This document shows positions 1 through 64,000 of a stretch of 64,000 bases of DNA, in pieces (the stretch's first letter is position 1; each line of letters starts with the position of its first letter). The notes below the pieces were generated by a model. It was not told the DNA's origin. It saw only the letters and a program-made list of their open reading frames with translations, and made no database searches. Location: the NCBI GenBank assembly GCA_012862575.1, contig BLSF01000003.1, positions 806,001 through 870,000 of the forward strand. Reading direction: 5' to 3'. Position numbers and translations under genes: made by a program. The stretch comes from Parietichytrium sp. I65-24A. Taxonomy: Eukaryota; Sar; Bigyra; Thraustochytrida; Thraustochytriidae.

Positions 1-1071
1 GAAGTGGACGGGAAACTCGTTCCGATCGACCCCGAAGAGAGGATTGCAACCTTTCAACTGTCTCCTGATTTTCACCTCCAAGATGAGACTGAGTTGACTG
101 CGGAGCTGCAAGACGACCAGGATCAACACGACCGGCATGAACAAACTCGTATCATATCAATCCGTGGGCCGACAGATAAGAATCGGGTTGCCAACATGCT
201 CTTGCGCTTTGAGGCTGAATCAGACGCCGTAGAGTTCGAAAACGCTGTTGACCGTCAGAAGAATCGTTTGCAGCGAGAGCTTCAGGAGGCTGAGCGCTTT
301 CAGGACGGCACCTTGAATGGGGACAACTCAGTTGTCGCGGAGTTGAAAGACTGGTTCGAGAGAGGCATCATTACCAAAGAAGATTTCGAGATTGCTTTAG
401 CTCAGCAAGTCAGCAATGACACCGAATACCTTGATGCTCTGGTCGGCCGTTACGGGGATGAAGCGTATGCGGATTACAAAGTGCGATGCCCCATGTGTCT
501 CACATATTTGTACAATCTTCCGACCGAGCCTCTCGAACAGTGTCCGGAATGCGAGTGCAAGGATATCGCATCGCCTCAGGATCTTGCTGACGAAGCGCAG
601 ATGGCCCGTATGGCTACTGAACAAAAGCAGGACCAGGGGTTTAAAAATGCCGGAAATCAGCACGAGTTCCCACTATACATCAAGTCGTCCGATGAAGCCG
701 AAAAGATGAGCTTCGACCCGCCAACCATGAAGCGCAAACTCAACGCGGAGCGCACCCACATGACCCACCTCTACACGATGCATTGGTTTTTGAAAAAGCC
801 TGACGATGTGCAGGCGTACTACGTGCTCGAATGCGCCTGGGAGGATCTCCAAGATTTCTTCCAAGAAGAACTTAAACGCGAGATCCCGTCTGAGATTTAC
901 GAGCAACTCCCCCGATTTCCTTTCGATGACGAATCCGCGGTTGACGAAGAGGAGCAAGCCCACTACCGTTTGTCCGCTCTCACTGCCTTCCTGCTCGAGT
1001 TTCTAAAACTATACTTTCCTCTCGGCCTCGACGAATACCCCGCTGTCAGGAAGTTTCTCCAGGCCATGTAG
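1..1071 (+). CDS. PH / zinc-ribbon / PX domain protein, 3' part (5' end outside window)
   Basis: The frame is open from the first base to a TAG, so the start lies upstream of the window. The first ~90 residues end in a helix (RFEAESDAVEFENAV) like the C-terminal helix of a PH-type domain. A helical linker follows (LKDWFERGIITKEDFEIAL), then a four-cysteine zinc ribbon (CPMC..14..CPEC). The last ~100 residues look like a PX lipid-binding fold: a Y-x-E-F-like stretch (YYVLECAWEDLQDFF), a proline-rich LPRFPFD loop and a closing leucine-rich helix. The same order, with a matching ribbon, occurs in the minus-strand gene at 42704-44308, so I call the two distant paralogues. A role in phosphoinositide membrane binding or trafficking is inferred from the domains. 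There are no introns in the visible part. Confidence 0.75.
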   Translation, partial: EVDGKLVPIDPEERIATFQLSPDFHLQDETELTAELQDDQDQHDRHEQTRIISIRGPTDKNRVANMLLRFEAESDAVEFENAVDRQKNRLQRELQEAERFQDGTLNGDNSVVAELKDWFERGIITKEDFEIALAQQVSNDTEYLDALVGRYGDEAYADYKVRCPMCLTYLYNLPTEPLEQCPECECKDIASPQDLADEAQMARMATEQKQDQGFKNAGNQHEFPLYIKSSDEAEKMSFDPPTMKRKLNAERTHMTHLYTMHWFLKKPDDVQAYYVLECAWEDLQDFFQEELKREIPSEIYEQLPRFPFDDESAVDEEEQAHYRLSALTAFLLEFLKLYFPLGLDEYPAVRKFLQAM

Positions 1072-1547
1072 ACCTTGAACAAAACCTCATGTCACTCTAT
1101 GTTCCCTTGTTCAAAATCAATTCAAATCCCTGTTCTGTCTGCTCTCGCCACCGAAATATTGTCACATCCCGCGCACTCCCATGTACTCCCCAAAAAAAGA
1201 AAAAATTACCTTTGGGGAGTCCCAAGTGCACTACATCTCCTTCAACCAACCCACCTATCTAATCAATCTAATCACTCACATCACTCACATCACTCACATC
1301 AATCACATCAATTTTTCAAAAAGTGCCCCACCCAGTACGACTTCCTATCAACGTAGGTAACAGTATACACGAAGGGCAAGTCTCGTCAGAGCAAACTCGA
1401 CAGAAACGTACGTATGTCCGCGCGCACGCTTTGCTCAAAGTACGATAAGTGTGGCTGAGAGGAGACTCAGCGCGGTCGGGCGGACAGTGGACAGCGGACA
1501 GTCCCGCGGCGCGCGGGGTGGTTTTCACGTGGACGGGTGTGGATGGG
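1072..1547. other. Intergenic spacer with CACATCACT repeat
   Basis: No gene is seen here. At about 1271-1310 there is a short run of CACATCACT-like units. The remainder is the presumed 3' region of the PX gene and the promoter and leader of the helicase. No clear TATA box was found. Confidence 0.5.
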
Positions 1548-4500
1548 ATGGAGGAAAAGAATGTGTACAAGATTGCGGGAGTGGACGTGTGGTTCCCGAC
1601 AGGGAAGAGACCGTTCCCGCAGCAGCTGGCGCTGATGGCCAAGGCTGTGACTGCGATGAAAAGGTGCGAGAATGCTCTGATCGAAAGCCCCACTGGGACA
1701 GGTAAAACGCTGGCGCTTTTGAGGTATGTTTGGCAGACTTTGAATTCTTCATCAATTGAATTGAACGTATACATAAATCGGTGTCTTGCTAACGATTTTG
1801 CTCGCGAATTTTTGTCGTGTACAGCTGCGCTCTGTCGTGGCAGCAGTCGAACTATTTGGAGCAAATTGAAAAACGCGCTGAACTAGTCAGACAAGCTTTA
1901 GGCACTGATGAAGATTCAGAGGAGAACGTGATCAAGCCAGATCCCGAAGAGGTGAAGGCAGTTTGCACTTGTGACTCGGAAGCTTCAGAAGGCGCTGGCG
2001 GGAGCAAATATTTTTCGGCAGGCAAGAGTCTAGGCACTCCACCAAAAGGTGCTATCAAGCTAGAAGAAGGCGAATCTGGCAACCCCAAGGTTGGCGGTCC
2101 GGTGACGAAAGATCAGAAGGACTCCAGTTTCCACGATCTATTCGATGGTTTTGGAGGCAAAGATGATGACGAAGATGATGACGATGATGATGAGGACTTT
2201 GAGACCCCAAAGTCGAAACGAAGGAAAAAGATGCAAACATGCCCGGTGCATAGCTTACCCGTTGTAAAGTCCGAGTCCACAAAAGAGAACTCGGAGCCCG
2301 TTGTCCCAAAATTTGTCCCAGCAAAGAAAGTGACGGTCATTTTTGCATCTAGAACCCATTCACAGCTCACACAGGTCGCAAATGAACTAAAGCGTTGCCC
2401 CTCCAAGCTCATTCAGGAGACCAAGATGACCATCCTTGGCTCGAGGTCACAATATTGTGTGAATTCCAAGATCACAAAGGATCCTAAATTAGCTTCCGCA
2501 GCTGCTAGAAACGAGGCATGCCAAGACCTAATTACGACCTACAAAGGGTTTAACAAGACTGGATGCTCGTTTTACAAAGTAGGAAACAATCTAGATATGG
2601 CGATGGGAAATCGGATTTGGGATATGGAAGATCTCGTGGAAGCTGGGAAAAGCGAAGGAGCCTGCCCTTATTTTGCATCGAGAGCTTTGGTGTCTGAACG
2701 GCAAGCAAGCCTCATTCTTTGCCCGTACAATTATTTGATCGATCCTCTTGTCCGGAATGCGATGAGTATAGACACCATGCTGGAGGGAGCGGTAGTTATC
2801 ATTGGTAAGTACGATTGCAACCTGTTTGTCCAACATCGAGTTTTGATATACTCACTAGAATCGCCCCGTTGCTATTCGTGATTCGGAACATCTCAGACGA
2901 AGCGCACAACATAGAAGACGTTGCCCGCCAGGCAGCTTCCTTTGATTCCACAAAGTCCCAAATTGATGAAGCGATTGCGCAACTTGACTTTTTTCTCTCC
3001 GCTACGAGCTACGATCGCAAGCACTTCGTGCTACTCTTGCGCGACATGCTGGAGAAGCTTGGGGACTGGATAGAGGATCTGGCCAGCTCGCAGAAATTCG
3101 ACAAGCAGAAAAAGGCCATTCTCGGAGGGACGGAAGCAGTGGTGTCTTTAAACGAAGTCTGTAATATCAACGAAACCACACTGCCCACATTGCGATCGGC
3201 TTTTGAAACCGCCAAGGCGCCACCAGAAACTCTGAAATACGAGGTTCGCTTTGGGGAGATCGACAGTGATACTGCCGAATTGGGGCCGACTGCGCGGCTA
3301 GTGTTGGAATCCCTCTTCACGACGCTTTCATACTTGTTTTCGGATGGGAAACGCTACGCGAGAGACTTTAAAGTTGTCTTGCAACCAACTTTTCTGCCCA
3401 AACCGGTGAATCGGAGGAGGGTGCCCGACATCACTTTCAGTATCTGGTGTCTTAGCGCTGAAGTGTCGTTCAAGCCTCTCGCCTCTCAATGCCGGTCCAT
3501 CATCCTCACAAGTGGGACTCTGTATCCTCTGACATCGTTTGCTCTTGAGCTTGGGGCACCATTTAAGCACTGCCTGGAGGCTAGCCACGTGATCAACGCC
3601 TCCAGGCAACTTTGGGCTGGGGTGGTGAGGCATGGAAATCATCCGGTGACCCGTAGGCCTGTCCTTCTTGAGTGCACCTACACAAACAAAGGGAACCTTG
3701 AGTACATGGATGCCTTGGGAGCAGTATTGATTGAGTTTCTCGAAAAGGTACCGAACGGAAGCTTGTGCTTCTTCCCTTCCTACTCAACTCTTCGAGACAC
3801 CGTCGCTCGATGGCAGGCAACGCCAATGTGGCCTCAGCTTTTGCGCGCAAAGCCCAGTGTTTTTGTGGAGGGATCGGAAAGCTGCAAAGAGGAGTTTGAT
3901 GCAAACCTGCATGCATTCAAAGAAGCTGTTCACGAGCCCGCGGGGGCGCTCTACATTTGTGTTTGTCGAGGCAAATTATCTGAGGGAATAGATTTTTCTG
4001 ATGAGAGCGCTCGCGCCGTCTTCATTATCGGCATCCCGTTTCCGACGCTGAAGGATCTCAAGGTTGTTCTCAAGAAGGAATACCAAAACCAGATGAGAGC
4101 TCTGGCCTCCCGAGGTCCCGACAAAAGCGATGGGCTACCACTTAGTGGAGCGGATTGGTACTCCCAGCAAGCCTACAGGGCTCTAAATCAGGCGTTGGGG
4201 CGCTGCATTCGCCATAAAAATGACTTTGGCGCGGTGATCTTTTTGGATCATCGCTTTTCACGCGATGATGTGGTTGCCCATCTCTCCAGATGGATGCGAG
4301 ATTGGGTTTCGCAGTTGCCTTCAGCTCAATCGGCGCTAGATTCGATGCAAGCGTTCTTCGAGCACCACGAAGACCATCCGCCCGGGAATTCTCAATCATC
4401 TCAATCTTCGCATGTTACCCAGTCATCTCATGCTTCTCGAGCATCTCATGCCACTCATTCATCACAAAGTCCGGCAGAAAACCAAAGTCTGCTCAGTCCA

Positions 4501-4863
4501 ACACGTCTAATCAGCAGCGGGTATCCAAACCAAGAGACAACTACGGATGAATCGCCGACTCTTGGTGGAGGACATCAGCGCGGTCTGAAGGATGAGGACG
4601 ATGATGACTTTCACTCCACTCAATCAACCCAATCTCAAACACAAGACGCTGGGGACTCTACCCAACCTGACATTCGTGCAAGTGATCAACCGAACGGTTC
4701 TGTGTCAGAAAGTAACTCGGGCCAAGTGGTTCAAGCCGACAGCCAACATGTAGACGAATTGTATAAAATTGTAGCGGAGTCCTTGCAATCCAGGACACCT
4801 GAAGAGAGCAGAACTGTTGTTCAGAGTCTCATTGAAAAATTGAAGGCGACCTTCGGAGTGTAA
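1548..4863 (+). CDS. BRIP1: FANCJ/BRIP1-type Fe-S DNA helicase (XPD family)
   Basis: Three exons, 1548-1723, 1825-2804 and 2897-4863, join in frame to give 1040 residues. Introns are 1724-1824 and 2805-2896; the second splits the Asp codon of the DEAH box. Visible motifs are the N-terminal FP..KRPFPQQ Q-like motif, Walker A ESPTGTGKT (~residue 45), SRTHSQL (Ia), four Fe-S cysteines (QYC, ACQ, GCSFY, CPYFASR), DEAHNIED (~386), SEGIDFSDESARAVFIIG (V) and QALGRCIRHKNDFGA (VI). The tail carries a low-complexity Ser/His/Gln stretch. Motifs and spacing resemble FANCJ more than DDX11, RTEL1 or XPD. Known role of the family: 5'-3' helicase in interstrand cross-link repair and G-quadruplex removal. 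All core motifs look intact, so the gene is probably functional. Confidence 0.93.
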
Positions 4864-7306
4864 AGCGGAGTTTGAAGTGTCGATTCCCTGGTCCAGGGGC
4901 AGGAAGATAGATGTAAGTGCGCTGCGTACTCGACTTCGTCAACGGGAATACTCCCAGCCGTCAATTTGTCGGTTCTACCTGTGTGGCAGCGTTCAAGTTA
5001 CTGCAGTGAGCCTCAGTTGACAAAATAGGCGTTTGGTATCACGAACAATCTTTGACGGAACGTTGATCTATGTTTTAAGTCGGCTCGCCGTTGTTACCAT
5101 AATGTTGTATCAGCGAAGCGACTCGAGAATCCTTCGGTCGATGAATACGTTGGCACAAAATTTAATGACAAAAACGGAATGTGTGTGTTCCCTCGTCTAA
5201 ATTTATAACCATTTGGTCTATGAGATTTGGCTTGCAACGTGACAACAACTCAAGAAGCGCACAAGCCTCAATGTCTCGATAGCCACTTCCAGTCCACTTT
5301 ACATCCGTTTAAATGGCCCGGTGCAGGATGCACGTCCGAGTCTCCAGTACTGATAGGCGACAAACCTACTAAAGGCCGAGTCAAGGGAAGCAGCAGAACT
5401 CTCAGGCTCGGGAACGGCCATCCTGAACTGGATTTTGAATTCAGAAAAAAGGCACCATATCTCCGCGAAATGACGTACTCTTCCTTTGGCAAATTGACGA
5501 AATTAGCAGCTTCATCCACAACAAGGGGCAAGTTGGAAACGGTCTCTGTCGGAGAAGAGCTCATTGAATTGAACGGTATTGAAAGCCGTTCAGTGCTTAG
5601 GCTGGATATATTGAGGGATGGGCAGCATTTCGCCCACCTCTTCCAATCTTTCTTGGGCGGGAGACAACTGTTTCTTTTCAACGTCTTCATTTCTGGTCTC
5701 GCTTGTCATTTGAAATGCTTCGGAAAGCGTTGCAAATCTTCGCAACCGTGCGAGCGTGGACACCGTTCACATTTTTTTTTTTGCTCGCTGATTGTGACTT
5801 CACGTTCAAAGTCAATTATTAAGACAACGGAAAGGGAGCATCGGTTTGGGCAAATGTAGCTGTTGCCGCATCGTCCACGCTTGTCATGGCCGAACGTGAG
5901 CCAGGGTAATGCGCGTATCGACAAACTTTGAAGCACCTATTTTTTTCGATCATCTCGTCTCACGGAGCTAAATATTCAAAGATTGTACCATGACAAGTCT
6001 CTTCAGGGTCCAACTTCAGCTCGTGTATTCTAAACGGCCATCCAACGTGAACATTTTATCCTCTTGAGAACCAAGGAAATATCTCTCTTCCTTAATTTTG
6101 AACTCCATGGCACTTCCCAACTTTCACACTTATTTCCCGTATTTGTATCATAGACGTCTCCTCCCGATGTCCAAATTTTTGACCGGTGACGGACACTATG
6201 ACTTCTATCCAAAGTGCTATAAAGTCATGTAGCGTCTCACGTTCCAGGTGAGAGGCTGAGAAGATCCGGAGACCGAGATGATTGTATAGAATGAAAGCGA
6301 AAAAAAGGGGAGAAAGAAGGTTGAAAGTGAAAAGCACTGTCCGGGAAAAGGTCCCCGATGCGATGAGATGGAAATTTTGAGAGCAAGTGACACTTCTTCC
6401 CCAGACAACAACGCCCTCGCAAATTTTGTGCGTCGGAATGCTTAGAGAAGCGTTACCACCGCTCTCTACCAGTAGTATTGCGAACACAGTCACGGCAACG
6501 ACAACATTGGCTCGATCAGTACCATGTGCGTTGGAAGACATGGTTAGCCGCTGTCTCCTTTAAGGTTGAGCCAAAGCACACTATCGCTGCGCAACAAAAG
6601 ATGAGCAGAGGAGATACGAAAGTGGCGTTGGCTATGGGCGAATCGAGGCTTACTCTCACAACTTTCACACTTTTGCTATCCTGCACAGCGCTACTAATTT
6701 GGCGTATTTAACACAGAATTGATTAATTGTAGTCGTTTGAAGCCTCGACGAAGGATTAGAATTAGCCAGATGTGAGAGCAAAGAATGAAAGGGCTGAGAG
6801 AAACAAAAGCCTGTTTTACAGGAAACGCCTATACATAGCTGGGTCGCCTGCGAAAGGGCGCCCCGATTACCGCAATACATTGGCCAAAACCTTTCAAACG
6901 GCAATGTTGCGTTGAATGAGAGTTAAATAAAATAAGAAAAGAGAGAAATCAGATAAAAGGAGACAGGAGAAGGCCAACCGTAGTGTCAATCCGATAAGTC
7001 GGAGTTAAAGATTTATCCACCATTCTTTGAGCCAGCCAGCCGGTCAGCCACCTGGGACTAAAATTACCACTCTCTACCAGCGCCGCAACATTGTCTACCT
7101 CTTCTCCATTACGGGGAACGTGAAACCTTCTTTTGGCTGACCAACAGCTAAAAACGCACACAATAAAGCGGGCGAGATCAACACCGGCGGGATCCGACAA
7201 TCACCCAAAGTCAAAAGCAATTCCCAAACTCGCAAACCAGCTTTCAACAAGCTCGACCAGCAGCAAAGATTGTTACGCACACCTTGCAGATTGAAAAGGC
7301 AGAGAA
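4864..7306. other. Long spacer between helicase and MYB gene, with coding debris
   Basis: There is no intact, recognisable gene. The right part (about 6550-7306) is the presumed promoter and leader of the MYB gene. Several short minus-strand stretches look protein-like and are listed separately at 5577-6542. Confidence 0.5.
5577..6542 (-). pseudogene. Possible fragmented minus-strand gene, unidentified
   Basis: Reading the minus strand from 6542, an ATG opens a 149-codon frame. It starts MSSNAHG and has a hydrophobic stretch (VVVAVTVFAILLV), like a signal peptide or membrane anchor. Further on, protein-like but mutually out-of-frame pieces follow: KIWTSGGDVYDTNTG, MEFKIKEERYFLGSQEDK, ELKLDPEETCHGTIFEYLAP and a C-terminal-looking piece with SPAQERLEEVGEMLPIPQY before a TGA near 5597. 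They could be exons of an unusually intron-rich gene or remains of a frameshifted one. I could not find convincing splice pairs. I do not recognise the product. An overlapping plus-strand frame (5227-5859) argues against over-reading this. Confidence 0.25.
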
Positions 7307-8284
7307 ATGGCTGATATGATCGAGAGACCAATGACCCCAACTGGGAGCCGCGTCGCGTGGTCTCCAGAGGAGGATGCAATTCTCCTCAGGGCAGTGAAGG
7401 AGTACAACGGCAAGAACTGGAAGGCAGTCGCCGCAAAGCTTCCTAACCGTACTCGCGCTCAGTGTGCGCATCGCTTCCAGAAGGTGCTCAACCCAAGCAT
7501 CAAAAAGGGCACCTGGACCATGGAAGAGGACGAACAGCTCCTCGTCGCAGTTGAGAAGCACGGTGCAGGAAAGTGGTCTCGTATCGCAGAGGCTGTTCCA
7601 GGAAGAAATGGCAAGCAGTGCCGCGAGCGTTGGCAAAATCACCTCCGCGGCGATGTCAAGAAAGAGCCATGGAGTAAGGAAGAGGACGAACTCATTGTCA
7701 GACTCCGCAACGAACTGGGCAACAGATGGGCACAGATTGCTCGCCACCTGCCAGGTCGTTCTGAGAACTCCGTGAAGAACCGCTGGAACGCCAAGCTCTC
7801 TCTGGAGAACAAAACAGCGTCTGCTCCAGGCACTCCATCTTCCATGGCTCCGCTCTCCCGCCATTCCAGCTTCACTTCTGCAATTCCACTTCTAAGCCTT
7901 CCAAATGCCCTGTCAAATACCAAGAAGCGCAGCGCCAGCCTCTTGTCCATCCTGTCAGAGGTGTCCGCAGATACGCTGCAGACCTCTGCGCCTTCGACCC
8001 CATCTTCGCAGCAACAGGCAAAGCGCGCCTGCAGTGGCTTGAGCCTCTTCAGCATGCCGCCAGCTGATCCACAGTCATCCTCCAGGCTCCTTCAAGAAAA
8101 GCTCGAGGCACTCGCCAGCGCCTCCAACTTTTCTATGGGCCAGTTCAAGAAGACCGAAAACGCACCATCGGCGACTTCTGGCTTGCAGACTAGCATGACC
8201 CTTCCTCAACCGATGGCCAATCTCGAATGGCTCGCATCTCTGGCTGCTGCGCATGCTCTCAACGGCATCACCAAGTTCAACTGA
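7307..8284 (+). CDS. Three-repeat MYB transcription factor (R1R2R3)
   Basis: A single exon of 325 residues. Three successive MYB/SANT repeats fill residues ~15-170. Each has the spaced tryptophans: R1 WSPEEDAILLRAV..W, R2 WTMEEDEQLLVAV..W..W and R3 WSKEEDELIVRL..W..W. R2 contains the KQCRERWQNHL recognition helix and R3 SENSVKNRWN, both typical of c-Myb and plant MYB3R proteins that bind AACNG-type sites. The Ser/Ala/Pro-rich C-terminal half has no recognised domain. In plants and animals 3R-MYBs control G2/M and proliferation genes; a similar nuclear role here is inference. The ATG follows a long leader. Third positions are C/G-rich, in contrast to the flanks. Confidence 0.93.
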   Translation: MADMIERPMTPTGSRVAWSPEEDAILLRAVKEYNGKNWKAVAAKLPNRTRAQCAHRFQKVLNPSIKKGTWTMEEDEQLLVAVEKHGAGKWSRIAEAVPGRNGKQCRERWQNHLRGDVKKEPWSKEEDELIVRLRNELGNRWAQIARHLPGRSENSVKNRWNAKLSLENKTASAPGTPSSMAPLSRHSSFTSAIPLLSLPNALSNTKKRSASLLSILSEVSADTLQTSAPSTPSSQQQAKRACSGLSLFSMPPADPQSSSRLLQEKLEALASASNFSMGQFKKTENAPSATSGLQTSMTLPQPMANLEWLASLAAAHALNGITKFN

Positions 8285-8695
8285 ACAAGTTCCAACATCG
8301 CTGGCTCTTGATGCGGCGATGGATGGAATTGGAAACCTTTACACGCCGTACAACTTGATGGCATGATACTTGCGCGGTGTCTTGCAAACCCTTGAACTGA
8401 CTGGTCCAGCAGCTGTTGTTGTTGATGTTGATGTTTACTTCTCGCTGGACCACATCACAATTTTACCTAAAACTAATTGCTGGCGGACTTCACCGCTAAA
8501 AACCCAATGTCAAAGCCAATGTTATCGCTAGTCACTCCTTCTTACAATCGCAGATACCTCTTGTCTCCAACAACCCGAGCTTCAACCATGATATTCTACC
8601 GCATCCACATCCTGAAGATCACACGTGACAGCGGTTCAGCCAAGCGGCGCTGGTCCTTCTTTTGAACCCGGTCATTTCCACATAGTAGTCCAACG

Positions 8696-8747
8696 CAACC
8701 TCAGCCAGCTCCGCGCCGGGGCAACCTCAGCCAGCTCCGCGCCGGGG
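8696..8747. repeat. 26-bp direct tandem duplication
   Basis: Two identical adjacent copies of a 26-bp GC-rich unit containing CAGCCAGCTCCGCGCC lie in the spacer downstream of the MYB gene. The match is exact, so the duplication is recent or maintained. Confidence 0.9.
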
Positions 8748-9337
8748 CACAACGTTCATACCCACCTCCGCTTCCCATAGAGCAAGGCATCAAATCACTC
8801 GCTGCAGCCGACCCAGACTCGCACACCGCCCTTCCTCCTTCCGCAAACAGAGGACAGAGAACAGCGAACAGAGAACAGAGTCCCGTCACCTTGCCCAGTC
8901 CAAAGCCTTCGCGGGCGCCAGCTTCATCACTCCAACACTTGATCGCTCCATGTGCTCTGCCTCGATCGCCCCGTGCAACAACATTCCCAATTCCCGTCAC
9001 ACTCGTCACCCGATATGCGCCATATGCGCGATGTGCGCCGTGTGCGTCCACCGTGTTTGCCGAGCGGCAGCAAGCAACGTCCGGCGACGCACTGCTCTTA
9101 CAGACAGCTCTCAGACTGGGCTCGCCTCCAATTACTCCAACTTCTCCAACTCACCTTCTCGCTATTTCTCGCTATTTCTCGCTCGTCTCGCTCTCCCTCC
9201 CAGTCCTATGCGGACCCTTACCTCGCTCGCTAGCCCTCTGCCCGTAGCGCAGTAGCATGCAGTAGCACTTGCAACGTTTTTAGTCGGACGACTGCCCTTC
9301 CGGGGGCTACGTGGTGGCATAGTAGACCTTATGGTGA

Positions 9338-9420
9338 ATATCGACTGCAGTAAGAGTCGTTAGTCCCGCGCGCGGGATAAAACCCTATCGGGGTATAGGG
9401 ATTGTCGCTAAGAGCCGGAG
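9338..9420. other. Cluster of three hairpins, possible structured RNA or processing site
   Basis: Three simple hairpins follow one another: CGACT..AGTCG, the perfect palindrome CCCGCGCGCGGG, and CCCTAT..ATAGGG. Between the second and third is ATAAAA, which would satisfy an H-box (ANANNA). The block is GC-rich inside an AT-rich spacer. This could be an H/ACA-like RNA or just a palindromic spacer. I see no recognisable snRNA, tRNA or SRP sequence, so the type is left open. Confidence 0.25.
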
Positions 9421-10669
9421 GAACGAACGGCAATTCGCTGGGACGGGGGCCAAACGAGTCATCGCGAGTCCAAGGAAAGAAAATGTAATAATTAATTTAT
9501 TTTGAGACAAATGTTTATTCTTTTATCTAAAGAGAATAGTGTCTGAATTTTTGTTCTGCATTACTGCTTCGTTCAAATGAAGTTAGTTGGACTTGATTGA
9601 AGAAGTAACTACAATTCGCATTCACAGCTTATATTTTAGTTTCACATTTATGAAATCAAGCTTCAAAGCGAGCATCGCCAGCTGAGCGGGCATCGTTCAC
9701 GGATGGGCGCGAATCGTTTATATGTGCGAGTTGAGAGTGGTTTTTAAAATAACCTGAATTCTCAATTTTGAATTCTGTAGTTAAACCTGTTGTTGCATGC
9801 AGGCTCTTTCAGGCACAGGACGTGGAGCTAACGCACTGCTGAGGCAGAAAGAGCGCGTCTCCAGAGGTGCACGGTTCTCGACAGAGCCGCATGTGTGCGT
9901 CGTGCGTCTGCAGATTGGCAGACAGACGGGAACACGACGTCCGTCGCAAGTGGGCCTAGATGGGATCTTGAGACCACTTGTTTGGGCGGCGGCTGAGTTG
10001 GATGTTGATTGGACAGTCGATTCGAATGATCTCCGGCTCGCGTCAGCTGAGAAAGCGGGACCATGGTTTCGGAATCCGTTCGCACGAGTCAGAACTTCGA
10101 ACTCGGGAAGTCAGAATTATGAATTGAAGGTTGAGAGTTCAGAAGAAGCACCGTGACCTTCGTGTCATTCAATGCTGTGAGAACAGTTTACAGCAAAATA
10201 AATAAAAACTAACTCGAAACTTTGTTCTGAATTCTGAACTCTGAATTCTGTTCGTGAAAACTGGGCGGTCACATTTCTTTCTTCACGCCAACATTCTTGC
10301 CATGACAACTTTCAAAATTTAAATTTGACCTAAGACACCCACAGTCTCGTTACCAACTCGCTAGTAACGAATAGTGCTGAGACTTCCAGAAGAACCACAG
10401 TCCTATACAAAGCGCTAATACATAGGCTTCTCATAATGACTCCTATCCACGACGAGCGTGTTATATAACTTCGCGGACAGCGACAACACTACCACTCTCT
10501 GCTAAGGGGGGGATACAAGTCGTCCCACCTGTCGTACTCATTTTGTCTAACGCCTCCTAAGCCTCCCCAGCCCAAAAGCGTTCCCCACACCCCACCACTC
10601 CCATCACCCATCACATGCCAGCCTACGCTATACACTGCGTAGACATGGTTAGCGGCGGAGGACCAAGAG

Positions 10670-10678
10670 TATATATAT
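10670..10678 (+). promoter_or_regulatory. TATA-like element upstream of the TPR/J-domain gene
   Basis: A TATATATAT run lies 252 bp before the ATG at 10922 and upstream of a purine-rich leader. Position and sequence fit a core promoter TATA box; no start-site data are available. Confidence 0.35.
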
Positions 10679-10892
10679 CCTATCCACACAGCTCGCGGCG
10701 TACGCGCGGTGTCCTCGCGTACTAGTAGCGTTCATAGCCACGGTCGTAGAAGTGAAGAGCCCCAGGCGTCCGAGCGGTCTGAGTCTGGAGAGAACAGAGT
10801 GAAGAGGAAGGAGATAGTCCGATAGTTCGATAGAGCAAGAGAGCAAGAGAGCAAGAGAAAGAGACGAAGAGAGAACGGAGAACAGAGAAAGA

Positions 10893-10914
10893 AGAAAGAA
10901 AGAAAGAAAGAAAG
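10893..10914. repeat. AAAG microsatellite in the leader
   Basis: A run of AAAG units ends a few bases before the ATG of the TPR/J-domain gene, after CAAGAGAG units (about 10830-10860). It probably lies in the 5' untranslated region. Confidence 0.8.
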
Positions 10915-10921
10915 CATCGAG

Positions 10922-12760
10922 ATGGAGGAAGAGGACAAAACGATGGCTGCGGAGAAGGAGACTACGAGTGAAGTAGGCGCGAGCACGGACCCTGGCACTC
11001 CCGGAGACGCTGGTGGTGACAAAGACGGCGGTGGTCCAGCAGAAGGAGAAAGCACGAAAGATGCGGAAGATTCTTCTACTGGAGCTGAAGCCGCTGGAGA
11101 AGATTCTGGACAAGCGGTGGAAAAGGCGAATGAAGACTCCGCCGCCGCGGAGGAGGAATCGAGGCTGGAAAGTGCGGACAATCTCAAGGAGCTCGGGAAC
11201 GCCAAATTTAGGGAGAAGGACTATTATGCGGCGATAGATTTGTACAACCAGGCGATAGAGGCCGTACCTGAGAACGCAGCACTGTACAACAACCGCGCCG
11301 CTGCCGAGATTATGCTAGGGTTCACGAGCAGAGCTGCCGCGAGCTGTAAAAGGTGCTTGGAGCTGGACCCCGGTAACCTAAAGGCAATGATCCGCCTCGG
11401 CAAGGCAGAACTGCGACTAGGAAACGCAGAAGAGGCTTTGGCACTGTTCAAAGCTGCGATTGAAAAAGATCCAACAAACAATGCGGTATTTCAAGAGAAA
11501 AAGGAAGCCGAGCTCTTATTCGAACGTATCAAGCGTGCTAGGGAGTCTCTGAGGGCTGGAGACTTCAAACACGGGCTTGCGCTTGCTCAGGCAGGGCTAA
11601 GACAGGCGCCGGACTGCCGCGAGCTATCCATGATCAGAGCACGGGGATTGATTGCGGCTGGTGATTTTGATCAGGTAAGTTTCGAAAGACTTTTTTTTAA
11701 AATATAGAGCGGTCGTTAAAGCTCAAAATGTCGCGAGTGAATGTGGATTGGCTGACACCTGCGTTTGACGAACGCCTATTGTGAATTCTAGGCCTACAGC
11801 TTGACGACCAAGCTAATGCGCGAAAACCAAAACGATAGCGAGCTTTTGTTGTATAGGGCCAAATGCCTCTATCTGCAAGAGAACTTTGACAACGCGATCA
11901 AGCATTTGCAGAACGCACTCCAACTTGATCCGGATAACAAGGAAGCCCAAATGGAAATTCGCAAGATCCGCAAATTGGAGAGGCTGAAGAAGAGTGGCAA
12001 TGATGCCTTCAAGTCTCACCGGTATCAAGAAGCCGTGGAAGCGTACACTACCGCAGTTGAAGTTGATCCGGAGAACAAACTTTACAACTCCAAGTTGTAC
12101 TGCAATCGTGCGGCGGCTAATCTGAAGCTCAAGAAGAACGAGGATGCACTCAGGGACAGCGACAAGGCAATCCAGCTCAACCCAGAGTATGGTAAGGCAT
12201 ACATGCGCAAGGCTGGGGCTCTGCGTGCTCTCGGAGGCAAGGAGAACCTCGAAATGGCTCTGCACTGCTATAGCCAAGCTCAAGACATGCTCGGCAATTC
12301 GCACGAGCTGCAAAATGACATGCGCAACACCAAGATCGAACTCAAGAAAGCCAAGCGCAAGGACTACTACATGATATTGGACCTTCCGAACAAGGAAAGT
12401 AGTTCCGAGGCAGAGATCAAGAAAGCTTACAAGAAGAAGGCGTTGCAGTGGCACCCCGATCGTCATGCTAGCAAGCCTGAAGGAGACCAGCAGAAAGCAG
12501 AGGCCAATTTTAAGGACGTTGGCGAGGCATACGAAGTTCTCTCGAACCCTGAGAAGCGCCGTAAATATGACGCCGGTCAGACATTGGAGGAGATCGAACA
12601 AGGTGGCCCAAGCATGGGGCACCACCACGATCCAAATGAAATTTTCCAGATGTTTTTCGGAGGTGGTATGGGAGGCATGGGTGGCATGGGTGGCATGGGT
12701 GGACAAGGCTATCGTAGGAGCGCTGGTGGAAGCAACTTCCACTATGGCGGTGGCTTCTGA
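10922..12760 (+). CDS. DNAJC7: TPR-repeat J-domain co-chaperone, DNAJC7 (TPR2) type
   Basis: Two exons, 10922-11674 and 11792-12760, are separated by a 117-bp GTAAGT..TAG phase-0 intron; the product has 573 residues. An acidic Glu/Ala/Gly-rich N-terminus (~80 residues) is followed by several TPR motifs ([24 protein letters not shown], then LYNNRAA, and a second array with [24 protein letters not shown]). From ~residue 440 there is a J domain (DYYMILDL..) with the essential HPD in WHPDRH (~471). The tail is GGM-rich. TPR followed by J matches DNAJC7, which moves clients between Hsp70 and Hsp90 in the cytosol; the human protein is shorter (~494), the excess being the acidic start. DNAJC3 is the alternative, but no signal peptide is present. 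Confidence 0.92.
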
Positions 12761-13118
12761 GCCATCTCCGTTTTCGATTTCTCAACTCCAGAGCTAGAAC
12801 CTGACAGATCGTACCCCGTCTCTGTTCTACTTTTCATCTATTAGCTTGACCTTGCACGCCCCATTTTTTATCAATGACACCTTTTTTTCCCCACTTGACT
12901 TGAACCCTTCAAATCTTGAGTGCTCCCCACAACACTAAAATTGTCCATGGTTTCCATCGTTCGTAAAATCTCGCTCATTGACTCTCCTCTACCGCGAGCT
13001 ACGCTCAAATGTAGCGCTTCTCATAAGGTTTACGAGGTGGACGGGTGGTACTCACTGTCAAGAGCAACAACGTGAACATCGCTTAACCCAAGCCCCTCAA
13101 GTGGTGAGCGCGGACACA

Positions 13119-13457
13119 ATGGACTGGCAGGTGACTCGCCGCGCCCTTGTGCGCGTGGTTCCCATGTGCTTTTGCCTGGGCGCCGCAATGGAGCTCTTCA
13201 TGATCAAGGTACCAGTCGGAGGACAGACGTTTTGTAAGCCGCTAGTGTGGATTTGTTTGGAAGGTGAGAGCAAGTATGTGAGAGACTGACGGGCTTTTGT
13301 ATTGTGTGTAGACGATGTGGCAAAGAGAAAGACGACGGAGAGGCTCGTTGAGGACATTGAAAACTCGCGGAGAGTCGACGCGCAGACCGAAGAGAGGAGG
13401 AAAAGGCTGAGGGCCAAGTATGGGGACGAAGTGCTTGCTCATGTGAAAGATGAATAG
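13119..13457 (+). CDS. UQCC5: UQCC5/SMIM4-like complex III assembly factor, small membrane protein
   Basis: Two exons, 13119-13233 and 13312-13457, flank a 78-bp intron (GTAAGC..TAG) that splits a Tyr codon. The product is 86 residues. The core VVPMCFCLGAAMELFMIKV is a single membrane segment. It is followed by GGQTFYDVAKRK, matching the signature of animal SMIM4/UQCC5 (..MEW-MI-V..ETFYDVYRRK). A charged helical tail completes it. The animal protein sits in the mitochondrial inner membrane and helps assemble the bc1 complex with newly made cytochrome b; the same role is inferred. Only splicing reveals the gene. It is convergent with CENP-O, with 186 bp between stops. Confidence 0.82.
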
Positions 13458-13643
13458 AAAGGTTGTGATGTCTATCCATCTTTCTCTCCGCCGACCATTT
13501 GTTTGAAACATCTCTCACCGTGTATATCCCTTAGGCTCGCCCAGGCTGTCCGGGCCTCTAGATCGTCGAAAATATAAACTTCAAAACTCAAGTTCAGGTT
13601 TGTTTGAATATCTTATGCAGTTTTCCTTCTATTAACACGAGGC

Positions 13644-14681
13644 TCATGATCGTTGCGGTAGTAAATTTTCAATACATTCCAGAACAAAAGAGCCCAGCTC
13701 AAAGTCTGGTCCGATCATGGACCCTTCAAACAGATTTAGCGCCTGTGATCCGTATTTACAATTCATTTCCAGGTTCGAAGGGAGGGTTTCCAGAAGAGAG
13801 CTATAGCTTACGGTAACCTGCACCTTTCTCGCCCTCTCCCCGGAAATGAACGTCACTCGATCAAACGCAGCGCTGCTATTGTGCTCCAAAGGACCGCGAG
13901 CTTTGAGGGCCTCTATCATCACAGACACCTGCTCTCGCCGGCTCACAAAGGCGTTGAGATTTCCCTGGACCAGCCGAACAAAGCTCGGAAGATCGTTGCT
14001 CCGAAATAGCTCCTCAGCCGCTACAAAATGTGGAATCGTATGCCTGTATAGAAACAAGGTCTCTTCTTCCGCGTCCGGATCAGGACCCAAGATCGCGTAA
14101 AATCGGTCCAACAAAGAGCCGCAGTAGGACGTATCGAATCGAAACCCTATAAGACGATTCTCCGGCTTCGAGGCGTGCGTACGAAAGATTGAAACTCCGC
14201 CAAGACGATGGGCTAAGAGTTTGTTCACAAGGTCCCGCTTTGATACCCCTTCGCGGGTTCCCGTCTCGATAAAGTCGGCGAGTTTGCTCCTGTCATTCAG
14301 AGCAGCGCCAACCGTAAGCTCTTTCTCCTTGCTGAGCGCCTCGGCGGCGCTCTCCCCGTGCCTTTTCGCGACAAACTCCCGCCTTTCGCGCCTCTCCTCG
14401 ATCAGCAAATCCGCAACAGTGCCCACACATGACGCCTCGAGGTTCCCTCGCTGAATCTGCTCATCCAGCCTGCTCATGTCAACCGTGAGCTTTCGACGCC
14501 TCAGCCGTTGCATCTCGGCTTCTTTCACCGACTCCTTGGCCACCAGTGCACGCAGCTTGCGCTTTCGGTCTATCCTGTCCACTGCCGACCGTTGCCTGTC
14601 AGCCAGAGCCTTCGCTTGACTCCAAAGCTGGTCCAGCTGCCCAGCCAGACTCCACCCCAGCTGGTCTTCCACGTCCGTCAT
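13644..14681 (-). CDS. CENPO: CENP-O (Mcm21) kinetochore protein
   Basis: A single exon of 345 residues; the ATG giving MTDVEDQLGW is the first in frame, and longer starts would be non-ATG. The N-terminal half is a charged coiled coil (DRIDRKRKLRALVAKESVKE..). The C-terminal half carries the CENP-O domain hallmarks: IGFRFDTSYCG, then FLYRHTIPHFVAAEELF, then LVQGNLNAFVSRREQ. Animal CENP-O and yeast Mcm21 share this 'FDT-Y..YRHTIP.F' pattern and tandem RWD-like folds. It is a subunit of the COMA/CENP-O class of the inner kinetochore, binding centromeric chromatin. The call rests on the motif series. The leader side contains the GTT microsatellite. Confidence 0.85.
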   Translation of the reverse strand: MTDVEDQLGWSLAGQLDQLWSQAKALADRQRSAVDRIDRKRKLRALVAKESVKEAEMQRLRRRKLTVDMSRLDEQIQRGNLEASCVGTVADLLIEERRERREFVAKRHGESAAEALSKEKELTVGAALNDRSKLADFIETGTREGVSKRDLVNKLLAHRLGGVSIFRTHASKPENRLIGFRFDTSYCGSLLDRFYAILGPDPDAEEETLFLYRHTIPHFVAAEELFRSNDLPSFVRLVQGNLNAFVSRREQVSVMIEALKARGPLEHNSSAAFDRVTFISGERARKVQVTVSYSSLLETLPSNLEMNCKYGSQALNLFEGSMIGPDFELGSFVLECIENLLPQRS

Positions 14682-14862
14682 CGTCACAAACACCTTATAT
14701 CCCTTTGCTCCGTCCGCCGCTTCCCTTTCCGTCCTGTGTCCTGTGTCCTGCCCTGTTCTGTTCTGTCGATCCGCAAGTTGGCTCTTCTCAATCGATGGCT
14801 CTCAGCTAACTCAGCTAACTCGCAAGGTTCGGCTTGAACTCGGTCAGCTTTCTTCTTCTTTG

Positions 14863-14935
<73 letters not shown>

Positions 14936-14936
14936 G
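14863..14936. repeat. (GTT)n trinucleotide microsatellite
   Basis: About 24 uninterrupted GTT units in the leader of CENP-O. Frames through it read poly-Val/Leu/Cys or, on the other strand, poly-Gln/Asn/Thr, and should not be annotated as genes. Confidence 0.97.
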
Positions 14937-15478
14937 ATTTTGCTTTGCAAGACCAAACTGCTTTTTCGAAACAAGTCGTTCGCCTACTTCTCTCGGCGAA
15001 AATTTCTCGCAAGGCGTATTGGAAATGATTTTGTAGTCGATTCGAGTGACCAGTCGAGAAGGGGTACTCGAGGACCCCGCAACAGGTGTGCGTGTATGTA
15101 TGTGTGCGTATGTGTGCGTTAGTTTCGGACTGATCAATTTGAATTTATTCGCTGGTGATCTCTTTGTTCCCTGGTAGCGTCCGTTTATGTATTGTGCAGC
15201 AACTCTTGTTGTACTGCTATCTCACATAGGTGGAACAGAAAGAACGAGACTTGTTCCTTGGAGTGAGGAAGCGTTCTTTCGTTCGGCGTAGATCCGTTGT
15301 TCATTTCCTCATGACTCATCGTTGCGTCTTGAACATACCTGTCCCGGGCACGGAGGCGTAGCACGACCAGCGTACATAGTAGCATGATGCGCTGGGTCCC
15401 GTGGCAGACGCAGAGAGGTTGCTTCTCTTCTTCCAAAGTGGGCGAGGGGTACAGCCGTCGTGCAAGGTCCCGCAGCTA

Positions 15479-15521
15479 CCAAAGACCAAAGACCAAAGAC
15501 CAAAGACCAAAGACCAAAGAC
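15479..15521. repeat. CCAAAGA heptamer tandem array
   Basis: About six perfect CCAAAGA units, upstream of the FAM194 gene. Confidence 0.95.
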
Positions 15522-15725
15522 GTGCGCGTGTTGCGTGGTTGATTGCGCGTAATTGTGTGCGAGATAGTGCGCGATCGATAGTGCGTGTGTTACGCGAAGC
15601 GGCGGTTGCGCAATTGCCCTGGCTACCTGTCTCGTTTGGATGCTGCTTGGAGATTGAGAAGTTTGGTTTGATATTGCTCTTGTTGGAGTGCTGCGAAAGT
15701 AGGTGGGGGAAGGACGCATTGCACC

Positions 15726-15782
15726 GCATTGCATTGCATTGCATTGCATTGCGTTGCATTGCGTTGCATTGCATTGTATTGC
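15726..15782. repeat. TTGCA pentamer tandem array
   Basis: About eleven TTGCA/TTGCG units, roughly 160-210 bp before the FAM194 ATG. Confidence 0.93.
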
Positions 15783-15938
15783 GTGCGATAGAGGACAAGA
15801 ATCGGAGTGTGACTCGGCCGCAGTTGGAGTTGATGTGAAAAGCGCGAGGCTGCAGGCTGTTGTTTTGGAAGCTCGCGAAGAGAGACGGTGTCGCGAAAAT
15901 CTGCAAAAGGTCGACTGGTGTGATCTCGAGGGGAAGGA

Positions 15939-18062
15939 ATGGAGCAGCAAGATGAGGTTTACGGGTCAGGACAGCGGGCAGTTCTTGTCGGGAGCGGTGG
16001 GTCTGGCCAAGTGTATTATCCAAGTGGCAAGCTAGCAGTTGTGGTGGCAAGCTGCAGCACAGAGAATGGGCTCAAGTATCAGCGGTACTTTTATGCAGAC
16101 GACGCGATTGGCACATTAATCGGAAGCTTTGATGAGCACGTGGTCGGGGGCGTAAATGATACATCCGGGGAATTGGATGGTTTGAAGTTCGTGTCCACCA
16201 AGAAGGGCGGCTTGGTGTCCAGGAATGACGGACAGATACTGTATCATTGGAAGTGGGATCGGAACGCGCAAGACGCGGGCTCGCTTCCCGAGGCACCGTT
16301 GAAAATTCAGATGAACGATCACATGGAATTTGTTTTCAGCTCGAAGCACAACATATTGATTCGATTTCAGTGCGAAGGCATAAAAAAAGAATTCCAGTGT
16401 GGTGAGCAATTGCGGCGTACTGACTGCTATTTAGACAAATGCAGAGTCGCGCAAGACGGGCAGCATCGTGGAAAGTTAATTCCAGACATTCCGTTCCTGT
16501 CACTTCAAGAGCGTCAAAATCAACTCACAGAAAAGCTCGCGTTCTTACAAAATCTTAAACGCCCATGTAGCACAAATATCAAGCACAATGATGATGTCAA
16601 AGGGCTGATGAAGCAGCTGGAGGACCACTTTGAAGCCTACGACCACAAGATCAGAGAAAACGACTTTACGAAGACCTTTCCTGACGGTGAATGGCGCACT
16701 ATTGCAAAAAAGAGCACAATGCTAGAAGTTCCGCGGATATTGGTCACTGGACAGGAAACCGGAAACGATCCTGCGAACGGTGATCTCGGTGCCGCAATTA
16801 CTGAAGATACAGCCAAGGCGCTTGGTGATCAGATCACCATGGCGGGGCCGCTGCCAAATAAATGGCCGACTGATCTTGACGTCCGTTTGGAAGTCGAAAG
16901 GAGAAATCCGGTTTTACGAAGGCCATATGTACTTCGAAACGCAAGTGGAAGATATTCCAATTCTATTCCGGTAGCCAAGGAGCTTCAGAGCATGACCAAG
17001 CTTGATGTGCTAACGCCTATCAACTTTGACAACGCCGTGTCGTCTGCACCGCAGAAGCTGGTTGTGATTATTTGTTTACGCGAGGATGACCCTCAGTGCG
17101 TTCGTGCAAGACAACTCTTTGAAATGCTTAACGCCGACTCAAGCGAGGGAAATAACCTGTCATCGAACCAACAGGACGAGGAAAGCAATAGTAGCGATGG
17201 GGCAAAGAACCTTCTCCCCCCTTGCAAGTTTTACCAGTTTTCTATGAGCCACTCGCGGTTCCTGACTCGGCGATATGGGATTCACACTCTGCCTGCTTAC
17301 TTGATTTTCTTCGAAGGCAAGCTTGTGCGGGCTAATGTACTTGGAGCGCGCTCTTACAATTTATGTAAAGACGACGAGCCCCCGCGCACTTTATTATTTG
17401 AGCCGACCAAATTTCGCTCGCAAATGCAAATTGAGAAGCTCTTGAAGAAGGTGAATTTCGAGTCTGACCTTGCAATTACACCTGGAGAGGCCGTGAATCA
17501 TATAACCTATCTTGCCGGCATTCAAAGCGCAACCGCTGTGAAATTCTATGGTATTGTTCTCATTGATTCAGAAGTGAAGTACAGCGACGCTAAGATTGTA
17601 ATTGAGAATGCAAAACGGGCGAGCGCTGCAGCTGACCGTGGATGCACGCTTGTCGTTTCCCTGATTCCCACTGGGTCAGTCGAAAGAAACAACGTTTCAG
17701 ACGGAGTTGTGCAAATCGCGACACAAGAGCAGCTCATCGATGGCCTGTGTGATTTTGCGGCGACTCGTCCGCTCAAGAGCTCCACAGTCGAGAAACTCTG
17801 GAAGGAGTTTAGCATCCTTCAAAAGGCAACGCGGGGACAAGAGGCAGCTGAACCCCAAGATAATTTGACTCACTTTGGCTCTAAGAAGGCAGACTTGAGA
17901 CGAGAGATTCACTCAGCGTTCGCAGATGCTCACCAAAACAAATTTCTTAGGCCAGATTTTAAGCTTGGCATGAAGCTCTCCGTTAATCGCACGGTCTTTA
18001 GAGGCGTCCAACTTGAGAGCGAGAAAGGCTCAAATGATATGGAACGGCGCATAAGTTGTTGA
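15939..18062 (+). CDS. FAM194 (ERICH6-like) domain protein with thioredoxin-like domain
   Basis: A single exon of 707 residues. Residues ~1-170 match the FAM194 C-terminal domain: GSGQVYYPSGKLAVVV is its hallmark, followed by repeated beta-rich GxxxSxFDE, GGLVS and FSSKHNILIRFQCEG elements. A charged middle follows. Residues ~365-465 look like a thioredoxin fold (LVVIICLREDDPQC, then KFYQFSMSHS..YGIHTLPAYLIFFEG with the cis-Pro loop), but the CxxC redox pair is missing, so disulfide chemistry is unlikely. Vertebrate FAM194/ERICH6 proteins are linked to ciliated and sperm cells; a flagellar role here is inference. The gene converges on the lectin gene with 426 bp between stops. Confidence 0.75.
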   Translation: MEQQDEVYGSGQRAVLVGSGGSGQVYYPSGKLAVVVASCSTENGLKYQRYFYADDAIGTLIGSFDEHVVGGVNDTSGELDGLKFVSTKKGGLVSRNDGQILYHWKWDRNAQDAGSLPEAPLKIQMNDHMEFVFSSKHNILIRFQCEGIKKEFQCGEQLRRTDCYLDKCRVAQDGQHRGKLIPDIPFLSLQERQNQLTEKLAFLQNLKRPCSTNIKHNDDVKGLMKQLEDHFEAYDHKIRENDFTKTFPDGEWRTIAKKSTMLEVPRILVTGQETGNDPANGDLGAAITEDTAKALGDQITMAGPLPNKWPTDLDVRLEVERRNPVLRRPYVLRNASGRYSNSIPVAKELQSMTKLDVLTPINFDNAVSSAPQKLVVIICLREDDPQCVRARQLFEMLNADSSEGNNLSSNQQDEESNSSDGAKNLLPPCKFYQFSMSHSRFLTRRYGIHTLPAYLIFFEGKLVRANVLGARSYNLCKDDEPPRTLLFEPTKFRSQMQIEKLLKKVNFESDLAITPGEAVNHITYLAGIQSATAVKFYGIVLIDSEVKYSDAKIVIENAKRASAAADRGCTLVVSLIPTGSVERNNVSDGVVQIATQEQLIDGLCDFAATRPLKSSTVEKLWKEFSILQKATRGQEAAEPQDNLTHFGSKKADLRREIHSAFADAHQNKFLRPDFKLGMKLSVNRTVFRGVQLESEKGSNDMERRISC

Positions 18063-18488
18063 TGGTTGCCTCCCAATTCGTCACGGTGAACAAATACACT
18101 GTGCGCTGAAATTCTCAGCTCGACGGTCATGGTTTATAGTTTTCAAGGCAGAAAAGTCAGAAGAAGGGTGACAAACCCCTTCTCGTTCTTTTCACAACAC
18201 TCCAGCAGAAGCGGGGAGCAGCTCAATGTTAGCTTCCTTTTTGTAGAGTACCCTCTGTCAGTGCCAACTTCAATGATTTTTTGTTCTTTTACAGTTAATT
18301 TGTTGCATGGAGAAGGTTGCGACGCCTTGAGATGGGTCATTCGGCGCCAGCACAGAAAGATTGAACACTGCAATCGAGGCGAGGACGGCGATGGATGGAT
18401 TTATCACCGGAGCAAAAGACAAACCAGAGACTTGCATCAACTGTTGTGCTCGGGCAAGACTCGGCATTCATTCGAAAACATCATCTCC
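18063..18488. other. Convergent 3' spacer
   Basis: 426 bp between the stop codons of the FAM194 gene and the lectin gene. No gene or repeat is seen. Confidence 0.6.
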
Positions 18489-21400
18489 TCAGATGACTGC
18501 AGCTGGGTTTGCGGAGTTGAGTGACGATTTGAAATTCGTTTTGGCACGTTTCATTCTGAGGCGGCGAAGCATGAAGCCCGCTCCAGCCACGCCGAGGACG
18601 GCAATGGGCACCACGTATGCAAGCCACATGAAGTTTGCATCGCCATTGGCTGCTAGCTGCAAATTTCGCGAAATCGGAAAGTCTTTTTGTCCACAGATCA
18701 GGCCCATGCGGCTCGCGTCTGCGGCGAAGTCGATCGAAGTACGGTCGGAAGACAGCTTGATCTGCGTGGTCATGTCACGAATATTGCATGTAGATGAGTA
18801 AACGCTAAATTTGAGCTCTGCTTTAGCGGGCTTTGGCAAATCACTGTCCCATCCATAAGGTAGACGAAAGTTCCACTTCCCATAAATAGGCATTTTAGAG
18901 AAATAGTCCTCCTGATCTGGATCACTTTTGGAGCGACATACCTTATCTTCCTTGGTCGTGGTCAAGTCTTCCTGGTATTCGGCTGCACAACTAGAACCCC
19001 TCATTTTATAGGAAAATGAGAGACTTCGGATTTCCGGCGCAGTAAAAAGAATTTCCTGTGCCTTGGGTTTGTCGCCTCCAACTGGCCAGTATTTCCGATA
19101 AATTGTGCTCTCGGAGGACAGCATCTCAACCATGATCCTTTTGTCGCCGATGTCAATCAGATTGTCGTCTTTGTCCAGAAAGTAGAGTGCGAACTGTTCA
19201 ACTTCCGCGTTTGTGAAGCAATTGCTGTCACGGTTAAAGGAAAAGGAGTTGGGTTTCACTTCAATTGTGGCCACCGAACCCTTAAGCAGCGGTGTGAGAA
19301 AGCGGTCTTGGACTATATCGCAGCTGGCGGCATTGCTCGTTTTTTGGGCGTCGCGAGAAGAAAGCACTTCCTTTACCCACTCGTTTTCGATTTCGCCGCT
19401 CTGCATGATAGCTTTTTGAAGAGCTCTCAGTCGATTGATTGGGGTTGGGACGGGGTCTGGCATCTCGGATATGAGAAAGGAAACCTTACAGTTAGTGCCG
19501 TTGATGTATGCCGTCACTGCACCATCCACCGACTCGAAGGAAGCCATGGAGGGGGAGGGGTAAGCATAGAAGATTGCACCGCAGGCTCTCTCGATGGAGG
19601 TGACGACCATGTTTTCGAGCCGGACTGCCTGCGAATCGAACTCCGAGTTGAATTGTGAACGAACGACTCTGGATTGAACGACAGGGGTCAGATTCTGGAA
19701 CTCCTTCAGGCGCACAGCTGTGTTTACCACGCTGTTCGCCCAATGAGACGAATTCGCGGCAACTATTTGTGCATCGATACTGATCCGATCGCGGATAGCC
19801 TGCACTACCTGGAACATGAGGTTGTGAGATTCTGCGCCCCAAGTAATGAATTCGTCAAGAGCGTTGTTAAAGCTCTGGCATTGAACTGAAACACCATCCC
19901 ACGCCGTAGCTGCCTCCGCGATAGCCTCCTCCAGATCTTCATCAGACACTTTTTCCTCCAGGGAGCGCCTGAAATTTACTTCACCAGAGAACGACAAACT
20001 TGGTTGCGTCGCGCGACCTCGGAGAGCATCTGAAACGTTGCCGGCGATTCCAGGAAGTTGACGAGAAGTGAGCCTGCGCCTAGAAATCTGGTATGGATTT
20101 TCCGCACCTTCATCTGGACAGAGGCCAAAGTCGATAAGGCTTTGAACAATGCTTGCTTGCATGGTAAACCAGATCTGAGAGCTTTCAAACAACCCACTAG
20201 ATAAAGCAGTCTCAGCCATGTCAAGATCAGTATCGCTGACCCATTCGCTGGCTTGCATTACTGCAAACGAAATCGCTACCGCTTTGTTGCCGAGTTCACG
20301 AAGTGATGTCATGATTGTGGTAATCCCTTGACTCACGTCATCGAGCGAGCCCTCCTCTTCATCATTGATCGCCTTAAGGTTGCTCTCGTAATTTTGCACA
20401 ACTGAGATGGAATCGGCAATCGCAACGAGCTCGCCAAGGACAGGAATCTCCTCAATGTCGGATTGTGCGAGCTCCATGGCGTCACTCAACATATCCATGC
20501 CTTCCTCCATGTCCTTTGGCAATTTGGACTCTAACTCTCCAATCTTCTTGTTGAAGTACTTCTTGACGCCAATTTTCCGAGCCTCCTTGATACCTGCGGC
20601 AACAGCCCCTCCGACTCCTATGGCAGTGGCAGCCAAGGAAAGTACGCTTGTAATCAAAGTCAAAACAGCTTGCTGTCGCCTCAGCTGCAGATCTATTTTT
20701 TGGATTTTCGTGTCGCTGCGCACAAGCTTTTCAACGGCTTCTTTCAACAATTTCAGCTTCCCACCAATCTCGTTGTTTTTAACCGCTTCAACGTTTTGCG
20801 CAAAGTCCTCGCTGCTATGGAGCTCTATTCCAGTCAAGGTTTCGAAAGTATCCCCCATCTTGTTGACGGATTTGTGAGCAGCAGTGAGTCGCTCATCGAT
20901 TTGCAGGTATACTCCAGCGAGCTCCACCTCCAGTGCAGATTTTGTTTGGTCAAGATTCTCTTGCATGTTTTCAAAGAGCTCTTTGAATTCCTCGAGGATC
21001 AGAGTTGACATGTCATTGGTTGCATCCCTGATCACATTTTCGATATTAGTTTGCATGTCGCTTATGCTCATCAGGAGTTTTTCTTCCGCCTCACTGCTCT
21101 CGAAGTCTTTAATGAATTTCTCAAGGGATTCGGCAGAAGAAGCAAGACTCGAGCTACCAACGGTACCGTAAGTAGATACAAAGCTCCATTTAAAATATGG
21201 CAGATTGTTCTTCGGGAGCAAGCTGTCCACCTGGGCACTCCTAAGCTTCCATTGACTCAGAACCCTTCTCGCTAATACATTCTGCGAACTTGTCTCCCTC
21301 TCGACCAAGTAGCTCGAGACCGCCGTAGCTACCGCAAGAACTGCATCTGCTAGATCGTCCTGGTCGTTCGAGCGAAGCTGTGAAGCGCACACCATTGCGT

Positions 21401-22967
21401 TAAACGCTAGCGTCCCAGGCTCCACTGTTCGCGTTCGCCTCTCTTCTTGAATTGCAACCTCACACAACGCCTGACTTCGCGCGATCTCCAATGCTTCCCG
21501 CCGATATGGAGTATCTTGATTGGATTGGAATGTAGGATCTGGAATCTTGCCGCATTTTAATGGGACAAGACAGAAGGTCGGCTCCGAAGCTATCATCTTC
21601 AAGTAGTTCCCATGAAGTGTCAGAGCCGAGGTATCAGCATCTGTCCACGGGTATGTCTCGTTGGAATCATTCTGCATGGCGGCCAAAAGCAGATCAACCA
21701 CAGCGATGCGTTCACTGATGTCATTGGCCCCGGAGATTGGAACAATGCGGCTGGGAGAGATGCAGCTGAACACGTCACTTGCCAAAATGCGCGCGGCAGA
21801 GGGTTCGTCAAGTAGAAAATTCGTGTAGTGATAGCAACTCATTGCCAAATTTGCTTGGATCAAATACTCGTCCATGTTGGAAGGCACGCATTCACCTGAT
21901 GCTACATCAAGCTTCTGGCCGCACAAGCACGGGCCACGTGCTTGAACCTGATTAGCCAGTTCCAAACAAAAGTCTCTGCTGATCTCAAACTCCTTTTCGC
22001 ACACCATGGGCGCAACTCCTATTCCGTCATCTACCAAGCCTTCAGGAGACATCTGAACCCTTATGTAAGTTTTTTCCAGATCACTTGGATAGCCAGGCGC
22101 AAACCAGGACCAAGGAAGGGAGCTTTCATGGATAGAAGAAGAGCCGCTCAGATAAAACAAATTCTCGTCCCCAGACAGTGCTTGCCGCATCCCGATAAAC
22201 GGAGCAAGGCCGTTGTCTTGATTTCCAACGTATTTGATCAAGGCAAGAATAAAGTCGAACTCCGGCTGTGTTTTGGGCTCTGCGGCGTACCCGCCAGAGG
22301 ACTTGCACTGTTGTGAGCCTAGCTCCAGATTCTCGCCCAGAGACCAAAGAGACTGTGTCACGGAATAGCATTTCGTCCCCATACGAAACCACTTCTCCCC
22401 GTTTTTCCCAACACCGTCGCAGGCAGAGCCGAAAGTGTCCACCAACTTGACGGGTTCGCCCTCGCAAATAAAACTGAAAGGCTGGTTTTCTTCCTCTGGG
22501 CAAGCGCCAATCGAAACATCTGTAGCCGAGCCAAAACAAATGTTGGCCCCGTTAGAAAAGACGGCTGTCGAGGGCAAGGTCATATTTACCTTGCGGTGAT
22601 CGTGGTAAAGGTGCGCGCCGGAAGTTCCAATGCTGCTCTGATAATTCAGTCCTGTATAGACAAAGCGATTGTCGATGCTCAGGAGCCAGTGGCGCAAAGC
22701 AAGGAGGAGTGGCAAATCCGGTTCCAACAAAGTGATATCTTGGTCTGAGTTGGTCACTGGAACAAAGCTTGTCTGAAATGACGATTCGCAGAACTGCTTC
22801 ATATCGAGATCCCTGTCATCGGTTTCCAAGATGTAATAGCATCGCCCTTCAAAGTAGAAGCTCTTTGTATGCGGGAGGCATTCTGGTGCCGAAAACGTTT
22901 GCCCCGCGGTCGGGACGGCGAGGGCTAGGGCAATCAAGAGAGTTGCGGCAGCGCCGAGGAAAACCAT
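18489..22967 (-). CDS. Giant single-pass membrane protein with two C-type-lectin-like domains
   Basis: A single exon. The first in-frame ATG gives 1492 residues beginning with a clear signal peptide (MVFLGAAATLLIALALAV..TAGQ). Domain 1 (~20-160): CLPHTKSFYFEGRCYYI..ICFGS..FICEGE, a C-type-lectin-like pattern. Domain 2 (~170-325): WFRMGTKCYSV..FIGMR..WSWFAPGYP..MVCEKE, also lectin-like. A short Cys-rich knot follows (CLELANQ..CLCGQKLDVASGEC). The middle (~600-900) is long amphipathic helix, interrupted near 765-800 by a glycine/alanine-rich hydrophobic segment (LTLITSVLSLAATAIGVGGA). The C-terminal ectodomain is beta-rich. Near 1450 there is a membrane span (WLAYVVPIAVLGVAGAGFML), then a basic tail. 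It is probably a cell-surface carbohydrate-binding receptor; the function of the middle is unknown. Confidence 0.8.
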   Translation of the reverse strand: MVFLGAAATLLIALALAVPTAGQTFSAPECLPHTKSFYFEGRCYYILETDDRDLDMKQFCESSFQTSFVPVTNSDQDITLLEPDLPLLLALRHWLLSIDNRFVYTGLNYQSSIGTSGAHLYHDHRKVNMTLPSTAVFSNGANICFGSATDVSIGACPEEENQPFSFICEGEPVKLVDTFGSACDGVGKNGEKWFRMGTKCYSVTQSLWSLGENLELGSQQCKSSGGYAAEPKTQPEFDFILALIKYVGNQDNGLAPFIGMRQALSGDENLFYLSGSSSIHESSLPWSWFAPGYPSDLEKTYIRVQMSPEGLVDDGIGVAPMVCEKEFEISRDFCLELANQVQARGPCLCGQKLDVASGECVPSNMDEYLIQANLAMSCYHYTNFLLDEPSAARILASDVFSCISPSRIVPISGANDISERIAVVDLLLAAMQNDSNETYPWTDADTSALTLHGNYLKMIASEPTFCLVPLKCGKIPDPTFQSNQDTPYRREALEIARSQALCEVAIQEERRTRTVEPGTLAFNAMVCASQLRSNDQDDLADAVLAVATAVSSYLVERETSSQNVLARRVLSQWKLRSAQVDSLLPKNNLPYFKWSFVSTYGTVGSSSLASSAESLEKFIKDFESSEAEEKLLMSISDMQTNIENVIRDATNDMSTLILEEFKELFENMQENLDQTKSALEVELAGVYLQIDERLTAAHKSVNKMGDTFETLTGIELHSSEDFAQNVEAVKNNEIGGKLKLLKEAVEKLVRSDTKIQKIDLQLRRQQAVLTLITSVLSLAATAIGVGGAVAAGIKEARKIGVKKYFNKKIGELESKLPKDMEEGMDMLSDAMELAQSDIEEIPVLGELVAIADSISVVQNYESNLKAINDEEEGSLDDVSQGITTIMTSLRELGNKAVAISFAVMQASEWVSDTDLDMAETALSSGLFESSQIWFTMQASIVQSLIDFGLCPDEGAENPYQISRRRLTSRQLPGIAGNVSDALRGRATQPSLSFSGEVNFRRSLEEKVSDEDLEEAIAEAATAWDGVSVQCQSFNNALDEFITWGAESHNLMFQVVQAIRDRISIDAQIVAANSSHWANSVVNTAVRLKEFQNLTPVVQSRVVRSQFNSEFDSQAVRLENMVVTSIERACGAIFYAYPSPSMASFESVDGAVTAYINGTNCKVSFLISEMPDPVPTPINRLRALQKAIMQSGEIENEWVKEVLSSRDAQKTSNAASCDIVQDRFLTPLLKGSVATIEVKPNSFSFNRDSNCFTNAEVEQFALYFLDKDDNLIDIGDKRIMVEMLSSESTIYRKYWPVGGDKPKAQEILFTAPEIRSLSFSYKMRGSSCAAEYQEDLTTTKEDKVCRSKSDPDQEDYFSKMPIYGKWNFRLPYGWDSDLPKPAKAELKFSVYSSTCNIRDMTTQIKLSSDRTSIDFAADASRMGLICGQKDFPISRNLQLAANGDANFMWLAYVVPIAVLGVAGAGFMLRRLRMKRAKTNFKSSLNSANPAAVI

Positions 22968-25900
22968 GCTGTTCGTTCTTCGCGTCAAGCTCCAAGGTCG
23001 CCGAGCTTTGTGGGTTTGCTCTTTTCAAAGTCTCGTTGAGATCCAAAAGATCTCAGCAGCTATACATGTCAATCGGGTTTGCTGGTATGATGTACTGATC
23101 AAACTACCTGCTGACTCTCAGGCATTGGGAAAAGAGACTCGGCAGTAAGGAGAAGGCGAAGTTTCTTACACAACTCAAAGTCAGCTGAGGAGGAAAAGAG
23201 GAGGAAAAAAAAAGAAGAAAGGAGGAGGAAGTGGAGAAGGAAGAAGAAAAAGAGCTTCTCTCCTCTCTGTAAACCTTCATCATTGGCCTTTCCCTCACAT
23301 GCATCGGTGGCCAATGTGGTCAGCGGCAGAGAGGAGGAGACTTACTGCTAGGTACGTATGGGCACATTAGGCAATACGAGAACATACTCCTGCCAGCTGA
23401 ATTTTTTAATTCTGGATGTGAGCACAGGTAAAACTTCTTTTGTCGCGACAGTACTCGGGGGTGCTAGCGCATTTTCAACTTGCAACTTGTGTTCTGAGCT
23501 GAATCATCTCCAATGCATAGTGGAAAGAGTGGAAAGATCTGAAATGTCCGAGTGCTAAGCGCTATACTGTACTTGGTATGACACACCCCAACTACCCCAA
23601 CCACCCCAACCATCAGCACTCTCAATTAGTAACTATTATAGCTAGCTAGCTTAATTATTACTCGAAGCATCGACCCGTGCCAAAAACTGCCAGAAGGTGT
23701 GATATGCGAAACGCGGGGCTCGTGGTGGCTCGCGTCGTTGGATGAAGCTGCGCAAACTATGTACTGTATTAGATGATTGCTACCACATGCTGCACTGGCG
23801 GCAGGCTTCGAAGATACCCGCGACAGCTAGGAACACCTGGGATGTCTTTGTGGACGATGTTTCTTCCAGTCGCACTGTCAATTAGCGCCCCATTATAAGT
23901 ACGCCTCCGCTGGTCAAATAGCAATCTTGCAAAAGAGTCGAAACTTTCAAATTTCGCAATTCACGGCATCTCCCAACTCAGGCTCCTCACACCAGTCCCA
24001 GTACCATAGCATGTGTCCATAGTGCCCCAAATGACCTTGAGTAATGTAGTGTACCTCACTGCCACATAAAAAGGAAATTGGCGGACAATAGACAATAGTG
24101 TAGAAACTAATTATTGCGCACACCCCCGAAATAAAGTGAGCTCTTAGTCGATTCAAAAATGAACTTAGTGCTACCAAGCGCAATGCCAATTATTTATCAC
24201 ATAGCTTGTCAAGGATGCAACTTCGTTCATGTAGTAAGCTGGCATGGTATATACACAGTCAGTACATGTCAGTACGGTACCGTTGAGGTGTCCAATGCTG
24301 AGAGGATTGGTCTACACTGATGTTCGGGTCCGATTGACCATCGATCCGTAGGCAACGACCTTGTCGAATCCTCTTACACTCTGGCTCGCTGTTATGTCAG
24401 TCAACAGTCTTCTGACTGTGAAATCAGTTCTGAATCTTATCTTCACACACCTCAAGTTAAGTTGAGCTATGGCGCTCAGGAAAGCGCCAAGGTGGGTAGC
24501 AAGAAGGCAAAAAGCAGTATCTGAGCTTCCTCCCAAACCCAAGATCAGTCCGTCTTCTCGACGAGTCTATAAGTCTGAGGCCTAGAAAATGTTCTCTGGT
24601 CTGGTGGATCCATTCTGCTTCAATGATTGTCCTTCTTCGGATGGAGTTCCAGCATCATTCGGCTTCATCCACTCACAGGCACGACACACCCATCCGCATT
24701 TACTGCTCATGCACAGTCTGGTAGTGAACTGGCAGACTTGGCGGCCTTTCAAATGTAGTAATCTTCACTATTACGGAGGAAATGTGGCCCAAATGGGCGG
24801 TGAAAGGAGTGTCACTTGATTTTCTGGCTAGGGTTCATCCAATTACATTGTCTTTCTTTACGTGTAGAGAGTGTATAGAATGGAAAGATCCGTAGTATAA
24901 GTACGCTTAATTCTCCACTTCTGGGAGTTGCATACACCAGATACTCACAACACGCGTTGCTCTTCCTTTGCTCTTCCTCTTTCCTCGCAAGCCTTGTACT
25001 GCCAGTGAGTGTACCGGTACGTGTATGTACACCTACACGTACAAGGTAAATTGGTAAACTCACAGTCGACTTGATGCTACACGTGTACCCGATACTGTAC
25101 ATGGCTACACGAGGTCGTGTCCAGGCGATCATGCAAACTTGACCGACGCAGACGCATGCCCCGGGCCGTTTGTTTTGTGAATTCAATTTCAATTCTTGCT
25201 CAGCCAACGGTTTCGTCGACTTTATTCTCGATGCCTTGCAGCGCGTTTTTATGAGTGTTCGATATTCTCTGCACCCAGATATAATTATTCAGGGCTAGCA
25301 CACCCAGTACCGGTACAGAGCACGTGGTACGAGGACAATCCTCACAGCCAGGACTTGTACTGTACCGGTACCGGTACCGGTACCTGTACCTGTACCAGAA
25401 CACCAGAAAACTTTGCTTTTGCTTTACTCCTCACGCGTCTTTATTTCTGTGGTACCGTACAGTACTAGTTAGTGTACTACCTTGTAAGAGTGAGTGCCAA
25501 CTGTAAGCGATAGACGGGTGTCATCATAAATGTGTGGTACCGTAATTTTCTGATTTATATTAGAAATGAACAGCGAAGAGGGGGCTGGCTAGCACTGGAA
25601 TTTCTCATGCCAGGAAAGATGGGCAATCTGGGAGCTGGGAGTGGGGGATCTGGCACATCGACCTGGAATCCACAGCCAATAGAAGTCTGATTGTGCTCTC
25701 CAGCCTGGCTAGAATTAGATGTTCACGAGGAGTTGAGACGTTATGGTAAATGATAACTGGCTTTTAGGAGATGCTCCAATCTTCAAATTCATCAACAAAC
25801 CCTTGTCGCGCAAATATCAATTGTTGCCGCTCAAACGCTCAAGTACCGGTAAGCAGAAATCAGACTCGGAGCGACAGAACAGAGCCCAGAGTGAACGGAT

Positions 25901-25989
25901 TCCAGAGCGAACAGCAGATTCCTCTTACCAACTCGAGGTGGGAGCATCGTTGAGCGGCACCGAATTTTTCAGGGTTAAAAAAAAGTCAA
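22968..25989. other. 3 kb spacer rich in GTAC palindromes
   Basis: No supported gene. The left end is the purine-rich leader of the lectin gene (about 23190-23260). The rest is AT-rich with a dense set of short palindromes built on GGTACC/GTAC, annotated at 25010-25400. Short open frames at 24312-24542, 24589-24819 and 25743-26114 show no recognisable protein. Confidence 0.55.
25010..25400. repeat. GTAC/GGTACC palindrome cluster
   Basis: Includes GTACCGGTAC at about 25011-25020, CACGTAC/GTGTAC variants at about 25020-25090, GTACCGGTAC again at about 25308-25317, and a tandem run of GGTACC units at about 25362-25396. Single copies recur elsewhere in the window (about 25844, 29308, 34606, 49340). 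Confidence 0.8.
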
Positions 25990-27546
25990 ATGTTCAAGAG
26001 AAGCTTTGTCGTCGCCCTGTGCGGGCTCGTGGCAACAACAGCTCAAGTTCACCCGACGTGTCTGAGCATGGAGTTGTTTACTACCTCAGGAGACATTTAT
26101 GCGGTGCGAAATGAGACGATGTATTACGTCGCGCCCCTCCAAGGTTCACTTGTAGAGCAGAACACAGGAATGAAAAGTGTTTCGACTGGAGTGAAAAGAT
26201 ATGTATCTGGCTCAGCAGGGATTCTCGTTTGGAAGGAAGATGGATTAGAATGCATTTATTCCCAATGGGCTTCCGTAGACCCCGGCGTGATGAATCGCCT
26301 TTCGCAGGACACAAAGGAATCCAAGATCAAGGACATTCGTGCCGCCAGTTCATTCATGGCGCTCTATAAGAATGGGGCAGTCGCCCTCTGGGGCGGCCCC
26401 ACAGGTGCTACCGTGCCACCGGAAGAGTATTTGACGGGAGTTTCGAATATTTTTGCAAGTAAAAGTGCCTATGCGGTGCTAAAAAGCGACTCGACCTTCA
26501 TGCATTGGCTCTATGCAAACACGACAATAACCGGGACAACAGATGTGCGAGTTTTCAAAGACCTTTTCATGACGACCTCGAATGGAATCGTGGATTTTCA
26601 TGGAGAGCTGTTCCCGGTTGATGCGGCGAGTAGCATCGTCTTTTCTGCTGTTCAAGATGAGCTGAACGCTGCTAATGCAGCAATTTTGTCCGTAGTCCAC
26701 ACCTCGTTTGCTCTTGAGTTCTCTACTCGGACCAGGGCATACTACTCTCCCGCAGGATACGCGGCGCATCTCGCCACGGGAAAGGTAATCACTTGGGGGA
26801 CCAAAACTCTTGGCGGCGACAGCAGCACAGTCTCTGCGCAGCTCTCAGATGGTGTACAAAAGTTAGTCGCGAGCGGGAGCGCATTCGCTGCTTTGAAGGC
26901 TGACGGCACGGTTGTTACGTGGGGCAATGCGCGGTTCGGCGGCGACAGTGCTTTGGTGGCGGATCAACTCAAGAGTGTCAGGGATGTTGTTGCAAATTAT
27001 GTTGGCTTTACGGCAGTCAAGACAAACAACGCCATCGTGTGCTGGGGCAACGCCGCCGAAATAGGAGACGTGGACAAGATCAACAGCAAATTTGCTTCTC
27101 TAGGCTCCACGGAAGCGAGTATCTTTGGTAATGGCCGCTTTTTTGCCGCCCTCGTGCGCGTTGGAGGCGAGAGTATCGGGTACGCTTGGGGCGGATCGTG
27201 GGCAACAACCAGCATTATTCCGGAAGCGATATATAACGGTCTAGTCAATGTAGTCTCTATTCACACCGTGCCGGAAGGATTTGCGTTCGTGACAACAGAA
27301 GGCAAGCTTCATGTTTTTGAGCAAGAAAAGCCAGCCCCGGGAAGTACGGCGATCATTGACATCCCTTGCGATGTCTATTCTATCCCCGCCCCGACGTCAG
27401 CATTAAGCTCTGACCCAGTGCCCTCCCCAGCGCCAACGTCGGGCTCTGTCTCTGTCTCTGGCTCGCCACAGAGTTCCGAATCGAGCTGTCCAACAAAGTA
27501 TACCGCTTTTGGAGTGCTCGTACTGTGTTTGACATGGGTGCTTTGA
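25990..27546 (+). CDS. Secreted RCC1-like beta-propeller repeat protein, probably GPI-anchored
   Basis: A single exon of 518 residues. It opens with a signal peptide (MFKRSFVVALCGLVATTAQ). The body is made of ~50-residue RCC1-like units with ALYKNGAVALWG, ALKADGTVVTWG and AVKTNNAIVCWG strands. Two units carry a GGDS spacer (LGGDSSTVSAQL, FGGDSALVADQL), a form common in marine protist and bacterial proteins. N-glycosylation sequons occur (NETM, NTTI). After the propeller comes a Ser/Pro-rich stalk (DPVPSPAPTSG..) and a hydrophobic C-terminus without a basic tail (TAFGVLVLCLTWVL), as in GPI-anchor signals. RCC1 in the nucleus is a Ran exchange factor, but the signal peptide makes this a surface protein; its ligand is unknown. 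Confidence 0.82.
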   Translation: MFKRSFVVALCGLVATTAQVHPTCLSMELFTTSGDIYAVRNETMYYVAPLQGSLVEQNTGMKSVSTGVKRYVSGSAGILVWKEDGLECIYSQWASVDPGVMNRLSQDTKESKIKDIRAASSFMALYKNGAVALWGGPTGATVPPEEYLTGVSNIFASKSAYAVLKSDSTFMHWLYANTTITGTTDVRVFKDLFMTTSNGIVDFHGELFPVDAASSIVFSAVQDELNAANAAILSVVHTSFALEFSTRTRAYYSPAGYAAHLATGKVITWGTKTLGGDSSTVSAQLSDGVQKLVASGSAFAALKADGTVVTWGNARFGGDSALVADQLKSVRDVVANYVGFTAVKTNNAIVCWGNAAEIGDVDKINSKFASLGSTEASIFGNGRFFAALVRVGGESIGYAWGGSWATTSIIPEAIYNGLVNVVSIHTVPEGFAFVTTEGKLHVFEQEKPAPGSTAIIDIPCDVYSIPAPTSALSSDPVPSPAPTSGSVSVSGSPQSSESSCPTKYTAFGVLVLCLTWVL

Positions 27547-28045
27547 GGTGCTTGAAGTCCCCTGTGACCTTTGTCTTCCGAATCGAAAACCCTATTGAAT
27601 ATGATTGAAAATTTAGCCAAATTGTTCTTCCTGGCACTTCTTCTTTTGCACGCACCTCCCCGAAGAGAAAACAAGCGGGAGAAGAAAGGGGAGCTGAGAG
27701 TGGTTCGAGAGAAAACGGCATCTCTACGCCCAGAAATCATAGAAAGGGGGATGTCGAACAGAGCTATGAGCGCGTGATGAAGAGCGCTAAAATTCTAGAG
27801 AGATCACTACATGATGTGCGAAACATGGAAAACTGAGACGCTATCTCCGACTCCATGCTTTCGAGCAAAGCCAATCACAAAAGAAGAATAAATTAAAAAA
27901 AGAAAGAAAGACTTTCGAGCAAAGCCAATCAAAAAAGATGGATAAACAAAAAGAAAGAAAGATCGCTGTCTCTCCAGTAATCTGAATTCGAAGAAAAGAG
28001 GAATGGATGGAGTGTATCATTTGTGTAACATAGGTGAAACATGGT
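27547..28045. other. Convergent spacer with 54-bp tandem duplication
   Basis: 499 bp between the stops of the RCC1-like gene and the gamma-CA-like gene. It holds one imperfect tandem duplication (27858-27962); no gene is seen. Confidence 0.6.
27858..27962. repeat. Imperfect ~54-bp tandem duplication
   Basis: Two adjacent copies share CTTTCGAGCAAAGCCAATCA followed by an A-rich segment ending in AAAGAAAGAAAGA. They differ by a few substitutions. Confidence 0.85.
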
Positions 28046-28605
28046 CTAATGGTCGTGCACCTCAGAGATAAACTTGGCAGGGTTTCCGCCCCACACCTGG
28101 TTGGCAGGAATACGGTGCAAAGGTGGCACGACAGTTCCAGGTTGCAGAATGGCGCCCTGCTCCACGATGCAGCCCTCGGACACCACCGAGTCGTCGCCAA
28201 TGTGTGTGCCGTCAAAAATTAAGCTGGACTCAATGACGCAGTTCTTGCCAATCTTGACGTCCATGCCAATCTCCACGGTTGGTGGCAGGCCGTTCACCGA
28301 TTTGTCCCCCGAGCAGATTACCGTGTTATCGCCAATTTCCGCGTTCAGCCCAATGTTGACCTCGAACTCGTCCCCGCGGATCACCACTTTCTCGCCCAGC
28401 TTGGTCCATGAGTTGACCAGCACCTTCTCGCCCAGCAGCGTCGTGCTAGGGTGCAGTGCCACGCCGCCCTCCACGCCTGGCCGCTTCACGCCCACCCAGC
28501 GGAACGCTTCTGGCGCTACCGCCACGCTACCACCCATACGAACCCCCAGTCGCTGCAGCGCCTGCCCTGTCTCCAGCAGCGCCATGCCCACCGTCTTCCC
28601 AATCA

Positions 28606-28606
<1 letters not shown>
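28046..28606 (-). CDS. Gamma-carbonic-anhydrase-like protein (mitochondrial complex I type)
   Basis: A single exon of 186 residues. The N-terminus ETGQALQRLGVRMGG matches plant gamma-CA subunits (ETGQALDRLG). The body is a left-handed beta-helix of hexapeptide turns (IGLNAEIGDNTVI, VEIGMDVKIGKNCVI, THIGDDSVV, CIVEQGAIL) ending in the family signature VWGGNPAKFI. The histidines that bind metal in active gamma-CAs (IGHSAVLHG context) are replaced: here the line reads IGKNCVIES. It is therefore probably a non-catalytic gamma-CA-like subunit. In plants and many protists such trimers form a matrix arm of complex I; that role is inferred. The ATG follows a CT microsatellite. Confidence 0.83.
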
Positions 28607-28647
<41 letters not shown>

Positions 28648-30060
28648 CCTAATTCAAAGACAAGCGGGGCGAAAGGAGGGGTGCGCGCGGTGCTCAATGT
28701 TCAATGTTCAATGTTTCGCCGACAAAGCGTGGAGTTACTCCGAGGACGCTTTTGAAGAGGTACTCGCCACGAGGGCTAGGAGAGCAGTAAGCCGGGCTAA
28801 GGACCGTAGCTGGTTGACTAGGTCCGGCTAGCACGGCTCCTGTGTCCACAGACAGCCGCCGCAAGACCTACGTGGATAGCGTGTATGGTAGGTTATGGTA
28901 AGCAGGGAGTAATGGAGGGTTAAGAGTGTCAGCGAGTTGGCAGTGCGGGTCAAGAGTGTTCAATGGTAGTCAATATTAATCAAGGAAGTTCAGTACTCTC
29001 GTGTATTGCCTTGATTAGACAATAGTGTAATACCATCTGCCACACACTGCCAGCCAGGCGAGTGAGTGAGACATCCTGAGGCAAACGAATCTCGGAAATG
29101 TATTGCAATCGTATGTATGACTCACTTAAAATGGCTGGAAATTATCCTTCTCAGATTCAACAATTCCGAGCCCAACCATCATTATCATCATCATCATCAT
29201 CATCTTCGTCGTCTCCTTCTTCTTCAACGCCACATCACATCAAAAGTTGAACCGCTCGAGCAAAACGGTTCGCTACTGGTCTTGCGTCTCAGGCTACGCT
29301 CACAAGTACCGGTATGTCAGTAAACTACCATCCAAACCACCTTCAAGCATCTTCAAGTTCGCCAAGGCAGGCAGCAGACAAATTACCAAACCCATCATTT
29401 CATTCATTCATCTCATTCATTCTCAATCTCTGGGTTAGCTGTGCATTACAGCGGTGACCAGCACTTCGTAGCTATGTGCTCGCCTATTCGAGCGCGCACT
29501 CCAGCTAGTTGCTAAAGTAGCTGAGCTTAGAGGACGAGGTGGCTTTGTTTGATTGAATCTTCAGTCTGGGTCATGTCTGGTCAACCAAACCTTCAAACGG
29601 AGCTGCCGAGATCTGCCGAGGCTGTTGCCCAAGTCACCCAGAAGACGCAGAGCACCCGGTAAAGACAGTACTCAGTACACACAGAACACCGAGTACTCGT
29701 ACAGCAAGTGGAGTACGCAAAGAGTGAGTTCACAGTCCGGCAGAGTCAGCCGCAGCACTCACAGTCTCGCGCAAGTCTCGCTTACAGTCCCGAAATTGAC
29801 CGCCGGAAGCGAGTCTAGTCTCGGCGCACGGGGAAAGCGAAAGGTGCTGGGTCCGCCTCAGATTTTGCGGGGTCTGCCTCAGTGGGTGCAAGTCCAACCA
29901 TATCTTAATGCGCTTGCGTTGGACGCTGTGCACGCGTGCAAGTCTAGCCGGCAGGAAGGCAGGCAGGCTCTGAGACGGTGAAACGTTAGGTAGTAGGCAG
30001 TTAGTTTAGTTTGATTCGCGTTGTTTCTTTTTGGGAGGCGAAGGCTAGCGGACGGGCAGA
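28607..30060. other. Divergent spacer with microsatellites
   Basis: Contains a CT run right behind the gamma-CA-like start (28609-28653), a CAT run (about 29178-29204) and GTACTCAGTAC-type palindromes (about 29670-29700). A 29-codon frame starting MSGQPNLQTELP at 29574 could be an upstream frame in the carrier leader. No supported gene. Confidence 0.55.
28609..28653. repeat. CT microsatellite
   Basis: Nearly pure CT dinucleotides with occasional TTT, in the leader of the gamma-CA-like gene. Confidence 0.9.
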
Positions 30061-31024
30061 ATGGGAGATCACTCCTCGAGGTTCATGGCGTCGCTGGTTG
30101 CGTCGGGCATATCGGAGGTCATAACGCTGCCAATTGATGTAGCCAAAGTGCGACTTCAAATACAGCACAACAGCCCTGGAGCAGCAGGGCAGTACACCGG
30201 GATGGCAGACTGCATGAGGAAGGTGGCGCAACAGGAAGGGGCATCTGGTCTGTGGAAAGGACTTCCTCCGTCGCTGGTGCGGCAGTGTTGCTACACGTCT
30301 GCGTCGCTCGTCTTGTACGAGCCAATTCGTGACGCGGTGGTCAATGTCACAGGTGGGCTGGGATCTGATGGGTCAGCAAACTATGTCCAGCGCCTCCTCT
30401 CCGGAGGGACTGCCGGCGCGGTAAGTATTGCAGTGTTCAATTGGACCGAAGTTCTGAAGACAAGGATGCAAGCTTCCAAGGCGAAGCTCTCGATGACCCA
30501 AGTCTTCAGACAAGTGCTTGAACGCGACGGAGTGCTGGGCTTCTGGGCAGGGGTCAAACCAAATGTCGTTCGCACCTTCCTTGTGAACGCCGCCGAGCTG
30601 GGCACGTATGACCAGGCAAAGACAATGCTCATTCCGTATATTGGGGACAATGCCGGTGCTCACTTGGGGGCAAGCTCGCTAAGCGGTGTCTGTTCAGCTT
30701 TGGTGTCCACAGTAAGTTTTCCTCCTTATGATCAAATAGGCTTCAGCGAGTGACCAAGATGCTAAAAGCTTTGCAATCCTCTGCCAATCTTAGCCGGCAG
30801 ATGTCATCAAGACCAGATTGATGAATGCTGCGGGACAAGCGAGCGGTGACCATTACAAGGGAATCACAGACGCATTCCAGCACATTGTCAAGGAGGAAGG
30901 GGCACAAGCCTTGTACAAGGGTTTCATTCCAATTTGTACTCGTAAAGTGATCTGGTGCTCCAGTTTCTTCTTGATGTACGAACAGCTCCGTGTCTTTATT
31001 GCCTCCTCTGCTCAGACAAAATGA
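30061..31024 (+). CDS. Mitochondrial carrier family protein (UCP/dicarboxylate-like)
   Basis: Two exons, 30061-30711 and 30794-31024, are joined by an 82-bp phase-0 intron; the product has 293 residues. Three ~100-residue repeats are visible. Signature 1 is PIDVAKVRLQ and signature 3 is PADVIKTRL, both canonical PxDxxKxR. The middle one reads FNWTEVLKTRM and lacks the proline that kinks the helix. Each repeat has its matrix-helix element (GLWKGLPPSLVRQ, GFWAGVKPNVVR, ALYKGFIPICTRK). Repeat order and G/R-rich contacts place it near the uncoupling-protein, oxoglutarate and dicarboxylate branch of inner-membrane exchangers. The substrate cannot be read from the sequence. The exon join restores the third signature exactly, which supports the intron. 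Confidence 0.9.
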
Positions 31025-31412
31025 TTCTGTACTTTATTGGTCGTTTCTCTCTACTGTGATATTATTCTCTGTTTTGTGTTCTCTTGCTTGGACCGCATCT
31101 ATGCCGTCCTTGCCTCCCTCCTTTGCTCAAATAATGAGACTTTTGAACAGTATGAGGCTCGAGGTCTTACCCGTTTTGATTCTTATTGCGATTTTCCACC
31201 CTCGTCACTTTTCGATGCGTACTGACTAGAGTACCACTCATCTCTCGATATCTTGTTTGGGTAAACTTACTCTGTGATGCACTGTTATTCACATGTCAAT
31301 CAATCTTGAATTTTTGACAGTGGTGACAAAAAAATATAATACTGTTTCAGCGTTTTGTTCTTTATATAAATGTTGTTTTCTAACTGCAACAGCACAAGTC
31401 AAGTGGAATTAA
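31025..31412. other. Convergent 3' spacer
   Basis: 388 bp, AT-rich, between the stops of the carrier and the sulfotransferase fusion. No gene is seen. Confidence 0.6.
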
Positions 31413-34223
31413 TTACATATCGCGCCACGAGTTGCGATCAAAGTGGAAGGTGTCAAAGTCCTCCTTGTATGCGTTGTAAATCAGATCAGCCGACTCTTGG
31501 CTAAAGGAGACAGCCGAGTTGCCTGCACTCTTGCGAAGATGCGGAATGGTACTCAGCATCCCAAAGCTTCTTGGAAGGCCGCGCCGGACAAGCGGTGCGA
31601 GACCGTGGCACGAGAAATCACTCATGTCGAGGTATGCGTCGATGAGTAAGGTGCCGTCTTCACCGCAGACAAACTTGTGCTGAGGCACGAAGTGTGTCGG
31701 CAGTTCGTTCTCGGCCCACTTTACAGGCTGAGGACGGCCAAAGTAGTACCTGACAAAATTGTCAAAGTCTCCTAGTTCCTTGATTCTTGATGACCACGCC
31801 GTGTCCGACGCTCCCGTCTGATTTCCGCCAGCGCGTAGGTACAAGTATGCAGAGATCATCCTCTCATACGGGTTTCTAACAATGCAAAATTTGAAGAGCT
31901 GCTCGAATTGCGCGAAGCGATCGTCGCGGAGCTCACTTGCGGAAAAGTGCTGGCTCTGGAATGTCGCAGCAGGCCCCGTCACCACACCGAGCTCCTCCTC
32001 CTGCTGCAGGAAGATTTTCTCCACGCTGGTCCCTGCATTCTTCGGAATGTGAATGAAGATGCAGCCCGAGCGCTCGAAACGTTCCCACCACTGAGCACGG
32101 CGGCCGATGAGCTTTCGGCGAGCTTGGATAGCTTCACTTGCAAGCCTTGGCAAGAGCTTGTCACCATGCACGTATGCGCGATAGTACTCCCAGACTTTGG
32201 GTGGAGCAGGTGGAAGCAGGCTGGCGCTGTACACGTGTTCCAGCTGAAGGTACGGAGGCAGTCCTTCGCGGCCAAAATAAACCTTGGCAAAAGAAAGAAC
32301 CGATTCGTAAGTGAACCCGCCCTCTGCATCCATCACTGCGGCAGGGGAACTCGTCTCGCTCGCCACACTGGAGGATTCGTTTCCTTCCTCCTCCTCGACC
32401 TGTCCGCTCTCAATGAGTTGGTCGACGAAGCGAGTTGCATTGCGCATTCGCAAACCGCCCATTCCGTGCACTGGGAACGGGATGTAGTTGAAGAGCTGAG
32501 GACCACCGTTCTTTTGGCGAGCTTCCATAAAGCTCGCGTAGGTGAGGTACTCACTAAAGCGCGGAAATGTGTGAGACAGTCCCAAAATGGCTAGCGGCCA
32601 GCGGCCGCGGCAGTCCACCGGTCCGCAAAGACCGAGCTCCTCGCTTCGGCGAGTGATGAGATCAAGGAGCTCCTGGCAAGAAGACTTGTCGAAAACCATG
32701 TGGTGTGTAACAAAGGTGCCTCCCTCCTTTGGTCTCGCAGGCTCCAGCCCCGTGCTTGCCCTGAGGCAGCGGAGGTACTCGTACGCATTGCCAACGCGTG
32801 CAGTGCGCTGCAAAATGGCGGTGAAAAACTTGGCCTCGCCATTTTCGTCGCGTTCGCAGAGGTTCCAGCGGCGCATCGGAAGAAGGTCAGCGTCCCACAC
32901 CACGTAAGTTTCCGAGATGGATGGAACGAGCAAGCCGATTCCGAGCTTGATGCACTGTTGCAGGTACCAGCCGAACTCGCGCGCGGCGATATTCATGTCC
33001 TCAGCCTCGTTTCGCGCAACAATGGATGCATTGAATGCAGCCTCCATTTCTTGGCGCGAAAGACCAAGTGGTTGAGCCATCCAAAGCGTGTCTTCATCGA
33101 CGACTTCGATGGGCGTTTTAATGGAGCTCCACCGGTTGGAGTTGACTTGCTCTTTCACCCACTCCAGCTCGGCATTGGCCGAAACTATGATCAGCCTTCT
33201 TGGAGCGTAGAACGAGTCGAGCGCTTCAAGGACTGCTCGAACAAGCACACCGCGCTCCTTGAGCGGCACAACAATGTCAATATCCTTCATAATCTCGTCT
33301 TGCTCAGCAGTTCTTGGGGCGTGCAACTCAAGCTGGTGCTTGAGCTCCGCTTTCTTTCGCTCCTCTGTGAGCTCCTTGGCGTACCGGAACAGCTCGCAGT
33401 CCAGAGAGTTGAGCTTTTCGAACTCTTCAACGCTAATATCCATCAGGTTGTCAGTCCTGCGCTTGGTGTTGACTCGCACGCGTTCGAGGCGCTCAGAGTA
33501 GTTGTACCTTCGGAGCAATGAGTACGAGTCTGGGTCGCCGAGGATCATGATGCCCTTGAGTTTTCGTAGGATGCTCTTGGCTTTCTCCAGGTGGGCCACA
33601 GTCATCTCCATGTCCGGCCTGTCGAAGAGACCGCAGAACCAGCGCACCATGTAGTTTGGTTTGTTGATGGCCACCTTGAAAGGTCTGTCGTTATCGCGCC
33701 TCCAGTACAAAGTGCGCTTTGCCCATGCGGTTGCGGTTACACCGTCACGAGACTCTTCGACAAGACCGTGCTCAGAGCCTTGGCGTTCGGCAGGGTTGAT
33801 TTCCGTGGCTGCCAGGACCTCCTTCCGCTCCTCCTTCACCCAAAAATTGTCATGAAAGTAAAACTCGGAGCAAAACCTCGAGTATGGGTCGCGAAGACAG
33901 GTGAACACTTCGTATCCTTCATTTTCCGCCAACTCCTCCAAGAAGCTGGGGGCGTTCCACTCTAATACGACAGTCGACCTGTCCTCCTCCTTCTTCTCGC
34001 GCATGTACTGATCCCACTCCTCGCGCTGGAAGTCCCATATTCTCAGAATTTTTGCGTTGGGATCGTTTCTGCCGCTGGTCCATGCCTGGCCGTTCCTGTG
34101 GTATTTTGGAAGCTTGCAACTTGAGTTTTCAAGGGCCTGGACCACCGATGTTCCCGCCGTCTTGCGCATGTGGCAGAACACCACGTGCGGATTTACGTCC
34201 AATGAATACTTGAGCTCGCTCAT
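31413..34223 (-). CDS. Sulfotransferase / glycosyltransferase-like / sulfotransferase three-module protein
   Basis: A single exon of 936 residues with a true ATG. Module 1 (~10-300) is a carbohydrate sulfotransferase: P-loop CHMRKTAGTSV (~17-27) for 5'-phosphosulfate and CLRDPYSRF (~109-117) for 3'-phosphate of PAPS. Module 2 (~313-650) starts DIDIVVPLKERGVLVRAV and has VVWDADLLPM (~442-450), a DxD-type metal site in a GT-A-like fold, so probably a nucleotide-sugar transferase. After an acidic linker, module 3 (~715-936) is another sulfotransferase: FIHIPKNAGTS (~722) and CIVRNPYERM (~777). No signal peptide or membrane anchor is visible, odd for a Golgi enzyme. It could extend and sulfate one glycan; the order of action is unknown. 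Confidence 0.85.
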   Translation of the reverse strand: MSELKYSLDVNPHVVFCHMRKTAGTSVVQALENSSCKLPKYHRNGQAWTSGRNDPNAKILRIWDFQREEWDQYMREKKEEDRSTVVLEWNAPSFLEELAENEGYEVFTCLRDPYSRFCSEFYFHDNFWVKEERKEVLAATEINPAERQGSEHGLVEESRDGVTATAWAKRTLYWRRDNDRPFKVAINKPNYMVRWFCGLFDRPDMEMTVAHLEKAKSILRKLKGIMILGDPDSYSLLRRYNYSERLERVRVNTKRRTDNLMDISVEEFEKLNSLDCELFRYAKELTEERKKAELKHQLELHAPRTAEQDEIMKDIDIVVPLKERGVLVRAVLEALDSFYAPRRLIIVSANAELEWVKEQVNSNRWSSIKTPIEVVDEDTLWMAQPLGLSRQEMEAAFNASIVARNEAEDMNIAAREFGWYLQQCIKLGIGLLVPSISETYVVWDADLLPMRRWNLCERDENGEAKFFTAILQRTARVGNAYEYLRCLRASTGLEPARPKEGGTFVTHHMVFDKSSCQELLDLITRRSEELGLCGPVDCRGRWPLAILGLSHTFPRFSEYLTYASFMEARQKNGGPQLFNYIPFPVHGMGGLRMRNATRFVDQLIESGQVEEEEGNESSSVASETSSPAAVMDAEGGFTYESVLSFAKVYFGREGLPPYLQLEHVYSASLLPPAPPKVWEYYRAYVHGDKLLPRLASEAIQARRKLIGRRAQWWERFERSGCIFIHIPKNAGTSVEKIFLQQEEELGVVTGPAATFQSQHFSASELRDDRFAQFEQLFKFCIVRNPYERMISAYLYLRAGGNQTGASDTAWSSRIKELGDFDNFVRYYFGRPQPVKWAENELPTHFVPQHKFVCGEDGTLLIDAYLDMSDFSCHGLAPLVRRGLPRSFGMLSTIPHLRKSAGNSAVSFSQESADLIYNAYKEDFDTFHFDRNSWRDM

Positions 34224-34517
34224 CTTTGCTGCTTATTATGTGAATGTGTGTCTGTGACTGCCTGCTCTGTACGCGTGTGATGTGATTGATATCCGACAAG
34301 AGGAATGGATTCGAGCGCCGAGACGCCTTCGCTGTCTCTCCTCTCCGTTTCCTATCCAAAGCTCCTACGATGAGTTTAGGTCAAAATCAAATCGCCTTTC
34401 TCTTTACTCCTTGTCCTGCTGTTTTCTCTCTTTACTGCTTTTTCTTTTCTGCGCAGCACGCCACTCCGACTGTCGAACGTTTTGGGTCTGCCGAGTCTCC
34501 CTTTCCAACCTCCCAAT

Positions 34518-34560
34518 GCAAATGTATTGCAAATGTATTGCAAATGTATTGCAGATGTAT
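34518..34560. repeat. 11-bp tandem repeat (GCAAATGTATT)
   Basis: Four units, the last with one change (GCAGATGTAT). Confidence 0.92.
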
Positions 34561-36208
34561 CGGGGTCTGCCAATTGTGTTGATTGTATGGGCCATGAATG
34601 CACTACCGGTACCTGCTAGACACTTGCCAGCGCTTTCCTTACTTAACGTCGCCACCTTTCCTTCCACCTTCACCGATTTCCCTAAGCGAACCCTCTAGCC
34701 AGTTTGAAGTTAGTCTCTCTCTCTCTGCTCCTTTTCGAGCTTTATTTGTTTTGTTTTTCTTAGTTTGCTTTGTCGATTCGTTGGTTGGTGCTTGACGTGT
34801 CAGTTCATTAGGTTTTATCGCGTTGGTGTGCTACTTGTCTGGCAAGTTTCGATCGTTTTTAATTGAAATCTCTCCGGACGCAACTCGCCCAGTACTTTTT
34901 GTTCTCATCTCCTCAACGCTCTCAGTCTCCCTCTCCCTCTTCTCCTCTCTCTCGCTCTCTCTCTCTCTTCCTCTCTCTTTTCTCTTTCTTTCACGAACCT
35001 CGATAGCCAGGTGCACTAAGACGGTTCGCACACTTGACACTTGGCGAGAGTGCCGATGAGTGCCGTGTCAAAAATTTCCTTTTCCTCAGTCACCGCTCTT
35101 TCTCCTTCCTCTCTCCTCTCTCCTCTCTACAATAGACATGTCCTGACATCTTCACAGTCTTCGCAGGCTTTACAGCAGCCGCATAGCCAACGCTAGCGTA
35201 GTGGCTCACTGCACGTTGGCTTAGGGACTCCTCCCTGTCCTTCGCTAGGGCAAAGCTGAACGAAGGATTCTTTTCCTTTTTTGAGACAAAAAAAGCAAAC
35301 AATCATATTCCCACTTGCAGTTCAACATTTTCTTATTCTTTGTTTTTATATCAATCAAAAAAGAAAGATAAAAACGATAACTTGTCTTTTAGGAAAGCAA
35401 GGCAAGCTTCAGTTCAGAGACTTCAGAGACGGTGGGTTTGTTGTCTTTGGTTGGAAAAAATTTTGGACTTGGGCGATCGATCGCCTTTTCTGAAACTTCC
35501 GTCTGAAGTTGCCTGGGCAAAGTCGGGAACGGGACCGCGAACGCTGACCAACAAGTTAGGTTTACGCGGTTTACGCGGTTTACGATGTGTTGTTTGTGGG
35601 CTAGGTTACTTGGAATTCTCAAGTCGACTGTGCATGAATTTTTTTAAAAAAGCTTATACTTGAGATCATCTTGAATCCAATCCCATAACTCGCGGGCGAA
35701 GGTAATAATGTGTTGCTACTCAGTGTCGTGCTCAGTCGTAAGAAAAGATGACCTATCTATCTATTTATCTCACGTTCGCTTCGCTTTCGCTCTCATCTTT
35801 ATCATCAATCAATTGAAATGTTCATTGAGAAGATGCAGAGAGAGAGAGCGGGGCAAGCGTTGCCTATTGTGCTGTACGCTTGGCAGTATGTGGCTTGCAC
35901 GACGCCGAAACTGTTCAAAAAGGAAGGCCGTCCGGCCATTGACGAATCTCCCAAGTCGCAGGATGTCGCAGGGCTGTGGTGGAGGGTGGAGGGACCAGAG
36001 CGATTCAAATGTTCAACACAAATCAGCAGCAGCTGGAGAGAAGGACGAGACCCAGCTAGTTGGTTTTCCCATTTCTGCTCGAGCGTGTTCTTCAGAAATG
36101 TTCAGATATCAGCTGGGTGCTTGGTCAGAAACCAACGACTTTGATGGTGAGCAATCGAACGACCTTCATTGAACAAAGATGAGCAGCATATTTCTTCACT
36201 GCAAGAAT

Positions 36209-36255
36209 GTGACTGTGACTGTGATTGTGATTGTGATTGTGATTGTGATTGTGAT
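36209..36255. repeat. TGTGAT/TGTGAC hexamer array
   Basis: About seven units followed by a G-rich tract (GGGGGGTAAGGGGGTAAGG). Confidence 0.92.
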
Positions 36256-39180
36256 GGGGGGTAAGGGGGTAAGGAGTGGATCAAAAACAGTGTTACAGGC
36301 ATGGCAAAATCGTACCGATCAGCTGTGCACTTCAAAAGCTCAGCTTGTCTTGCAAGTACACAAACGGTTGGTAACTTCCAACTTCTCGCGCGCTTTTGTC
36401 GGAATCAACGCGTACTCAGTAGGCAAGTATTCGGTACAGTTCTCCCAGTCAGAACCAGCACCACCCCGCTTCTGGTGTGATGGCACTTTGACCGCTCGTA
36501 TTCTTTTTCAGAATTCAGAATTCAGAAAACACAAGCAACGCTCCACGCTCAACGCTCATTGCTCTGCTTCCCGCTTCAAATCTCCATGTCTGCGCGCCGA
36601 TCATTCGAAGTTTCATGCAAGCTTACAACTTTTCGAGCCCCGGAAACCGAGTAACTGAACCTTTGCTTGATTCACGTCGGCCCATGTCGTGCCGCCGCAC
36701 TCAAAAGTTGCAAACCAACCAAGAGACTCCTCTGAAGCCGTCCACCGGGCCCCAGCTACCGGACACGGAGTCATCGCGCTCCATTGGAGACCAAAGACGT
36801 CAGCTAAGGCCCAAGCGCAGTGACGCTCGCGTTGTAGATGGTCTTAAGGAGTCTTAATGGAGGCGCAGCGCACCAGACGCGGATTCCGCAGTTCTGCGGA
36901 ATGTAAAAAGAGTTGGATATTGTAGCTTCTCAGCAGCTTTGATTGATGTGAATTGATGCCCCTCCACTCCTCTCCTCACCTCTCCTCCTCACCCTCTCCT
37001 CACAGGCTTTCTTTCAGACTCAACTCCGCTCTTTCCGCCCTCCCAGCATATCTGTCAAGTCGATTGGGAAGAGCGACCCTCCACAGACTCACAGAATAAA
37101 TCACTTGCGCTCTAAGACTCGCTAGCGGAAAATACCTACTAATTGTTGGGGTTTGAATGTTGGCGGTGAAAGCTGGTTGGCAGCCACTCCATCCACTGCA
37201 CACAATTCACAATTCACAGTGAGGTCGTCGTCCCTGGCGGCAAATTGGTACTAGGTTTATTGTTTGTTGCGGCAGCTCGCTCTGTGCTGCACGAGTTTTC
37301 TCGACACGGGGTTGATTAATTTACTGTTATTAAGAAGATCTATTTCCGGGCTCTTTTTCGCGCTTTTCCGCCCGACTTTTTTTGTTCCCCAAATCTCACA
37401 CATCGTCTGCCAGCTGCCAGCTTCATGGGTGGCGGGATAACCCTCTTAGGCTGGCCTACACAAAACACGCAGTCTCGATTGGACCCGGGGAAAACGGGGA
37501 AACCTGGTTTTTGAGTCCGAGCGATTTGCGATGCACGACAAAGATCGAGCACTGGTGGGTGCTATGGCCGGTGCTACACTCAACGCTGTGTGATAAGAGG
37601 TTAATACCGTCTGCCATACACTTGAAACGAGAGTTGTTGTGTGGATTTGTTTCCAGCTATGAATTTCTCCGTGAGAGGGAGTGCACATGTATCGTGCTTC
37701 AAGAAGGTGTGCACCAACCTCTGTGCAGAAGATCAAGAAGATTCGACCTCGTCGTACTGTTTTTTATGTACACGCCGACAAGATTCGCTTGTTTGGAGAC
37801 GAACTTGGAAAAAGGAAAAGATGGTTTTTTAATTTAGAAAGAACAGAGTCTTTCATTCGTATTCGTTAGCGTCCCAGGGTCCCAGGGTCCCGGCAACTCT
37901 AGCGCCGATATGCGCTGGCTTTGCGCGCACCGAAAGCTGCGAGACTTGACAAGCCCCCGAAAGAGCGAGCGTGATTCGCTGCTTCTTCGCAAGATTCGCT
38001 GATTTAGCCGTCTTCCGTTTCCTCGGTCACCTCAGTCTACATAGTCTACATTGGTTGATTGATTGCCCAAGTTCCCAAGTTCAGCGCTTTGCGCTCTTTT
38101 GCGCGAGTGCCAGTGCTTAAAATGTTTAAAATGGCCAGGACTGTTTGACACTGACATCGGCGGTTGAGGTTATTTGAGGATTTTCCAACAGTATCTTGTC
38201 TTCCATGCGACGTGGATGCCGCCACATAATTACACTAGTTGCTGTCGACGTTGGGCCGTTGAGTGCAGCACTATGGTGATATCCTGACCTTGCCACGGTG
38301 GGAGATGTGTAAGTGTGCTCCGTAGCCCACCCTCTCCAGTGAGAATAGGAAGAAAGGAGACGCGAACTTTCGCGTCCGCCCGGACCTGCTCGCAGCATCT
38401 TTTGCTCTTCACGCGTTGTTCGCGCGTCAGGGAAGTAGTACTAGCTAGGTACTCAGTACCGATGTGTAACTTGGTTGAAACAGAGTCACAATTGCTGTAC
38501 AGACTGAGTACTGGTATTTTAAATTAACAGTAAGTGTGCGGGGATCCGAAATGCAGGGACGGTGTCATTTCGAGATAGACTTGAATCAAAAGAAACTGAG
38601 AAAAAGGAAAGTTCTGTTGGTTCTCAAGGAAAGAACTACTTTTATCTCTGTAGAACCCATTTTCAAATTGCTCTCTTAGTTGGCCAGCTTCGACCTGAGT
38701 ATCTTTGCCCAAGTATGCCACGCGGGCACTTGGTGTCATTTGCCGAGTATAGAACTTCTTCTCGGGCATTTTACATTTTGGGAGAACTTTGTGCTAAAAA
38801 AGAAAAGAAAAAGCTCCCAGATGGATTTGGAGCTGCCCTATCCGAGCCTCATATAAGGTGAACTGCAAATGCAATGAATTAACGAGTGACCTGCGCGCGA
38901 AGGCGCAACCCTTAAACACGAAGAAGAGCATCTAAGGCAGGCGCGCTTTGGCGTATTAGATAAGAAGTCTTTCTCAAGGTGGTTTTTGGTTCCAGTCCAG
39001 GATACTGACGGCGGGATCGAGACATTCATTTTCGTGGCTTCGTGTGCCCACCCCCAAGCGCTGGATGGATTGTTACCATCCTCTTTATCAACGGTAAATC
39101 TCGCGGGCGGTCATCTTTCTTTCAGTAAACCTGGGTTGGCTCTGCACTTCTAAAAGGAGGCACGGTTTCAATCTGAACTT

Positions 39181-40115
39181 TCAGGCCCCGGACAAGTCGG
39201 AGTCGCTTGAACCTAAGCCCAAGTATGCGTTTCTCTCATCGTTGGCTCGGATCTCTTTCACGAATATCTCCACGAGATTATAAACGTTTGCGGTAACATC
39301 CTGAATAGATCCTCTCCCTCCAGCCGAGTCCAGCTTCGCAAACTCGGAAAGATCCGCGCCAATTTGAAGACCAAAGAAGACACGCCGATCTCCTTGGGGT
39401 CTGTATCCTCTCTGGCACTGCATGGGAACGAACAGAGTAGACGAATTTTGGTGTGATCGTAAACATAGGTTGTTCGCATCAGGACAGCGCTTTAACGTTC
39501 CACCTCCAGTGCCTGGTGGTGGCTCAATATGCTTCACAACAACGAACACATTGCCCAAGTCGGACGTTTCGGGATGGGCACGCAGAAAGTCGTGTACGTT
39601 GCCACTAGAATAGTCACGGTAAATGCCTTCACGAAGCAGACGTAAGCGGACAGTCGGACGATCGCGAGTTTCGAAGTTATGAACAAAGCCGCGATAAAAA
39701 TCTCTCAGCACGCAAATTGTTTAAAGACGAACGCGTGGAGGAGGCGCAAACAAATATTTGGCACTAGAAACGGTACATTCTCTCCCCCACGCAAAACGAA
39801 ACAAATAAATGAACAAGAGAAGAGCATTTGCGCAAAGTCGTGCATCCGTTTGCACCAGCAATTCCAAGCCCGAGTCGAAAGAGCACCGTTTCATGACCGT
39901 GAAGACCTTAACGGTTGGAAATGAGCTGGTTTTGTCATCGTCTGCGAGGATCCGTTGTAGCGCTGCAAAACTTTTAAGAAGCGCTTCCCCAATCGTTCTA
40001 TTTCGAGCTTTGACTGTATGAGGAGCGCGGGGTCAACCAAATTCTGAGCAATGCAGAGAGGAGAATCCTCTCGTGCGCTCATGGGAAGCTGTGAGTGAAT
40101 AAAGTTCGCTGCCAT
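39181..40115 (-). pseudogene. Decayed minus-strand gene, product unknown
   Basis: An ATG at 40115 opens MAANFIHSQLPMSAREDSPL..VDPALLIQ. Coding character then moves to another frame (RTIGEALLKSFAALQRILAD, then FPTVKVFTVMKRCSFDSG). This same frame meets a TAA near 39725 and continues to a TGA at 39181 through FETRDRPTVRLRLLREGIY, GNVFVVVKHIEPPPG and NVYNLVEIFVKEIRANDERN. So at least one frameshift and one stop break it, unless an undetected short intron explains both. I do not recognise the family. The C-terminal 170 residues are the best preserved part and could be read as a separate short gene only from a non-ATG start. Confidence 0.45.
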
Positions 40116-40814
40116 AGGGTCAGACTCAGGCTATCGCTCGCTTTCGCTGAATGGTTGGTCTTTCAATCAATGTAAAGCTGGTAGGAAAAAGACTGGAAAT
40201 TACAAGTGAGGGGCAGAGATTTAGTGTAGTGTAAATCAGTCAGTACTCAGTACCAGAGTACGCGGAATTCGCCAAATCGTGTAACCACCTCAGCTAACCA
40301 TACTACCTCATTGTGCTAGCAACAATGCCGCGGAGCCCTCCGCGGGCGATTGCTAACTTACGATAAACACGTGATGCTCTCGCGAGACCATACCAGTCAA
40401 CACCATCGGCTATAACTTACCAGCTAGCAAAATCTTCTAATGGGGATACGATTTTAGTTGGGGGAAAGATGGGGAAAGGCTTCCTCTAAACATATTAGCT
40501 AGAAGCAAATAGGGTCAGAAGCCTTCTAATACTAGTAGATTGGTAGGAAAGGTGGGTGCTTTCGTACTACGTTCAGTAGTACAGTGGTATTACACCTGCG
40601 CATGAGCAGTGTGAGTGCACGAGAGCATGAAACTTTGAGCAGCGAATGAGTGAGAGCGCAGTTCATCTTCGCAAGGTGCCCGGAAAAGGCATCTGCTGCG
40701 AAAGGACTAAGAAGGGAGAAGAAGAAGAAGAGGAGAAGGAAGGCCCGAGCGCGAAAGGCTGCTGCGCTGCGTGTTGGAGGTCAGCGGGGCCCGCGAAGGA
40801 GGGCGAGAAGGGAA
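40116..40814. other. Spacer and leader before the sulfotransferase
   Basis: Contains a GTACTCAGTACC palindrome (about 40246) and a purine-rich tract (about 40705-40745). Frames from 40646 and 40650 enter the sulfotransferase region, but only a GTG-start version of the latter is in frame with it. Confidence 0.5.
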
Positions 40815-41996
40815 ATGAAAGCCGGGAAGACGACTATGTCGCGAAGAATGATGGCCGCAATGGCCGCGGGTTCGCTGCTCCTTGTCGCAAAGAACTTGGA
40901 TGAGCTCTGTGGCGCAAGGGGCGATACTTTTGTGAGAAATAGTCTTCGGGAGATGCCAGTCAGAATTGAGGATGGTGAACATGTGCTTTCACAAGTTGAT
41001 GCCAGATTTGTAGAAATAGATGAGGTAGACGGAGAGAGCTTGGCGGAAAGTAACGCGGTTGTTGGTGAGTTGAAAGGGCTGAGGCTCCGAGCCGATCAGA
41101 TCATTGCTGTGAATCTTGGCTTGGCTAAATCCGGCACTACATCATTGCACACAGCTGCAAATGAGGTCGGCGTTCGATCGCAGCACTACACTTGCAAAAT
41201 GTCGGATCCGGATAGCGCGCATAATGCTATTGACGAGCTCAATATGCGAGAGGGATGGGACTCACCGTGCGGGAAAACTTGTGGGAGGTATGCAATTGCA
41301 GTTGCCGAGTCCGGGCACTGGCCTTTCGAGTACACCAAGCCTGCTCTTTTGTCTCAAATCGACTGTGCATCGTCATATAGGTACTACGCGCCACAAATTA
41401 TGCTTGTCGATACCATTCTGGATGGTGTCGGCTACGGCGTCCAGAAAGTCGATGACGAGCCTGTTCACGCTTTTGAATGGTTCAATGCGCATCTCGAGAC
41501 TTCCGGATCAAGTAACTCAATCCTGTACCCGGACGAGGGAAGAAAGCCCCCAGTTGTTTTTGTGTTGACCACTCGCAACGATGAGAAGTGGGCCAACTCC
41601 GTGATGCACTGGAGGGGTCTTGCCAGTCGAATCATCAAGGGTTTGAAGAACCAAAATATGGAGAACGCCACTGATGCGCCGCCAATTCCAAAGAGGCTCA
41701 ATCATACGGCCACCATGGAATGGCTCGTGAAGTTCAAAAACTGGCACGAGAACCGCGTCCGTCAAAAGGTGAGGGATCGGGGCATGCATCTTTTCGAGGT
41801 CAATGTTGATGGTGACCAAGCTGAGCTGTTGCGTAATGTTACCGAGTTTCTTCAGATTATTGGAGGCTCTTCCATCGAGAAGGTAAGCGCCTACAGCTGG
41901 GCCAACCGCAACAAACGCGTCTCACCTTCGCCACCACCACCACAACGCGAGAGCGCTTCTACACCAGCTCATGAGGATAGCAAAGTCCACGCTTAA
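40815..41996 (+). CDS. Golgi-type sulfotransferase family protein
   Basis: A single exon; the first in-frame ATG gives 393 residues. The start is basic followed by a short hydrophobic stretch (MMAAMAAGSLLLVA), as in type II Golgi anchors. A stem follows, then the P-loop-like 5'-phosphosulfate motif GLAKSGTTSL (~100-110) and a 3'-phosphate-binding-like FVLTTRNDEKWANSVMHW (~248-265). C-terminal NHTATMEWLVKFKNWHENRVR is a helical pair with an N-glycan sequon. It resembles the 'sulfotransferase_4' type of PAPS-dependent enzymes; substrate unknown. The tail is Ser/Pro-rich. Directly downstream, tail to tail, is a relic of the transcription-factor gene found intact at 44798 and 47244. Relics of this sulfotransferase lie beside those copies. 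Confidence 0.8.
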   Translation: MKAGKTTMSRRMMAAMAAGSLLLVAKNLDELCGARGDTFVRNSLREMPVRIEDGEHVLSQVDARFVEIDEVDGESLAESNAVVGELKGLRLRADQIIAVNLGLAKSGTTSLHTAANEVGVRSQHYTCKMSDPDSAHNAIDELNMREGWDSPCGKTCGRYAIAVAESGHWPFEYTKPALLSQIDCASSYRYYAPQIMLVDTILDGVGYGVQKVDDEPVHAFEWFNAHLETSGSSNSILYPDEGRKPPVVFVLTTRNDEKWANSVMHWRGLASRIIKGLKNQNMENATDAPPIPKRLNHTATMEWLVKFKNWHENRVRQKVRDRGMHLFEVNVDGDQAELLRNVTEFLQIIGGSSIEKVSAYSWANRNKRVSPSPPPPQRESASTPAHEDSKVHA

Positions 41997-42703
41997 ATGC
42001 GAACATTTGTGTGACAGATATAATACATACGTGCATTTGACAGTCCCTGCCAGTGCTCTGTGATAGCTAGTAGCTGGAGCTGGCAGTGAGCAAGGCGAGA
42101 AATCGATCGTTCGAGCGCAGCAAATGGAACTTTTAGTTTTTCAATGGTCATCAGCTGATAAATTCCAGAATGTTAGTTTTTCAAGCGCTATAGGCGTGCA
42201 TACACACATACACCTTCTATTACGCAAACTCTCAACAAGTCAACGTCTGCTCAAGTGCACAGTTTGGTTTGACTACTCACAGTGGAGGTCGTCAAGCATA
42301 CTTTTAGCCAAAGGCCGGCGGTGGATCGAGTGTTTAGTACAAGTCCTCTTCGTCATCAGATTAGCCCAAACCAAGATAATTTTCAATCTTCATCACTACC
42401 ATCAGATCATTAAAATTTGAAAAAAATCGCCGATAGAGAACTCACTTGAGCAGATCGAAAGCAGGCTGACAGCGAATTCGCTTTTTCAACGGAGTTACCA
42501 AAGTTAGGGCTCAAAGAGCAACGAAAACAAGGGGGGAATTCGATTATCTTTCTTGTTTCGATGTATTTTGCCAATAGATTAAAGACCAAAAATGAAAAAC
42601 ACAAAAGTACCGTAGTTGTTTGTGTAATGTTCTTTTACCTTTTCACCTTCAATTGTTTCTCTTCTTTCCTTTTAATTATTGATCCTACACACTTTTTGCA
42701 AGC
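41997..42703. other. Spacer holding the relic of a duplicated gene
   Basis: Positions 42047-42417 are a decayed copy of the 3' end of the putative transcription-factor gene (separate entry). 42418-42703 is the 3' flank of the PH/PX gene, with nothing further recognised. Confidence 0.6.
42047..42417 (-). pseudogene. Relic of the putative transcription-factor gene (3' end)
   Basis: Aligns along its length with the 3' untranslated region and last codons of the copies at 44798-46036 (-) and 47244-48488 (+). Shared words include GCTCAAGTGCAC, GAATGTTAGTTTTTCAAGCGC-like sequence, ACCATCAGATCAT, and, with the right copy, GTGATAGCTAGTAG and CAGTGAGCAAGGCGAGA. By eye roughly three quarters of bases agree. 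No open frame remains. It lies immediately downstream of, and opposite to, the intact sulfotransferase. Confidence 0.8.
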
Positions 42704-44308
42704 TCAAGCTCGCGAGTAATCCCTCAAGAGTGGATGCTGCGCAGTTGGCAAGAGATTCACGAAGAGGCCCGACGAAAGTGTCTGCAAGGTTGTTTCAGCA
42801 AGCTGGGAAATTTCCAGACGCTCTTCGAATGTCAGTGCCAAGTCCTCGGAGAGCATCTTGTCTATATCAGCAGTGTACTCGATCCGCTTCAAGTTAGCCT
42901 TGAGCAACTTGACACGCGTGCGCATGGACGCGTCAATGGATCTCTCGTCTGGTGGAGTGTAAGGGAAGCCACTCTCTTCGGTGGCATTCTTATGCGTGAG
43001 CAGGAGGGCGAGGATGTCCTGGGCAAAAATGCTGAGGTGGCTGATCTGCGAGTATGAGAGTATGAATTCGTGAACGTTGTCGGAGGACATGACGTCCGGG
43101 TCGGGCGTAAAGCTGAAAAAGGCGCGCACGGCGGAGTTCTCGAAGACCTGGGAGCGCTCACTGTTCTGCACGAGCTCTTTCAGCCAAGCCGAGACGAGGT
43201 CGAGGCGCAGTTCCGCGAGCTGGCGCTTGTTTTTCCATTCCCCTCGAGGGACATCAGGAGGAAATTCGGGAACGAATGCCCGCTGTTTCTCCGTGAGGTG
43301 AAGGCTGGGGGTGTGCAATTGCTTGGCCATGTGGGCGAGTTCAGAGTACCCGACACTGGCCGTCCAAGCAAACCTTGACGCGAAGTTGACGAAGACACTC
43401 ATATTAATGTCGTACTTGTAGGCAACGGTGAAAGTGATCGGGTCCTTGAATTGGCTGACGGTGGGTGGATACACGGCCAAATGTTTGTTGGCGCCGAGTC
43501 TGGTGGTGTGCAGCGGGACCGTGTACCAGTCCATGTTGTCATCGCTGTCTGCGATGGCGCTGATCGGTGTTGAGCATTTGGGACAGTCTCTCTCAGTGCC
43601 GACGGTGATACGCGTGATGGTGAGGCACTCCGCGCATTGTACGGAGATCTTCTTAACCTGCGAGTTGCCATGCCTGGAGGATTTCTCTAGTGAGCGCTTC
43701 ATGTTGTGGAAGGTGATCTTGTCCACATACCCGTCGGCGTAGTGTTTGGTGAGCTCCTTGATGATTTTCGGCATGTTGGTGGCCTTGAGTGCGTTCTGGT
43801 TGGCCAGATATGCGTCCGCTGCGTTCTTGAAGGCGTCCACTAGGCGCTCGTGGTCTTCGGGGTCTGCGAGCTTGAACTGCAGCTTGCATTTCTGCTTGCG
43901 CGAGTACACCTCCACAATCTCGTCGCCGGTTTCGTCATTGATCATGGCTTCCGCGTCCGCTGGGTCGGGCACCACGTTGCCGAGCTCGGGGCCCATTTCC
44001 CCGGTTTCGGGGTCGCGTCCGTAGTACTTGAAGTGCATGCCGTACACCCTGATGACGCAGAGTCGTTTATTGCTCAACCTCTTGCTGTTTCCGCCGCCGA
44101 GGAGGCTCGCAAAGCGCGCGAAGGGGTTGGCACCGGCTTTCCTACTGCGCGAGATCGGAACCGAGTCAAAGAAAGCGTCGTCAAACTCGATAACCATGGG
44201 TTCCTTGGGCTTGGCGAAGGCCTTGGACACCGTGGGCTCATACGCCCGGCGTCCCGCGTCCCACTCGTCCCTCTCGTCGCCGTCCTCGTCATCCGCGCGG
44301 CGCCGCAT
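42704..44308 (-). CDS. PH-like / zinc-ribbon / PX domain protein
   Basis: A single exon; the first in-frame ATG (MRRRADDEDGDERDEW) gives 534 residues. Upstream the frame stays open to 44422 but only with non-ATG starts, so the N-terminus is uncertain. A PH-like domain (LCVIRVYGMHFKYYGRD..EDHERLVDAFKNAAD, ~75-190) is followed by a helical segment (HYADGYVDKITFHNMKRSL). Then come a CAEC..CPKC zinc ribbon (~230-250) and a PX-like domain with AWTASVGYSELAHMAKQL, VPEFPPDVPRG and a closing LRLDLVSAWLKELVQ helix (~290-420). The C-terminal helices are unassigned. The architecture repeats that of the partial gene at the left end of the window. Phosphoinositide binding at endosomal membranes is inferred from PX and PH. 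Confidence 0.78.
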   Translation of the reverse strand: MRRRADDEDGDERDEWDAGRRAYEPTVSKAFAKPKEPMVIEFDDAFFDSVPISRSRKAGANPFARFASLLGGGNSKRLSNKRLCVIRVYGMHFKYYGRDPETGEMGPELGNVVPDPADAEAMINDETGDEIVEVYSRKQKCKLQFKLADPEDHERLVDAFKNAADAYLANQNALKATNMPKIIKELTKHYADGYVDKITFHNMKRSLEKSSRHGNSQVKKISVQCAECLTITRITVGTERDCPKCSTPISAIADSDDNMDWYTVPLHTTRLGANKHLAVYPPTVSQFKDPITFTVAYKYDINMSVFVNFASRFAWTASVGYSELAHMAKQLHTPSLHLTEKQRAFVPEFPPDVPRGEWKNKRQLAELRLDLVSAWLKELVQNSERSQVFENSAVRAFFSFTPDPDVMSSDNVHEFILSYSQISHLSIFAQDILALLLTHKNATEESGFPYTPPDERSIDASMRTRVKLLKANLKRIEYTADIDKMLSEDLALTFEERLEISQLAETTLQTLSSGLFVNLLPTAQHPLLRDYSRA

Positions 44309-44486
44309 CTCGACGTGCTGCTGATCCTCCTTCTCGGCTTTCTCCTCCGAAAACGTTTTGCCACGTGGTGACTGGGCTGCATGTGTCTCTGCAATCTGTG
44401 TTCTCCTTTCCACCTTTTCCACCCCACCTTCCCATAACTAAGGGCTTGTTCAAGTACGGTACTCGTTTCTGCAGAAACACCTCATT

Positions 44487-44560
44487 GCAAAGTCTACGCT
44501 ACAAGTTAAGAATGGTAAAATTGCGAAGATTTGTGTATGCCACCCCACTACGATATTCTT
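44487..44560 (+). pseudogene. Trace of the sulfotransferase 3' end beside the left transcription-factor copy
   Basis: GCAAAGTCTACGCT and, further on, GCGAAGATTTGTGTA match the end of the intact sulfotransferase and its 3' flank (GCAAAGTCCACGCT at 41980 and GCGAACATTTGTGTG at 41999). Order and orientation relative to the transcription-factor copy are the same as at 41-42 kb. Short, so only suggestive. Confidence 0.4.
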
Positions 44561-44797
44561 CATTGGCGTCACAGCCGCTCACCTCTGCTAGTCCTAGCGT
44601 AGTCGGAGCTGAGAGTGAGAAATAGATCGTTCAAGGGCAACAGGTCACGTTAAATTTTTTAGTTTTACAACATTGGTTATCAGTGGATAAAATCGAGAAT
44701 GTTAGTTTTCAAGCGCAATTGGCGTGCAAACACATTGCTTTAGGCAAACTCTCAGCAAGTCAATGTTCGCTCAAGTGCACATTTTGGGTTGACTAGT

Positions 44798-46036
44798 CTA
44801 GTTAGACTGGAGGTTGTCAAGCGGACTTTGGTCCAAGACCAACGGTTGATCAAGTAATAAATCCACTTGGTCATCAGAAAAGTCCAATCCAAGAGAATCT
44901 TCCCAATCGTCGACGCCAGGTAACGGGTTCACCATCAGATCATCAAGTTCGTATGCATCGAGGGACTCGTTCAGTTGCTTTGTAAGCAGAATCGGCTCAA
45001 CGATGATTTCTGAGATGCAAGATATTGAGTCCACGGAGTCGTTCGTTCTCTGCCGTTTCAAAGTCACGGGCTCGGGATCTTCTTTCTTGCTAATGCAAGA
45101 ATTAGACTCCTCGAACAAACTCCGCTTGTTCAACTGAACGTAGGAGTCGGGAGGAGACGAGTAGACCATTTGAGCTGGATTCGACTCAGTCATACAAGGA
45201 GAACTCGTCAAAGAAGCCTCAGGTTCAACGTTTGGGCGTTTCTCAGAACCGTTCACCGCTGATTTCACTGGGCTGCTTAAAATCTCTTTCGATTTCGACA
45301 AAAAGGAGGAGCTTGTTGAAGAAGCCCCAGTTTTCGCGTTTGGAGGACAATCGGAGACGACGACCGAACCGCCAACTGGCGATGGTTTGAGTTGGCTGGC
45401 CTTCTTTTCATAAACGATAGGGAGCTCCGGGTACTTGTGGTGAAACTCCTCCGTTCCAAAAATGTCCTTAAAGGACTTTTCGAAATTCTCAGGAGTGGCA
45501 ATGTCCGCGTCGAAAAGGCGCTGTCCGTGTTTGTCTAAAGCGGCCTTGACTAGGTCTCTGACTCTCGTTCGAGCAGATATTTCTGGCTGACGGTCCTTCT
45601 TCTTAACGTTTTTGCGTTTTGTGAGTAATTCAAAAGGCCTGGTGCGATTGCTCAGACGGATGCCAGGCGCGCTCGCATCAACGCGAATGCAAAATTGGCG
45701 CCGGAGATGTTTCGAAATGAGGTTATCAACCCTGAAACTGACCATCACTGAGTGTGACGACGTTTTGAAGCTCCCTGCCTCTCTCTCATTCAGCACTGTC
45801 AACTTGGCAATCTTCTTTCCATCTCGTTCCGCATCGGCCTCTTGCCTCACCGGGAGCACCTGGTTGCCGGAGATCGCATCGCAGAGCACGTAGCTGAGCG
45901 TCCACGGCCCCGCCTCTTGCGCCGTCTCCCAATTCGCGCACCTCAGCACCAGCCCCGCCATCAACCCCGCCGACATGCCATTCTCATCATTAAAGAACTT
46001 GGTCTCCGGCTCCGCCACCACTTCCAGGCGAAACAT
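44798..46036 (-). CDS. Putative transcription factor, left copy of inverted pair
   Basis: A single exon of 412 residues from MFRLEVVAEPETKFF. The N-terminal ~145 residues look like a beta-sandwich (SHSVMVSFRVDNLIS..QFCIRVDASAPGIRLSNRTRPFELLTKRK). The pattern 'VxF..N..S..F.IRVDA..P....RTRPFELLTKRK' recalls Rel/velvet-type DNA-binding or IPT folds, but I cannot name a family. A conserved helical block (ARTRVRDLVKAALDKHG..ENFEKSFKDIF) follows. The rest is Ser/Pro-rich with a KLKRQR-like basic patch and a strongly acidic, leucine-rich C-terminus (DDWEDSLGLDFSDDQVDLLLDQ) of the activation-domain kind. A transcriptional role is inference. It is almost identical to 47244-48488 in inverted orientation, including the leader and 3' flank. 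Confidence 0.72.
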   Translation of the reverse strand: MFRLEVVAEPETKFFNDENGMSAGLMAGLVLRCANWETAQEAGPWTLSYVLCDAISGNQVLPVRQEADAERDGKKIAKLTVLNEREAGSFKTSSHSVMVSFRVDNLISKHLRRQFCIRVDASAPGIRLSNRTRPFELLTKRKNVKKKDRQPEISARTRVRDLVKAALDKHGQRLFDADIATPENFEKSFKDIFGTEEFHHKYPELPIVYEKKASQLKPSPVGGSVVVSDCPPNAKTGASSTSSSFLSKSKEILSSPVKSAVNGSEKRPNVEPEASLTSSPCMTESNPAQMVYSSPPDSYVQLNKRSLFEESNSCISKKEDPEPVTLKRQRTNDSVDSISCISEIIVEPILLTKQLNESLDAYELDDLMVNPLPGVDDWEDSLGLDFSDDQVDLLLDQPLVLDQSPLDNLQSN

Positions 46037-47243
46037 TTCTCCGCTTCCTTTTTTCTCACGTCCCACTCGCTTCGCCTCTTCCCTTGCACTGCTCTGTCTT
46101 GCGGCGCGGGTGAACGGAACAAGAGTCCGCGGAATGGGCAGCTGCGTGTACGTCCAGTGTTTCCGAGAACGTTTGTGGGGACTGGGCGCCCAGTCTCCAA
46201 ACTCATTCCAGGTTCAAAAGGCTTTCAATGTTCATGCATCGATTGATCAAGATTGATTGAGAATGATTAGTGTCAGACTAAAGAAAGAGCGGTCCGCTAG
46301 GCTGACCTGTGGTGAAGAGTGTGAAGAGTAAAAATTTGACCCTTCACATGACTTCGCTCTCGATTGAAAGACTTTTCATTTCGTCAAGCCGGCTCGAGTC
46401 GATTCATTATGTCCTTGTCCAATGCCCCAATGCAACAGCGCTTGCGGCTTCTCCAGGACGAACGTGCATGTAATGACTCTGAGCAAATGTTTGGAGAGCC
46501 GTGTTACTGGCACTGCCAGGATCTCTTCCCACCATATTGCAAAGTCGGAAGTGCCTCAAATGACTGTGAATTGCAACTTTACGCAAAGTAATGGACCATG
46601 CGTCGCGTTAGACCTATTTTGATGAGCTTTCATCAAAAAATGATGAGCCTCACTATCTTGGGAAACTGAAGCTCGAAGGTGAAAATCGCCTCGCTTGACA
46701 TCGCTTGACCTACTTGACCTGATCCTGCATTCCCATCTGTCTGTCAGAGCACTTTCCTACTTTCCTCATACATTTCAATGGACTCATCATGACCCACTCT
46801 AACATCAATCAATCAAGCTCTTCTCCTGAGGCGGTTTCTCGAACCGGACTCGACCTCCTATCCCAAAGTCTCATCTGCTTACTCTTTACCATAGGCTAGT
46901 TATCGGTAGTGGACCGCTCCTGCTCCTACGCACATGCTCCCTCTCATTCCCTCTCTTCTGTGTCTTGCCTAGAAGTAATAAGGAATCCTCTAGTCAAAAT
47001 AATAATACATTTGAACCTCATTGTTGACCGAGAAAGCCCCTTTGAAAGCTGGAGAAGAGTGTGGAGAGTGTGGAAGACTCAGTCTGTGCAGTCCCCAAAC
47101 GTCCTCGGAGACACTTGACGTACGCGCAGCTGCCCATTGCGCGGACTCTTGTTCGGTTCACCCGCACCACAAGACAGAGCAGCGCGGGAGTCTGCGGGCG
47201 TGCAAGGGAAGAGGCGAGGAAAAAGGAAAAAGGAATCGGAGCA
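46037..47243. other. Spacer between the inverted duplicate genes
   Basis: Both ends (about 46037-46200 and 47075-47243) are matching leader/promoter sequence of the two copies; the right one carries an extra ~18 bp (around GGGAGTCTGCGGGCG). The unique centre (46200-47075) has one small Cys-rich frame, 46409-46591 (+, MSLSNAPMQQRLRLLQDE.., 60 codons), with no recognisable family. Confidence 0.6.
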
Positions 47244-48488
47244 ATGTTTCGCCTGGAAGTGGTGGCGGAGCCGGAGACCAAATTCTTTAATGATGAGAAT
47301 GGCAAGTCGGCGGGGTTGATGGCAGGACTGGTGCTGAGGTGCGCGAATTGGGAGACGGCGCAAGAGGCGGGGCCGTGGACGCTCAGCTACGTGCTCTGCG
47401 ATGCGATCTCCGGCAACCCGGTGCTTCCGGTGAGGCAAGAGGCAGGTGAGGAACGAGATGGAAAGAAGATTGCCAAGTTGACAGTGCTGAATGAGAGAGA
47501 GGCAGGGAGCTTCAAAAAATCGTCACACTCTGTGATGGTGAGATTTAGGGTTGATAATCTCATCTCGAAGCGTTTCGGGCGCCAATTTTGCCTTCGCGTT
47601 GATGCAAGCGCTCCTGGCATCCGTCTGAGCAATCGCACCAGGCCTTTTGAATTACTCACAAAACGCAAGAACGTTACTGGGTCGGACCGTCAGCCAGAAA
47701 TATCTGCTCGAACGAGAGTCAGAGACCTGGTCAAGGCCGCTTTAGACAAACACGGACAGCGCCTTTTCGACGCGGACATTGCCACCCCTGAGAATTTCGA
47801 AAAGTCCTTCAAGGACCTATTCGAGACGGAGGAGTTTCACCACAAATACCCGGAGCTTCCCATCGCTTATTCAAAAAAGGTCAGGCAACTCAAGCCATCG
47901 CCAGTTGGCGGTCCGGACGTTGTCTCGGATTGTCCGCCAAACGCGAAAACTGGGGCTTCTTCAGCAAGTAGCTCCTCTTTGCCGAAATCGAAAGAGATTT
48001 TAAGCAGCCCAAACAAAGCAGCGGCCAATGCTTCTGAGAAACTTGCAAACACCAAAGCTGGGACTTCTTCAACGAGTTCTCCTTGTTTGACTGAGGCAAA
48101 TCCAGCTCAAATGGTCTACTCGTCTCCTCCCGACTCCTACGTTCAGTTGAACAAGCGGAGTTTGCTCGAGGAGTCTAATTCTTGCATTAGCAAGAAAGAA
48201 GATCCCGAGCCCGTGACTTTGAAACGGCAGAGAACGAACGACTCCGTGGACTCAATATCTTGCATCTCAGAAATCATCGTTGAGCCGATTCTGCTTACAA
48301 AGCAACTGAACGAGTCCCTCGATGCATACGAACTTGATGATCTGATGGTGAACCCGTTACCTGGCGTCGACGATTGGGAAGATTCTCTTGGATTGGACTT
48401 TTCTGATGACCAAGTGGATTTACTACTTGATCAACCGTTGGTCTTTGACCAAAGTCTGCTTGACAACCTCCAGTCTAACTCTAGCTAG
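47244..48488 (+). CDS. Putative transcription factor, right copy of inverted pair
   Basis: A single exon of 414 residues, with the same architecture as the minus-strand copy: beta-rich N-terminal domain, helical block, Ser-rich linker and acidic LxxLL-like end. The N-terminal 220 residues and the last ~110 are nearly identical. The linker (~240-300) has diverged, with several substitutions and small indels (ANASEKLANTKAGTSSTSS versus VNGSEKRPNVEPEASLTSS). Both copies are open over full length, so both are probably functional or only recently duplicated. Its 3' flank runs into a relic of a sulfotransferase (48716-48779), the mirror image of the arrangement at 41-42 kb. Confidence 0.72.
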   Translation: MFRLEVVAEPETKFFNDENGKSAGLMAGLVLRCANWETAQEAGPWTLSYVLCDAISGNPVLPVRQEAGEERDGKKIAKLTVLNEREAGSFKKSSHSVMVRFRVDNLISKRFGRQFCLRVDASAPGIRLSNRTRPFELLTKRKNVTGSDRQPEISARTRVRDLVKAALDKHGQRLFDADIATPENFEKSFKDLFETEEFHHKYPELPIAYSKKVRQLKPSPVGGPDVVSDCPPNAKTGASSASSSSLPKSKEILSSPNKAAANASEKLANTKAGTSSTSSPCLTEANPAQMVYSSPPDSYVQLNKRSLLEESNSCISKKEDPEPVTLKRQRTNDSVDSISCISEIIVEPILLTKQLNESLDAYELDDLMVNPLPGVDDWEDSLGLDFSDDQVDLLLDQPLVFDQSLLDNLQSNSS

Positions 48489-48715
48489 ACTAGTCAACCC
48501 AAAATGTGCACTTGAGCGAACATTGACTTGCTGAGAGTTTGCCTAAAGCAATGTGTATGCACGCCAATTGCGCTTGAAAAACTAACATTCTCAATTTTAT
48601 CCACTGATAACCAATGTTGTAAAACTAAAATTAAAGAATTTCCATCTGCTGCGCTGGAACGATCGATATCTCGCCTTGCTCACTGTCAAATCCAACTACT
48701 AGCTATCACGGAGCA

Positions 48716-48779
48716 CTGACAAATCTTCGCACCCAGTTCTCGTGCCATTCCATGGTGACGTGAAGTCTCTTTTGGATGG
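48716..48779 (-). pseudogene. Relic of the sulfotransferase 3' coding end
   Basis: Read on the minus strand it gives IQKRLHVTMEWHENWVRRF, against IPKRLNHTATMEWLVKFKNWHENRVRQK in the intact gene at 40815-41996 (part shown). DNA identity is exact over CACCATGGAATGG and TGGCACGAGAAC; a 21-bp deletion between two TGG triplets explains the gap. The relic then runs into a stop. It is cut short on its upstream side by the inverted-repeat element. Confidence 0.75.
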
Positions 48780-48786
48780 GCTACAT

Positions 48787-49049
48787 GTGGATAACCACGC
48801 CTAATGCGTGGGTTTCCCTTCCCGTGCTCCACCCAATAGCTCCACCCTACCTTCCAATAGGGTTTGTTTTCGCTACACTTGGTCTAATCGGTCTACAACT
48901 AAGCCTAAACATATCTAAACTCTTAGCTATATTGGGTACCGCAGTTGCATTCCGTTATCTACTAACAACGGATATCTCCTTTTCCTCACAAGAAGTGCCA
49001 ATTGACCAACCGCCGAAGGGAAACCCACGCATTAAGCGTGGTTATCCAC
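48787..49049. mobile_element. Short inverted-repeat element (MITE-like) with hairpin ends
   Basis: 34-bp terminal repeats at 48787-48820 and 49016-49049 are inverted and differ at one base. Each contains its own hairpin, CCACGC-(5 nt)-GCGTGG. Weaker inverted similarity (TTTGGAT) extends ~15 bp outward on both sides. The 195-bp centre has no transposase. Size and structure fit a non-autonomous DNA element; hairpin ends also recall IS200/IS605-like elements. Target-site duplication was not clear. It abuts the sulfotransferase relic. Confidence 0.55.
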
Positions 49050-50638
49050 TTCTCCTAATCCAAACAAAGAGTAAAAATTTCTTCTCTGGCACGGAGTGTA
49101 GCGACAAGTTCGGCACTACTCGAATTCTCTAGCAGGCCTACTGATTGATGATCTAAGCAGACGTTTATCGAAAGCAGTTAGTAAGTTTGTTCAAACGCAT
49201 TGCGTTACGAGACGGGCTGCTACGAGACGTGACAGCAACCGACAGTTCTATACACGCATTAACAACAACTAGTCACTTCTCAAGAACCACGTCACATTGG
49301 ACGTCCTCGTTACTCGCTGATTTGCAATACCGGATACTGGTACCGGTACCGGGTACTAGTACCAAGGCCCAGGCAGCCAGAAAACACCTACTGGGCTTAG
49401 AAGTCCCGGGTATTGATGGAGTTCATTCTTTTATTCTTTTTCTTTCTTGGGGTCACCGAAATTGTGGTGACGTCATTAATGACGTCCTTGTATAACTTAG
49501 AGAGAACCATTAATCATCGTACTATGGCACCGACTAACAGCGTGGTAGGAATCTTTAGAGGACAGCATCTCAAGAGCCACAAGAGCCACAAGTGTACGAA
49601 CATTGGCAAATGCGCAGACGAATACTACAGGAAGAACCGGTCAAACTGGGCATTTCTGCCCGTTTTGAGCATGACTTGGATCAGTTTCCAGCGCAGATTC
49701 TGCACAACTTGGAAGATTGCCTATGAGGACGATCTTGGCTCGAGGATGATGCAAACTGCAAGAAGTTCAAAAAACAAGACAGCAGTTTAAAACATTAATG
49801 AAAAGAAACCGTAAGCGATACGATTGTTTGAAGAGCAACATGGATCCCACGAAGGTTCTGGTGTGTTGTACGGTCTAGAGTACCCGAACTTGAATGGCCA
49901 GGGTACCTCTAACGAAATCCTCGGCGGTCCCGCGCTGCGTCGCGATGGAAACTATTGCTTCAAATTAGGTAATGACTCGCACACCCTACCTGGTACTTGG
50001 CCCGGAAGTCGTGGGTTGTTTTGATTTGTTTGAGTTGCACCGTGACCATTTGGGCCAAAACCCTGGATAGGTGGTGGACTCAATTCTAGATGGGGAACCC
50101 CGCGCCTTCATCATGTGATGCCATTCTAGTTGGGAACTGAAATGGCTCTGAGAAGAGAGCATACATCAACACCGCACCATCCCGGTACGTGAAAGTGCAT
50201 ATCGGTACCACATGAGGATGGATATCCGTTCGCCCAAAATGTTCCGAGTCGTGCCAGGGGATTTACTGCCAGTGACACAACACAGAAAAAACGCAGCCTC
50301 AATATAATTTCACCGTGGTCTAGCAGAATAAAATCACAATCGCCGCTCACGAAAAAGAAAAAGCGATCTCAGTCAGAAGCTTTTAGAGTCGCAAAATGTC
50401 GCAAAGGACAAAATCCCAACAAGAAAATCCAAAATTCACCAAGGCAATCAGTTCCAAATCTCGACTACCAATCATATAGCGCTTCTCCGTAGAAGTGGTG
50501 CTGTTCATAGAGTCGTTTCTTCGGAAGCACACTGGCACTGTTTTAAGTAGCTCGTACGTAAGACACGGAATCTAGCTAGCAGTAAGTTTGTATCTCACTT
50601 TCACATTCACCAATGCTTTGAAATTCTGAAATTCTGAA

Positions 50639-51013
50639 TTAATTATTTCTGACAACGACAGATGGTGCTACCAGAGATTCTCTCATCATTATTCTCTCGA
50701 AGGCGCGGAGAGAGCGGATCCACGGCTGCGATTGCATGGTTTGCGCTCCGACCCCAACCATTGATCCGTCGACTGACAACCGCCCTCCATTCCAGTTCAG
50801 AGAGATGTTCGTCAAAAGTTTGGCGCTAAGGCTGAGATTGGGTTTTGCATACTCAGCGATAGTGCATTCTCCAAAATTGCTAAGGTTCGAGAAACGACTT
50901 TGCTGTGTCCTGAGTGATGATGGCATATGCTTTCTCGTAGTCAACATGGCTGTCGAAGGATTTGTTTTTGATTGTGACACTTTCTTGTTGATTGAAAAAA
51001 AAAAAGTAATCAA
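50639..51013 (-). pseudogene. Possible coding remnant, unidentified
   Basis: The minus strand reads a beta-rich stretch (NLSLSAKLLTNISLNWNGG, LSVDGSMVGVGAQTMQSQPW) up to a TAA. An overlapping second frame reads ESVTIKNKSFDSHVDYEKA then YAIITQDTAKSFLEP before a stop. A protein-like signal that switches frame suggests an old gene end, or chance. No family is recognised. A plus-strand ATG frame (50736-51029) also covers the region. Confidence 0.25.
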
Positions 51014-51770
51014 TCAAAATTCATATTGATAAGTCAAACAATCGACTGAAAGAAGTCAGGATCGCAATGATGATCGACTGCAAATAAAAATTTCCGGCGC
51101 GGCCTACTCACCGTATCTCACAGTCCGCACCCTTGGCAATCTCAAAGCATTAAAAGTATTCCGTTCTGCTGGTGCACGTCATGATTCGCTCTGCTGTCCA
51201 CCACGCACTCCAAGTCGACCGAAAGAACAAATATTTTTAAAAAATATTTTGTTTCATTTCCATTTCCATCTTCCCTTTCATCACACAACGGAGCCTGAAC
51301 ACCACCACCCCTACTCGACCTAACTCAATACCCTAAGCCAAACGAAGCACCTCGTCCCACCTCTTACCATCAACTACCGTACCTCAGTAGGACCGGCGCG
51401 GGGAGGAAGGAAGGTGCGAGTGCTGGTGTTTTTCCTAGCTGATTGCGGCGGGAGAGAAACGCAGAGAAACCGAAAAGGAGAAAAGAAAAGAAGAAAGAAA
51501 AAGAGGCACAAGAGACACACTGCGACAGAGAGAGAGAGAGACAAAGAGAGAGAGAGAAAGACAGAGAGAGCCGCTCAGTGTGAGGCTTGCCAAGTGCCAA
51601 GTGCAAGTGTGAGTGAGTGAGTGAGTTAGTGATGCAAAGTGAAGCAATTACTTCAACTTGAGAAGATAGGAGAAGAGAGAGAGAACAGAGCAGCAGCGCG
51701 ACGCAACGCAGGCGTTCTCACAGTCAGAGTACTGCTCGCTGCAGACTTGCTACGAGAGGAAGGGGCTTAT

Positions 51771-51795
51771 CTGAATTCTGAATTCTGAATTCTGC
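51771..51795. repeat. GAATTCTGAA-type short repeat
   Basis: Three tandem TGAATTC units just before the TATA-like motif of the PP2C gene. The same motif recurs in other spacers (about 10225, 36510, 50620, 57345). Confidence 0.8.
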
Positions 51796-51796
51796 T

Positions 51797-51803
51797 TATA
51801 TAT
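51797..51803 (+). promoter_or_regulatory. TATA-like element upstream of the PP2C/CNB/kinase gene
   Basis: TATATAT 380 bp before the ATG, preceded by a GAATTC repeat and followed by a long G-rich leader with GTCA repeats (about 51975-52000). Confidence 0.3.
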
Positions 51804-52176
51804 CCCCTCACGCAAAGGTAGTGTGTTTGTGAGTCTTTGAGCCTGTGAGTCTGGGCAAGCAGCAGCAGTCCGCGCCAGGGTCTAGGAGGTTGTTGTTGCC
51901 ACAACCAACCCCGCGCCAGGCAGCGAGGGAAGAGAGGAAAGGTTCCTGTTGGGTTTGCAACTCAGTGAGTCGTTCAGTCAGTCAGTCAGTCAGTCGGTCA
52001 GAGGCGAGGCGAGGCGAGCGTGGCGGGAGCTCACATGAGCAGGCGAGCGGTTGGTGTCATCGCGAGTGCTTAGTGCTTGAGCGAGTGGGCTTGCGGATTG
52101 GAGTTTGGTGCGTCCAGTGCTGTATCCGTGCCGGCTTCAGTGTGGGGCTCAGTGGATTGGGAGTGTGCCAGGCGAG

Positions 52177-55100
52177 ATGGGGGAACGGGACATGCCATTG
52201 GCCGTGTCCAAGCTCAAGCAGGCGAAACAGAGCGCAGATGAGCTCAACTTGCTGCCAGAGACCTTGGACCAGTGCACGGCACCCGAGCCGGACTTTGAGG
52301 ATGGGCTCACTATCGATGAAAAGTACTTGGCCATCTCCAGACTTGAGGTGAGCGGTAGAACGAGGTCATCGGAGGGCGGCAAGTCGCACAGTATTGAACC
52401 GCTGAGCGGGGCTGCTCTCAAGCTAAACTACGGGTGGGTCACACAAGCAGGGTTCTACCCAGAGGATCTCAACAAGAAAAACCAAGATAATCTTTTGGTA
52501 GCGCCAGACCTTGGTCCGAAGAACAGGGAGATGGCCATTTTCGGGGTTTTCGATGGGCATGGCAAGCATGGCACAGAGTGCTCCACCTTTGCAGTGGACC
52601 GTTTCAGTCAATGCTTGGTGGCGCACAAGCAACTCAAAGATAGCCCCGAGATGGCGATCGAAGACTCTCTTGTTAGGACAAATAAAGATATGCACAAGAT
52701 GAAGAAAAAGCGGAAGGGAACCCCAGGCTGCTTTGACGACACGTTGGCGGGAACCACCGCGATCAACGTGCTCTTTGTGAATGACGAAATTATCGCCGCC
52801 AATGTTGGCGACTCGCGCGCTATCATCGCCTCTGATGTGGACGGCAAGTTGGTTGCACAACCTCTCAGCGCAGATCAGACGCCATACCGCAAGGACGAGC
52901 GTGAGAGATGTAAGGAAGCTGGCGCAGTGGTGATGACCATGGACCAGCTCGAAGGGTATAAGCCATACAGCCCTGATACAGACGAGTGGGGCGATGAAGA
53001 GGATGACGGTGGCGATCCACCTCGTCTCTGGCTGCCAAACAAGGGTTGCCCTGGCGTGGCCTTTACTCGCTCACTAGGAGACGAGATGGCCGAGTCCATC
53101 GGAGTGGTGGCCAACCCGGAATTTCTGCGCCGTAAAATTACCCCTGACGACAGATTCATCGTCATTGCCAGTGACGGCGTGTTTGAGTTTCTTAGTTCCC
53201 AGACTGTGGCAGACATGGTCCAGAAGTTTAGCGATCCTTATGAAGCTGCTCGTGCGCTCGTCGCTGAGTCCTACAAGCTCTGGTTGCATTACGAGGTTCG
53301 GACCGACGATATTACGGCCATTGTAATCTACCTCGATCACCCAGAGAAAGGTTCCGCCAAGTTCAGCTTGGCCAACACAAACAGCAAGATTTCAGGCTCT
53401 TTCCACTCAATATCGCAGCTTCACAAGCTTGAAGAAAGCCGCCCAGTGCGCCGCGAGATGAGCAGAAAGAAAAGGCAAATCATTGAGGCATCCTCAATTG
53501 CCGAGGCTGACGAGAAAGGCGAAGATGATAAGCTGGACAGTGCTTCTTTTCCAGTTAAAGACCCTCACCAGCTCGAGCAGATCAAAGGTGCAATCACAAC
53601 CAACTTTTTGTTTCAGCATCTCAATCCGATGCAGCTTGCAGAGGTACTCAATGCTTTTGAGGTAATTCAGGTAACCGCTGGACAGCGGATCATCGAGCAA
53701 GGGGAAGCGGGTGACAAGTTTTTTGTGGTCGGAAAGGGTGAATTCGACTGCTTTCTCAGGCAGAACGAAGGCGAGGAGGAGAAGAAAATCCTCACGTACG
53801 TTGGTAGGGAAGGCTCCACGCTCGGCAACCCATCATTTGGTGAACTGGCTCTGATGTACTCCAAGCCCCGTGCTGCATCCGTCGTGGCCAAGACTGACGG
53901 TGTGTTGTACGGTCTCAATCGCCGAACCTTCCGGCGGGTTCTCGTCAAGCGCCCAAATAAGGAGCTTATCCAATCGCTGCGCAAGGTGCAGATTCTGGAG
54001 TCCCTGGGCAAGGGACAGCTCCAGCGCCTTGCTGATGCGCTGAGTGAAGTGAAGTTTAACGCCGACGAGCTCATTCTCAGACAAGGTGACATCGGAGACA
54101 CTATGTACATTTTAAAGGAAGGAAGCGCTCGCGTCACCATTTCTGAAAAGATCAAGTCAATCACTTCCAAGATGAAGCGGTCTGGAACACTCAAGAGTCT
54201 AAATTCGCCGTCTCCTGATGGTGAGCAGCTTCCAGATTTTGATCCGAAGGAAGCGACAGAGGTTATGCGCGTTGGTCCCGGCGACTACTTTGGAGAGAAG
54301 GCTCTGCTAAACTCAGAACCACGCGCGGCGAGCGTGATCGCTGTTGGGCCGGTAACAGCGTTTTATGTGTCTCGCAAAGCGTTTGAAGATGTGCTTGGGC
54401 CACTCTCTGACATCATTAACCGACACGGCAAGCGTCGTGAACTTGACGCCTTTGCTGCGTTCCAAATCGAAGAGAATTTGCGACGACTCAAGTTCCCAGC
54501 AAATCTTAAGATCGAGGACGTCGCTACCAAGTACATTGTGAGCTCTACGGAGACTACCTCGATTCGCGTGGCCACTTTGAGCCAGGACAGCAACATGAAG
54601 TTCAGCTTGAAGTCTTTCAATCGTGCCGAGATTGAGGCGCAAAATACAGAGGCAAGGGTTACTCGGGACCGCGAACTTTTGCCTCTAGCTGCAGTGAAGA
54701 GCGACTTCACCGATGAAGACGAGCGAAGCTCATCGGACTTGATTAGCTTTGTGTTTCCCGTTGTCAAGACCTTCATCGGAAAAGAAAGCCTGCATATGGC
54801 TCTGGAAGGGGTCATTACTGGCCCACTTATCGACTTTATGGGATCTGCGCTACCGGCGAACGCCGCGCAATTCGTGATGGCCAACGTGGCGCTCATGATT
54901 CAGTCCATGCACAAAAAGCGCATTCTCATGAGGTCGATCAACCCGTCCACGCTCATGGTAGACTCGGAGGGCTACATCCGACTAGCGGATATGGGCGCAT
55001 CCAAATACATGGTAGATGAATCCGAGCGAGCTTTTACGCTCTGTGGTGACACGTCTTACTTTGCGCCAGAACAAGTCCTCAATAATGGCCATAGCCTGGC

Positions 55101-55500
55101 CGCAGACTTTTGGAGCATGGGTGTGCTTCTGTTTGAAATGCTTGCTGGTAAATTGCCTTACACCGAGGAGGACCCTTTCTCACAGATTGCAAACTTTCAG
55201 CTGAGCGACTTGGCCTTTCCAGAGTCCGTCGGCGGAGCCGCTCGCGACCTAATTCGCCAGCTTATGGAGCCGAAGGTTGCATCGCGTCTTCGAAGTGCCG
55301 AGGAGGTCATGAACCATGACTTTTTCGAGGGCCTAGACTGGGACGCTATGAAGCGCGGTAAAGTTCAGTCGCCGCTGCGCGAGGCCGCAGAGTCTGCCGC
55401 AAAGGAATTACTTGCCGCGCCAACGCCACGCGAGTCGCCCATTGATTCGGGCTCCTTTGTGGGCCAGGTCCCCAGTGGCTCTTGGTTCGAGAACTTTTAA
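52177..55500 (+). CDS. PP2C phosphatase / two cyclic-nucleotide-binding domains / protein-kinase-like domain
   Basis: A single exon; the first in-frame ATG (MGERDMPLAVSKL) gives 1107 residues. PP2C domain (~85-390): FGVFDGHGKHG, ANVGDSRAII, FTRSLGDEMAE and VIASDGVFEF keep the metal-binding aspartates. CNB-A (~480-600) has FGELALMYSKPRAAS and CNB-B (~605-735) FGEKALLNSEPRAAS, both with the Glu and Arg that hold cyclic phosphate. The C-terminal kinase fold (~800-1085) keeps CGDTSYFAPEQVL and DFWSMGVLLFEMLAGK. However, the catalytic loop reads ILMRSINPSTLMV instead of HRDLKPEN and DFG is DMG, and no glycine-rich loop is visible, so it is probably a pseudokinase. The same order exists in plant PP2C/cNMP-binding/kinase proteins. 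It is a likely cyclic-nucleotide-regulated phosphatase. Confidence 0.9.
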   Translation: MGERDMPLAVSKLKQAKQSADELNLLPETLDQCTAPEPDFEDGLTIDEKYLAISRLEVSGRTRSSEGGKSHSIEPLSGAALKLNYGWVTQAGFYPEDLNKKNQDNLLVAPDLGPKNREMAIFGVFDGHGKHGTECSTFAVDRFSQCLVAHKQLKDSPEMAIEDSLVRTNKDMHKMKKKRKGTPGCFDDTLAGTTAINVLFVNDEIIAANVGDSRAIIASDVDGKLVAQPLSADQTPYRKDERERCKEAGAVVMTMDQLEGYKPYSPDTDEWGDEEDDGGDPPRLWLPNKGCPGVAFTRSLGDEMAESIGVVANPEFLRRKITPDDRFIVIASDGVFEFLSSQTVADMVQKFSDPYEAARALVAESYKLWLHYEVRTDDITAIVIYLDHPEKGSAKFSLANTNSKISGSFHSISQLHKLEESRPVRREMSRKKRQIIEASSIAEADEKGEDDKLDSASFPVKDPHQLEQIKGAITTNFLFQHLNPMQLAEVLNAFEVIQVTAGQRIIEQGEAGDKFFVVGKGEFDCFLRQNEGEEEKKILTYVGREGSTLGNPSFGELALMYSKPRAASVVAKTDGVLYGLNRRTFRRVLVKRPNKELIQSLRKVQILESLGKGQLQRLADALSEVKFNADELILRQGDIGDTMYILKEGSARVTISEKIKSITSKMKRSGTLKSLNSPSPDGEQLPDFDPKEATEVMRVGPGDYFGEKALLNSEPRAASVIAVGPVTAFYVSRKAFEDVLGPLSDIINRHGKRRELDAFAAFQIEENLRRLKFPANLKIEDVATKYIVSSTETTSIRVATLSQDSNMKFSLKSFNRAEIEAQNTEARVTRDRELLPLAAVKSDFTDEDERSSSDLISFVFPVVKTFIGKESLHMALEGVITGPLIDFMGSALPANAAQFVMANVALMIQSMHKKRILMRSINPSTLMVDSEGYIRLADMGASKYMVDESERAFTLCGDTSYFAPEQVLNNGHSLAADFWSMGVLLFEMLAGKLPYTEEDPFSQIANFQLSDLAFPESVGGAARDLIRQLMEPKVASRLRSAEEVMNHDFFEGLDWDAMKRGKVQSPLREAAESAAKELLAAPTPRESPIDSGSFVGQVPSGSWFENF

Positions 55501-56342
55501 ACTAATATGTTCGCTCTGACCACAAATGTACCGTATGTATTTGAAAGATTTATAAAGTATATGTTCTTAGAGAAAACCTTTTCTATCCCCCACACTTCTT
55601 GTACCTTCCTCGTCGACCCGCCTTCGATGCGCAGTGTACTCAGCACTCGGCACCAGATCAAGTGAATCCCCAGAATGATCCGAATCCAAAATTTCCTTGC
55701 CTACATGCCAAATCATAATCTCAGAACACAGCTAGGTCTCCGAACACGGGGGGTTCGTTTCTCGTTTCTCGCTTCTGGCCAACACCACAAGCTGACAACT
55801 TTTTGGAGTCTTCACCTCCACCATTTTAAATCTTTTCATTTCGTTGCTAAAAAACAAAAGACAAGAAGAAACAACCCCGTGCAATCACCAATACACTCAC
55901 AGTCACCGCCCAATTCCTCCGCAAAACTACACACATCTGCGGAACCCAATTCACTGACCAACCATTGCCATATTAGTTGCATCTACTAACCGTTAGCTAA
56001 CCCGTACACGCAGCTACCCGCACTTCCTTCTCCCTGTGACTTGTGTATACACATTGTGTCTACTTAGCTATACTTACACGTGTGTGCAAGAGAAGAAACG
56101 TACCTGTCCGCGGACAGAAAGAAAGAGGAAGGAGGACGTGTCGACGCGCGCACACCCGCCGTTGCACGAGCCGCAACGCGGGTAATTCTTGCTTTGGGCA
56201 AGTGAGCTGAGTGAGCGAAACAGGTCGCGGCTTGCACATCAACACAACAACAACATTTCAACATTTCAACATAACAACACCACACCACGCGGCGAGGTTT
56301 CCGAGGTTTCCGAGGTTTGTGCATCGCAGATTGTGAATCGAA
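55501..56342. other. Spacer and REXO4 leader
   Basis: AT/CA-rich. Near the REXO4 ATG are AACAACAAC/CATTTCAA runs and three tandem CGAGGTTTC units (about 56290-56318). No gene is seen. Confidence 0.55.
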
Positions 56343-57221
56343 ATGGGTAACGGCAAGAAACGGCAGCGTGAGGGCCGCGCGGACTCGAACTGGAAGTCGC
56401 TGGTGAGTCGGGGTAAGATTCGCGTAGCGAGTGGTGAGAAAGCGGGCGAGAAGCGCGACAAGACGGAGAAGCGCGAAAAGTTGCCGAAGATTGACTGGAC
56501 GAAGCGCCCGGCAGTGTCAAAGGAGACGCCGATAGTGGCGATTGACTGCGAGATGGTGGGTGTAGGATCGGGAAACACGAGCAGGCTGGCAAAAGTGTGC
56601 GTGGTGAACGAGGCGGGGAATGTGCTGTACGAGAGCTTCGCCAAGCCGATGGAGAAAGTGACGGATTACAGGACAAAGTACTCGGGCGTCAGACCAGGCG
56701 ATTTGAAGAACGCGCCGTCGTTCATTGACGTGCGGACTTTCGTGGCGGAGATCATTAGGGGCAAGATTTTGGTGGGGCACTCACTCAAGAATGACTTTGA
56801 CGCCTTGGAGCTCAAGCATCCTCCGAAACTCATCAGAGACACTGCAAACTTTTCTCGCTTTAAGAAAAAGTCGGAGGACGGAACCGGCAAGATGCGATCG
56901 TCCAGGCTCAAGGACCTTGCGCAAGATGAGTTAGGAATCTCTATCCAAGATGGGGAGCACGACCCGTACGTGGACGCTCGTGCTGCTCTTGAATTGTACA
57001 GAAAGTATCGCAAGGAGTGGGAGGCAGAGGTCCTAGTCAATCGAGGCGCTCAGAAGCGGATTCGTGAGAAGAGGCACAAGAGGAAAAGCCCAGCTGAAGG
57101 GGCCGTGGCTGGCGAGCAACTTGCGGCTGATGCAGCCGGGAGTAAAGCTCCGGCACCCGTTCTCAGTAGGGCTATGAACATTGGAGACATTTTCAAGAGC
57201 AAGCGACGTCGCAAGGTGTAA
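56343..57221 (+). CDS. REXO4: REXO4-type DEDDh 3'-5' exonuclease
   Basis: A single exon of 292 residues. The N-terminal ~55 residues are highly basic (KKRQREGR, KRDKTEKREKL), as in nucleolar proteins. The exonuclease III domain (~60-230) shows Exo I IVAIDCEMVGVG, Exo II GHSLKNDFDAL and Exo III HDPYVDARAAL with the DEDDh acidic residues and histidine in place. The DYRTKYSGVRPGDLKNAP stretch is typical of the REXO4/XPMC2 and yeast Rex4 group, which act in pre-rRNA processing. The basic C-terminus (RKRRKV-like) looks like a nuclear signal. It converges with the methyltransferase gene with 289 bp between stops. Confidence 0.92.
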   Translation: MGNGKKRQREGRADSNWKSLVSRGKIRVASGEKAGEKRDKTEKREKLPKIDWTKRPAVSKETPIVAIDCEMVGVGSGNTSRLAKVCVVNEAGNVLYESFAKPMEKVTDYRTKYSGVRPGDLKNAPSFIDVRTFVAEIIRGKILVGHSLKNDFDALELKHPPKLIRDTANFSRFKKKSEDGTGKMRSSRLKDLAQDELGISIQDGEHDPYVDARAALELYRKYRKEWEAEVLVNRGAQKRIREKRHKRKSPAEGAVAGEQLAADAAGSKAPAPVLSRAMNIGDIFKSKRRRKV

Positions 57222-57510
57222 TGGAATGTTTTGCTGGTCACGGCGTGCATGTCGTATTCCGCACTTGCTCGCGTCGACTTCAAAAACATTTGTGGATTCT
57301 GGAGAAAAAAAGGTATTGCAAGATTTCAAGTGATTTTATTTTTTTCTGAATTCTGAAATTCTTTAACTTTGACTTCTTGTTATTCGAAAACAGAAAAAAT
57401 GAAAAGAGGCATATTCTGGAGGAGGAGAACATGGTCACAAAACAGATCAATCAAACGAGCATACTAATCAGCAATCTTTTGCAAGTATTTGAATCAGGAT
57501 GGTTTGGTGC

Positions 57511-58248
57511 TTATAGATGCTGCTCCACGTTGCTCGAGAACGTGTAAAAGACGGTCAACGCGACTCCGACGCCCCAGACTCCTTGTGCAATTGCTGCTGG
57601 CGTGGAAAACAAAATCACCAATCCCCAGCAACTGAGAGTTGCGCCGAGGTACTGGGGGTGGGAGACTACACTGAAGGGAAACCCGTGCACCCAGGGGACC
57701 TCCTTGCCGAGCCTGCATCCGTAGTACACGCCGACCTCCCCGATAGTCTTGTAGACAAAAGAGTTGAACAGCTGCCCGAGAAGAATCAGCTCCAACGCGA
57801 GGATGAGATGAAACCCGTCCAAGCTAATGAGATACTCTTTAAGATCCACTGCCATTGCCGTGAGCATCTTTGGGTCAGAGAGTTTTTCGGCACCGATAAA
57901 GTACACGGCAGCTGCAGCGCCTTGGACCATCTTGATTGCATGGGCGCACATTGCAAAAACCTGGTACGGCTCTCCGACCTTCTTCGCCACTGAGTGAAAT
58001 ACCCCCGCGTTCGTCCAAACGATAAAGTAGAACACGTGCGGGATGGACAGCACCGCGATGAACTTCCAGAAGCTCTCGTCCGTCATGAAGCCTCGCTCCG
58101 CCATCGCCTCGTCCGCATGCATGCTCGAGGACAGGCGCTTCCACACGCCTTGAGCACTATCCACGCCTGAGCTGGCCGCCAGCGCCACCCACGGCGCCAC
58201 CAGCGCCGCGACCATGACCGCTTGCAGCTTTCTGTCCGTGTATGCCAT
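57511..58248 (-). CDS. Phospholipid methyltransferase (PEMT-like), integral membrane
   Basis: A single exon; the first in-frame ATG (MAYTDRKLQAVM) gives 245 residues, although the frame stays open further upstream without an ATG. Several hydrophobic segments: MVAALVAPWVALAA, IAVLSIPHVFYFIVW, ILALELILLGQLF and LGATLSCWGLVILF. The hallmark of phosphatidylethanolamine/phosphatidyl-N-methylethanolamine methyltransferases is present: GFPFSVVSHPQYLGA, where the HPQY.G box lies in the SAM-binding C-terminal half. It is predicted to methylate ethanolamine phospholipids to phosphatidylcholine in the endoplasmic reticulum. A larger ICMT-type methyltransferase is less likely. Position and length fit the PEMT family (~200 residues). 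Confidence 0.85.
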   Translation of the reverse strand: MAYTDRKLQAVMVAALVAPWVALAASSGVDSAQGVWKRLSSSMHADEAMAERGFMTDESFWKFIAVLSIPHVFYFIVWTNAGVFHSVAKKVGEPYQVFAMCAHAIKMVQGAAAAVYFIGAEKLSDPKMLTAMAVDLKEYLISLDGFHLILALELILLGQLFNSFVYKTIGEVGVYYGCRLGKEVPWVHGFPFSVVSHPQYLGATLSCWGLVILFSTPAAIAQGVWGVGVALTVFYTFSSNVEQHL

Positions 58249-59431
58249 CCTTCCTGGGCTTTCTCTTGCCTGCAACTCCCACGGTCCGACTTGGCTGATG
58301 CTCTTGCTGCCGACGTGCGTGTCTCCGCGCCGCTTCTCTTCAATTCGTCTCGTCTGACTCCTCTGACTCCTCTGAATTCTCTGAAGCCTCTGACCTCTGA
58401 CTGTCACAGTGAAATTGAAAGTGAAAGCGAAAGTGAATGAAATGAGCTGTCAACACTGTCACAACACTCTCAACATCTGTCAACACTGTCAACACTGTCA
58501 ACACTGAAGGAGCAAGGAGATGCAAGGAGGCAGTGAATACTGTGAATACAGTGAATGACTGAATGGGTGAGTGAATGAAATCACTTGAGACACCTGAGTG
58601 TGAGTGAGTGTGTGACCATGTGTGACCTCATCTCACTAAGCTTATAGAAGTAATTCCTCAAATTTCTTCACTCTAGTTAGGGTTACCTACCGAGCGAGAT
58701 TAGCAGGGAGAGGTTGCTTAGTTAGACTCTTACATCTTTGTGCTATATCAATACCTAGATGTAAATGGTAGTAATCGTCCAATCCATCCAAAAGATAAGA
58801 AAAGATCTTTTGGTATTTTTGGTACAGGAACTGAGCACTAGGTCCTCACTGTCAGAAAGCTTAGCACTGAATGTTTGAGGACGGAGAGGCGAGAGATGGC
58901 GAGAGTCGTCAAGACTTATTTCCATTCATTCATTTTGCATTGTTCATTGAACAATCAGTTCAATCGATGAACATTGTCAATCAGAATTTCTTTTGGATGG
59001 ACTGTGAAATGTTCCATCGAGAAACCCAAAGGCAAGAAACAAAGATGCAAAGATGAAAAGAAAAGATGAAAAGAAGAGAAGTGAAAGGAGTCTCGCGCCT
59101 TCACTCTGCACTGCGTTTTGTTTTTGCGAGACTTGTATTTTGAAAAAGCGCTTTCGTCTCATTCACTGTTCCATTAGCCTTGAGCATGAGCAGAAAGGAG
59201 CCAGGTAGCCAAGAGCGCAAGACAAGAGGAAGTCTTTGCTGACTTTGCGCGAAAGCGAAAGCCAGCTTCGATAATTTCCACAGCGACTGACTGTGGTCGT
59301 CTGGAAAGGCGAGCTTCTTGCACCGTGGTGATCCTTCGTGCTCACGAGAGTTGAGCTGGTTGTCGGCTCACGTGCGCCGGGAAAGACGCCGCGCCAGACC
59401 GTCTGCAGCAGCAGACCAGTGGGAGCGGAGG
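58249..59431. other. Divergent spacer
   Basis: Contains GTCAACACT tandem units (about 58448-58508) and GTGAATAC/GTGAATGA units (about 58530-58580). Otherwise AT-rich; no supported gene. Confidence 0.55.
58448..58508. repeat. GTCAACACT tandem array
   Basis: About six imperfect units of a 9-10 bp repeat in the spacer upstream of the methyltransferase gene. Confidence 0.85.
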
Positions 59432-60769
59432 ATGCTGCGCCTGCAAAGCGGTAGAAGAATGATGTCGAGCTGGGTGGCCGACCGGGCGAAGGGAAGGTCG
59501 GGCAGCAACATCTTCGCCGCCGCAACGAGCATGGCGAATGATTACAAGAGCGTGAACTTGGGGCGTAAGTTTGGTGGTGGGAGGTTTGCTTAGCGCGAGT
59601 ACGCTGCTGGTGCTGACGGAGCGTGCGCCTGTGATCTTCCGTGTTGTTAATGGTGGGCAGAGGGGTTCCCGTCGTTTCCCATGCCTGAGTTTGCCAAACA
59701 GTGCGCCGTGGACGCAATCTCGACCAACCAGAATCAGTACACTCGACCTGGTGGAAATCCGCTGCTGGTAGAAACGCTGAGCGAATTCTATGAGCCTCTG
59801 CTCAGTCGCAAGGTGGACCCCATGAACGAAATTGCAGTGTGCGCAGGCGCGCAGGAAGGCATTTACAATGTGTTCGTGACATTTTGCAACGAAGGAGACG
59901 AGGTAGTTTGCATCGAGCCGTACTTTGACGCTTACAAGAAGGCAGCGGATCTTGTGGGAGCCAAGACCGTCGGCGTGCCTCTCCGTCTATCGCCTGGAGC
60001 CAAGTCTGCCGCAGACTTCAAGCTTGACCTCGACGAGCTGGAGAGCAAGCTGACTCCTAAGACCAAGGTCCTGATTATTAACACCCCGCACAATCCCACC
60101 GGGAAGGTGTTTAGCCGCGAGGAGCTGGAAGGGATTGCAAAAGTTGTGTCAAAATTCCCAAATTTGATTGTCCTCAGCGACGAAGTCTACGAGTTCATGA
60201 CTTTTGACGGTCTTCGCCACGAGCGTATTGCGTTGTTAAGGGACATGTGGGATCGGACCATTTCTCTTTTTTCGGCTGGCAAGTCATTTTCCTGCACAGG
60301 CTGGAGGATCGGCTATTACATTGGGCCAGCGCACTTTATGCAGCCGCTGATTCAGACTCAAGGTATCATTTCCTTCTGTGCTCCGACCCCGATGCAAGTC
60401 GCCGTCGCCAACTCTTTGAAAATAGCGAAGAAAGAGAACTACTTTGCTTCGTTAGCGCAGACACTCGAGCAGAAACGCGACAACCTGTGCAAGTCTTTGT
60501 CCGCCGCAGGGCTGACCCCTATCATTCCGCAAGGGGGATATTTCGTCATGGCGGACACGTCAAAGCTGCCGGTGGAACCGCAGCCGCAGCGGGACGTCAG
60601 CGTAAATAAGTGGCTCACCGAGCACGTCGGCGTGACTGGGATCCCAACCAGCTACTTTTACAGTGGTGAGAACGCTCGACTAGCTGACAATTCGATTCGC
60701 CTTGCATTCTGTAAGACAGACGAGGAGATACAAGCCGCCGGAGAAAAGCTCTTGCGCAACATGCAATAG
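59432..60769 (+). CDS. Kynurenine-type aminotransferase (KAT / cysteine-S-conjugate beta-lyase)
   Basis: Two exons, 59432-59564 and 59661-60769, joined by a 96-bp intron. The join restores NLGQGFPSFP, the KAT N-terminal motif, which confirms the splice. Product 413 residues. The basic, Arg/Ser-rich first ~25 residues (MLRLQSGRRMMSSW) suggest a mitochondrial presequence. Fold-type I PLP features: AGAQEGIYN, IEPYFDAY, NTPHNPTGKVF, LSDEVYEFMTFDG, and the Schiff-base lysine in SAGKSFSCTGWRIGY (~252). C-terminal Arg in SIRLAFCK binds the substrate carboxylate. Family role: transamination of kynurenine, glutamine or related amino acids with 2-oxoacids. The choice between KYAT1 and KYAT3 cannot be made from the sequence. 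Confidence 0.92.
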
Positions 60770-61689
60770 GCCCTTATTTAAAATAGCCTTCCGACTTTTT
60801 TTTAAAGCGCTCGGAACACAGTAATACCATTGATGCACTCCACTTTCCTTTCTTTATGCGAAATCTTGTGAAGGCTGAAAGAGGAACATTTTTGTGAATC
60901 GAGTTACAACTGTTATCAGGGGGCTCACCATGATTCCGAAGAGCAAACGAGTTTTATACATGAGCTTGTTTACCCGGGGTACAAAGAAAACGCCTCATTT
61001 CATCAGCTCAAACATTGTCATCAACAACAACAGCAACAACAGCAACAACGCCCCAGCACTCTTGTCGGAAACATTTGCGCTTTCACTCACTCATGCGCAT
61101 TCTCTCTCACGTTCTCTTGCAACTCACGCGTTCGCTCCCGCGACGTTTGACCGTGAAGTCTTGGATGTGATCTAAATTTCGCATTCCTTTGCGGATTCCG
61201 TGTTCTAAACCGCAAAGCCACCATCCGTCATCCTCTATCTTCGCCAAACTGAAGTTGACATTGAATGAAGTTCACATCTCTCCAAGTTCACATTCACATT
61301 TCATCTCACTCTTGCCATGCATTCCTTCTCTTGTTCCTCGCCACGCCACTTCTGTACTTATGTCCACTTATGTCTCGTACGTACACGCTTCGTAGCTGCA
61401 CTCCCTTCCACCACCTCGTTACGAATCTGTCCTCTGAATTCTCTGTATACTCTGTATAGGTAGGCCGCGTCGCGAAACAAAGGACAGGCTCGCAGCTGCT
61501 CTCCACGTCGTCAAAGTCGTCTATATCAGAGGCAAGTGTACTCGGTGCAGGGTGCGCGGCATATTGTAATTCACCGACGACGGCGCACTTTGGCCCCGTT
61601 CGTGGTGGCGTTTGTGGAAGAAACTCGCGCAGGAGCAGGAGCAGGAGCAGGAGTAGGACAGGCAAAAGGCTTTTGGCAGGACGAGCAGA
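60770..61689. other. Spacer and DENR leader
   Basis: Holds an AACAGC-type run (61022-61050). AT-rich; no gene is supported. The part next to 61690 is GC-rich (AGGAGC units, about 61632-61655). Confidence 0.55.
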
Positions 61690-62958
61690 ATGAGCGAGCA
61701 GTTCCGCGCGCGGCTGGAGCGCTTCTATGCGCAGCACCAGCCGGACAAGCTTCGCGATGTGGACAAGCTTCTGGCGAAGGTGGGAAGCGACACCGGCAAG
61801 ATGGAGGAGCTGATGGATATGCTGGTGGACAAGTATGGCCCGGAGCCTCGCGTCAGCGACCCCGAGGGCCTCAGGCGCCGCGTGACTGCCTTTTACAAGG
61901 CCCACAACCCGGCCAAGCTAGCCACGGTGGACGATCTTGTGCGCAGGACCAAAGGAAAAGCCGACTATGAGGAGCGCCTGATGGCCATGCTCGTGGACAA
62001 GTACGGCGAGGAGCCGCAGGAGGACCTGGAGCGAGGAAATACGGGCGCATCGGCCAGGGCTCAACATGCCGGGGATGATGAGGACGACGATGATGAGGAC
62101 GACGACGAGGACGACGACGAGAGTGACAGCGACGACGACGAAGGACTCGAGTCATTCGAGAGCAGGCTAGGAAGATTTTACGCGGCATACGCTCCAGAGA
62201 AGGTCTCGGACATGCCCAAGCTCATAGAGAAGACCCAAGGCAAGTGGCAGAACGAGGAAAAGCTCATGTCAGCCCTGGTGCAAAAGTACGGCCCGGAGCC
62301 AGAGCGCCCTCGCGCGGCGAAAAAGCAGCCTGCGTCAGCGCCAAAACCACCGCCTTCGCAGGCTTCCATGAAGAGCGAGGGAGAGGATGAGAGCGAGGGC
62401 CATCCGCTTTTGCGGCGAGTGGACTACTGCCCGGTGGACGGCATGCCTGCAGAGTATTGTGAATACCTCCCTTCCTTCGCGGAGTGTCTGCCTTGGCTCG
62501 TCAACAACTACCCGGACTTGGTATTGACCACAAAGAAGGGCAAGACGGTGATGGAGCATGCAGAGGAAGTAGGCGTGGACGGCTCGACGGACCAGTCGGG
62601 CAAATCCAAGCGCGGTGGCGCCGGTCGCCCTAACGCAAAGCTGAAGGGCGGCAAGAAGAGCAACCAGCCGCAGATGGTGACCATCGAACGAACTCAGAGA
62701 CAGAAGCGCAAATTCGTGACAAGTGTAATTGGACTCGACACTTTTGGAGTCAAGCTGAAGGACGGCGCGAAGGCGCTGGGCCGCAAGTTCGCTTGCGGAA
62801 GTACGGTTAACAAGCTCCCAGATGGAAGGCAGAGTATCGACATCCAAGGAGACTACATGTATGAGATGCCAGACGCTATTCTGGAGCTCTTTTCCGAGGT
62901 GACCAAGTCCGGCATATACATGGTCCAGGACGGCAAGAAGGTTCTCGCCTTCCAGTAA
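61690..62958 (+). CDS. DENR: DENR-like translation re-initiation factor with three N-terminal repeats
   Basis: A single exon of 422 residues; DENR is usually ~200. The C-terminal half is a full DENR: the N-terminal YCPVDGMPAEYCEY zinc-type motif (~245), a basic linker and an SUI1/eIF1 domain (~328-415: VTIERTQRQKRKFVTSVIGLD..KFACGSTV..IQGDYMYEM). Ahead of it stand three copies of a ~45-residue helical repeat, RLxRFYAxxxPxKLxxVDxLxxKxxG...EEklMxmLVxKYGPEP (starts ~5, ~60 and ~158). Copies two and three are split by a very acidic Asp/Glu run. DENR works with MCT-1 to recycle and re-initiate 40S ribosomes; the repeats may add a partner or ribosome contact. A close gene order with a separate MCT-1 is not seen here. 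Confidence 0.9.
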   Translation: MSEQFRARLERFYAQHQPDKLRDVDKLLAKVGSDTGKMEELMDMLVDKYGPEPRVSDPEGLRRRVTAFYKAHNPAKLATVDDLVRRTKGKADYEERLMAMLVDKYGEEPQEDLERGNTGASARAQHAGDDEDDDDEDDDEDDDESDSDDDEGLESFESRLGRFYAAYAPEKVSDMPKLIEKTQGKWQNEEKLMSALVQKYGPEPERPRAAKKQPASAPKPPPSQASMKSEGEDESEGHPLLRRVDYCPVDGMPAEYCEYLPSFAECLPWLVNNYPDLVLTTKKGKTVMEHAEEVGVDGSTDQSGKSKRGGAGRPNAKLKGGKKSNQPQMVTIERTQRQKRKFVTSVIGLDTFGVKLKDGAKALGRKFACGSTVNKLPDGRQSIDIQGDYMYEMPDAILELFSEVTKSGIYMVQDGKKVLAFQ

Positions 62959-63595
62959 CACAGACAGCAGCTCAAAACCAAAAAGTAAATGAAAAATCAT
63001 GACCTTAACCTTCTATGCGGCAAAGTGGGGAAACCAATAAGCTGGGCAGTGAATTCTACTTCCTTTCACCAAATTACTCTCATTCGCGCAAAAGCCCCAA
63101 CATGTACTATTTCTTCATTGTCGATTGATTGACTGTTTGATTGATTGATTGATTGATTGATCAATCAAAAGATCAATCAAATCAAATTCTCAATCAATCA
63201 ATTAGTAAAGTAAACCAGAGTAGGGTGGTCACCTTCCTCTGAAGACCGCTAGGCCGCGCTTACTGACAGTTGCATTACTGTTACACTTGAACTCAACTTT
63301 TTTCCATTCACCAAATTTCGCAGTTGCAAACCTTTCATGCCAAACACGCACTCACACGCACACACAAACCCACACACACCGACCCACTCCCTCTCTCTCT
63401 GCCCGAGCCCCAACCGAGCCCTCCCAATAACCACGTAGTCCGCCCACGCTTTGCGCGCACTCGCTGTCCGTCTTTGCCGCCATCCGCTCGAGATCCGTCC
63501 CAGCCAAGCTCATCCATCCTCAATCATCCATCAACCATCATCCCAAGCGCAAACGCGAGCAGCTAGCGGCTGGCGGCTGGCAGCTGGCAGCGGGG
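62959..63595. other. Spacer with inverted GATT/AATC repeat
   Basis: Contains a GATT microsatellite run directly facing AATC units (about 63122-63201), able to form a long hairpin, and CA-rich sequence (about 63340-63380). No gene until the ATG at 63596. Confidence 0.6.
63122..63201. repeat. (GATT)n / (AATC)n inverted microsatellite
   Basis: Around five GATT units, then GATCAATCAAAAGATCAATC and further AATC units. The two halves are reverse complements. Confidence 0.9.
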
Positions 63596-64000
63596 ATGGG
63601 CGACGTGGCGGCGCTGGACGCGCGGCTCCGCGCCGCAGAGAGCGAGCTAGTTGAGCAGACGCGCCTGGGAGAGGTGCTAGCGTCGCCAGATCACGCGCTG
63701 CGCTGCGAGCGTCTCTACCGGACCGTCGCCGCTCTGCGCCGCCGTCGCCGCGCGCTGGTACGCGACGCGGACCGTCTGCGTCCGCACACCGTCCCCGCGT
63801 ACGCGTACTCTCATTCGCAGTATTCGCACGCGCACCCGGGAAGGCGCGAGGCGCGCGCACCTCCGCTGCGCCGTCGCGCCACGGGCAGAAGCTGGAAGCC
63901 GGGGAAACAAGCGTCCGAGGACCCTGCCGAGGACACTTTTGCGGAGGACGAGGGCGAGGTCCTGTGGGAGTGGCACGGGCGCGCGCTGCGGGTGGTGCGG
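63596..64000 (+). CDS. Unknown protein, 5' part (3' end outside window)
   Basis: An ATG opens a frame with no stop to the window end: 135 codons. Residues 1-60 form a coiled-coil-like, Ala/Leu/Arg-rich helix (MGDVAALDARLRAAESELVE), followed by HTVPAYAYSHSQYSHAHPGR, a His/Tyr-rich segment, and an acidic end (SEDPAEDTFAEDEGEVLWEW). Third positions are almost all C or G, typical of coding regions in this window. The minus strand and another plus frame are also open because of the GC bias, so the strand choice rests on the ATG context and the protein-like composition. No family is recognised. Confidence 0.5.
   Translation, partial: MGDVAALDARLRAAESELVEQTRLGEVLASPDHALRCERLYRTVAALRRRRRALVRDADRLRPHTVPAYAYSHSQYSHAHPGRREARAPPLRRRATGRSWKPGKQASEDPAEDTFAEDEGEVLWEWHGRALRVVR

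Follow-up and report, generated by a model that had tools for sequence, protein, structure and literature searches.

How did a junction at which a sulfotransferase gene (STF) meets a second gene, T, tail to tail come to stand in three places (~41954-42410, 44464-44966 and 48330-48780) of the window, the 64,000-nucleotide stretch of Parietichytrium sp. I65-24A DNA that we analysed? The initial annotation had taken the locus for a threefold block from which opposite partners were lost. Self-comparison of the region, a check of the dot-plot type, recovered all three junction copies: 44617-46184 matched 47089-48672 in inverted orientation (90% over 1598 columns), 42048-42384 matched 48378-48721, also inverted (76%), and 42097-42384 matched 44617-44902 directly (74%). 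As claimed, the similarity continues beyond the genes into their flanks, and the tail-to-tail order is found in all three places (Table 1). The junctions of the proposed block therefore stand, but a history of three whole blocks losing opposite partners has only partial support: the T copy beside the intact STF, T0, has only ~130 coding bases and then runs into an insert. We suggest, with a probability of about one half, that a single inverted duplication of the gene pair and an insertion that repeated its flank explain the map.

Table 1. Features of the STF/T locus (window coordinates unless a contig is named)
Feature	Position	Strand	Remarks
STF, intact sulfotransferase	40815..41996	+	393 aa from Met at 40815; open frame 40650-41996
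F0, 3' flank common to STF and T, beside intact STF	41997..42279		matches flanks at 48.5-48.7 kb (-) and 44.6-44.8 kb; border with T0 approximate
T0, frameshifted last codons of gene T, with stops	~42280..42410	-	beside STF; runs into myosin-tail insert
Inserted myosin-tail copy with 3' flank	42413..44345	-	parent C74:157196-159425; one stretch absent from window copy
Headless myosin-tail open reading frame	42704..44308	-	534 aa from first Met
Outer F1, last codons of an STF copy (..CKVYATS*) and 3' flank	44464..44656	+	strongly diverged; trace at 44464-44540
Inner F1, inferred conversion tract	44657..44797		nearly identical to F2 (flank comparison)
T1, intact	44798..46036	-	412 aa; no Pfam family; 90% identical to T2
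Spacer between head-to-head T1 and T2	46184..47089		~0.9 kb
T2, intact	47244..48488	+	414 aa; no Pfam family; open frame, pair with T1
Inferred gene-conversion tract common with T1	48099..48622	+	contains 257-bp identical run 48166-48422
F2, 3' flank of T2 and of lost STF copy	48489..48735		self-matches, junction alignments
Relic of second STF copy	48736..48780	-	PIQKRL-H-VTMEW..HEN, aligned to 41682-41753
263-bp element	48787..49049		35-bp terminal inverted repeats (97%); just past right STF relic

STF matched the Pfam family Sulfotransfer_4 (E 8e-06; 26.3 bits against a curated family cut-off of 22.8). The match is short, with its best stretch at residues 155-190 of the open frame, and the Met-started protein, at 25.7 bits, also lies above the cut-off. 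A PDB search with STF returned no sulfotransferase up to E 1 and two weak unrelated matches (best E 0.026), and single-sequence structure prediction was uninformative (mean pLDDT 37). STF was the sole match found in a genome search, and phage records held no match to it. T1 and T2 form a head-to-head inverted duplicate, both open, and were the sole two copies of T found in the genome; for the spacer between them, no second genomic copy was found. The earlier label of T as a transcription factor is unsupported: no Pfam family and, in a profile search, no PDB chain matched up to E 5, and no DNA-binding domain was recognised by either route, although an undescribed domain is possible. A single-sequence PDB search with T gave just two weak protein-glutaminase matches (E 0.8, not significant), and a structure model from the two-sequence alignment (mean pLDDT 37) was not interpretable. 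Among viral contigs, no relative of T or STF was confirmed.

The relationships among the copies switch sharply at 44657/48622. Site patterns grouping F0 with F2 or F1 with F2 stand at 31:3 in the outer flank and at 3:46 in the inner flank (Fisher 5e-16); three other alignment settings gave 34:5, 20:4 and 30:4 for the outer flank (p 1.2e-15, 3.5e-11 and 5.8e-15). T1 and T2 differ at 83 of 855 coding positions before the tract and at 4 of 380 inside it, and their 257-bp identical run was equalled in 0 of 10000 permutations (mean maximum 59). The arms of the inverted duplicate carry an identity tract longer than chance and with sharp ends, and the switch and the run together point to gene conversion. 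Ectopic conversion would have made T1 and T2 alike in their 3' part and the adjoining 3' flank; on the sequence comparisons, T2 was probably the donor and T1 the recipient, because F0 and F2 are about equally far apart in the outer (0.124) and the inner flank (0.176). T1 and T2 show 4 changes between codon 290 and their ends (omega 0.84), and the T tail seems to be under weak constraint in any case. The divergence of the three 3' flanks could be measured (outer-flank K80 over 79 to 88 sites: F0-F1 0.59, F1-F2 0.55, F0-F2 0.12), but the signs of conversion and the insert make plain divergence dating unreliable.

The insert derives from the tail of a myosin gene and its 3' flank, matching the parent on contig C74 at 88% over 1943 columns and then at 77% over 66. 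Neither this insert nor signs of gene conversion had been mentioned in the initial annotation. The parent has a 1580-aa frame with a motor (Myosin_head E 3.5e-159). In the window copy a Pfam search found no motor domain, and the copy does not qualify as a myosin; because the motor is absent there and present in the parent, what stands in the window is a tail detached from its motor. The two were the sole copies found in a genome search, and a PDB search with the tail gave one weak match (E 0.69). We considered C74 as an allelic contig and rejected this, as within 38000-52000 only 42413-44345 matches C74:150001-168000 at length, apart from two short matches at 51.5 kb (36-50 bp). Over the 436 codons of the core, the copy differs from the parent at 47 positions (14/16/17 by codon position), and the 30 amino-acid changes fit neutrality (neutral mean 33.6). 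Divergence from the parent is 47/1308 in the core (3.6%) versus 79/270 in the 3' flank (29%; Fisher 1e-33). One speculative and rather unlikely idea is that the headless tail drifts neutrally, is overwritten time and again by its full-length parent and so stays readable without selection of its own, and that, with the T twins overwriting each other in the same 8 kb, the region is locally prone to conversion.

We propose that an inverted duplication would have turned an ancestral convergent pair, STF>-<T, into two, STF>-<T1 and T2>-<STF', standing head to head on either side of the spacer. The myosin-tail copy with its 3' flank may later have been inserted between STF and T1, where repair would have left a copy of ~0.45 kb of junction sequence, starting in the last STF codons and ending in the last T codons, on each side of it; STF and T1 would have stayed whole, with a non-working T0 and an STF tail left flanking the insert. 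STF' may have diverged as a working gene and then been deleted down to ~45 recognisable bases, while conversion, probably from T2 to T1, would have evened out the T genes over their 3' part and the flank beyond it, and the full-length C74 parent may have overwritten the core of the headless tail by ectopic gene conversion. In the self-comparison, the flank is directly repeated on either side of the insert. T0 ends in 13 bases (42398-42410) that T1 has too, and from 42413 on the sequence matches the C74 3' flank, leaving at most two bases without assignment. Because the myosin tail lies between them and T0 runs into it, STF and T1 may be the halves of one pair, original partners with nothing lost on the left; only the right-hand STF copy need have decayed. 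T0 aligns to T2 with gaps of 13, 2, 6 and 1 bases and 30 differences at 128 sites (9/11/10 by codon position), without a trace of coding constraint, and was not significant in a tblastn-type protein search (E 2.7). Such a flat pattern is as expected of a piece without a coding life of its own, and is weak evidence because constraint on the T tail seems to be low in the first place.

The two STF traces exceed chance, as had been claimed. The left trace, compared with the last STF codons and 3' flank, scored 47, which 0 of 1477 background tiles reached (maximum 35), and the right relic scored 46, reached by 0 of 974 (maximum 37); both are collinear with independently matched 3' flanks. That they are chance matches is thus very improbable, even though tblastn with STF gave the right relic only E 1.5 (not significant) and left the left trace out of its listed matches. 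In shuffling tests on the left, 0/300 shuffles reached the score with more flank included but 3/300 did against the STF coding part plus 51 bases, so the coding part alone (CKVYATS* versus SKVHA* in STF) is marginal; on the right, a score of 44 under another scoring was reached by 0/500 shuffles of 48722-48786 and by 1/200 when all of 48722-49400 was offered. A codon-level, hand-set alignment of the right relic to STF holds 15 codons, 8 identical, 5 synonymous and 2 non-synonymous, with gaps of 3, 3 and 21 bp that all keep the frame. The reported in-frame reading TMEW-HENWVR held for TMEW..HEN, while WVR may be 3' flank, as 13 of 13 bases are common with 44522-44534 (alone E 0.83). By codon position the differences fall 0/2/5, as expected of a former gene, five of the seven being synonymous third-position changes; with 7 differences and a hand-set alignment, the third-position test is marginal (p 0.045). 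These small numbers hint that an STF copy in the right block once worked under coding constraint; the left T copy gives no such hint. The pattern also speaks against a right block that never had a working STF, with a truncated STF end carried along in the copying of T. We regard this as improbable, although the relic is short and, to its right, the best match to STF upstream of 41682 scored 69, which falls within the range of 31 background scores (53.5-89.5). A lenient match of 41594-41643 to 50756-50807 (71%, nominal E 0.003) was set aside, as the local search there was not above background.

A stronger contender, somewhat less probable than our proposal, starts from three STF-T blocks, all of them whole: two in direct tandem on the left and an inverted one on the right. 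The leftmost would have lost T and the other two STF; the myosin-tail copy would then have taken the place of everything between a point in T0 and a point in the second STF. Tandem gene duplication is commoner than long flank repeats, and a 0.45-kb flank repeat with 1.9 kb of filler is long for insertion repair; moreover, bases 44346-44463, at the right end of the insert, are without an assignment. Outer F1 lies much further from F0 and F2 than these lie from each other, as if its block had split first, contrary to the prediction of our two-block order that F1 is nearer to F0 than F2 is; F1 must then have evolved faster or split earlier. Outside the tract, T1/T2 dS reaches 0.41 in parts, above the F0-F2 flank distances of 0.12-0.18 (but the T0-T2 tail distance is 0.29). 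Three blocks require, in turn, one extra duplication and the loss of most of one T and one STF gene, of which self-comparison and protein search found nothing beyond the junction, and T0 shows no sign of coding constraint.

Every process here is already known; this is an ordinary gene-duplication history that is unusually readable. As a compact worked example, it illustrates that reciprocal gene loss can be mimicked when duplication, insertion and gene conversion act together, it warns against dating duplicated flanks from raw divergence, and its myosin tail allows the idea of a neutral gene fragment held open by parental conversion to be tested. PMC6790999 describes palindromes that carry genes, such as human Y P8 with VCY, and whose arms stay alike through gene conversion between them. 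The locus resembles them in its inverted gene duplicate, spacer, signs of conversion between arms and partial arm loss; unlike them, its arms are ~1.6 kb and 90% identical overall, conversion is patchy, and the contig is not known as a sex chromosome. A review (PMC3449122) treats partial gene duplicates that are maintained by conversion with their parent. The headless tail is likewise part of its parent, with a core much closer than its flank, but it shows no sign of a new function, its core changes fitting neutrality. Insertions with flank duplication from double-strand-break repair, of 10-1000 bp in rice, are attributed to Vaughn and Bennetzen (2014) in PMC7407515; here, too, a flank is repeated beside ectopic filler, but the flank measures ~0.45 kb and the filler ~1.9 kb, and the event is a proposed one.

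Self-comparison of the 40–50-kb region revealed an inverted match of 47089–48672 to 44617–46184 (90%), an inverted match of 42048–42384 to 48378–48721 (76%) and a direct match of 42097–42384 to 44617–44902 (74%). One junction, comprising the end of the sulfotransferase gene STF, a 3′ flank (F0 beside STF, F1 beside T1, F2 beside T2) and the end of gene T, is common to all three related stretches. The faint pattern that the initial annotation described as a threefold duplication of a convergent STF/T pair with reciprocal decay is real; the history proposed there is less settled than was claimed. Copies were sought in the whole genome (42.5 Mb, 172 contigs; window at C3:806001–870000). Its genes for a myosin and for a PP2C/cyclic-nucleotide/kinase protein mark this genome as eukaryotic. 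For STF, assigned to its family by a Sulfotransfer_4 match, an N-terminal hydrophobic stretch makes a membrane-anchored enzyme of Golgi type probable. Gene T contains no recognised domain, leaving its previous designation as a transcription factor unsupported; as dN is below dS between its copies T1 and T2 (ω = 0.36 overall), both are probably working genes.

Features of the locus and its neighbourhood (window positions)
Feature	Position	Strand	Remarks
939-aa frame	31416–34232	−	DUF6492 and Sulfotransfer_2 domains; sulfotransferase family other than that of STF
STF	40815–41996		intact; sole match found in genome
T0, T fragment beside STF	~42280–42410	−	~130 coding bases, contains stops; gaps of 13, 2, 6 and 1 bases relative to T2
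Unassigned	44346–44463
Left STF trace	44464–44540
T1	44798–46036	−	intact; no copies beyond T1 and T2 found in genome
T2	47244–48488	+	intact
T1/T2 identical run	48166–48422		257 bp
STF′, relic of right-hand STF copy	48736–48780	−
Inverted-repeat element	48787–49049		263 bp, directly beyond STF′; 35-bp terminal inverted repeats (97%); forms strong hairpin
Copy of dispersed 44-base repeat	48842–48885		5/44 mismatches
1139-aa frame	52081–55497	+	PP2C, cyclic-nucleotide-binding and protein-kinase domains in a single protein

STF′ aligns with STF 41682–41753 over 15 codons, eight identical, five synonymous and two changed. The codon alignment, made manually, contains gaps of 3, 3 and 21 bases, and the differences fall 0/2/5 by codon position (third-position p = 0.045). 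None of 974 background tiles attained the local score of STF′, 46. Under other scoring, its score was matched in none of 500 shuffles of 48722–48786 but in 1 of 200 when all of 48722–49400 was offered. On the right, no match above background was found for STF sequence before 41682. In the relic, previously read as TMEW-HENWVR, the WVR may belong to the 3′ flank rather than to STF coding sequence; 48719–48731 shares 13/13 bases with 44522–44534 (E = 0.83 for this match by itself). The left trace corresponds to the final STF codons and the beginning of the STF 3′ flank (score 47; 0 of 1477 background tiles), a score reached by 3 of 300 shuffles against the coding sequence plus 51 bases and by 0 of 300 against a target with more flank. 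As neither trace is significant by protein search (E = 1.5 for STF′; left trace absent from the matches listed), the case rests on DNA and collinearity with the flanks.

Of the genomic candidates that were scored, the two terminal repeats of the 263-bp element matched only each other, and no target-site duplication was visible. The dispersed 44-base repeat occurs at 17 places genome-wide within 3 mismatches (reversed control, 0); among five copies read with flanks, only two C4 copies have flanks in common.

The identical run of T1 and T2 was reached in 0 of 10,000 permutations of 136 differences over 1556 sites (mean maximum 59), and coding differences number 83/855 before 48099 and 4/380 after. 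In the 3′ flanks, the ratio of F0=F2 sites to F1=F2 sites changes at 44657, from 31:3 towards STF to 3:46 towards T, a switch also present under three other alignment settings. Gene conversion between T1 and T2 is the probable cause of these patterns, and because the F0–F2 distance is alike on the two sides of 44657 (0.124 and 0.176), T2 was probably the donor.

An open frame of 577 codons, unmentioned in the initial annotation, occupies the interval between STF and T1 and matches the tail of a longer frame (1580 aa) on another contig, C74. The longer frame has a myosin motor in its front part (E = 3.5e-159); a search for the motor domain in the window copy gave no match. As the match extends beyond the stop codon through ~290 bases of 3′ flank, the window tail is a DNA-level copy. 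T0 has 13 bases in common with T1 up to 42410 and the C74 match takes over at 42413, ceasing near 44345. The tail core differs from its parent at 47/1308 sites (14/16/17 by codon position) and the 3′ flank at 79/270. Amino-acid changes in the core number 30, where neutral evolution predicts 33.6 (95%, 28–39), and its stop-free outcome is unsurprising under neutrality (0.36). Since constraint does not readily explain the flat codon pattern, overwriting of the core by its parent seems the best reading. A second myosin gene, sharing 44% identity with the C74 myosin across residues 22–1004, is situated just outside the window, from ~3.3 to ~0.2 kb before its left edge.

Either of two histories leaves the same map. 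In the one we favour, at a probability of about 0.5, a single inverted duplication would have given STF>-<T1 and T2>-<STF′; insertion of the myosin tail would then have repeated the junction. This reading needs fewer events, T0 passes straight into the insert, and T0 is without trace of past coding constraint (differences 9/11/10 by codon position over 128 sites). It is also plausible, if somewhat less likely, that three blocks existed and that the insertion replaced parts of two, in keeping with the outer F1 flank being the most diverged (0.59 to F0 and 0.55 to F2, versus 0.12 for F0–F2) and with a dS of up to 0.41 in parts of T1/T2 outside the putative conversion tract. Once the insertion had occurred, F1 may have been free to drift, with F0 serving STF. 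The processes invoked for this locus, whether duplication, insertion or conversion, are all already known.
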